A program made the translations under genes and the position numbers. A stretch of DNA of 33,885 nucleotides, taken from a virus. The notes below the pieces were generated by a model. That model was given only the letters and a program-made list of their open reading frames with translations, searched no databases and had not been told where the DNA came from. The DNA is taken from positions 1 to 33,885 of IMG/VR virus record IMGVR_UViG_3300033146_000678, one strand, 5' to 3'. This document shows positions 1 through 33,885 of this stretch, piece by piece (position 1 is the stretch's first letter; every line of letters starts with the position of its first letter).

Positions 1-1
1 A

Positions 2-115
2 ATGACAATAGTTGAAATAGCTATATGCACGAACACAATTTGCCAGCTTTTCTGGTTTAGCTGGGTTATATATAACCATTACAAGAGTGATCATAAAGGA
101 GAAGAAGATGAATAA
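2..115 (+). CDS. Small putative membrane peptide (37 aa), possibly the 3' end of a longer gene
   Basis: An open frame starts with ATG at the very left edge and ends in TAA at 113-115, overlapping the next gene by 8 bases, as many neighbours do. The peptide has a hydrophobic, tryptophan- and isoleucine-rich stretch (about residues 3-24) followed by a charged, acidic tail, the pattern of a single-pass small membrane protein. The upstream ribosome binding site would lie outside the window, so neither the start nor completeness can be judged. No family is recognised. It could also be a chance frame. Confidence 0.35.
   Translation: MTIVEIAICTNTICQLFWFSWVIYNHYKSDHKGEEDE
64..77. repeat. 14-bp perfect palindrome upstream of the first full gene
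   Basis: GGTTATATATAACC reads the same on both strands and lies 30 bases before the ATG at 108. It could be an operator for a dimeric regulator or a weak hairpin. It also lies inside the small frame at 2-115, so a coding explanation is possible. No function is assigned. Confidence 0.35.
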
Positions 116-557
116 AACACTAAATGATAAAGAATATGCTACTGGTATTATAATTGGTTCATTTATTTCCTATCTACTTAGCCTTACAGATAAAGAACAA
201 CAAATAAAAGCTTCTAGTATTAGATTAAGAGATAAGCTCTTAAAAGTAACCAGAGCAGCCAAGGATGAACATTTAGTTGAATTAGCTAATAGAACTTGGG
301 GTAATGTACTTACAAAACATAAAGATGATAACCTATGTATATCACCTGCAATAGTTATAGAAACACTATACTTTAGCTTTATAGATATAATGAATACACT
401 CTATGGCAATGAACTTGGGAATCTAGTTTGTCGCTATGTAGAGAAGCAGAGTGTAGGAAATATAAATGATTATACTAAAGATAGTTATACAACTGCTGAT
501 AGTTTAAAAGATGCACTCAGAAAAGTAATATTTGAGGAATATAAAAATAATGGATGA
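108..557 (+). CDS. Hypothetical protein (149 aa)
   Basis: The start at ATG 108 is preferred because AAAGGAGAAGAAG lies directly before it; an upstream GTG at 87 has no such signal. The protein is mostly helical by composition, with no signal peptide and no motif I recognise. It begins with a polar segment, followed by a short hydrophobic stretch (around residues 15-27) that is too weak to call a membrane segment. The gene overlaps the following small gene by 8 bases, so they are probably translated together. Function unknown. Confidence 0.75.
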   Translation: MNKTLNDKEYATGIIIGSFISYLLSLTDKEQQIKASSIRLRDKLLKVTRAAKDEHLVELANRTWGNVLTKHKDDNLCISPAIVIETLYFSFIDIMNTLYGNELGNLVCRYVEKQSVGNINDYTKDSYTTADSLKDALRKVIFEEYKNNG

Positions 558-690
558 AGTAATATTAACACCAAATGATATGAGATTGTTATTAGAAGTT
601 GTAAGTGATAATAAAGATAAATATCCAGCTTTGGATAATTTATATGAGAAGCTTCTTGATATAGTAGAATTAGTATGTGAAGAAGATTAA
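550..690 (+). CDS. Small acidic hypothetical protein (46 aa)
   Basis: ATG at 550 lies inside the end of the preceding gene and the frame runs to TAA at 688-690. The product is short, acidic and leucine-rich, and looks like two amphipathic helices. It fills the gap before the gene at 712 and its codon use matches its neighbours, which supports a real coupled gene. No family is recognised. Confidence 0.55.
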   Translation: MDEVILTPNDMRLLLEVVSDNKDKYPALDNLYEKLLDIVELVCEED

Positions 691-711
691 TGTATTTAAG
701 GAGTACAAGAA

Positions 712-1149
712 ATGAAAAAATTATATGCTAAACATTTTGAATTAAATTTTCCTGATAGAGCAAGTGCTAGCCGATTCTATATGATAAGTAAAGAACTAGG
801 TCTTCATCAAATAACTACCTTAATTACGAGTGATAACAAAAGATTTCGTAAGCCTGTTAATTATGTTTATCTTGAAGAAGCTATTGAATTAGCTAATAAA
901 AAAATAAAAAGAGCTATAGTACCTAGAGTTAAAAAAGCTTGGATAAATATGTTAGAAAGATTAAATTATATAAATGATAATTATTTTGAAGCTTATGAAG
1001 AAACAGTAGAAGCTAAAAAATATATATATAAAGAGCCTAATGAAAATTTTATAACTAGAAGAGCTTTAAATTATACTCTTAAAAAAATGAGACAACAACA
1101 ATTTTTAAAAAAATGGAATATGTGTAAAGATAAAATGTTTCATACTTAA
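712..1149 (+). CDS. Basic hypothetical protein (145 aa)
   Basis: The start ATG is preceded by TTTAAGGAGTACAAGA, a good ribosome binding site. The product is strongly basic (many Lys and Arg, especially in the C-terminal half) and rich in aromatic residues, and it appears largely helical. That composition would suit nucleic-acid binding, but no motif supports this. It ends 14 bases before the helicase gene, so both probably share a transcript. Family not recognised. Confidence 0.7.
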   Translation: MKKLYAKHFELNFPDRASASRFYMISKELGLHQITTLITSDNKRFRKPVNYVYLEEAIELANKKIKRAIVPRVKKAWINMLERLNYINDNYFEAYEETVEAKKYIYKEPNENFITRRALNYTLKKMRQQQFLKKWNMCKDKMFHT

Positions 1150-1163
1150 ATTAAAGGAGTTAA

Positions 1164-3029
1164 ATGAAATATAAATTAACAAAAGAACAACAAAATATTC
1201 TTACAACATTAGAAACAGAACCTATTGTAGCAGTAGATGCAAAAGCAGGTTGTGGTAAAACAGCAACTAGTTTACTTACAGTAGACCATTTTAAACCTAG
1301 AAAAGGTTTTTATACTGCATATAATAAATCTATAGTTGTAGAGGCTCAAGAGAAATTTCCATCTAATATGGAATGTAAAACTAAACATGCGTTTGCATTA
1401 AGTTGGATTAAACCTAAAAATAGAATAGAAGATTTTACTTATTTATGTATAAAAGAAAAACTATCATACCCTTCTAAGAAACAAATTATAGATGTAATGG
1501 ATTCTTTTTTCTTATCAAATTCTACTGATATGGAAGATTTTATTAGTATTTTAGAAGATCCTGCTTTAGAAAAATTAGCTATAAAATATATAAATAAAAT
1601 GTTAGAAGATGAAATTCCTCCTACTTTTAATTTCTTGCTTAAATATTTACATTTATTATTAGATCAAAAAATTATTAAAATTGAATATGATTTAATGATC
1701 TTAGATGAATGTTTACCTAAATATATGATGGTAGCTACTAGTACTGGAGATAGGTCTATTAAAGCTATTTACAACTCTTTAATAAGAAATGAAGAAGTTT
1801 TAGTTAAATCTTTAAACCACCAAAACGGTAATTTCGAATATAAAAGAGCTTTAAACCCTTTGAAATCTAAAGATAGAGAAACATTAAGAATATCAACAAA
1901 AGGTTTAAATAAACTAGATTGTACACCTAACCATAAAATACTTACTCAAAGAGGTTATGTACAAGCTGCAGATCTTTTAGTAGGAAAAGATTACATAATA
2001 TTAGATTCATCTATTAATCAAAAAATTAAAAATATCTTTACTAAAGATCAATCCCAGGTAATACCTGATAGTTATTTAGAAAGCGATAATATAGTTACTT
2101 GTATAGAAACTATAGGGAAACATACGGTATATGATTTTGAAGTAGAAGATAATCATAATTTTTTAACCAGTAAATCTAAAAATGCTACTAAAACGGTGGT
2201 GCATAACTGTCAAGATACAACTGCAGTATTTTATGAAATTTTTAAATTAATTAAAGCAGATCGTAAACTTATAGTAGGAGACCCTTTTCAAAATATTTAT
2301 GGTTTTATGAATACTGTAAATGCTTTTAATTTACTAGAAGATATACCAGTATTACCATTAACAAAAACATTTAGATGTTCTACTAAAATAGCTAAAAGAG
2401 TAGAAAATTTTGGTAAAAAACATTTAAATAAAGATTTTAAATATAAAGGTACTGATACTGAAATTATTGATGATACAGTTGCTTTTATAGGTAGAACAAA
2501 TGGATCTATATTAATGCGTTTACAAGAATTACAAGAAGAAGGTAAATCTTTCTCTCTTACAAGACCTGTAAAAGAAATTTTTGCATTACCTATGGCTTTA
2601 GCTAATGTTACAGCAGGTAGAGAAGTTTTTCATAAAAAATATAAATATTTAGAAGGTGAATTTAAACGATATACTATGTCAGGTATGAAAGGTTTTTATT
2701 CTTATTTACTTAAATATGTAGAAGATGAAGAACTTCATTCTTGTATAAAATTTATGAATAAGATTAGAGAAAAAAATATTAATATTTTTCAACTAAAAAA
2801 AGACGCAGAAAGCATGACAGCTAATCCAAAAATTTGGGTAGTTACCGCACATAGTTTTAAAGGAAGAGAAGTAGGAACTGTTATTATTGAAGATTCTCTT
2901 AATAAATCTGTAAATAAAATTATAGAAAAAGGAGGACCTGAAAGTATACAGGACCAAGAAGAACTTAATTTAGGTTATGTAGCTTGTACCAGAGCTAAAC
3001 ATACCTTATTAAACTGTAGATTTTTATAA
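1164..3029 (+). CDS. UvrD-type superfamily 1 DNA helicase interrupted by a mini-intein
   Basis: An ATP-dependent DNA helicase expected to act in phage replication or recombination. Helicase motifs appear in order: Walker A (AGCGKT, residues 28-33), Walker B split between LDE (180-182) and CQD (349-351), motif III with VGDPFQNIYG (371-380), a TFRCS segment like motif IV, a TAHSFKG segment like motif V, and VACTRAKH near the C terminus, the classic motif VI. The inserted residues 183-348 are an intein (separate entry); removing it leaves about 455 residues and restores a DECQD Walker B box. The start has the site TTAAAGGAG. N4-like phages carry a helicase in this part of the genome. The SF1A class is confident; the direct role is inferred. 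Confidence 0.93.
   Translation: MKYKLTKEQQNILTTLETEPIVAVDAKAGCGKTATSLLTVDHFKPRKGFYTAYNKSIVVEAQEKFPSNMECKTKHAFALSWIKPKNRIEDFTYLCIKEKLSYPSKKQIIDVMDSFFLSNSTDMEDFISILEDPALEKLAIKYINKMLEDEIPPTFNFLLKYLHLLLDQKIIKIEYDLMILDECLPKYMMVATSTGDRSIKAIYNSLIRNEEVLVKSLNHQNGNFEYKRALNPLKSKDRETLRISTKGLNKLDCTPNHKILTQRGYVQAADLLVGKDYIILDSSINQKIKNIFTKDQSQVIPDSYLESDNIVTCIETIGKHTVYDFEVEDNHNFLTSKSKNATKTVVHNCQDTTAVFYEIFKLIKADRKLIVGDPFQNIYGFMNTVNAFNLLEDIPVLPLTKTFRCSTKIAKRVENFGKKHLNKDFKYKGTDTEIIDDTVAFIGRTNGSILMRLQELQEEGKSFSLTRPVKEIFALPMALANVTAGREVFHKKYKYLEGEFKRYTMSGMKGFYSYLLKYVEDEELHSCIKFMNKIREKNINIFQLKKDAESMTANPKIWVVTAHSFKGREVGTVIIEDSLNKSVNKIIEKGGPESIQDQEELNLGYVACTRAKHTLLNCRFL
1710..2207 (+). other. Mini-intein without a homing endonuclease, inserted in the helicase Walker B motif
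   Basis: This segment encodes helicase residues 183-348 (166 aa). It begins with Cys183 and ends with His347-Asn348, and the following extein residue is Cys349, the normal arrangement for class 1 protein splicing. Block B is seen as TPNH (Thr254, His257) and block F as VYDFEVEDNHNF (320s to 333). The length is that of a splicing domain alone, with no LAGLIDADG or HNH block, so it looks like a mini-intein that lost or never had its endonuclease. Because it splits the catalytic LDE/CQD box, the helicase should be inactive until it splices. Confidence 0.92.
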
Positions 3030-3073
3030 ATTACAGCATTGGATATTGCCTAACCAGACCTAAAGGAATTAAC

Positions 3074-3418
3074 ATGAAATTAAATGAAGTATTAGCATCT
3101 GAAGAATTATCAGACGCTTTAAAAATTGAGAAAATTGCAGCAATTGTAGATAAAGCTCGTGCTGCATATGGAAACTGTGAAAATGAGATTGATGAACCAG
3201 AAATAAATACTGTTTCTGGTCTACAAGATTTAGCTATGCTTTGTAATGAATCTAAATTAGCTGTTGTAGAATCTGAAATATCTAACATTAAAACAATTGC
3301 TATAGAATTTACTAAAGCATTTCAAGGTGCAAAACTAGATAAAAAAATTGAAGAACTTATTGCAATTTCTCCAATTTTAACTAATATTGCTAAAACTGTA
3401 GACTCAGAATATATCTAG
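3074..3418 (+). CDS. Hypothetical helical protein (114 aa)
   Basis: The start is supported by CCTAAAGGAATTAAC before the ATG. The product is acidic and alanine/isoleucine-rich and seems entirely alpha-helical. There are no catalytic motifs, cysteine pairs or membrane segments. It lies between the helicase and a stable hairpin, all on the plus strand. Base composition is slightly less AT-rich than its neighbours. An opposing open frame on the minus strand over the same bases is a shadow. Function unknown. Confidence 0.7.
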   Translation: MKLNEVLASEELSDALKIEKIAAIVDKARAAYGNCENEIDEPEINTVSGLQDLAMLCNESKLAVVESEISNIKTIAIEFTKAFQGAKLDKKIEELIAISPILTNIAKTVDSEYI

Positions 3419-3426
3419 AGTTTACA

Positions 3427-3446
3427 ATACCTTCTTCGGAAGGTAT
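3427..3446 (+). other. 8-bp RNA hairpin with a UUCG tetraloop
   Basis: ATACCTTC, then TTCG, then GAAGGTAT forms a perfect 8-bp stem closed by the very stable C(UUCG)G loop. It lies between two plus-strand genes, 25 bases before the next start codon. No T-run follows directly, so it is not a typical intrinsic terminator. An mRNA stability or processing element is possible. Confidence 0.6.
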
Positions 3447-3470
3447 AACTAAATTCTTAGGATTTTAATT

Positions 3471-4094
3471 ATGAAATTAACTACACCCTTTAAATTTATT
3501 AAGGAAAAACCACCTTGGGCTTCTTTATATAGCACGCTTAAAAGACATTATACTAAATCAATAGATAGATTTCAACCAGAACAAATACAAATATTATTAT
3601 TTTTTTATTTATCAGATGGTCCTTTTATAGAAAGAAAAGCAGATCTATTAAATGAAAAAGATTTAATTCATATTTTAAATAAAATGGATCTAAATGCACC
3701 TTATAAAGGCTTAAAATATAAAAAATATGAACCTTATTATTCATATTTAAAAATATATGAGCCTATTACAGAAATTCCTAAAAAGCTATTAATTACCGCA
3801 TTAGTTACTACTTCACAACCAGGAAAATTTATAAATTTTTTTGATAATATTAAATTACCTAAAGCTGTTGAAAATATAATAGAAAAAGAGGAAGGATCTA
3901 TTCTTGACTTAATAGATAAAAAAGATGTAATTCTTACTAATTTTACATCTTATATTTCACCTACAAGTAATCAAGAAATTACAAAAATTATAAATAGTAA
4001 AGAAGAATTAGCTGAAGATATATTTCATTATATTTTAAAAGGTCATTTATCTTTACCTTATTATATTTTAACTGGAGTATCTCATACAACATAA
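3471..4094 (+). CDS. Hypothetical protein (207 aa) upstream of the AAA+ ATPase
   Basis: The start follows TTCTTAGGATTTTAATT, a modest ribosome binding site. The protein is rich in lysine, tyrosine and proline, with hydrophobic patches but no clear membrane span or signal peptide. No known domain is recognised. It is followed after 19 bases by the AAA+/VWA-like pair and may belong to the same functional unit; N4-like phages often carry poorly conserved genes here. The link is only positional. Confidence 0.7.
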   Translation: MKLTTPFKFIKEKPPWASLYSTLKRHYTKSIDRFQPEQIQILLFFYLSDGPFIERKADLLNEKDLIHILNKMDLNAPYKGLKYKKYEPYYSYLKIYEPITEIPKKLLITALVTTSQPGKFINFFDNIKLPKAVENIIEKEEGSILDLIDKKDVILTNFTSYISPTSNQEITKIINSKEELAEDIFHYILKGHLSLPYYILTGVSHTT

Positions 4095-4113
4095 TAAAGG
4101 AGAAATAAGTCTT

Positions 4114-4902
4114 ATGCAACATAATAAATTTAATGAAATTCATAAACTTATAAAAAATAATATTCCTGTTTTATTGACGGGTGAAGCCGGGTCTGGAAAA
4201 ACAACTATTATTAAAAATATAGCTAAGGACTTAGATTTACCTTTTTATTCTATTGCAATGACTAAACAAACTACTTTAAACGCATTATTAGGCTTTATAT
4301 CTATAGATGGTACTTATATACCTTCACAATTACGAAAAGCAGTAGAAAATGGTGGTTTAATGTTATTAGATGAAATAGATGCAGGAGATCCTAACACATT
4401 ACTATGTTTAAATACTTTAGAAAATGGTTATTTAGCTTTTCCAGATGGTATTATACATGCTCATAAAGATTTTAGATTATGCGCAACAGCTAATCCTCAA
4501 GATGAACACAATTTTTATACTGGGAGATCTAAATTAGATGGAGCTACATTAGATAGATTTGATATAATTACTATAGAAAGAGATAAAAATTTAGAAGAAT
4601 TTCTTACTTGTGAATTAACTGTAAAACAAATACACATAATGAGAGAATTATTAATAGAAAATGGAGTATCTAATAAGATCTCAATGAGAGATAGTATAAG
4701 ATTCTTTAAACGTAAAGCTATTAATTTAGCATCTGATTATGAAAAAACTTTATTAAAAAATGACGATCTATATATACAATATAAAGAAGAGGCAGCTAAA
4801 TTAAAACCTCTTATAACAAATCAAGCAGAATGTAAAACTATAGATGAATTATGGACTACAATAAATTCCATAGCAAAACTAAATGCAAAGGAACTACAAT
4901 GA
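4114..4902 (+). CDS. AAA+ ATPase of the MoxR/CobS type (N4 gp24-like)
   Basis: A ring-forming AAA+ ATPase likely to remodel a partner protein. Walker A is GEAGSGKT (residues 23-30), Walker B LMLLDE (82-87), the sensor 1 region ATANP (124-128), and an arginine-finger-like LDRFD at 146-150. The 262-residue length is normal for phage members. The stop overlaps the next start as ATGA, so production is coupled to the VWA-like partner, the usual MoxR-VWA pairing. From memory, N4 encodes a comparable pair (gp24 and gp25) needed for middle transcription or template handling; transferring that role is an inference. The ribosome binding site AAAGGAG lies rather far from the ATG. Confidence 0.88.
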   Translation: MQHNKFNEIHKLIKNNIPVLLTGEAGSGKTTIIKNIAKDLDLPFYSIAMTKQTTLNALLGFISIDGTYIPSQLRKAVENGGLMLLDEIDAGDPNTLLCLNTLENGYLAFPDGIIHAHKDFRLCATANPQDEHNFYTGRSKLDGATLDRFDIITIERDKNLEEFLTCELTVKQIHIMRELLIENGVSNKISMRDSIRFFKRKAINLASDYEKTLLKNDDLYIQYKEEAAKLKPLITNQAECKTIDELWTTINSIAKLNAKELQ

Positions 4903-5720
4903 AATTAGATATAAAATTAAATAGACCTATCAGAGATATTTATCCAAAAGAATGGCAAAATAAAATTAATATGGTTAATTTAGATAATGCAGAATTTAGA
5001 AATTTACAACATTTTAAAAATTACTGTTCACAACTTACACAACGTAATGATATGCAATGCGGTATTTCTTATAAAGAAGCCTTAAAAGACCTATTACAAG
5101 AAAAATCTTTATTAGACCCTACTGCAGTAGATTTAATTAGAAATTTAGTTAGATCTAATTTATTAAAGAGAGGTCTTATTTCAGAAGACATTTATGAATC
5201 TTATAAATATGATATAGATGGTATAGCAATGGATGTTCAAAAAGTTATTGATGGTAATCCAGAATGTATGCTTAAACCTATGTATAGTTATACCAATTAT
5301 TTTTATGAGTTATACGTAAATATAAGTTATCCATATTCTATTTCTGATGAAACTATAAGAGAAAATGTAATAAAATTATTAGCAACAATAGAAGAACTAG
5401 AACGTCAACATATTTACATTAAAGTTACATTAGTAGATGTATCCGGATATGTAAATAATGAAAATGATCTACTTACTATTGTTCCTTTATTTTCTTATAA
5501 AGATTATAAATCAATTCAAACTATGAGTGCAATTATTAATGAAAGATTGCTACGTAAATTTATGTTTGCTATGTCTGAAGATGTTTATGGAGATACTTTG
5601 GCAAGTGGTTATGGTAAACCAATAACTTTACCAAATACTATTAATATAGGTGGAAACCTAGATGAAATAGAGTTGTTTGAAGAAATATATAATAAAGTAA
5701 TTACTCCAGGAGTTAGATAA
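4899..5720 (+). CDS. Degenerate VWA-like partner of the AAA+ ATPase (N4 gp25-like)
   Basis: The ATG at 4899 is chosen over an in-frame one at 4851 because it forms an ATGA overlap with the ATPase gene and is preceded by AAAGGAACTACA. The 273-residue product has a strand ending in TLVDVSGY (177-184) that resembles the metal-binding strand of a von Willebrand A fold, although the full DxSxS pattern is missing. The later LLRKFMFAMSEDVYG segment and an IGGNLDEIELFEEI tail look like the conserved C-terminal half of N4 gp25-type proteins. In N4 this class works with the AAA+ protein. The fold is moderately sure; the role is inferred from context. Confidence 0.65.
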   Translation: MKLDIKLNRPIRDIYPKEWQNKINMVNLDNAEFRNLQHFKNYCSQLTQRNDMQCGISYKEALKDLLQEKSLLDPTAVDLIRNLVRSNLLKRGLISEDIYESYKYDIDGIAMDVQKVIDGNPECMLKPMYSYTNYFYELYVNISYPYSISDETIRENVIKLLATIEELERQHIYIKVTLVDVSGYVNNENDLLTIVPLFSYKDYKSIQTMSAIINERLLRKFMFAMSEDVYGDTLASGYGKPITLPNTINIGGNLDEIELFEEIYNKVITPGVR

Positions 5721-6418
5721 TGAACTATAATACACAATATAAAAAATTAGTAGGTAAAATACTTGATAAAGGTGCTATACAAAAATCAAGAAATGGTAAT
5801 ACTTTATTAATTCCTCATACATGTTTTACAATTAATGCAAAAGATTGGCGATTAAATTTACGTAAAATGTATTATAAGGGTGTTAAAGCAGAATGGGATA
5901 CTCTTATGGATACAAATAATCCATTAACTAATGTTTCTCAGTTTGAAGCTAATGGTTGCCCTTATTGGAAGCTATGGGCTAAAGAAGATGGTGCATTAAA
6001 TTTAGATTATTATAATGAACTACATCCACAGTTAGAAGATGTAATAAAGAATATTAATGAAGATCCTTATAGTAGACGTCATGTAATAGATATTTGGAAC
6101 CATAATCATGTACAATCAGGAGAACTAAGTTTAGCATCTTGCTGGTATGGTTTTATTATAACAGTAATTAAAGGTGTCTTATATATGACTTGGAATCAAC
6201 GAAGTTGTGATGTAATGCTAGGTTTACCAGCAGATGTATATCTTGCTTATTTATTTTTAAATCATATAGCAGAAGAAACCGGATTTATTATGGGAAATAT
6301 TACATTTTCTATAACTAATGTTCACATTTATGAAGAACATATTCAAGGTGCTAAAGAATTATTAACTCGTACGGAAAGTAATTATAACGATCCTATAAAA
6401 TTTGAACTTAAGGCTTAA
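5720..6418 (+). CDS. Thymidylate-synthase family enzyme, probably dCMP-specific (hydroxymethylase or methylase)
   Basis: The enzyme transfers a one-carbon unit from methylene-tetrahydrofolate to C5 of a pyrimidine nucleotide. Visible family features are Arg in SRNGN near residue 24, the YWKLWAKEDG segment, the phosphate-binding SRRHV, the catalytic Cys in LASCW, the RSCDVMLGLP box, and VHIYEEH near the C terminus. Two points argue for dCMP rather than dUMP as substrate: the residue after LGLPA is Asp where thymidylate synthases have the uracil-reading Asn (E. coli N177), and the His after the catalytic Cys is replaced by Trp. At 232 residues it is close to T4 gp42 and shorter than E. coli ThyA. 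It starts on the last base of the preceding stop codon. Confidence 0.82.
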   Translation: MNYNTQYKKLVGKILDKGAIQKSRNGNTLLIPHTCFTINAKDWRLNLRKMYYKGVKAEWDTLMDTNNPLTNVSQFEANGCPYWKLWAKEDGALNLDYYNELHPQLEDVIKNINEDPYSRRHVIDIWNHNHVQSGELSLASCWYGFIITVIKGVLYMTWNQRSCDVMLGLPADVYLAYLFLNHIAEETGFIMGNITFSITNVHIYEEHIQGAKELLTRTESNYNDPIKFELKA

Positions 6419-6419
6419 T

Positions 6420-6614
6420 ATGACAATAATTGTTTTAAACTATGATGATGGTAGTATTGATATTATCGATATACCCAAAAATATTGATTTAGATGAATAT
6501 TTATTTGATACATTAGATTATAAAGAAAGTCAAATAAATTGGATGGAAATAAATATTCATTCTATAACTTTAGCTTTAGAAAAATATTTTAAAGAAAGGA
6601 GAAATAATGAATAA
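6420..6614 (+). CDS. Small acidic hypothetical protein (64 aa)
   Basis: The ATG at 6420 is preferred to an in-frame TTG at 6402, because it lies directly after the upstream stop codon and is preceded by TTAAGG. The product begins with a strand-like MTIIVLNYDDGSIDII segment and ends in a helical, charged tail. It overlaps the following zinc-ribbon gene by 8 bases. No known family can be named, although small proteins opening with this kind of strand are common in phages. Confidence 0.6.
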   Translation: MTIIVLNYDDGSIDIIDIPKNIDLDEYLFDTLDYKESQINWMEINIHSITLALEKYFKERRNNE

Positions 6615-6729
6615 AGGTTATTTTTTAATGGAATGTTGGGATTGTGGATATGAATGGAAAGTAAATTATAAACAATGTACTTGCCCAAGGTGTTCATCTG
6701 ATAATGTTTCAAATGTTTGGATAGATTAA
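6607..6729 (+). CDS. Small zinc-ribbon protein (40 aa)
   Basis: The ATG at 6607 follows AGAAAGGAGAAATA, a strong ribosome binding site, and the frame ends in TAA at 6727-6729, sharing one base with the next ATG. The peptide contains CWDCGYEW and CTCPRC, that is, two Cys pairs about 16 residues apart, the usual layout of a four-cysteine zinc ribbon. Such peptides often bind nucleic acid or proteins, but no partner can be read from the sequence. The strong start signal and packed context make it a likely real gene. Confidence 0.7.
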   Translation: MNKGYFLMECWDCGYEWKVNYKQCTCPRCSSDNVSNVWID

Positions 6730-7082
6730 TGGTAGTTTCAACAATATTATTAACTAGTGATAATTTTTATATAAATGAAGATGGTTCTCTACCAATGAGA
6801 CCTGACTTTGATAAAACATTATTAACTGCTTTAGCTAAAAATAATATAGTATCTAATGAAGGTTATAATATGCTACCACCTAGTATAAAAAGTGTAGTAA
6901 AAACATCAAATGAACAACAAGAACCAGAATTTCCTATAACTATTAGAGAAATAAATGCTTTTACAGATTTATTAATAATTGTTCGTAGTAATGAATTAAT
7001 AATAGGAGGAAAACAATTTAGATTAGATAATTTTGAATTATTAGTAAAAGATAGAAAAATTGAATTATGGAGAAGAAAATGA
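6729..7082 (+). CDS. Shortened dihydrofolate-reductase-like protein (117 aa)
   Basis: The ATG at 6729 overlaps the previous stop by one base and replaces a TTG at 6717. The N-terminal half follows the DHFR layout: a first strand, then DGSLPMRPDFDKTLL, comparable to the region holding the catalytic acid, then NNIVSNEGYNMLPPSI, comparable to the strand and P-loop-like turn of the cofactor site. Near the end LIIGGKQFRL resembles the IGGxxxY motif of DHFR. At 117 residues it is clearly shorter than the usual 155-170, so active-site parts may be lost. It sits beside the thymidylate-synthase homologue, a common DHFR position. The assignment rests on pattern reading and is tentative. Confidence 0.5.
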   Translation: MVVSTILLTSDNFYINEDGSLPMRPDFDKTLLTALAKNNIVSNEGYNMLPPSIKSVVKTSNEQQEPEFPITIREINAFTDLLIIVRSNELIIGGKQFRLDNFELLVKDRKIELWRRK

Positions 7083-7381
7083 TAGATAAATTAATAACAA
7101 AAATTGCTTTATGGCATTATAATAGAAAGATTACTATTAATGGTAATTCATTAACACAAACAGTAAAGCTAGGTGAAGAATTTGGAGAATTATGCGCAGG
7201 TATTGTACGTAAAGATAAAGGTCTAATTAAAGATTCTTTGGGAGATATGGTAGTTGTTATGGTTGCAATTGCAGAACTAGAAGATCTAACATTAGGTGAT
7301 TGTATAGAAACTGCATATAATGAAATTAAGGATAGAAAAGGCCATCTTAATGAATTTGGTAACTTTATAAAAGATGAATAG
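7079..7381 (+). CDS. MazG-like nucleoside triphosphate pyrophosphohydrolase
   Basis: The enzyme is expected to cleave a (d)NTP to the monophosphate and pyrophosphate. The ATG at 7079 is chosen over 7067: it overlaps the preceding stop as ATGA and has TGGAG upstream. The MazG metal-binding pattern is visible as GEEFGELC (ExxE helix, about residues 32-39) and DSLGDMVVVM (ExxD-type second helix, about residues 54-63). At 100 residues it is a single-domain member of the all-alpha NTP-PPase superfamily. T4's dCTPase belongs to the same superfamily, so beside a dCMP-modifying enzyme a role in supplying dCMP or removing dCTP is attractive, but substrate specificity cannot be read. Confidence 0.85.
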   Translation: MIDKLITKIALWHYNRKITINGNSLTQTVKLGEEFGELCAGIVRKDKGLIKDSLGDMVVVMVAIAELEDLTLGDCIETAYNEIKDRKGHLNEFGNFIKDE

Positions 7382-7715
7382 TTCATTAGAAGAAACACTT
7401 TGGTCCTTAGTAGATGCTTTAAGTAAACGTACTAATTGTAAAAAACGTGCAGTAGGTTGTATTATTTATAATACAAAATTACAGGAAGTTGTAGCTAAAG
7501 GTTGGAATATTCATTTAGATGGTGTTTGTGATTGTTTAAATACAGAGGGTAAAAAAGGTACTGCTCAACATGCAGAAATTACTGCATTACATGATATGTT
7601 AGGACCTTATAAAAGAGAAGATCTAATTTTATTTGTAAATCATGCACCTTGTGCTAATTGTAAATCAGAAATAGAAACTGTAGTACATGAAGTTAGATAT
7701 AGATCACAAAAATAA
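7374..7715 (+). CDS. dCMP/cytidine deaminase-like protein (113 aa)
   Basis: Members of this family remove the amino group of cytosine nucleotides using a catalytic zinc. The zinc and proton-shuttle motif is present as HAE (residues 66-68) with PCANC (92-96), and the N-terminal half (KKRAVGCIIYN, then GWNIHLDG and a CDC stretch) resembles dCMP deaminases rather than tRNA deaminases. The protein is shorter than T4 or typical bacterial dCMP deaminases, with little after the PCxxC helix, so the C-terminal part is trimmed. It overlaps the MazG-like gene by 8 bases. With its neighbours it would influence the balance of dCMP and dUMP in the infected cell. Confidence 0.8.
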   Translation: MNSSLEETLWSLVDALSKRTNCKKRAVGCIIYNTKLQEVVAKGWNIHLDGVCDCLNTEGKKGTAQHAEITALHDMLGPYKREDLILFVNHAPCANCKSEIETVVHEVRYRSQK

Positions 7716-7724
7716 GGAGAAATA

Positions 7725-9899
7725 ATGTCAACAAAAGAAATGCTTAAAAATTATTTAGAAGAAAATGGAGCATTTACAGCTGATATTAATCCATTAGTAC
7801 TTAAAGCAGTAAGTGCTATTGCAGGAGAAGTACCTTATAGATTAAAATTAGCTATTGCTCTTAATGAACTGGCTGTTTTAACTTCACATTTACGTAAAAA
7901 TATAGAATTATATGATGGTACAATTGTACCTTGTAATATGATTACTTTTGCTTTAGCTAAATCAGGAGTAAGTAAAGATTCATCTATGAATATGGTTAGA
8001 AAAGCTTTAGCTGAAGGTTATTCTATTTTAGAAGACTACAGAAGAGATTTAGCTAGACATAATGCAGAAAAAGCTGCTATTTTAGATGGTAAAACTAAAG
8101 AAGACTGGATGGCTTATTATGAAAAACCTAGAGCTTTACATGCAGGTCTTGGAACTGTAGAAGGTATTATTCAACATTTTGCAGATTTAGAACAAAGTGA
8201 TATAGGAGCGGGTTATTTACAAACAAGTGAAATAGGTTCAGAATTATTAACTAATGGAAATATGACAGATATTGTTAAAACATTATCAATTGCATATGAT
8301 CTAGGAAAAATTCCAGCCAAGATTATTAAATCTAATGAACATCAAACAGCTAGTATTGATGTTTTACCTATAAGTGCTTTATTTTTTGGTTCAGAAGATG
8401 CTATTTTATATGATAACTCAATTAAAACCAAATTTAAAACAATGTTTAGTGTACAATTAGCACGTAGATCTATATTTAGTTTTACTCCAGAAATTATACC
8501 TCCTCAAAATTTAAGCTCAATTGAAGAATTACGAGAATATAGAAAACAAGAAAGAATTCGTACACTTGAAGCACAAAAAGAAGTATCTACTGTAATAAAA
8601 ACTATAATAGAAAATACAACTCAAGAACATTTAACTATATCTGAAGAAGCTCAAAGTTTATTTGATGTATATAAAGAATATAATCAATTAGAAGCAGATG
8701 ATATGAACGCTATTTATCCAATAACTAAATTATCAAGACGTCATAAACAATGGCTAGCTTTAAAATTATCAGGTAATTATGCAATTTTAGATGGTAATTT
8801 AGAAATTACAAAAGAAAATTATATTCAAGCAATTAATACAATTGAAATGTTTGCTAATGATCTTATGAATTTTGAAACTGAACTAATAAAAGAACCTTAT
8901 GAGATCTTTGCAGAATTTTGTAAACATAATGCAGTTAAGGGTAAATATACTATTAGTTTACACATTTTACGTAAACTTGGGTATATTCCTACTACGGGAA
9001 GAGCAAAAGCAGCTATAGAAGAACTAGTTCATTTAGCTGCAAGTTATGATAAAAACGGTATTTATACTGCTTGTGATGATGGTATTTGTTATGAAGAACA
9101 AATAAAAACTGACATTGCAGGTTTATCATATTTAGAAGTATTTGGAACTAAAGAAGAACGAGCTACTCAATGTGCTAAAGGTTTTGAGTTTTATGAAACA
9201 GATTTTGAAGAACTTGGAGTTATGTTAACAGGTGATTATGCTTATGCACCTTTTAGATTTAAAGATGGTATTCGTTCTAAAGATAATATTATAGGTGGTT
9301 GTAAATTTATAGCATTAGATATAGATAAATCAACTATTACAGATGAAGAATGTCATTTATTACTAGAAGGCATAAATCATCATATAGCTAGAACTTCTGA
9401 TAAAAACAATCAATTTAAATTTAGAGTACTAATAGAATTAGACTCTATTGTAGATATTGATAATAGACAATGGAGATACTTTATAGAAGAAGTTGGTTTA
9501 TATTTAGGTTTACAAGTAGATATTTTACCAAAATCACAAATTTATTTTGCATATGAAGGTAGGTCTGTTTTATCAGAATTAGAAGGTGAACCTTTAGAAA
9601 CACGTGAATTAATCATGAAATCTAATGAAAGGTTACTTAATAAACCTACACCTAAAAAATTAACTACAGTTCAACAAACAGCTTTATTAGATGATAAACT
9701 AGAAACATATGCTTTTGCATTTAATGCTGAAAATGGTGAAGGTAGTAGATCTTTAATAAGAGCTGCTTTATATGCAAAAGATTTAGGAGCCTCTACAAAA
9801 TATATGATTGAACTTGTAGAAGAAATTTCTAATTATTGGGTATCACCATTACCAGAAGATAGATTAGAAAGCATCAAAAACCAAATTTTAAGGTGGTAA
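7725..9899 (+). CDS. Large primase-like replication protein (DUF3987-like, AEP-like and PriCT-like domains)
   Basis: A 724-residue protein with three recognisable parts. Residues about 20-440 resemble the DUF3987 helicase-like region, but the P-loop is degenerate: around 77-87 it reads AKSGVSKDSS where GxxxxGK[ST] is expected. Residues about 510-620 look like an archaeo-eukaryotic-type primase core, with IALDID (Asp532 and Asp534), a KFRVLIEL strand, and VDILPKSQIYF. The His usually found just before the second strand is absent (SDKNN). The last 55 residues fit a PriCT-like helical tail ending in LPEDRLESIKNQILRW. N4-like phages encode a comparable large replication protein here. The ribosome binding site is AAGGAGAAATA. 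Overall class is fairly sure; catalytic activity is doubtful. Confidence 0.7.
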   Translation: MSTKEMLKNYLEENGAFTADINPLVLKAVSAIAGEVPYRLKLAIALNELAVLTSHLRKNIELYDGTIVPCNMITFALAKSGVSKDSSMNMVRKALAEGYSILEDYRRDLARHNAEKAAILDGKTKEDWMAYYEKPRALHAGLGTVEGIIQHFADLEQSDIGAGYLQTSEIGSELLTNGNMTDIVKTLSIAYDLGKIPAKIIKSNEHQTASIDVLPISALFFGSEDAILYDNSIKTKFKTMFSVQLARRSIFSFTPEIIPPQNLSSIEELREYRKQERIRTLEAQKEVSTVIKTIIENTTQEHLTISEEAQSLFDVYKEYNQLEADDMNAIYPITKLSRRHKQWLALKLSGNYAILDGNLEITKENYIQAINTIEMFANDLMNFETELIKEPYEIFAEFCKHNAVKGKYTISLHILRKLGYIPTTGRAKAAIEELVHLAASYDKNGIYTACDDGICYEEQIKTDIAGLSYLEVFGTKEERATQCAKGFEFYETDFEELGVMLTGDYAYAPFRFKDGIRSKDNIIGGCKFIALDIDKSTITDEECHLLLEGINHHIARTSDKNNQFKFRVLIELDSIVDIDNRQWRYFIEEVGLYLGLQVDILPKSQIYFAYEGRSVLSELEGEPLETRELIMKSNERLLNKPTPKKLTTVQQTALLDDKLETYAFAFNAENGEGSRSLIRAALYAKDLGASTKYMIELVEEISNYWVSPLPEDRLESIKNQILRW

Positions 9900-9900
9900 T

Positions 9901-10146
9901 ATGAGTAAAGAAGAACAATATTGCTTAGAACAGCAATTTAAACAAGCACAAGTTGCTGTACAGGCTCTTAATGACGAATCTATATGTGATATGCTTACTA
10001 AAGAAGAATTAGCTCATATGGCTGTTAAATCAACTACATTTGATAATGTACATTTAGTAGCCTATGAACTAGCTTTAACTAAAAAAGAAACAGCTAAAGA
10101 TCTATATAATGAACTTCAATATTATATAGATAAAGGATTAATTTAA
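9901..10146 (+). CDS. Small acidic hypothetical protein (81 aa)
   Basis: The gene starts one base after the primase-like gene, with AAGGTGG in the preceding codons serving as ribosome binding site. The product is helical, rich in Glu, Gln and Leu, and has no recognisable motif. Tight packing suggests cotranslation with the primase-like protein. Function unknown. Confidence 0.65.
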   Translation: MSKEEQYCLEQQFKQAQVAVQALNDESICDMLTKEELAHMAVKSTTFDNVHLVAYELALTKKETAKDLYNELQYYIDKGLI

Positions 10147-10149
10147 TAT

Positions 10150-10578
10150 ATGATAAACTGGAAATATAATGGAAAAGAAATAAAATCACATAATGATCTT
10201 TTACCAGAATGTACTAACTTTGTATATGAATTAACTTTTTCTGATAATACAAAGTATATTGGTAAAAAAACAGTTAGATCTATACGTAGATTAAAACCTA
10301 CAAAAGCACAATTAGCTATTCGTAAAAATTATGTAAGAAAAGAATTAAAAAATTCTCCTTTTTTAGATTATGAAGGTTCTAGTGAAGAAAATAAAGATAA
10401 AATACTTGTATCAAAAGAAATACTATACCAATGTTCAAATAAAAAGACTGCTACTTATATAGAAACAGCTCTTTTATTTGAAAATAATGTATTATTCTCA
10501 AAAACTTACAATAATAAAAATATATTAGGCACATTTTATGATAATAGCCTAGAAGGATTACTAGATGATAGAAATTAA
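10150..10578 (+). CDS. GIY-YIG-type putative endonuclease (142 aa)
   Basis: The N-terminal part contains FVYELTF, then KYIGKK about 10 residues later, matching the GIY and YIG strands of the GIY-YIG nuclease fold. A downstream YEGSS and a helix with ATYIETALLF (providing a conserved Glu) fit the phage subfamily. This subfamily is often described as Seg-like or as a putative structure-specific endonuclease. Such phage proteins may be free-standing homing endonucleases or may cut branched DNA during replication; the sequence does not decide. It overlaps the following gene by 14 bases, so it seems an integral operon member rather than a fresh insertion. Confidence 0.7.
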   Translation: MINWKYNGKEIKSHNDLLPECTNFVYELTFSDNTKYIGKKTVRSIRRLKPTKAQLAIRKNYVRKELKNSPFLDYEGSSEENKDKILVSKEILYQCSNKKTATYIETALLFENNVLFSKTYNNKNILGTFYDNSLEGLLDDRN

Positions 10579-11041
10579 ATTAACAGACACAGATGCTCTC
10601 GAGTATTTAGAACATAAAGATACAAATCTTGGATATGAACAGTTGTTAGCTAAATATAAAATTTTACAAGAAAATACTAAATTATTAGGCCAAAGATATG
10701 TAGATCTTCAAGCTAAATATAATGCTTTAACTTCTCAAGAGAATGTATCAGCTAGAGTTATAAATGATACAGAAAAAGCTAAAAATTTAACTCCTGATTT
10801 TGCAAAACCTACAAATAGTCAAAATACTACACCAACTAGATCAAATAGAAAATGGTCTGATATGGAATTAAGTATTATAAAATATGCAATATCAAGGCCA
10901 GAAACAGAGAATAATAGACAATTTGCTACTTTAGCTAAAAAATTAAATAGATCAAAAAATGCTATTAGAACAAAATTAGCAGAATTAGATATTTATGTAG
11001 AAAAAGGAATCATATATCCTAAAGCCCAGTTTAACCAATAA
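10565..11041 (+). CDS. Putative DNA-binding protein with coiled coil and Myb/HTH-like C terminus (158 aa)
   Basis: Residues about 20-55 have heptad-like spacing of Leu and Ile typical of a coiled coil. Residues about 60-92 are polar and probably a linker. Residues about 93-148 form three helices beginning RKWSDMELSIIKYA and ending NRSKNAIRTKLAEL, the pattern of a Myb/SANT or helix-turn-helix domain (a tryptophan followed by an acidic helix, then a recognition-like helix). It could be a sequence-specific regulator or a replication accessory. Its position directly before the exonuclease and polymerase genes favours a link to replication, but this is contextual. Confidence 0.6.
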   Translation: MIEIKLTDTDALEYLEHKDTNLGYEQLLAKYKILQENTKLLGQRYVDLQAKYNALTSQENVSARVINDTEKAKNLTPDFAKPTNSQNTTPTRSNRKWSDMELSIIKYAISRPETENNRQFATLAKKLNRSKNAIRTKLAELDIYVEKGIIYPKAQFNQ

Positions 11042-11051
11042 AGGTATTTAA

Positions 11052-11720
11052 ATGATAGACTATATTAATGTAAGTTACAAAGTATATACAACATATTATG
11101 GTATAGCTAAAAAGTTAAATACATTAACAAAGATTCCTATATTATCACTTGATTTAGAACTACAATCAATCTATTCTATTTCTGAAAGAGAAGAAGCTAA
11201 ATTATTATTAAAAAATAATATACAAAATCTAACTAGAGATGATATGTTATTATGTAAAGTAGTTGCTAGAGCGTCTGGTTTATCTCATCCAAGTATAACT
11301 AAAATAACTCATATAATTTTTGGTTTATCTGAATCAGAATCTATTATTTTTATCATTAATGATAATAAAAGTAGAGATTTAGTTTTAAATTGGGTTATTA
11401 ATTTCAAGGGGAAACTTTTAATACATAATACTGGATTTGACTTAAAAATAATTCATTATCATACTAATAATTTTCCCAAAGATTTTGAAGATACTCAATT
11501 ATTAGCAAAATGTTTAATTAACCATTGTGATAATTGGAAAGCTAATACAGGATTAAAAGAACTTATGAGTAGTTATTATGACCCTAAATGGCTTATGATT
11601 GAATCATATGATATTCAAAATTATAAAGATAAAGCGTTTCTTAGATATTCAGCTATAGATGGTGCTGCTACCTTCAAATTATGGGAGCAACTACAGGAGG
11701 CAATAAAAGATGAAAAATAA
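11052..11720 (+). CDS. Free-standing 3'-5' exonuclease (DnaQ-like), proofreading part of a split DNA polymerase
   Basis: The protein carries the three exonuclease motifs of the DEDDy class: Exo I LSLDLEL (Asp34, Glu36), Exo II HNTGFD (Asn126 to Asp130), and Exo III YSAID (Tyr199 to Asp203). In family A DNA polymerases this domain is normally fused in front of the polymerase domain. Here it is a separate 222-residue protein ending 33 bases before the polymerase gene. The expected role is editing of misincorporated nucleotides, presumably after association with the polymerase. The ribosome binding site AAAGG lies nine bases before the start. Family assignment is firm; the physical partnership is inferred. 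Confidence 0.88.
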   Translation: MIDYINVSYKVYTTYYGIAKKLNTLTKIPILSLDLELQSIYSISEREEAKLLLKNNIQNLTRDDMLLCKVVARASGLSHPSITKITHIIFGLSESESIIFIINDNKSRDLVLNWVINFKGKLLIHNTGFDLKIIHYHTNNFPKDFEDTQLLAKCLINHCDNWKANTGLKELMSSYYDPKWLMIESYDIQNYKDKAFLRYSAIDGAATFKLWEQLQEAIKDEK

Positions 11721-11757
11721 TTTTAAATACCAGGTTTATAAGGAGTCAATAGAATGA
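11710..11757 (+). other. Micro-ORF (15 codons) bridging the exonuclease and polymerase genes
   Basis: ATG at 11710 lies in the end of the exonuclease gene, and the frame ends in TGA at 11755-11757, overlapping the polymerase ATG as ATGA. It has no clear ribosome binding site of its own and could serve only translational coupling. Its first codons match the opening of the 56-residue gene that follows the polymerase at 13540. Whether it is translated is unknown. Confidence 0.25.
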
Positions 11758-13550
11758 GACCTTGGGAACTATTACCTCAACCTTTTCCTAAAGATAATGA
11801 TCCAGGACCGAACTTTTTTTATACTAATTTTGTTAAACCTTTATCTTTAGATTTTATTAGATTAATGAATGCAGGTATTCATATAGATCAAAAAGCAGTT
11901 AAAGAACTAGAAACTACATTAGATAATGTTTTAGCTAAAGTTGCTGAAACTGTAAAACAAAATAAAATTATTCAAGATTTTCAAGCAGATATATATCCTA
12001 AAAAATGGGCAGAATATTTAGCTTCAATGGAAACTAAAAAGAAAAATAAAAAACATTTTATAAAACCATATAATCCAGAAAATGCTTTACATAAAACATA
12101 TGCTTTTAATACTAGATTACTTCAATTAGGAAATTCTAATGATATAAAAACTAAATGGTCTGTAAAAGATATGAGATCTGCTAATGAATTTTATAATGAT
12201 CCAATTATGGTACAAATAATAGAAAAGAAGTTAAATCCTTCTGATTTATTAGCGATAGAAGCTATGAATACTTTAGCAATAGATAAAATGACTATTTATA
12301 ATAAAAGTCATTATAGTGATAAAATAGCAGCAAAAACGTATGAAGAAATTTTACCGCCTTTTAATCCTGGTAGTTCATTACAACTACGTAAATTATTTAG
12401 TTATTTAAAAATAGCTCCTTTAGCTTTTTCTAAAGATACTGGAGAACCTAGTTGGGGTAGAGATCAGATTGAAGAGGTTTTAACTACTGCAACTGATCCA
12501 ACTCTTATAGAATTATTGCAAGCATTTGTAGATTATTCTTATGGCAGTATTATTCGTACAAACTTTATCGAAGCTTTTCATAGTTTTACTATAGATGATG
12601 TTTTATATGGTAATTATAAAAATTTTGGAGCTAAGACATATAGACCTACTTCAAATAAGCCAAATTTGCTCAATATGCCTTCAACAGGTTCTATCTATGC
12701 AAAACCATTAAAGAAGGTATTTATAGCTCCAAAAGGATACTTAGTATGGTCTATAGATTATAGTGCTTTAGAAGACAGAGTTATAGCAAATTTATCACAA
12801 GATGAAAATAAATTAGCTATATTTACCGAAGGTTTAGATGGGCACTCATTAAGTGCAACTTATTATTTTCCAGATAGAGTATCTAAATTAATAGGTCCAT
12901 ATACAAATAATAAAGAAGCATCTATAAAATTAAAAACTCTTGTAGATGAGAAAAACAAAGAAGCTAAATCTGTACGTCAAGATGGTAAACCTGTAACATT
13001 CGGTATATCATATGGTGCATATCCACCTAAAATTGCTGCTACAATTAAATGCTCTATTACTGCAGCTACAGCTATATTTGATTCATATCATAATGAAATG
13101 TTCCCTGATATAACTAAAATGCGTAATATAGCTATGAAAACAGCTACTAAACAAGGATACCTACATTTAGGTTTAGGTTGTAGATTATATAGTGATAATA
13201 TAGAAACTAATAGTAGAACATTATTTAATGCTCTTTCTCAATTCTGGAGTATATTAACTCTTATATCTGTTAATGAATTACATTATCAAATAGATAAAGA
13301 AAATCTACAAAAAGATATAATTCCTAATTCTACAATTTATGATGCAATTTATGGGATTGTTAGAGAAGATCCCTCAATTATAAAATGGCTTAATGAAACT
13401 ATTTGTCCTATCATGGAAAAAGATTTCTTAGATGAGCAAATAGTAAAAAATGAGGTTAATCTAGAAGTGGGTAAATCTTGGGGAGATTTGGTTGAACTAC
13501 CACATAATGTTTCATTAGAATATATACAAAAGGTGATAGATGAAAAATAA
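11754..13550 (+). CDS. Family A DNA polymerase, polymerase domain only
   Basis: This is the replicative DNA polymerase without its exonuclease domain. Motif A is DYSALEDR (Asp335, Glu340, Arg342). Motif B is R408-x3-K412-x3-F416-x3-Y420-G, as in the O helix of Pol I. Motif C has the catalytic Asp530 but reads YDA instead of the usual HDE. A segment TNSRTLFNALSQFW follows as in Pol I enzymes. At 598 residues it is shorter than intact phage Pol I enzymes by about the size of the separate exonuclease. The start follows AAGGAGTCAATAGA. Function is secure; processivity partners are not visible. Confidence 0.92.
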   Translation: MRPWELLPQPFPKDNDPGPNFFYTNFVKPLSLDFIRLMNAGIHIDQKAVKELETTLDNVLAKVAETVKQNKIIQDFQADIYPKKWAEYLASMETKKKNKKHFIKPYNPENALHKTYAFNTRLLQLGNSNDIKTKWSVKDMRSANEFYNDPIMVQIIEKKLNPSDLLAIEAMNTLAIDKMTIYNKSHYSDKIAAKTYEEILPPFNPGSSLQLRKLFSYLKIAPLAFSKDTGEPSWGRDQIEEVLTTATDPTLIELLQAFVDYSYGSIIRTNFIEAFHSFTIDDVLYGNYKNFGAKTYRPTSNKPNLLNMPSTGSIYAKPLKKVFIAPKGYLVWSIDYSALEDRVIANLSQDENKLAIFTEGLDGHSLSATYYFPDRVSKLIGPYTNNKEASIKLKTLVDEKNKEAKSVRQDGKPVTFGISYGAYPPKIAATIKCSITAATAIFDSYHNEMFPDITKMRNIAMKTATKQGYLHLGLGCRLYSDNIETNSRTLFNALSQFWSILTLISVNELHYQIDKENLQKDIIPNSTIYDAIYGIVREDPSIIKWLNETICPIMEKDFLDEQIVKNEVNLEVGKSWGDLVELPHNVSLEYIQKVIDEK

Positions 13551-13710
13551 TTTATGGAATAATTGGAATTCAATAAAAGAATATGAGTATCAATTAAATA
13601 AATATAAACAACTCTATACTTTAGAAACTAATGAAAAAGATAAATTATTTTGGAAAGAAATGATTTGGCGTATAAAAGAAGATTTAAAAATATTAAAGGA
13701 AAATAAATGA
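13540..13710 (+). CDS. Small Lys/Trp-rich hypothetical protein (56 aa)
   Basis: ATG at 13540 lies inside the last codons of the polymerase gene, with AAAAGGTG upstream, and the TGA at 13708-13710 overlaps the next ATG as ATGA. The product is charged, helical and rich in Asn, Lys, Tyr and Trp. No family is recognised. The overlaps on both sides are good evidence for a real coupled gene in the replication operon. Confidence 0.6.
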   Translation: MKNNLWNNWNSIKEYEYQLNKYKQLYTLETNEKDKLFWKEMIWRIKEDLKILKENK

Positions 13711-14522
13711 ATAAACCAAAAACAGAATTAGACTATTATAATGGAGAAAATGAATTACCTGAAGGAGACTTTAGAATAAGTGCTTCTCAGTTTAATACAT
13801 TTTTAAAATACCCACATAATTGGTATAGAGAACAAGTTTTAAAAGAAGAAGGATTTCAAGGTAATACTGCTTCAGTAATAGGTACAATTGTACACTATAT
13901 AGCTGAAAAGTATGCTAAAAAAGAACAACCTAGTATTCAAGAAATAGAACAATATATTACAAATCATGAAGATAATGAAGATGTAGATACTACAGAAGTA
14001 AGAGCACAATATAAACTAATGGGAGAAACATTAGTTAATACATATATTAAAAATAATATGCCTTATAAAGTAGAAGAGTTTATTGCTTATAAATTACTTC
14101 CTCATATCTATGTAGGTGGTTCTTGTGATGCAGTATTTGGGTCTGATTCATCTGCTATGATTATAGATTATAAAACTTATAATAGTAAAATAAAACCTAA
14201 AACAATTCCACAAGGGTATAAATATCAATTACTAATTTATGCTTATATTTATAGTAAACAAGGTATAAATGTTGATCGTATAAGGTTAGTATATATAAAT
14301 CGTTATATAGACGGAGGTATATCAGAAAAAACAGGTAAACCTTTGAAATCTTATGCACCTGAAGTAACTGTATTAACAGAAACAATAACTAATGAAGATT
14401 TAGATTTTATAGAATCTGTATTATTACTTTGTGCAGAAACATATCAAAAAGCTATTGAAGACCCATCATTAGTTTATTTACTTTATAAAGATTACAGGCT
14501 AAAAGGAGAAAATAATGGCTAA
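13707..14522 (+). CDS. PD-(D/E)XK exonuclease (RecB/Cas4-like; N4 gp43-like)
   Basis: A nuclease of the RecB-like group, expected to resect double-stranded DNA ends during replication or recombination. The motifs are in the usual order: GTIVH (His63), GGSCDAVF (Asp141), IDYKT (Asp154 and Lys156), and QLLIYAY (174-180), the last being the QxxxY element. No cysteine cluster for an iron-sulfur centre is seen, which separates it from typical Cas4. The 271-residue length is ordinary for phage members. It is followed by a Sak4-like ATPase and an SSB, so together they make a compact recombination set. Confidence 0.85.
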   Translation: MNKPKTELDYYNGENELPEGDFRISASQFNTFLKYPHNWYREQVLKEEGFQGNTASVIGTIVHYIAEKYAKKEQPSIQEIEQYITNHEDNEDVDTTEVRAQYKLMGETLVNTYIKNNMPYKVEEFIAYKLLPHIYVGGSCDAVFGSDSSAMIIDYKTYNSKIKPKTIPQGYKYQLLIYAYIYSKQGINVDRIRLVYINRYIDGGISEKTGKPLKSYAPEVTVLTETITNEDLDFIESVLLLCAETYQKAIEDPSLVYLLYKDYRLKGENNG

Positions 14523-15177
14523 AGCTAAAATACTTATATCAGGATTACCTAATATAGGAAAAACAACAATATTACAAACATTAACAGATGTACTTGTAAT
14601 AGCAAGAGATGGGAAAAAATATCCTTTTCCTCAACCACACGTAAATATACCTGATTTTGATACAGCAGAAGAATTAATTGATATTATTACTACAAAGATT
14701 GAAGCTTATGAAGATAAAATGGGAGTACTTCCTAAAACTATTGTAATAGATAGTTTATCTAAAATTTTATTAGATATAGAAGGAAATGTTTTAGCTAGAG
14801 TTAAATCTTACCCTTATGGTGTAGTTAATACTGAAATTAAACTTATTGTAGATTTTATAGAACGAGACCTTGCAGATGTATTTAATATTGTATTAGTTTC
14901 TCATGCTATATATGATGAAGATACGGTAGGTTACAAATTAGTAAATGCAGGAGGTTCTTGGGGTAAAAAAGGTGGAATACTCTCAGAAGTAGATCAAGCA
15001 TGCTTTATTGAGCTAAGAGGTAAAAAACGAATATTACATTATCGTAATCCAAAATTAGCAGCTAGAACAACTATTGCTGATTTACCTGATAGTATACCTT
15101 TAGAAGAGTTTAATTTACAAAAACATCTAGATTTACTAACAAATGAACAAGAACAAGTTGAAGAATGGTCGTTATAA
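14515..15177 (+). CDS. RecA-like ATPase of the Sak4 type (AAA_24; N4 gp44-like)
   Basis: A short RecA-fold ATPase that in other phages promotes strand annealing or exchange together with a cognate SSB. Walker A is GLPNIGKT (residues 10-17) and Walker B is TIVIDSLSKI (around residue 80). At 220 residues it lacks the extra DNA-binding domains of full RecA, as expected for Sak4. The start overlaps the nuclease gene by 8 bases and is preceded by AAAAGGAGAAAATA. The neighbouring nuclease and putative SSB support the recombinase reading; a purely regulatory ATPase is less likely. Confidence 0.83.
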   Translation: MAKAKILISGLPNIGKTTILQTLTDVLVIARDGKKYPFPQPHVNIPDFDTAEELIDIITTKIEAYEDKMGVLPKTIVIDSLSKILLDIEGNVLARVKSYPYGVVNTEIKLIVDFIERDLADVFNIVLVSHAIYDEDTVGYKLVNAGGSWGKKGGILSEVDQACFIELRGKKRILHYRNPKLAARTTIADLPDSIPLEEFNLQKHLDLLTNEQEQVEEWSL

Positions 15178-15228
15178 CGCTATAATTCTAACCACGATAG
15201 GTTAATTTAAAGAGATAAGGAGAAACTA

Positions 15229-15882
15229 ATGAGTTTTTTTAAAGCAAAAAAAGATGCAGAAAGCATTAAAGAAGACGTAGGCAGTAATTACATAAATAAG
15301 TCCGGTATCTATGATATCAACATAATTATTCCATTCATGGGAGGTACAGCAAAATCACCAGTAGTTGAACTTTTTATTGAATATAATAAACAAAAACAAC
15401 CACTGTATGGTAATATGCGCCTTACAAATAATGATGGATCAGAAAATTTTGGAGCTAAAATATTTAATAAGCTTTTAATTATTGCAGACATTGAAGATGT
15501 AGCAGAACCAATTGAAGCTGAATTACCAATAGGTAAAAAAGGTGCATCTAAAGACGTAGCAGTTTTAGAAGATCTTCAAGATATTGACTGTAAAGTACGT
15601 ATTCAAATGGAATATAGCGTTTATAAAGGTAGTATTAAAGAGAAAACTATAATCAAATCTTTTTATAGAGCTGATGGCGCTTCTGCAGAAGAAGTTGTTA
15701 ATGGAACAGAAGTTGGTGTACAGTTAAGTAAAGATATGCCATATGCTGAAAATATAACATATAAAGATGGTCTTACAGCTGAACAAGTAGCAGAATGGAT
15801 TAAAGCAAAACGTCCTGAAAATACTGCAGGTACTACTGAAGCTACTCCAACTAAACGCCCAAGTTTTGGTAAAAAGAAATAA
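15229..15882 (+). CDS. Putative single-stranded-DNA-binding protein (N4 gp45-like position)
   Basis: The 217-residue product has a strand-rich core (residues about 20-150), a linker rich in Thr, Ala and Pro near the C terminus and a very basic last segment (SFGKKK). The opening SFFKAKKDAESIKEDVGSN and the later YNKQKQPLYGNMRLTNNDG fit the SSB-like proteins found next to Sak4 ATPases. In N4 the SSB also activates late transcription by the host polymerase, which matters here because late promoter candidates are present. The usual acidic SSB tail is missing. The ribosome binding site is ATAAGGAGAAACTA. Assignment rests on family pattern and gene order. Confidence 0.68.
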   Translation: MSFFKAKKDAESIKEDVGSNYINKSGIYDINIIIPFMGGTAKSPVVELFIEYNKQKQPLYGNMRLTNNDGSENFGAKIFNKLLIIADIEDVAEPIEAELPIGKKGASKDVAVLEDLQDIDCKVRIQMEYSVYKGSIKEKTIIKSFYRADGASAEEVVNGTEVGVQLSKDMPYAENITYKDGLTAEQVAEWIKAKRPENTAGTTEATPTKRPSFGKKK

Positions 15883-15962
15883 ATAATCAGGCTTTAGTAT
15901 AATTTATACTTTATAAGTCCTACTAGTCTTATGATAACTGACTTTACCTAAAAACAGAGTTC

Positions 15963-15985
15963 CTATGCTTCGGCATAGATTTTTT
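15963..15985 (+). terminator. Intrinsic terminator after the replication operon
   Basis: CTATGC-TTCG-GCATAG forms a 6-bp stem with a UUCG loop and is followed by ATTTTTT, the usual layout of a rho-independent terminator on the plus strand. It lies 80 bases after the SSB gene and 16 bases before the next start, so it may reduce rather than stop transcription into the last four plus-strand genes. Confidence 0.65.
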
Positions 15986-16000
15986 ATAAAAAGGATTTGC

Positions 16001-16174
16001 ATGAATGATTTACAAAATCGCCTAGAAGCACTATTAACTAGTGTAAAAGCATATAATGATAAACCTAATAAAAGTCTTTCTAAACGTATTAGGGTTGCAT
16101 TAGGGTCATTAAAAACAGATATTACTGATATTCGTAGAACATTAGTAGCTGCAGATAAAGATGGGTATAAATAA
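16001..16174 (+). CDS. Small basic helical protein (57 aa)
   Basis: The ATG at 16001 is chosen because AAAAGGATTTGC lies before it; an in-frame ATG at 15965 falls inside the terminator hairpin. The product is helical, with Lys/Arg-rich residues around 25-42 (KSLSKRIRVALGSLK). Short proteins of this look are widespread in phages, but no function can be assigned. It overlaps the next gene by 14 bases if that gene starts at 16161. Confidence 0.65.
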   Translation: MNDLQNRLEALLTSVKAYNDKPNKSLSKRIRVALGSLKTDITDIRRTLVAADKDGYK

Positions 16175-16469
16175 CATGCTATTTAATAAAGATGATATGG
16201 AAAAACCAATGTTATCTTTAATTGAGCCAGCTTTTATAGAAGGTGTTGCAAAGATATTAACTATCGGTGCAAAAAAATATGGTTTAGATAATTGGAAAAC
16301 TATTCCTATTGAGGAAGAACGACGTTATAAAGATGCACTACTCCGACATATAAATGAATATATGAAGGGTAATAAATTAGATAATGAAACACATGAATCT
16401 CATTTATATCATGCAGCATGTAACTTAATGTTTCTTAATTACTTAGATACCATACCTAAAGAGAAATAA
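16161..16469 (+). CDS. DUF5664-like putative (d)NTP pyrophosphohydrolase (102 aa)
   Basis: The sequence KPMLSLIEPAFIEGVAKIL, then GAKKYGLDNWK, RYKDALLRHINEYMKG and HLYHAACNLMFL follows the phage DUF5664 family. This family is annotated as a dATP/dGTP diphosphohydrolase-type or MazG-related all-alpha domain. The GAKKYGxxNW and ALLRHxxxY blocks are the most typical parts. A role in adjusting the nucleotide pool is likely, but the substrate is not known. The start is uncertain: ATG 16161 overlaps the preceding gene, while ATG 16176 begins one base after its stop; neither has a strong ribosome binding site. This is the second NTP-PPase-type gene in the window. Confidence 0.72.
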   Translation: MGINNMLFNKDDMEKPMLSLIEPAFIEGVAKILTIGAKKYGLDNWKTIPIEEERRYKDALLRHINEYMKGNKLDNETHESHLYHAACNLMFLNYLDTIPKEK

Positions 16470-16545
16470 TCTCTAAATGCGCATCGGCTTCTACTCTTTC
16501 TCCGTGTAAGTCGCAACATAATTTACCTCCTTCTAAAGGCTTTCC

Positions 16546-16818
16546 ATGGAAGCTATACTTATTGCTCTAGCGACGGCTTTTAATGCAATAATTATAAAGT
16601 GGAAGTTTGAACATAAACGCTATGAAGATGTTTTTTTAGATATTTTAACATTAACCATTTTGGCGTCTTTATTTAGCGGTTCTATGGGTGGAATGATAAT
16701 TGCAACAATGAGCTCAGCCTTTGTTAGCTTATATTTGCTTATATCTCCACCCAAATTTACAACATCAATAGAAACTAAAAAGTTTATTGATGAATTTAAA
16801 AAACGAATGCCACAATGA
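16546..16818 (+). CDS. Small integral membrane protein (90 aa), holin candidate
   Basis: Residues 1-18 form a hydrophobic segment (EAILIALATAFNAIII), followed by a charged KWKFEHKRYED turn, then a long hydrophobic stretch from about 31 to 67 that can span the membrane twice, and a basic tail. I recall similar small membrane proteins with the IKWKxEHxRYED turn in marine phages, where their role is not settled. Position just before the convergence point and next to another tiny membrane protein makes a lysis role possible. No lysozyme or endopeptidase lies beside it, so the holin label is tentative. Confidence 0.6.
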   Translation: MEAILIALATAFNAIIIKWKFEHKRYEDVFLDILTLTILASLFSGSMGGMIIATMSSAFVSLYLLISPPKFTTSIETKKFIDEFKKRMPQ

Positions 16819-16985
16819 TTATCCTTAAAGCTGCTGGGTTTACATTACTTGTTGCAGTAGTTATTATTTTATTAATAGCTATTGTTTATGTGTCCGTCTG
16901 GGTAATCTTAGCTGTAGCTATAATTACACTAGGTTATCTAACTTACACAGCTTTAAATGCTAAAGCACAACTTTCAGTGCTTTAG
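16815..16985 (+). CDS. Small two-span membrane protein (56 aa)
   Basis: ATG at 16815 overlaps the preceding stop as ATGA, and TAG ends at 16985. Residues about 6-27 and 28-47 are almost wholly hydrophobic, with few polar residues between them, followed by a short polar tail (NAKAQLSVL). This fits a two-span membrane peptide. Coupling to the preceding membrane protein suggests they act together, for example as holin and antiholin. The stop overlaps the stop of the convergent virion RNA polymerase gene. Codon use and the coupled start support a real gene; the function is a guess. Confidence 0.6.
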   Translation: MIILKAAGFTLLVAVVIILLIAIVYVSVWVILAVAIITLGYLTYTALNAKAQLSVL

Positions 16986-19900
16986 TCATTTACTACTCCC
17001 ACAAATTGAAGTGCACTTGGTGTAACCATACGTTTAATATGTTCAAACATATCTTGATCCAGGTTTGCCCAACTTCTTACTAAAATACTTTGTTGTTGAA
17101 TATCATCAACATCAAAAAACATTTCTTGACCTAACACAGATAAAATTATGTTTAAAGGTTTGTTTTTAACTGTTTTAGTAATTGCTCTTTGAATTCTTTT
17201 CATATACTTCGTAAACATAAACAATCCCATATTATTTAAATATTCCTCAAAACTACTTGCAGGTTTTCCATAATTTACAAAAGCATCTAATACACTTTTT
17301 AATGCTTTATCTTTTTTAACTCCACGTTCTAATAATAGTTGATATTCTGTAGCTCTTGCTATAAAATCACTATATTGTGTTGCTTGTGTAACAAACTTAA
17401 AGTAACCAGTTCTTTCACTTAAATATAACCAGTTAGCACTTTGCTTAATAAACTCTGGTAACCCTTCCATTTTATCATTAATTTTTCTTACTAATTTATT
17501 ACTAGATTTATAATCTTGTTTATCTAGATCTTCTACAATAGCTTGATACATTCCAGCTTCCATTAATACATGCACAGGATTTAATTTTAATTCCTCAGTT
17601 AACATATTAATTTCTTTTTGTGTTTTCTGACCTACTAATCCAGAAATTCTTAATTTCTCTATTTTTCTTTGATCATTAATATATTTTGTAACATTACGCA
17701 TATTTTTTAATTGCATATTGGCTACTCTTATAGGACTGGCACCATTTACTACACTATACATAAAGTTAGAGATAATATTACCTATAAATACTGCAGGAGT
17801 CCTAATAATAATATCTACTTTACTTATACTAACTACTTGTTGCCATAATTGTTCTGCAACACGTATCCAACGTTTAATAATATCAGGAGTAATTCTATGA
17901 ATACCCATAAAATCTGTTATACTAGCATCTCTAAATCCAAAATAATTATGTAACATATCTCGTCTTACTGCAATATACCCATTTGAACTATCTTTAATAG
18001 CTTGCCTCATATGATGTGGTAAAATTTTATAAATTTCACTTACTTTTGCATTAGGGCTATTTTCTTCAATTCTAATATATAATTGATTATTCTTACCTAT
18101 AGATGATCCAGGAATATAGTTTTCTTTCATATCTGCTAATATAACATCTAATACAGCTTCATTTTGTTTATCAGTATCTACTTTATCTTGGATACTACCA
18201 ATAGTTCTACCTAATACTTCAGATACTTGTGTATCTTGTCCTAATAATTCTTTTTTATTATCTTTACCCATCATATATCTATAATCTGTAATATTTCCAT
18301 ATTGATCTAATATAGGAGATAATTTATTAAGAGGATCAATTGTATATTCACCTTTTTGCATAGCTTTTATTATAGTATGTGAAGCTTTTCTAATTCTTCT
18401 TATATCTCTAGCTGCAGTTCTTTTAGCTAACATATCATTAGACTTATAAGCAATATCTGTTAAAGATGTACCTTTTTTAACCATATCGGTCATTCTTGTA
18501 GCAGTTCTGTTATAACTTTGATTTACATACATTTTAGATCGATACAAAGCCATTTCTTTACTTGATTTATCTGCCGGGTCTTTTTTAAGAACTTTAACTA
18601 ACTCAAATCCTTGTGCTCTCATCTCCGCTTCATGAGATGTAGGCCTAACCCTTATGTCTATTGTATCATCAAATAACTCTTTACTGTATCCTTTAATAAT
18701 ATTTACTTCTGTTTCAAATATACGTTCTTTTGCTTCTTTTTTAGCACCTTCATTAAGGTTCATAATATATTCTATTGCACTATCTTTTTCTTTAATTAAA
18801 TTCGCAAGTATTTCATTTGAACTTTCAGAAGTATATTGTATACCTACTAAAGTAGCCAATTCATCTATTTTTTCTACTACTTTTGGATCTGGTTCAATTC
18901 TTCTATCACTTAATAAACCAGATGCAATATTATGTGCATTTAAATTTTGTACTGTTCCTGCAGTATGTGTAGCTAAATAATAACCTAATCCTGTAGCTTG
19001 ATTACTATTCCAATAAAAATTACTTTTATCTAATCTGGATAGTTGAGTTTTAACTAATTCTATTTGTTTATCTCTAGCATCTTTATCTGTAAGCATAGAT
19101 ACTATTTTTTTAGCTCCATATTTCTTATATATGGAACTTAAATCAGTATCGATAGCCGATAAGGTTATTGCTTCCTCTTCAGTCTTTGTAAGCTTTCTAT
19201 CAAACTGTTCTCTAATAGTTGATCTAGTTACATCAACAGTTAATTCTCTAACTCTATCAATACTATCACTCATCATTCCAAGTTCTTCAATAACACGTTC
19301 CAAAGCAGAAGCATCTTCTATGTCTCTTAATACATTTGGTATAAAACTTTCTGGTTGAATTCCAAAAGATGCAAATACAATTTCTCTAAAACCTTTCATA
19401 TCTTCTCTAAGTAAAAGTTTAGGTAAATATTTAGCTAAATAGGTAATCATTTCTAATCTAGTTGCATTCTTTTTAGGTCTTTTTGGTAAACTACCTGGAT
19501 CACCTTTTAATTTTTCTAGAACCATATCTATCATTTTAGCTAATGGTTTATTTCCTATTTTATCTAAAAGTTTAAAGAATTTTACACCTAACTCTTGTTC
19601 TTTCTGAACTTCATTTGCAGCAGTATTATTATATTCCATTAATTCAAAAGTTAATTGCATTAAACTATTATGTACAGTTTCTCCAATATTACTCCATTTA
19701 ACTTTACCCATAATAATATCTAACAAATGAGCAGCTAATTCGCTTAATCTTTGAAATAAACTTAGTTTTTCTGTAGAACTTTCTTCAACAATTATTTTTT
19801 TAAGTTTTGCAATCACTTGCGGATTTGTTAGACCATGTGCAATAAATTCATGTAAACTAGTTTTATTTTTAAAAATATAGTTCCATCTTTTTGTTGCAAT

Positions 19901-22900
19901 ATCTAGGTCTTTCTTTTTATCTAATGATTGCCTTGGCATTAAATCTTGTACAGTAATTACTTCTGCTGCTTTATCCCGTAGATATTGTAATTTTGTAACT
20001 AAAGTATTAATTTCTAAATTATTAGCTGCATTTTTAATAGCAAATTTTGTAATAGCGTGCATAATTTCATGGGCATATACTTCTGTAGCACTCATCTCAT
20101 TGGTTTTAATTAATGGTCTATCTGAAGTATTAATAACAATATTTGTGTCATTAATCATACCTAAATTTTTATCTGCTTCTTTATTTATATATAGATTTAA
20201 TTCAGGAATAAACTTAGGATCTATATTATCTAATAAACCTAGAACATATTTTTTATAAGGTTTACTTACATTTATATCATTAAGTTCATTTATAATATTT
20301 TTCATACCTTCTACAGACTTAAGAGCGTCTTTTTTAAGATTCTCAGGTTTAATAGCAGGATTGCTATTTTCTTCTGAACCTAAAGTTTCTTCTGGTTTAT
20401 AACTATATTTACTTCCAGGTGTAGCACTCATATGTACTACATCTATATTTTGATTAAATAACCAATTTCTTTCTGTTTGAATTAAATCATTTGTAGCAAT
20501 TAAGTTATCTAATAATTTTTGTTCTTCCTCAGTAGGACTTTCAAAAACTCTTTTTGCACTAACTAATAACTCTTGTATAATACTATATTGTTTATTTATA
20601 GCTATAACTTCTTTATTATAAGTTTTAACAATTTCTTTTGTATTTGTAAGAGGTGGTATAATTGCATCATGTATACCTAAGATTCCTTCATAATTTAAAA
20701 TGGTATTACCCATAATACTACCATCTATGTAGTGAATAGGTATAACAGAACCTGCTTTAATAGCTGCTTTTAAAGTTCTAATTCTAGAATTTACTGTTTT
20801 ACCTTTTTGATTTTCACCTTTTAAATTCTTTTTAAATGTAGAATTTAATTGTGTTTTTGCTACTTCATAGTCATACTCAGGTACTGCAGTAGTTGAATCA
20901 TTAATAGTTATACTATCTTGTAAACCTTCTGAATAAGGACCTTTAATCAAAGGGAATTTATTTCTTAAACTTTTTATAATTGCAAGTTTTTCTGCTTTAG
21001 TTGCACCTCTATTATTTTTTTGCTCTATCGCATCTTCTTCTTTAATATATTCTTCATTATATTTTATGAACATAACTTTAAAAGTTTCATTTATAAGCTC
21101 ATTTAATTCTATAAATTCACCAAACTCTTTATTTAATTGTTCTGTAGCTAAATAACCATATGTATAAGCACCTAGGTTACTTAGATATTTCATAAGATTT
21201 GGACCTTTTTTATTAGCCGTGATTCTATTAGGATCTGTAGTAATTAACTTTTCATGTAAATTAGGACCATAAACTTTATTTAGTTTAAAATACAGTTTTG
21301 CTACTTCAGGATTCATATTTTTACTTACCATTTGATCTATTAAACCGTTAGCAATAATTACACCTAGTCCCTTCTTAATAGAAGAAGCTCCTCTACTATA
21401 ATTAAATGTCATAAAAGGATCTTTAAATAATGTTCTTAATTCTTTAGATACTTCATTAGTATCTGTAGGTTTAGGTAAAGTTTTAACAAATTCTTTAAGA
21501 AACCCGAATTTATCATATGTATTGTTTAGCCAATCCCAAACTTTATCACCATCTGTTAATGTTTCATAATATTCTTTAGAAATATTTTCTTGTTTAACAT
21601 CTTTAGCTAAAGTTTCATAACTATCATCAAAATCTTTTTTAGATACTTCATCATTCATAGATTCTACAGACTCATTTACAAAGATACCTGTTTTTCTTAA
21701 CCAATTCATTACATTAGTTCTATCTCCTAATATAGGAAATTGTAAATTTTTTAAACCAAAACCAGATGTTACTGCGTCTGATTCCATACTTAAATTAGTA
21801 GTAAAAGTTTTATTACCTTTTTGGTATTCTTCTATAGCCCATATACCTTGTAAATAATGACTTAAATGTTCTACTTCTATACCATCTGTAAATTTATGAG
21901 TATCTAACATTTCTAGTAAATCTTTTGGTTTTTTCTTTAGTAGTAACTCCCCAAATTTTATATTTTCTGTAGTAGGTTTTTTATCAGTACTCATACCAAA
22001 AGCTTGAGCTAAAGCAAATTTAAATAAATCCATTTCTTCTTTATTATCTTTATGTAATAAAACTTCATGGTCTTTTGGAATAAATAAAAATCTATGTAAT
22101 TTATCTGTTTGAGGGTTAATTGTAGTACTATCTAACATATATCTACCATTTCTTGAATAAAACCAATCATAATACATAATATCTAATTCATTCTCATCTA
22201 TTGCTTCAAGACTTCTATCTATTTCTTCATTAACCGCTATTTTAGATAATCTAGTGTTATATGCCATATTTTTTAAATCTTCTTCAGAAGAGTAACCTAG
22301 ATGTTCTTTAGCAATATCCATATTATTAATAAGCCAATTAAATGTTTTATCTACTTTTACAAAAGGAGTGTGTCTTAAATGATCTAATACTTTTTTTGCA
22401 GTAGGAGATTGTTCTACTACTACATTATTACGAATAGACTTATCATTTGTAACTACTGGTGCTATATGTGGACCTTTTTTAAAGTTGTCTTCTATATTAG
22501 TAGCCTTTTGTATTTGTTCAAACTTATTTTTATGTTTTTCAAGAGTACTTTTTTTACCACCTAATGTTGAAAATTTGATAAATGATACTTGTTTATCTTT
22601 TCCTGAATTAGACGCTTTAGTTGTATCAGCCATAGTTTCACCAAAAACATGCTTATTATGTAAATAAAGTGATATATCATTAAATACAAGTTCTTTATCT
22701 GCTACACCCACTAATAAAGCTGATTGACCTAAATCTGCAACTAATTTAGCATAAACTTCTTCTGCTATATTTTTATTTTCTACTAAACCTAACATTTTTA
22801 AAACATGCTTACCAATATCATTAGCTGCATTTTTGGTGTATACACCAGCATTCTTAAAATACTCATATGCTTCTTCAGTAACATCACTTTCTTGGACACC

Positions 22901-25900
22901 TAAGATCCTAGCTACATCTTTTTTAGTCTTTGATCCAAGATTAACATTTCCTATACTTATATATTCAGATAATGCTGCAGACATAGCTAAGGCTACATTT
23001 TCATTTATTTGCCCTTCTTTATTAAATATAATAGCTCTGGCAGGTGCAGATACAATGTTATAGTTTTCTAATGGTATATTTCCATATTTAGAAATACCAT
23101 CTCTTACAGGAGCTAATACCTTTTTTAATTTAGCAGTAAATACAGCTGCTTCTTTTCGTAATTGTTTATTACCTAAAGCTTCTAAAGTTACACTTGCAAG
23201 TAAACTAGATATTCCTTTTTTTATAGATAATATAAATTTAGGATCTAAAGGTTGAGCATATTTCATAACAGGGTTATTTTTATTTTTACCTATGACTTGC
23301 ATAGACTCTTTACCAGCAGCTAAACTAGTTTTTAATATCTTTTCTGTTTCTGTTTTTTCTAAAGTATCATTAATAGTTTTTTGAGTTTCTTTATATTTTT
23401 CAGTAAGAATATTTAATTCTTCATCTGTTGCACCCATAGATTCTTCAAAAGCAATTTCTTCTTCAATATCTATAAGTTCTTGATTTAAATCACTAACTTC
23501 TTTTATTGCACTTTTTTCTGCATCTGTTTTTAACTCAAAATCTATTTCTTCTTTATATTGTTCATATAATTTTTGGTCTGCGGAAAGTAATTTTTTACCA
23601 CTTTCTAGCCTTTTAACAATTCTAGCAATGTGTTTAGCTTTTAATTCTTCTGCTGCTTTTTTCTCTGCTAATGTGCTAATTACGTATTGAGAATCTACAA
23701 ATCGCCCTGTACCTGTTTTTTCATTACCTTTATCATCTACTTCTGTATAACCTAAATTATGAAGTCTTTTAGTAATAGCCCATTCAAATTTATTTCTATT
23801 ACTTGCAATATTCATAAAAATTGTTTGTTTATCTTCTACTAATTTTTTAAGTTTTTTACCTAAGTTTATAGTACCATATTTACCTTTTGCAGGCTTTTTA
23901 GGTACTCTGAATTTATTTTGTGCACTATACGGATTTGACTCTACATCTAAATTTTTCTCAATTCCGTGTTCTTTATATACATTATTAATACCTTCAATAG
24001 TTCTTTTAATGTCTTCTTGAACATCATAGCTGGCTTTATTAATTTTATGGTCTTTAATATGTATATCCCAACCACCACCTTTTTTATATTTAACATGTAC
24101 TTTCTTACTTCTTTGTGTACCACTTTTTAAATTTGCCTCTACAGCTTCTACTGCTTTCTGAATTCTATCTAAACGATCAATTTGAGTATTTTCAAAGTAT
24201 TCTAGATTAGCTATAACACGTTCTATAGCTTCTTTATTTGCTTCAGGACCTTTATTTAAACGAGTTAGTGTTCTACTATAGGTTCTATATCCTTTGGCGC
24301 CTGTAGTAGCTTCTTTTTCAACCGTAGCACGATCTTTTATAATAGCAACATCATCAGTAGTTAAATTATAACGTTTAGCAAGTGTTGCCATATTATTAAA
24401 CAATGTTTTATTTTCTATATCTTCAGCATTAACAAATGTTTCTTCTATAAAGGCTTTAGTTTCTTCTTCTGAACCTAGAGTGAGTGAATCATCTACTTTT
24501 TCTGTAGATAACCTATGTGCTATTGCTTGTTTAATTTTTACTACTGCTTGTTGTGCATGTTTATCATTAGTAGTATTTATAGTATCTAATTTATCAATAA
24601 CTTTAGGAAGATCTTTTAGACTTGCTGTTTGAACTTCTTTTACAGTATTAACTAGGTGTTCGCGTACTTTATTTTGTTCTGCTGTTAAATTCTTTTCTAC
24701 TTTATTTTCTTTTTGGTGTTCTTTAATACTTTTTATTTTATTGTCTAATTTTTCTTTCGCACCTGAATTTGTCGCAGATTTTACAATTTCTACACCTCCA
24801 CTAATATGTGTACCTGCTATGAAACCTCCAGCAAAGTTCTGTGCAAGTTCTCTACCTAATGTTCCATCATATAATTCTTTTTCAGCTTTAGTTCCATATT
24901 TTTCAGTATAACTTTGTACTACTTGTTGAGCAACTTCCTCTAAACCTTCATATCCTGCTTTACCCACTACTTTTAATACTGTTTTTAATAAGGCTTTAAC
25001 TACAGTCCCAGCAGTTAATTTATCACTAGACCTAATAACTTTATTAACTAGTGAATTTACAAATTTGGTATTTCCTATTAACTCATCTACACCAACTTTT
25101 TCTAAGTACATTGCTACAGTATTACCAACTATCGCTTTTGTTCTATTTAAATAGCCTATATCTTTTTTATCTAAGTTCTTTTGTAATTCACCCATAGATT
25201 CATTTGATTGGCCTAAAGTAACAAGCGTAAATAATAAAGGATTTCTAGTAGCTATCATATAAGGAACAGATTCTATAAGTACTTCTACACCACCTTTAGT
25301 AAAAACACCTTCAACAATAGTTTTAGCTGTTTTAAGCATATCTCCACTGTCATAAGCTTCACCTACATTTTTCATTAATTGTTGACTAGCTGAATTATCA
25401 TAACCATATTCTTTAGCTGTTTTATATTTGTCTGCACCAATAAAATTCATATTTTTATCAAAGAGATCTTTTGTATAACGAAGACCCTTTCTCATAGCTA
25501 TATTAGCTTCTTCTTCTGATAGACCATTAAAACCTTTATATACAGTATCTTTTACTAGTCTTGTACTAGCATCTACAAAAGCATCACCTACTTCTGCAGC
25601 TGTTCTTCCTGCAGCAAATTGTAAAGCATCTACAAAGTTACCTGGATTATTATCACTTTGAGGACCTCCTGCTATTAAAGCATCTAATTCTTTTGAACCT
25701 ACATTTGAAGTGCTTTCAGTTTCTTGATTTGGGTATTTAGCAGCATGATATTTTTCTATGTCTTGTAAAGCTTGTTGCTCATTACCTAAAATAGGTTGTT
25801 GACTATTACCTTCTTCACCTGTAAGGTTCCCTTGTTTATCTATTTTAGAATAAGGTCCACCCAAAACTTCTAATAAACCTAGGTCTCTACCATAATTTTT

Positions 25901-26407
25901 ACTTTTGTCTACATTATTTAAATGTGTTTCTACAAGTAGCTGTGGACGTTCTTGATTCATTAAGTCTTCAGAGTATTTCTTTTGTTGCAGTCCTGCAGCA
26001 TAAACATCCTCTATAGTAGCAGGATGACCTAATTCTTGACTTAATTTAGCTTGTTGTTTCTTAATTCTTTCTACATTTTTAGGGTTATCAAACCATTCAG
26101 GAGATTTTGGTGTTTCATATGTATCTATACCTAAAGTTCTGGTTCTTCTGCCGTTTGAGTCATAAGTATCTCCATCTATAGTAACTAGTTTATTACTATC
26201 TACTACTTGTTGTGTAGGGTCTGTAAAACCTTTCTGAGCTAATCTTAATTTACTAGTTTTTTTATTTATTTTATTTGTTTTATCAGCAATTTTATTAGTT
26301 ACATTATTAATTTTTTGTGTAAGTTTTGTAGTGATCTCTGGAGAGAAATTCATTGTAATTGAATCTTCTGCGACTGTGGAAGGTAAAAATGATGATTGTA
26401 TGCTCAT
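16982..26407 (-). CDS. Giant virion-associated RNA polymerase (N4 gp50-type) with nuclease-like and zincin-like domains
   Basis: In N4 this protein is packaged in the particle, enters the host with the DNA and transcribes early genes. The catalytic motifs of T7/N4-type polymerases are all visible: NGR (Arg1422) followed by NPQ (1431-1433); motif A SMESDAVTSG (Asp1544); motif B R1658-x3-K1662-x3-M1666-x3-Y1670; motif C GIHDA (His1913, Asp1914). An N-terminal staphylococcal-nuclease-like region spans about 70-185 (DGDT, GIDTYET, YGR). Residues about 2090-2215 look like a zincin (HEIMH at 2113-2117, Glu2187). Hydrophobic stretches near 375-400 and 2860-2890 could help membrane passage. At 3141 residues it is close to N4's roughly 3500. 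A promoter candidate lies just upstream, and ATAAGG precedes the ATG. Confidence 0.92.
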   Translation of the reverse strand: MSIQSSFLPSTVAEDSITMNFSPEITTKLTQKINNVTNKIADKTNKINKKTSKLRLAQKGFTDPTQQVVDSNKLVTIDGDTYDSNGRRTRTLGIDTYETPKSPEWFDNPKNVERIKKQQAKLSQELGHPATIEDVYAAGLQQKKYSEDLMNQERPQLLVETHLNNVDKSKNYGRDLGLLEVLGGPYSKIDKQGNLTGEEGNSQQPILGNEQQALQDIEKYHAAKYPNQETESTSNVGSKELDALIAGGPQSDNNPGNFVDALQFAAGRTAAEVGDAFVDASTRLVKDTVYKGFNGLSEEEANIAMRKGLRYTKDLFDKNMNFIGADKYKTAKEYGYDNSASQQLMKNVGEAYDSGDMLKTAKTIVEGVFTKGGVEVLIESVPYMIATRNPLLFTLVTLGQSNESMGELQKNLDKKDIGYLNRTKAIVGNTVAMYLEKVGVDELIGNTKFVNSLVNKVIRSSDKLTAGTVVKALLKTVLKVVGKAGYEGLEEVAQQVVQSYTEKYGTKAEKELYDGTLGRELAQNFAGGFIAGTHISGGVEIVKSATNSGAKEKLDNKIKSIKEHQKENKVEKNLTAEQNKVREHLVNTVKEVQTASLKDLPKVIDKLDTINTTNDKHAQQAVVKIKQAIAHRLSTEKVDDSLTLGSEEETKAFIEETFVNAEDIENKTLFNNMATLAKRYNLTTDDVAIIKDRATVEKEATTGAKGYRTYSRTLTRLNKGPEANKEAIERVIANLEYFENTQIDRLDRIQKAVEAVEANLKSGTQRSKKVHVKYKKGGGWDIHIKDHKINKASYDVQEDIKRTIEGINNVYKEHGIEKNLDVESNPYSAQNKFRVPKKPAKGKYGTINLGKKLKKLVEDKQTIFMNIASNRNKFEWAITKRLHNLGYTEVDDKGNEKTGTGRFVDSQYVISTLAEKKAAEELKAKHIARIVKRLESGKKLLSADQKLYEQYKEEIDFELKTDAEKSAIKEVSDLNQELIDIEEEIAFEESMGATDEELNILTEKYKETQKTINDTLEKTETEKILKTSLAAGKESMQVIGKNKNNPVMKYAQPLDPKFILSIKKGISSLLASVTLEALGNKQLRKEAAVFTAKLKKVLAPVRDGISKYGNIPLENYNIVSAPARAIIFNKEGQINENVALAMSAALSEYISIGNVNLGSKTKKDVARILGVQESDVTEEAYEYFKNAGVYTKNAANDIGKHVLKMLGLVENKNIAEEVYAKLVADLGQSALLVGVADKELVFNDISLYLHNKHVFGETMADTTKASNSGKDKQVSFIKFSTLGGKKSTLEKHKNKFEQIQKATNIEDNFKKGPHIAPVVTNDKSIRNNVVVEQSPTAKKVLDHLRHTPFVKVDKTFNWLINNMDIAKEHLGYSSEEDLKNMAYNTRLSKIAVNEEIDRSLEAIDENELDIMYYDWFYSRNGRYMLDSTTINPQTDKLHRFLFIPKDHEVLLHKDNKEEMDLFKFALAQAFGMSTDKKPTTENIKFGELLLKKKPKDLLEMLDTHKFTDGIEVEHLSHYLQGIWAIEEYQKGNKTFTTNLSMESDAVTSGFGLKNLQFPILGDRTNVMNWLRKTGIFVNESVESMNDEVSKKDFDDSYETLAKDVKQENISKEYYETLTDGDKVWDWLNNTYDKFGFLKEFVKTLPKPTDTNEVSKELRTLFKDPFMTFNYSRGASSIKKGLGVIIANGLIDQMVSKNMNPEVAKLYFKLNKVYGPNLHEKLITTDPNRITANKKGPNLMKYLSNLGAYTYGYLATEQLNKEFGEFIELNELINETFKVMFIKYNEEYIKEEDAIEQKNNRGATKAEKLAIIKSLRNKFPLIKGPYSEGLQDSITINDSTTAVPEYDYEVAKTQLNSTFKKNLKGENQKGKTVNSRIRTLKAAIKAGSVIPIHYIDGSIMGNTILNYEGILGIHDAIIPPLTNTKEIVKTYNKEVIAINKQYSIIQELLVSAKRVFESPTEEEQKLLDNLIATNDLIQTERNWLFNQNIDVVHMSATPGSKYSYKPEETLGSEENSNPAIKPENLKKDALKSVEGMKNIINELNDINVSKPYKKYVLGLLDNIDPKFIPELNLYINKEADKNLGMINDTNIVINTSDRPLIKTNEMSATEVYAHEIMHAITKFAIKNAANNLEINTLVTKLQYLRDKAAEVITVQDLMPRQSLDKKKDLDIATKRWNYIFKNKTSLHEFIAHGLTNPQVIAKLKKIIVEESSTEKLSLFQRLSELAAHLLDIIMGKVKWSNIGETVHNSLMQLTFELMEYNNTAANEVQKEQELGVKFFKLLDKIGNKPLAKMIDMVLEKLKGDPGSLPKRPKKNATRLEMITYLAKYLPKLLLREDMKGFREIVFASFGIQPESFIPNVLRDIEDASALERVIEELGMMSDSIDRVRELTVDVTRSTIREQFDRKLTKTEEEAITLSAIDTDLSSIYKKYGAKKIVSMLTDKDARDKQIELVKTQLSRLDKSNFYWNSNQATGLGYYLATHTAGTVQNLNAHNIASGLLSDRRIEPDPKVVEKIDELATLVGIQYTSESSNEILANLIKEKDSAIEYIMNLNEGAKKEAKERIFETEVNIIKGYSKELFDDTIDIRVRPTSHEAEMRAQGFELVKVLKKDPADKSSKEMALYRSKMYVNQSYNRTATRMTDMVKKGTSLTDIAYKSNDMLAKRTAARDIRRIRKASHTIIKAMQKGEYTIDPLNKLSPILDQYGNITDYRYMMGKDNKKELLGQDTQVSEVLGRTIGSIQDKVDTDKQNEAVLDVILADMKENYIPGSSIGKNNQLYIRIEENSPNAKVSEIYKILPHHMRQAIKDSSNGYIAVRRDMLHNYFGFRDASITDFMGIHRITPDIIKRWIRVAEQLWQQVVSISKVDIIIRTPAVFIGNIISNFMYSVVNGASPIRVANMQLKNMRNVTKYINDQRKIEKLRISGLVGQKTQKEINMLTEELKLNPVHVLMEAGMYQAIVEDLDKQDYKSSNKLVRKINDKMEGLPEFIKQSANWLYLSERTGYFKFVTQATQYSDFIARATEYQLLLERGVKKDKALKSVLDAFVNYGKPASSFEEYLNNMGLFMFTKYMKRIQRAITKTVKNKPLNIILSVLGQEMFFDVDDIQQQSILVRSWANLDQDMFEHIKRMVTPSALQFVGVVND

Positions 26408-26436
26408 GATATATGCCTTATAATTTCATATAAGAC

Positions 26437-26445
26437 ATTATACCA
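26437..26445 (-). promoter_or_regulatory. Extended -10 promoter candidate for the virion RNA polymerase gene
   Basis: On the minus strand the gap reads TGGTATAAT, a perfect extended -10 element of a sigma70-type promoter, ending 30 bases before the ATG. It sits in a 43-base gap between two late genes. No convincing -35 hexamer is seen, as is common for extended -10 promoters. Two other late gaps contain the same pattern. Confidence 0.5.
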
Positions 26446-26450
26446 TTTTA

Positions 26451-28520
26451 TTACTTGTAGTTGAACTTACCTGTGCTACGATACATTTCTATAAATTTTC
26501 TATGTGCTTCTCTTGCTTCATGTGCACCCATATTTTTCTTTCTTAATGCTTCTGCTCTTTTAACCATTTTTACTAGGTTCTTTTTATCTCTAGCAAGGGC
26601 TCTGAGAGTTGCAATTCCTACACCTGAAGCAATTAATGATGCTACAGTTAAAGTATTTGAAACAGCACCTACAGCGCTTTGTACTTGCTTATCTGCTTTA
26701 AGTTTTCTATATTCTGGGTCTCTTTGAGTAGCTAATTCATCATATGCTGTTTCTAAACCTAATCGTTCATTATCCGTTTTAGCTGTTTGAATTACTCTTT
26801 TATAATCATCTAATGATTTGACACCTTGTTTGCGCATTGCATCAATAATTTTAAGTTTTGTTTTAGATGTAACTGCTACAGGAGTATTATCAGAATTTGT
26901 ATAATTTAATACTTTTTGCAATTTAGCCCCAAATGAATTTACATTTTCATCTTTTGCATATAAATCACCAACAGTATCAGAACTTTTTAATTTTACTTCT
27001 GAGTCATTACCTTTTTTCTTTTGAGTAACCTCTTCTGTTTTTGTAGTATTCGTATCTGTTTTTGTAGTATTCATATCTGTTTTTAAAAGCTCTTGTAATC
27101 TACTTTTTACTTCAGGATTATCTTTACTAACCTTTTTAGATTTAATAGCATCTTGTAAAGTTTTTAAATTTGTACCATACTTTTTAACTGCCGCCTTAGA
27201 TGACAATTGCTTAGTATTTTTTGTTTTATCAGTTTTTGTTTTACTGACTTTACCTGTATCTGTATATCTAAGTTCATCTCTAGCACCAAAGTCTTTACCT
27301 AATACATCTGCAATAGTTTTTCTTTGTTTACCTACAGTCCTAGCTCTCATACGATCATTGAGCTTTTTAATCTCTTGTTGTTGAGCTTTAGAGGGCTGAT
27401 TTTTAGTAGTTTGTTGTACATAGTTACTACCACTTCCAGTATTACCATATTTACCTGTACCATTAGGGTGTTTCTTTAAATATTTAGCAGCTTCAATTAA
27501 GTTTACTTCTTTATTACCCCCTACAACACCTGAGCCTTTAACACTACTTCTAAGAGCTTCATAGATTGCAGTATTACTAAAAGCAGTTCCATCATCTTTT
27601 TTAAGATTCTGTAAGGTATCAGCACTTTTCTTTATAGAATCTAAGTCATCTGTATAAATTGCATCATATCTTTCTAACAAACCATGTTTTGTTTTGATTT
27701 CTTTAATACCAGAATCTTCAAAAACTTGTTCTGCCATACTACCTTCTGCAGGATCAAAATAATTTTTCTTTTTACTTTTTGTAGTAGAACTACCTTTAGA
27801 CCCAGTACCTATAGTTGTAGAGCCTAGGCCTTTATAAATATTATCTATACGTTCTTGGTCTATTTTATTTAATGCTTTTGTTCTTTCATCTATATCAGGT
27901 ATGTCATATTGAGACATTTCTGCTCTTGCTTGTACTCTAGCAGTTTCTGCATCTATACCTTTAGACATTAATGCTTTAGCTAATCTATTTTCTGCATCTT
28001 TAGGACTAGTTACAGTATCTAAGAAATCAGGAGTCTTTTTATACTGTTCTGTTAAAGCATCATTAAGGGTTCTTAACTTTTGTTCATGTAATAATGTTAA
28101 GTCTGCACCTGCTTTTTCTAAACCTTCCAGTTTAGGATCTACAATAGGTAAACCATCATCATCATAATAAGTAGTATTTTTCTTAATATCATAACCTAAG
28201 TTTTTTAGCTGAGCCATATCGTTTTCATAATTACTGTTTAGTTTTTCATAAGCACTATTTATTTTTTCTTGGGTTTCTAAACCTAATTGTACACCACTTT
28301 GACCATTAGCATCTCTAGAACTATTTATATTATTTAATACATTACTTATAGTTTGACGTTTTGCAACTGGTGTAAAATTTTCTAATGATTGTGAATAAGT
28401 AGCTTGTTTTTGTAAAGCTCTTTGTTCATTATTTAATAATGTTTCACGTAAACCTCTAGTGACGTCTTGATATTGTGGCATATTCAGTAACTGAATATTT
28501 TGATTAGTACCTAAACTCAT
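26451..28520 (-). CDS. Probable internal or ejected virion protein (689 aa)
   Basis: The protein is rich in Lys, Asp, Thr, Gln and Asn, with long helical and low-complexity regions (a KTDTNTTKT repeat near residue 485) and a hydrophobic alanine/valine/isoleucine stretch near 625-655, followed by a basic helix. It lies between the capsid genes and the virion polymerase, where N4 and its relatives encode proteins that leave the particle with the polymerase. The composition (polar, helical, one membrane-active patch) fits such an ejection protein. No enzymatic motif is seen. The gene starts 10 bases after the upstream gene ends. Confidence 0.6.
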   Translation of the reverse strand: MSLGTNQNIQLLNMPQYQDVTRGLRETLLNNEQRALQKQATYSQSLENFTPVAKRQTISNVLNNINSSRDANGQSGVQLGLETQEKINSAYEKLNSNYENDMAQLKNLGYDIKKNTTYYDDDGLPIVDPKLEGLEKAGADLTLLHEQKLRTLNDALTEQYKKTPDFLDTVTSPKDAENRLAKALMSKGIDAETARVQARAEMSQYDIPDIDERTKALNKIDQERIDNIYKGLGSTTIGTGSKGSSTTKSKKKNYFDPAEGSMAEQVFEDSGIKEIKTKHGLLERYDAIYTDDLDSIKKSADTLQNLKKDDGTAFSNTAIYEALRSSVKGSGVVGGNKEVNLIEAAKYLKKHPNGTGKYGNTGSGSNYVQQTTKNQPSKAQQQEIKKLNDRMRARTVGKQRKTIADVLGKDFGARDELRYTDTGKVSKTKTDKTKNTKQLSSKAAVKKYGTNLKTLQDAIKSKKVSKDNPEVKSRLQELLKTDMNTTKTDTNTTKTEEVTQKKKGNDSEVKLKSSDTVGDLYAKDENVNSFGAKLQKVLNYTNSDNTPVAVTSKTKLKIIDAMRKQGVKSLDDYKRVIQTAKTDNERLGLETAYDELATQRDPEYRKLKADKQVQSAVGAVSNTLTVASLIASGVGIATLRALARDKKNLVKMVKRAEALRKKNMGAHEAREAHRKFIEMYRSTGKFNYK
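27034..27080 (-). repeat. Tandem 21-base coding repeat
   Basis: A 21-base unit is present twice (27034-27054 and 27055-27075, one mismatch), followed by the first part of a third. On the minus strand it encodes repeated MNTTKTD / TNTTKTE. It lies in a low-complexity part of the 689-residue protein and probably arose by replication slippage. Confidence 0.7.
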
Positions 28521-28530
28521 AAGTCAACCC

Positions 28531-28995
28531 TTAAGTATTATAGGCATTTGCCCATGCACTTCTAGTTTTATTTTTTCTTGCAATCTCTGCGTTTTGTGCT
28601 TGAATTTGTCCTTTATACAAGTCTAACATTTGATCCTGATAATCATTTTGTTTAAATGTATTAAATGCACTTAAACCTGTATTAAACGCTCCAGTCCAAT
28701 CAAAACTATTAGCATTATATTGATCTAAACCCAGTTGATTAGTTTTTGCCATATCTAATGCTTGTGTAGGAGATACTCCTGCAGCAACCATCTGTTCTTG
28801 TGAATAAGTAGGTGTGTAGCCATTAAATATTCCAGAAAAAGCACTACCTACACTTTGGAGAGGATTATACACATTTTTAAGTGCATCAGAAATACTGAAA
28901 GCAGATCTATTAGGATCTGTTGTTAAATTATATTGAATACCTTTATTAGGGTCTCTATTAGTACCTAATTCCCAGGGGTTTAGTTGCTCAGCCAT
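28531..28995 (-). CDS. Small internal virion protein candidate (154 aa)
   Basis: The N-terminal half is rich in Asn, Gly, Ser and Pro, with many aromatic residues; the C-terminal third is a long polar helix (DYQDQMLDLYKGQIQAQNAE) ending in basic residues. This resembles short core proteins such as the T7 gp14 type and the small N4 gp52-type protein in layout, not in identifiable sequence. The start has AAAGGATTTAAA upstream, and an extended -10 element lies 18 bases before it. The position beside the polymerase and ejection-type protein supports a virion role. Confidence 0.55.
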   Translation of the reverse strand: MAEQLNPWELGTNRDPNKGIQYNLTTDPNRSAFSISDALKNVYNPLQSVGSAFSGIFNGYTPTYSQEQMVAAGVSPTQALDMAKTNQLGLDQYNANSFDWTGAFNTGLSAFNTFKQNDYQDQMLDLYKGQIQAQNAEIARKNKTRSAWANAYNT

Positions 28996-29012
28996 TTTAA
29001 ATCCTTTGTATA

Positions 29013-29021
29013 ATTATATCA
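29013..29021 (-). promoter_or_regulatory. Extended -10 promoter candidate for the internal protein genes
   Basis: The minus strand reads TGATATAAT, a TGn plus perfect TATAAT. It lies 18 bases before the ATG at 28995, so the leader would be very short but includes AAAGG. The surrounding 14 bases (AATATGATATAATT) are identical to those of the candidate at 32689-32697, which argues against chance. Confidence 0.5.
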
Positions 29022-29023
29022 TA

Positions 29024-29080
29024 TTAATATAGGTGTGCTCATAAACGAAGGAGAAGACATTTATGAGCACTATATATTAA
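29024..29080 (-). terminator. Long interrupted hairpin between two late genes
   Basis: An 11-bp perfect stem (29035-29045 with 29060-29070) encloses a 14-base loop, and an outer 8-bp stem (29024-29031 with 29073-29080) extends it across a small internal loop. It covers the stop codon of the upstream late gene and lies directly before a promoter candidate. It could end or process the capsid-gene transcript. No strong T-run follows, so termination is not certain. Confidence 0.45.
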
Positions 29081-29634
29081 TCTTCGCCAGTATCTATAGA
29101 GCCACGAGCTGCTTGTTCGGCCGCTAATTTTTCTAATTCTTTCTCCGATAACTGAGGCAAAATTTCTATTGCAAACGATGGTTTGATAGTTGTAACAGGA
29201 ATTTTATTACCAGTTAATCTATCTGTTTTAAACTTAGTTTGTCTATATGTACGTTTTTTTAGACGATCTAAAATTATTTCTTGTACGTGCCAAATAGTAT
29301 CAAATGGAATATGTTTACCTACAACAGCTGTTGAATTACCTACTTGCATAGATACAAAACTACGTTCTTTATATTGTGGGTCATTAGCAGATATTCTACA
29401 TCTAACTAATTTGTTCATACGTTTTTTTATTTCAGATGGTGTTTCTTTTTTTCTTACTTTAAAACCTTCAACTTCTGTAGCTTTTGGTTTACCTTCAACT
29501 TCTGCTTCATCAGCAATAATTTTTTCTAATAATTTGGTTTTACCTATATTTTTGGGAAATTCTAGACCAATTTCTCTTGCTATATCTTTAAGTTCACTTA
29601 AGTCTTTACTTTTTAAATATTCTATATCTAACAT
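29077..29634 (-). CDS. Virion structural protein with an N-terminal SAP-like motif (185 aa)
   Basis: Residues about 10-43 (DLSELKDIAREIGLEF, then GKTKLLEKIIAD) form the two-helix pattern of SAP/HeH or Rho-N type modules that bind nucleic acid. The remainder (KKRMNKLVRCRIS, then PFDTIWHVQEIILDRLKKRTYR and a tail with FAIEILPQLSEKELEKLAAEQAARGS) fits a family common just downstream of phage capsid genes. N4 has a protein of this position (gp55 by order). A role in head completion or decoration, perhaps touching the DNA, is plausible but unproven. A 137-base gap separates it from the capsid gene. Confidence 0.6.
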   Translation of the reverse strand: MLDIEYLKSKDLSELKDIAREIGLEFPKNIGKTKLLEKIIADEAEVEGKPKATEVEGFKVRKKETPSEIKKRMNKLVRCRISANDPQYKERSFVSMQVGNSTAVVGKHIPFDTIWHVQEIILDRLKKRTYRQTKFKTDRLTGNKIPVTTIKPSFAIEILPQLSEKELEKLAAEQAARGSIDTGED

Positions 29635-29664
29635 TTTAATTACCTTTATTTTGTTCTCTTAGAG

Positions 29665-29684
29665 AGGGAGGGTTGGACCTCCCT
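29665..29684 (-). other. 7-bp GC-rich hairpin in the gap after the capsid gene
   Basis: AGGGAGG and CCTCCCT pair perfectly around a six-base loop. It is unusually GC-rich for this genome. It sits 31 bases before the ATG at 29634, in the leader of the next late gene. No T-run follows on the minus strand. A leader RNA structure that affects stability or translation is possible. Confidence 0.5.
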
Positions 29685-29690
29685 TAGTGA

Positions 29691-29706
29691 TTAACTAGTT
29701 AACTAG
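29691..29706. repeat. Palindromic direct repeat TTAACTAG x2
   Basis: TTAACTAG occurs twice in tandem and the first 12 bases are a perfect palindrome (TTAACTAGTTAA). A 13-of-14 match lies in another late leader at 32647-32660. Two similar sites in leaders of late genes suggest a protein-binding site or RNA structure. Confidence 0.45.
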
Positions 29707-29756
29707 CACCGGAATACTGAATATTTTCTACTATGAATTCCTGCAACCAAGAGTAA

Positions 29757-29775
29757 AGTAGTCATAATGACTACT
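29757..29775 (-). terminator. Hairpin at the end of the major capsid gene
   Basis: AGTAGTCAT and ATGACTACT form a 9-bp inverted repeat with a one-base centre (an 8-bp stem with a three-base loop in practice). It overlaps the capsid stop codon and is followed on the minus strand by TTTACTCTT, a weak T-rich run. A partial terminator or processing site that sets capsid mRNA levels is plausible. Confidence 0.45.
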
Positions 29776-31072
29776 CTACTGCTGACCAGATTACACCTAA
29801 CCAGTCAGGACGTTCAATAAGAACGCCATACCAGTAGTTATTTGAACTAAATCCGACTAGTCCATAAGGATTAGTACGATCAGCTATTTCTTTACCAGGC
29901 ATTTTAGTAATGATTTCAAATTTACTTTTAGAGCCGTTTGCTTGGAACCCAATTTGAGTAAATGAACCAGAACCTACGAATAGAATTGGGTGTACATCAA
30001 TATTAGAAGCACCTTTATTTTCTTCGATAAGCATTTCTGGATGTTCGATAAATCTTACTTTACCAATTTTACCAACTTCACCACGAGCAATGTTTGATTT
30101 TGCAAATTTTGCACCATCAGCGTACTCTTCTACATAAGCCCATGCGTGCTTACCAGTAGTAGCATTCATAGTATCTTCAAGAATTGTAACAACATCATCA
30201 GTAGTATATGCGTAACGTGCATTAGCTACAACTTTTGTATCTATATTACGAGAACCTGTAATCATACCTGTATCAGTAGGACAAGTATTCGCATTAAGTA
30301 TTTTAGTCATTGCACGGATTTCAGCTAAACCTGCTTTATCACCTGCAGCAACATCTGCTAAAGCTGTATTACCAGCACCTGCGAAAATTTCTACACCTGC
30401 ATTAGAAAGAAGATCCACCATTAAAGATTTTTCAGTCATTTCACCTGCAGCTTTACCAGCTTCACGATATAAGTGAGACTTAAGTTTTGCATCAGAATCA
30501 AAGTTAAGATCATCACGAGTAAACTCATAAAAGAAACCATAGTTTTCAAGTGTAGACTCTACAGTCTCACGTGAGAAACCAATTCTATTTACACGTCCAC
30601 CAGTCTCAGAAATTACCGGAGTAAGTGCTGCAATTGTACCAACATCTTTAGATGAACCATAAAGGTTACCTGAAGTTTGTTTAACAGTACCATCTGCACC
30701 TGCAGCAGTAATTGCTGCTGCTTCATCAGCATGATCAGTTGTAACAACACCAGCAGCTGTAATAGATGTCCATTTTGTACTATCTAAAACTGCACCAGCA
30801 GCATCAATACCTTGATCATTAATGTTTCTATCATCTAATACTGGTATGATTAGATGTTTCTTAATTGTTTTACCAGCATTTTTAGGCTGATTTCTAATAC
30901 CAGATAGTTGACCTATAAAAGCTTTTTTATTTGCTTCTACAATTGCTTGTCTATCATAGTAAAACGGGTTTAATTGTGCCGCACCTGTCGATCCACCTAC
31001 GTCACCATCAATTGTTGATGTACTCGTAGCCGAACCGTCGAAATATTGTTGTGGATTTGCTTCTCCAGCCAT
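29771..31072 (-). CDS. Major capsid protein (N4 gp56 family)
   Basis: The protein forms the icosahedral head shell. Recognised family features are the early KKHLIIPVLDDRNINDQGIDA segment, the central GRVNRIGFSRETVESTLENYGFFYEFTRDD, and the C-terminal region around KIGKVRFIEHPEMLI. The 433-residue length is usual for N4-type coats, and the fold is expected to be HK97-like. The gene is less AT-rich than its neighbours, with many Ala and Gly codons, as often seen for highly expressed capsid genes. The upstream gene is the scaffold-like protein, the normal order. The start has TAAGGAG, and a hairpin overlaps its stop codon. Confidence 0.9.
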   Translation of the reverse strand: MAGEANPQQYFDGSATSTSTIDGDVGGSTGAAQLNPFYYDRQAIVEANKKAFIGQLSGIRNQPKNAGKTIKKHLIIPVLDDRNINDQGIDAAGAVLDSTKWTSITAAGVVTTDHADEAAAITAAGADGTVKQTSGNLYGSSKDVGTIAALTPVISETGGRVNRIGFSRETVESTLENYGFFYEFTRDDLNFDSDAKLKSHLYREAGKAAGEMTEKSLMVDLLSNAGVEIFAGAGNTALADVAAGDKAGLAEIRAMTKILNANTCPTDTGMITGSRNIDTKVVANARYAYTTDDVVTILEDTMNATTGKHAWAYVEEYADGAKFAKSNIARGEVGKIGKVRFIEHPEMLIEENKGASNIDVHPILFVGSGSFTQIGFQANGSKSKFEIITKMPGKEIADRTNPYGLVGFSSNNYWYGVLIERPDWLGVIWSAVE

Positions 31073-31090
31073 TGGGAAACTCCTTAAATG

Positions 31091-32275
31091 TTAATACACA
31101 AAATTATCTGACATTGCTAATTTTTCGAATTCTTCATCCGACATATTCACATAGTCATAAGTTTTTTGTGTTTGTTTCTTAGCCGGTGCTCTTTTAGTAA
31201 TAGCAGCAGCTTTCCGCTTTCTAACACTAGGTTTAGTTTTAGGTTTTGTATCTGCAACTTGTTTCTGCTCTGAAACTATTGGTTCTTGTGCTTGTGCAAG
31301 TTGAATATACGCTTCTATATCACTTATGCCTCTAAGACGCCCTAATGTTCGTTCATACCTAACAGTATCCATAAGTTTTTCATAGGTACCGTTTTTTATA
31401 TCTTCATCTAGTTTTAATAGATCTCTCGGAGATTCATTAAAGAATTGCTTCGATGCTTTATCTAATTTCCCTAGTTCGGTTATAACAGTATCAATACTTC
31501 CACGATTAGCTAATTCTTGCTCAACATCTTTTAGTTCATACGAGTTCTCTGCTGCCATTTGAGCAGTAGGAGTATACTGTACGTCTTCAGTGTTTATATC
31601 TAAAGGATCAATATCTTTTTCAGCCATTAGCTCTGCTAAAGCTGTTTTATCACCTTTACTAATATCTACTAATCTTAGTAGAGCAGCTTCATTTATTTTA
31701 CCGTCTTCTATAATACCCGCTTCAGTTAAAGTTTCACCTAAAACTCTTAACGGTTTAACATCTCTCATTTTACGAGAATAGTCAATCCCCATAGAAATTA
31801 AATTTCTAGCATCTTCAATACTTTTTATTTGTATTTCTTTACCAGAAACTTTTATTGGTTTCATAAACTCTTCGTAGCTTAACTTATAATCTAATTCATC
31901 AGAAGGTTCTTCTTTGGTTTCTTCTTCTTTATCAGTATCATCAGTATCATCATCGTTATCGTTTGTATCATCTGTTTCAAGAGATTCTTCTTCAGTAGTG
32001 TCATCTTCAGGCTCAATGTCATCTTGAGGTTCTTTTTCCTCTTCTGTTTCATCAGTCTCTTCAGTTTCTTCTACTTCTTCAGTTTCCTCACTATCATCTG
32101 TCTCTTTAGAACCTTCACTAATAGTTGGTTCTTCTTCTACCGTGTCGTTTTGTACTTCAGTTTGTACTTCTTTAACATCTTCAGTATTTTCTACAATCTC
32201 ATCTTGTAATGCTTGCATTCTTTCAAATTCATCATCATCTAGATTTTGTAGTTCTTCATTTGTCATTTCAGTCAT
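31091..32275 (-). CDS. Acidic scaffold-like protein (394 aa)
   Basis: Residues about 28-125 are almost entirely Asp, Glu, Thr and Ser. Next comes a folded-looking part (about 130-220) beginning MKPIKVSGKEIQIKSIEDARNLISMGIDYSRKM, a segment typical of phage scaffold-like proteins encoded just before the capsid gene. The C-terminal region is basic (KPSVRKRKAAAITKRAPAKK) and ends with an acidic helix. A basic region near the end fits scaffold-to-coat binding. In N4 the corresponding gene is gp57 by order. The reading is from family pattern and position. Residues rich in repeated Glu-Thr codons make the DNA repetitive. Confidence 0.68.
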   Translation of the reverse strand: MTEMTNEELQNLDDDEFERMQALQDEIVENTEDVKEVQTEVQNDTVEEEPTISEGSKETDDSEETEEVEETEETDETEEEKEPQDDIEPEDDTTEEESLETDDTNDNDDDTDDTDKEEETKEEPSDELDYKLSYEEFMKPIKVSGKEIQIKSIEDARNLISMGIDYSRKMRDVKPLRVLGETLTEAGIIEDGKINEAALLRLVDISKGDKTALAELMAEKDIDPLDINTEDVQYTPTAQMAAENSYELKDVEQELANRGSIDTVITELGKLDKASKQFFNESPRDLLKLDEDIKNGTYEKLMDTVRYERTLGRLRGISDIEAYIQLAQAQEPIVSEQKQVADTKPKTKPSVRKRKAAAITKRAPAKKQTQKTYDYVNMSDEEFEKLAMSDNFVY

Positions 32276-32277
32276 AA

Positions 32278-32607
32278 CTATTCACCAGCTTCATTTTTTT
32301 CAAGTTCACCTTTAAGTTCCAAGTGCTCTTCAATACTATTTCTTGCCATTTCGCCTTCTTGTAAAACATTAGCAACGAATCTACTAAATATACTTTTAGC
32401 TTGTAGCATAGTATTTAATACTTCATTATCTTCATTTCGAGGCTTTAAGTTCATAGTTAATCGAACTGCATCATCACCTAGGTAATCTTCAGTAATAAGT
32501 TCTTTAAATAATGGGCTACCTAAAAGTTTTTCCCATTTTTCAGATTTTATTACTTTAGCTTGCGCTTGGTCTATTGTCATTTGTACACGTTCTATTTCAT
32601 CGTTCAT
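32278..32607 (-). CDS. Small helical phage protein between portal-side and scaffold genes (109 aa)
   Basis: The product begins with a helical segment and contains KLLGSPLFKELITEDYLGDDAVRL, a pattern I associate with a phage family encoded beside the scaffold gene. The rest is helical and the C terminus is acidic. No enzymatic residues stand out. It lies two bases before the scaffold-like gene, so both are surely cotranslated, and it is preceded by a promoter candidate at 32689-32697. It may act in head assembly. Confidence 0.6.
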   Translation of the reverse strand: MNDEIERVQMTIDQAQAKVIKSEKWEKLLGSPLFKELITEDYLGDDAVRLTMNLKPRNEDNEVLNTMLQAKSIFSRFVANVLQEGEMARNSIEEHLELKGELEKNEAGE

Positions 32608-32646
32608 TAGTTTTCCTTCTTGAGATTGGGAAATATCAGGTTCTTT

Positions 32647-32660
32647 TTAACTCGTTAACT
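32647..32660. repeat. Second copy of the late-leader motif (TTAACTCGTTAACT)
   Basis: This sequence matches 13 of 14 bases of the motif at 29691-29704. Here it lies in the presumed leader between the promoter candidate at 32689-32697 and the ATG at 32607. Two copies in two late leaders suggest a shared regulatory or structural role. Confidence 0.4.
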
Positions 32661-32688
32661 TATTGGAGTAATATATATCTCTACTGAA

Positions 32689-32697
32689 ATTATATCA
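32689..32697 (-). promoter_or_regulatory. Extended -10 promoter candidate for the scaffold and capsid genes
   Basis: The minus strand reads TGATATAAT inside AATATGATATAATT, identical over 14 bases to the candidate at 29013-29021. The gap between genes here is 102 bases. The -35 position coincides with the 14-bp palindrome at 32706-32719. It would drive the 109-residue protein, the scaffold-like protein and the capsid protein. Confidence 0.55.
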
Positions 32698-32705
32698 TAT
32701 TTTAA

Positions 32706-32719
32706 AATGTTATAACATT
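32706..32719. repeat. 14-bp perfect palindrome at the -35 position of a late promoter candidate
   Basis: AATGTTATAACATT is fully symmetric and lies 8 bases upstream of the extended -10 element on the minus strand, overlapping the stop codon of the upstream gene. A dimeric activator or repressor site would fit this location. No matching site was seen at the other promoter candidates. Confidence 0.4.
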
Positions 32720-33849
32720 GCAGCATTAAATACATCAGATTTAGTAGCTGTAATATTACTCATTGAAGCTCTACCGTCAGTATGTATAGTACAACCACTA
32801 CCTGAGTTGTCAGTTATTTTACATACTCCACGAATATAAATATCTCCAGCAGTACAAGTACTATCTATGACCACTTGGCCACTATTAATATCCAAGGATA
32901 CATTATCACTACCAGTCCTATTAATAAGTTTAATTCCTCCATTATAATTCCTTAAACCTAGCGCTTGTCCTGAGCCTCCTAAATCTATGGTAGGCATTTC
33001 AGTACTAGCTACTCCACTATAACAATTTAAGAATAGCCCATTGGTGTTATTACCTAATGTTATTGTACTATTAGTGAGTACAGAGTTATAGATATATCCA
33101 CTAAAATAGTTAATATCCCATATAACACTATCTCTAACTGTAGCATTACCATCTAGGACCCCAGCTAAAGTACATTCTTTAATTTCCACATTACTAATAA
33201 TAGCATCTGTTCCAAGAGTTAGGAAAGTTCTTGTAGGATTTTGCCCAATAAGAGTAAATCCCGTTACATCATCTCCTGCCCCTAGAGTATAGTTACCTAT
33301 AAAACGAATAACATCAAAACCTTTCTCATTAGCTATAACCACAGCATCTTGAGCATTATTAACTGGAAACTCTCTTGTACCACTAGGGAAACCTATACCT
33401 GTCTGAGATGACCCAGCATTGACCCAAACAGCATTCTGGTAACTAGAGTAATTCAAAGCATCTTGCTCTTGTAAGGTACCTGAGGAACTAGAGGTCCTAT
33501 CTACATTTACATAAGCTGTAGGATGAATGGGATTCATATCATCTCTATTACTATCTAATGCAACTAGATTGCCTCCACTAATTCTACATTGTGTCCACGA
33601 AGATCTGGCTTCAAACCCTACTTTGGCATTTAATAGTGTAGCTGTGATTGTAACTTTAGTTACCTTATCTAGCTTTTCTTTACCTCCAGAAGATATAATT
33701 TTCTCATAACTAAGATTATCTAAATCATCTTCTAAGGCCCTCATAGTATCGTGTAAATCTTGTATGGTTAGTTCAGTAGAAGGAGCAGCCACCGTAATGA
33801 TACGGGGACTTACATTCCAATTTACTGAAATATCATTTCTAAAAGCCAT
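32710..33849 (-). CDS. Virion surface or fibre-like protein with beta-helix character (379 aa)
   Basis: Residues about 1-105 start with NDISVNWNVSPRIITVAAPSTELTIQDL and continue to ARSSWTQCRISGGNLVALD, a module I recall from phage virion proteins of unclear role. Residues about 165-370 show short repeated strands with regular Asn, Gly, Ser and Ile spacing (SNVEIKEC, RDSVIWDI, LTNSTITLGNN), the look of a right-handed beta-helix as in receptor-binding or head-fibre proteins. Low charge and high Ser/Thr/Asn fit an extracellular virion part. It is the first gene of the late block in view; the start has AGGGAGCAGTA. The exact role is unknown. Confidence 0.6.
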   Translation of the reverse strand: MAFRNDISVNWNVSPRIITVAAPSTELTIQDLHDTMRALEDDLDNLSYEKIISSGGKEKLDKVTKVTITATLLNAKVGFEARSSWTQCRISGGNLVALDSNRDDMNPIHPTAYVNVDRTSSSSGTLQEQDALNYSSYQNAVWVNAGSSQTGIGFPSGTREFPVNNAQDAVVIANEKGFDVIRFIGNYTLGAGDDVTGFTLIGQNPTRTFLTLGTDAIISNVEIKECTLAGVLDGNATVRDSVIWDINYFSGYIYNSVLTNSTITLGNNTNGLFLNCYSGVASTEMPTIDLGGSGQALGLRNYNGGIKLINRTGSDNVSLDINSGQVVIDSTCTAGDIYIRGVCKITDNSGSGCTIHTDGRASMSNITATKSDVFNAAML

Positions 33850-33885
33850 TACTGCTCCCTAACTAAACTAAGATGTATAAATACT

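Follow-up and report, generated by a model that had tools for sequence, protein, structure and literature searches.

A putative staphylococcal-nuclease-like module at the N terminus of an N4-type virion RNA polymerase

The virion RNA polymerase (vRNAP) of phage N4 is packaged close to the portal and leaves the virion before the DNA does (PMC4496689, PMC12633501), and transcription from its promoters needs supercoils (PMC4496689). Its N-terminal domain is helical and membrane-binding (PMC12633501), and this N-terminal part is the least understood piece of the N4 ejection machine. Polyvalent proteins resembling N4 vRNAP, with ART and peptidase domains, have also been described (PMC5512222); that paper makes no mention of SNase or staphylococcal nuclease. 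More broadly, no report of an SNase domain in a vRNAP was found in the literature among the open-licence papers searched. Here, we describe a vRNAP in which such a domain probably occupies the N terminus.

The locus and its vRNAP gene

The stretch of DNA analysed (the window) is an IMG/VR virus record of 33,885 bases from an uncultivated phage whose genes are N4-like: helicase, primase, DNA polymerase, and exonuclease genes lie on the plus strand, while the vRNAP, a tape-measure-annotated protein, and the major head protein are encoded on the minus strand. The vRNAP gene (16982..26407, minus strand) is a single ORF of 3141 amino acids, with an AAGG at 26416-26419 (minus strand) 8 nt ahead of its ATG. 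It belongs to the vRNAP family by its match to phrog_2206 (E=2e-253), and its tblastn matches are Schitoviridae and AD45-type vRNAPs. The RNA polymerase module (20390..23026, minus strand; residues ~1128-2006) was delimited by blastp to the PT15-A5, JA-1, and PG11 vRNAPs, with the N4 blastp match covering residues 1313-1598 only. Between the polymerase and the C-terminal region lies an HExxH domain, with the zincin-type motif HEIMH at residues 2113-2117 (20057..20071, minus strand); the same motif is present in the N4 C1 domain (PMC12633501). A conserved helical part of the N-terminal region (24548..25315, minus strand; residues ~365-620) lies downstream of the swapped module discussed below, and the BLASTP match to the related locus L001 begins at residue 365. 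The gene just upstream of the vRNAP (26451..28520, minus strand; 689 aa) lies where N4 encodes its ejection protein gp51; a family match was looked for and not found.

In most close relatives, the vRNAP is encoded as two ORFs, broken at one site between the polymerase module and the C-terminal part, where the ORFs overlap slightly or leave a small gap (L001:9251-9257, L002:9521-9527, L003:9051-9059; also L036, L038, L040, L041, L043, and L072); the overlap is 7 nt in both L001 and L002. The window carries both parts in one ORF. The AD45 record labels its own break a "potential frameshift"; since the split recurs across relatives, it suggests a true two-chain vRNAP.

The N-terminal domain: anatomy, homology, and predicted fold

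The candidate domain (25853..26200, minus strand; residues ~70-185) is supported by profile comparison with phage SNases and by homologous domains in three divergent vRNAPs from other metagenomic viruses (L037, L002, and L044). The preliminary description had named six residues matching the catalytic set of staphylococcal nuclease in order, and translation of 16982-26407 (minus strand) bears this out: D78, D80, R90, D95, E98, and R174 are all in place, in the order of Asp19, Asp21, Arg35, Asp40, Glu43, and Arg87. The N-terminal region reads ...LVTIDGDTYDSNGRRTRTLGIDTYETP...GLQQKKYSEDLMNQ...NYGRDLGLLEV.... Strands 1-3 would form the predicted active-site block, TIDGDT...RTLGIDTYET (26108..26191, minus strand), which holds D78 through E98. 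The longer middle insert noted earlier could be placed as well: it amounts to ~31 residues between SNase strand 3 and helix 1, where the gap pattern in an alignment with two true SNases marks an inserted helical hairpin at approximately residues 107-138 (25994..26089, minus strand). Residues 112-158 (25934-26074, minus strand), assigned to this hairpin, also give a sub-threshold Pfam match to Sigma70_r3 (E=0.003-0.04). Helix 1 begins with GLQQKK (25952..25993, minus strand), which aligns with GEESK of SNases through an invariant Gly and Lys (G139 and K143), and strands 4-5 carry NYGRDL (25868..25945, minus strand), in which R174 corresponds to SNase Arg87 and both the Arg and the Leu are invariant.

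Among the three relatives, the L037 domain was matched to that of the window by phmmer (E=1e-20) and the L002 domain by BLASTP (E=5e-9); the L044 vRNAP, 26% identical to that of the window, was spotted by the motif TDADTL...IRIQG...LDSFET...QFGRTLATL. In the four-member alignment, both Asp of DxDT, the Arg, and the Glu are invariant columns; the Asp40 position is Asn in one of the four (L037). The YGR segment reads NYGRDLG in L037 too and QFGRTLA in L044, with its placement in L002 being uncertain. When the vRNAP domains are aligned with two true SNases (L080 and L095), D, D, R, E, G, K, R, and L remain invariant. Neither 20,000 shuffled versions of residues 1-365 nor 3,000 of the whole protein contained the motif D[GA]D[TS]...R...[DN]..E...[YF]GR.[LIV], counts that are a rough guide only; because this motif was composed after inspection of the sequence, the evidence from relatives outweighs it. 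A DNA pattern for GIDTYExP returned 31 loci, all unrelated.

Homology at the profile level was assessed with hhalign, using the domain cores of the window, L037, and L044 as query and a profile of nine phage SNases as target. The comparison gave a probability of 93.5% (P=2.3e-7, score 45.7), with the aligned part being mostly the strand 1-3 block. Shuffling the query columns 400 times yielded scores that averaged 11.3 and peaked at 20.4, which places the observed score ~15 standard deviations above the shuffles. The match persists for L037 and L044 without the window (P=6.8e-5) and for the window alone (1.7e-4). Cross-controls stayed at background, i.e., a score of 10.4 for the vRNAP domain profile against GIY-YIG and 13.0 for the N-terminal domain of sister vRNAPs against SNase. 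Detection depends on such profile-profile comparison, as a plain SNase HMM run on the lone window sequence reaches only E=0.03, about what the best shuffle gives, and the curated Pfam SNase cut-off (PF00565) was not reached by the window, L002, L037, or L044. By its sequence, the window domain is thus not a PF00565 member by the Pfam threshold and is best called SNase-like at the superfamily level.

Structure prediction, which the preliminary description had proposed as a check for an OB-type SNase fold, gave divided answers. Given only the four vRNAP domains, AlphaFold2 (AF2) produced an uninformative model (pLDDT 46.9); with two true SNases in the alignment, it returned a model of pLDDT 68.5 and pTM 0.66, in which the active-site block and inserted hairpin had block means of 75-92 (the hairpin helices at pLDDT ~90) and the last third, including the part matching SNase helices 2-3, had low values. 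Foldseek with this model found nothing better than E=1, its top matches being noise and SNase being absent among the 50 best. VIA-align re-ranking of Foldseek's 478 candidates placed SNase structures in all 50 listed rows, the best match reaching Z 6.9 over 100 residues at 4.1 Å, a Z within the range that the tool calls common. The AF2 model is therefore compatible with an SNase barrel, yet it depends on the SNase rows in its alignment. For the SNase-like identity first proposed from the sequence, the profile-profile match, the catalytic residues in relatives, and the SNase-first structural ranking speak in favour, while the Pfam result, the SNase-free AF2 model, and the Asn for Asp40 in L037 speak against.

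Module exchange among related vRNAPs

Related vRNAP loci were gathered with the conserved C-terminal part of the vRNAP, in overlapping sets of 2, then 16, then 28; tblastn with this part matched 468 phage records. Searches with the N-terminal domain were far sparser: tblastn of the window, L002, L037, and L044 domains against 50,697 phage records gave no usable relative, scans of viral contigs with the domain itself returned only copies of the same loci and no further relatives, and a genome-contig scan with the vRNAP domain alignment found none. A genome-contig scan with the L080 SNase had a Psychrobacillus SNase as its sole match.

The domain was looked for in N4 gp50 and eight other reference vRNAPs and is absent from all nine, which argues from sequence that it is an accessory module, optional and exchangeable. 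The survey of related vRNAPs that the preliminary description had proposed finds the domain in the three relatives above, all of which keep D, D, R, and E, and not in these references. Exchange is seen in two loci from the same sample: L001 and L002 are 92% identical over ~1,500 residues, from residues 616 and 579 on, respectively, and their N-termini are unrelated. A tree of vRNAP C-terminal parts, on which the branch to L044 is long, requires the SNase-like label to change four times or more, a minimum imposed by well-supported branches.

A different module, marked by the conserved signature R..Y...K.G...RY...E..H...EY, is present in most of the close relatives. This alternative was located at L043:2298-3000 and L003:1867-2610, as well as in L036, L038, L040, L041, L001, and L072, with R, Y, K.G, RY, LP, E, H, R, G, and EY as its invariants. 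A by-eye reading of this sister domain as GIY-YIG was set aside, with neither hhalign nor Pfam giving support; the score of the sister domain (L001, L003, L036, L043) against T5orf172-type GIY-YIG was 11.6, within the shuffle range. In L037, a lysozyme-like domain (L037:1487-1945, vRNAP residues ~238-390; phrog_27932, E=2e-32) follows the SNase-like one, so that this N-terminus holds two enzyme-like domains; by eye, the N-termini of VBP47 and L072 are also lysozyme-like.

In another N4-like genome, a separate SNase gene of 251 aa (L080:1147-1902; Pfam E=1.3e-20) lies directly upstream of the vRNAP and encodes a ~100-aa low-complexity leader, its reading frame overlapping the stop codon of the gene before it. 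In the related L079, the corresponding gap is too small to hold an SNase gene (ORFs 866-2008 and 2297-12412). This neighbour arrangement could represent the raw material of an SNase-vRNAP fusion, as one case and not as proof of descent.

Proposed function and comparison with known systems

We consider it probable, with some reserve, that residues ~70-185 form a divergent, exchangeable SNase-like (OB-fold) nuclease domain with a helical hairpin insert, ejected with the vRNAP and most likely cleaving host DNA or RNA at the onset of infection. What this study contributes to that reading, at the level of sequence, is SNase homology in profile comparisons, retention of the catalytic residues, the location of the domain, and repeated module exchange; catalysis, Ca2+ dependence, and a host target are inferred. 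By analogy with N4, the window vRNAP would travel in the head and enter ahead of the DNA, taking the SNase-like module with it into the cell envelope or cytoplasm, where the module would most likely cut host DNA or RNA as infection begins. SNases require Ca2+ far above cytosolic levels; such dependence would silence the nuclease in the head and in a cytosol low in calcium, and would make the envelope the likelier site of action. Two considerations speak for a host target: an optional, exchanged module suits a host-facing effector better than a core DNA-entry step, and nicks in the incoming DNA would relax the supercoils needed by vRNAP promoters.

The best of the alternatives, which we regard as rather unlikely, is that the SNase fold has decayed and now binds nucleic acid or protein without cleaving, e.g., to retain the leading end of the DNA or the promoter DNA while ejection proceeds. 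SNase-like repeats elsewhere, as in Tudor-SN, have lost catalysis, and the Asn at the Asp40 position in L037, along with the rapid divergence implied by the missing Pfam match, would fit a similar loss here. A nicking nuclease would, moreover, work against the supercoils that N4 vRNAP promoters need (PMC4496689). However, all four members retain D, D, R, and E in a domain that has otherwise largely diverged, a pattern more in keeping with selection on catalysis than with selection for binding only. An action on the phage's own DNA or transcripts (leading-end trimming or early RNA turnover) was among the proposals of the preliminary description and would suit a domain joined to the polymerase that is first to encounter the leading DNA; we deem it improbable, as N4 and most vRNAPs do without the module and close relatives swap it, so that a core DNA-entry step is unlikely to depend on it, and as nicking would counter supercoiling. 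That the SNase motif is a coincidence in an unrelated, mostly helical phage domain would accord with the lack of Pfam and Foldseek matches and the uninformative first AF2 model, but is very improbable given the distance of the profile-profile score from its column shuffles and the conserved residues recurring in the same order in divergent proteins, helix-1 GxxxK and YGR included.

The host-directed nuclease reading lends itself to a broader proposal, which we offer tentatively and hold to be possible but less likely than not: in a group of N4-type vRNAPs, the N-terminus may be a slot for interchangeable effector domains, one of them a calcium-gated SNase-like nuclease, inert in the head and switched on in the envelope or cytoplasm, with the polymerase thus delivering its own first strike on host nucleic acid. 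If true, a polymerase-borne nuclease would join genome entry, early transcription, and host attack in one molecule and would raise the question of how a packaged nuclease is stopped from cutting the phage genome. Module exchange between near-identical polymerases would mark a site of arms-race evolution.

Compared to SNases (PF00565, phage thermonucleases, and YokF-type nucleases), the window domain shares the order and identity of the catalytic residues, the strand 1-3 block, the helix-1 G...K motif, and YGR, and differs in its ~31-residue helical insert, the Y for P in the DTPE motif, and its fusion to a vRNAP. The vRNAP itself resembles N4 gp50 and those of Schitoviridae in its polymerase module, HExxH domain, and C-terminal region, with its gene likewise adjoining ejection-protein and head genes as in N4; N4 gp50, in contrast, is without the SNase-like domain. 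The closest cultured relatives are the Alteromonas phage AD45-type vRNAPs (L003/L039), which share 29-30% identity over the polymerase and C-terminal parts, but differ in having another N-terminal module and a vRNAP in two ORFs. The window vRNAP may also resemble the polyvalent proteins of phages and conjugative elements (PMC5512222), as a giant and, by analogy, probably ejected protein with swappable accessory domains of putative enzymatic function.
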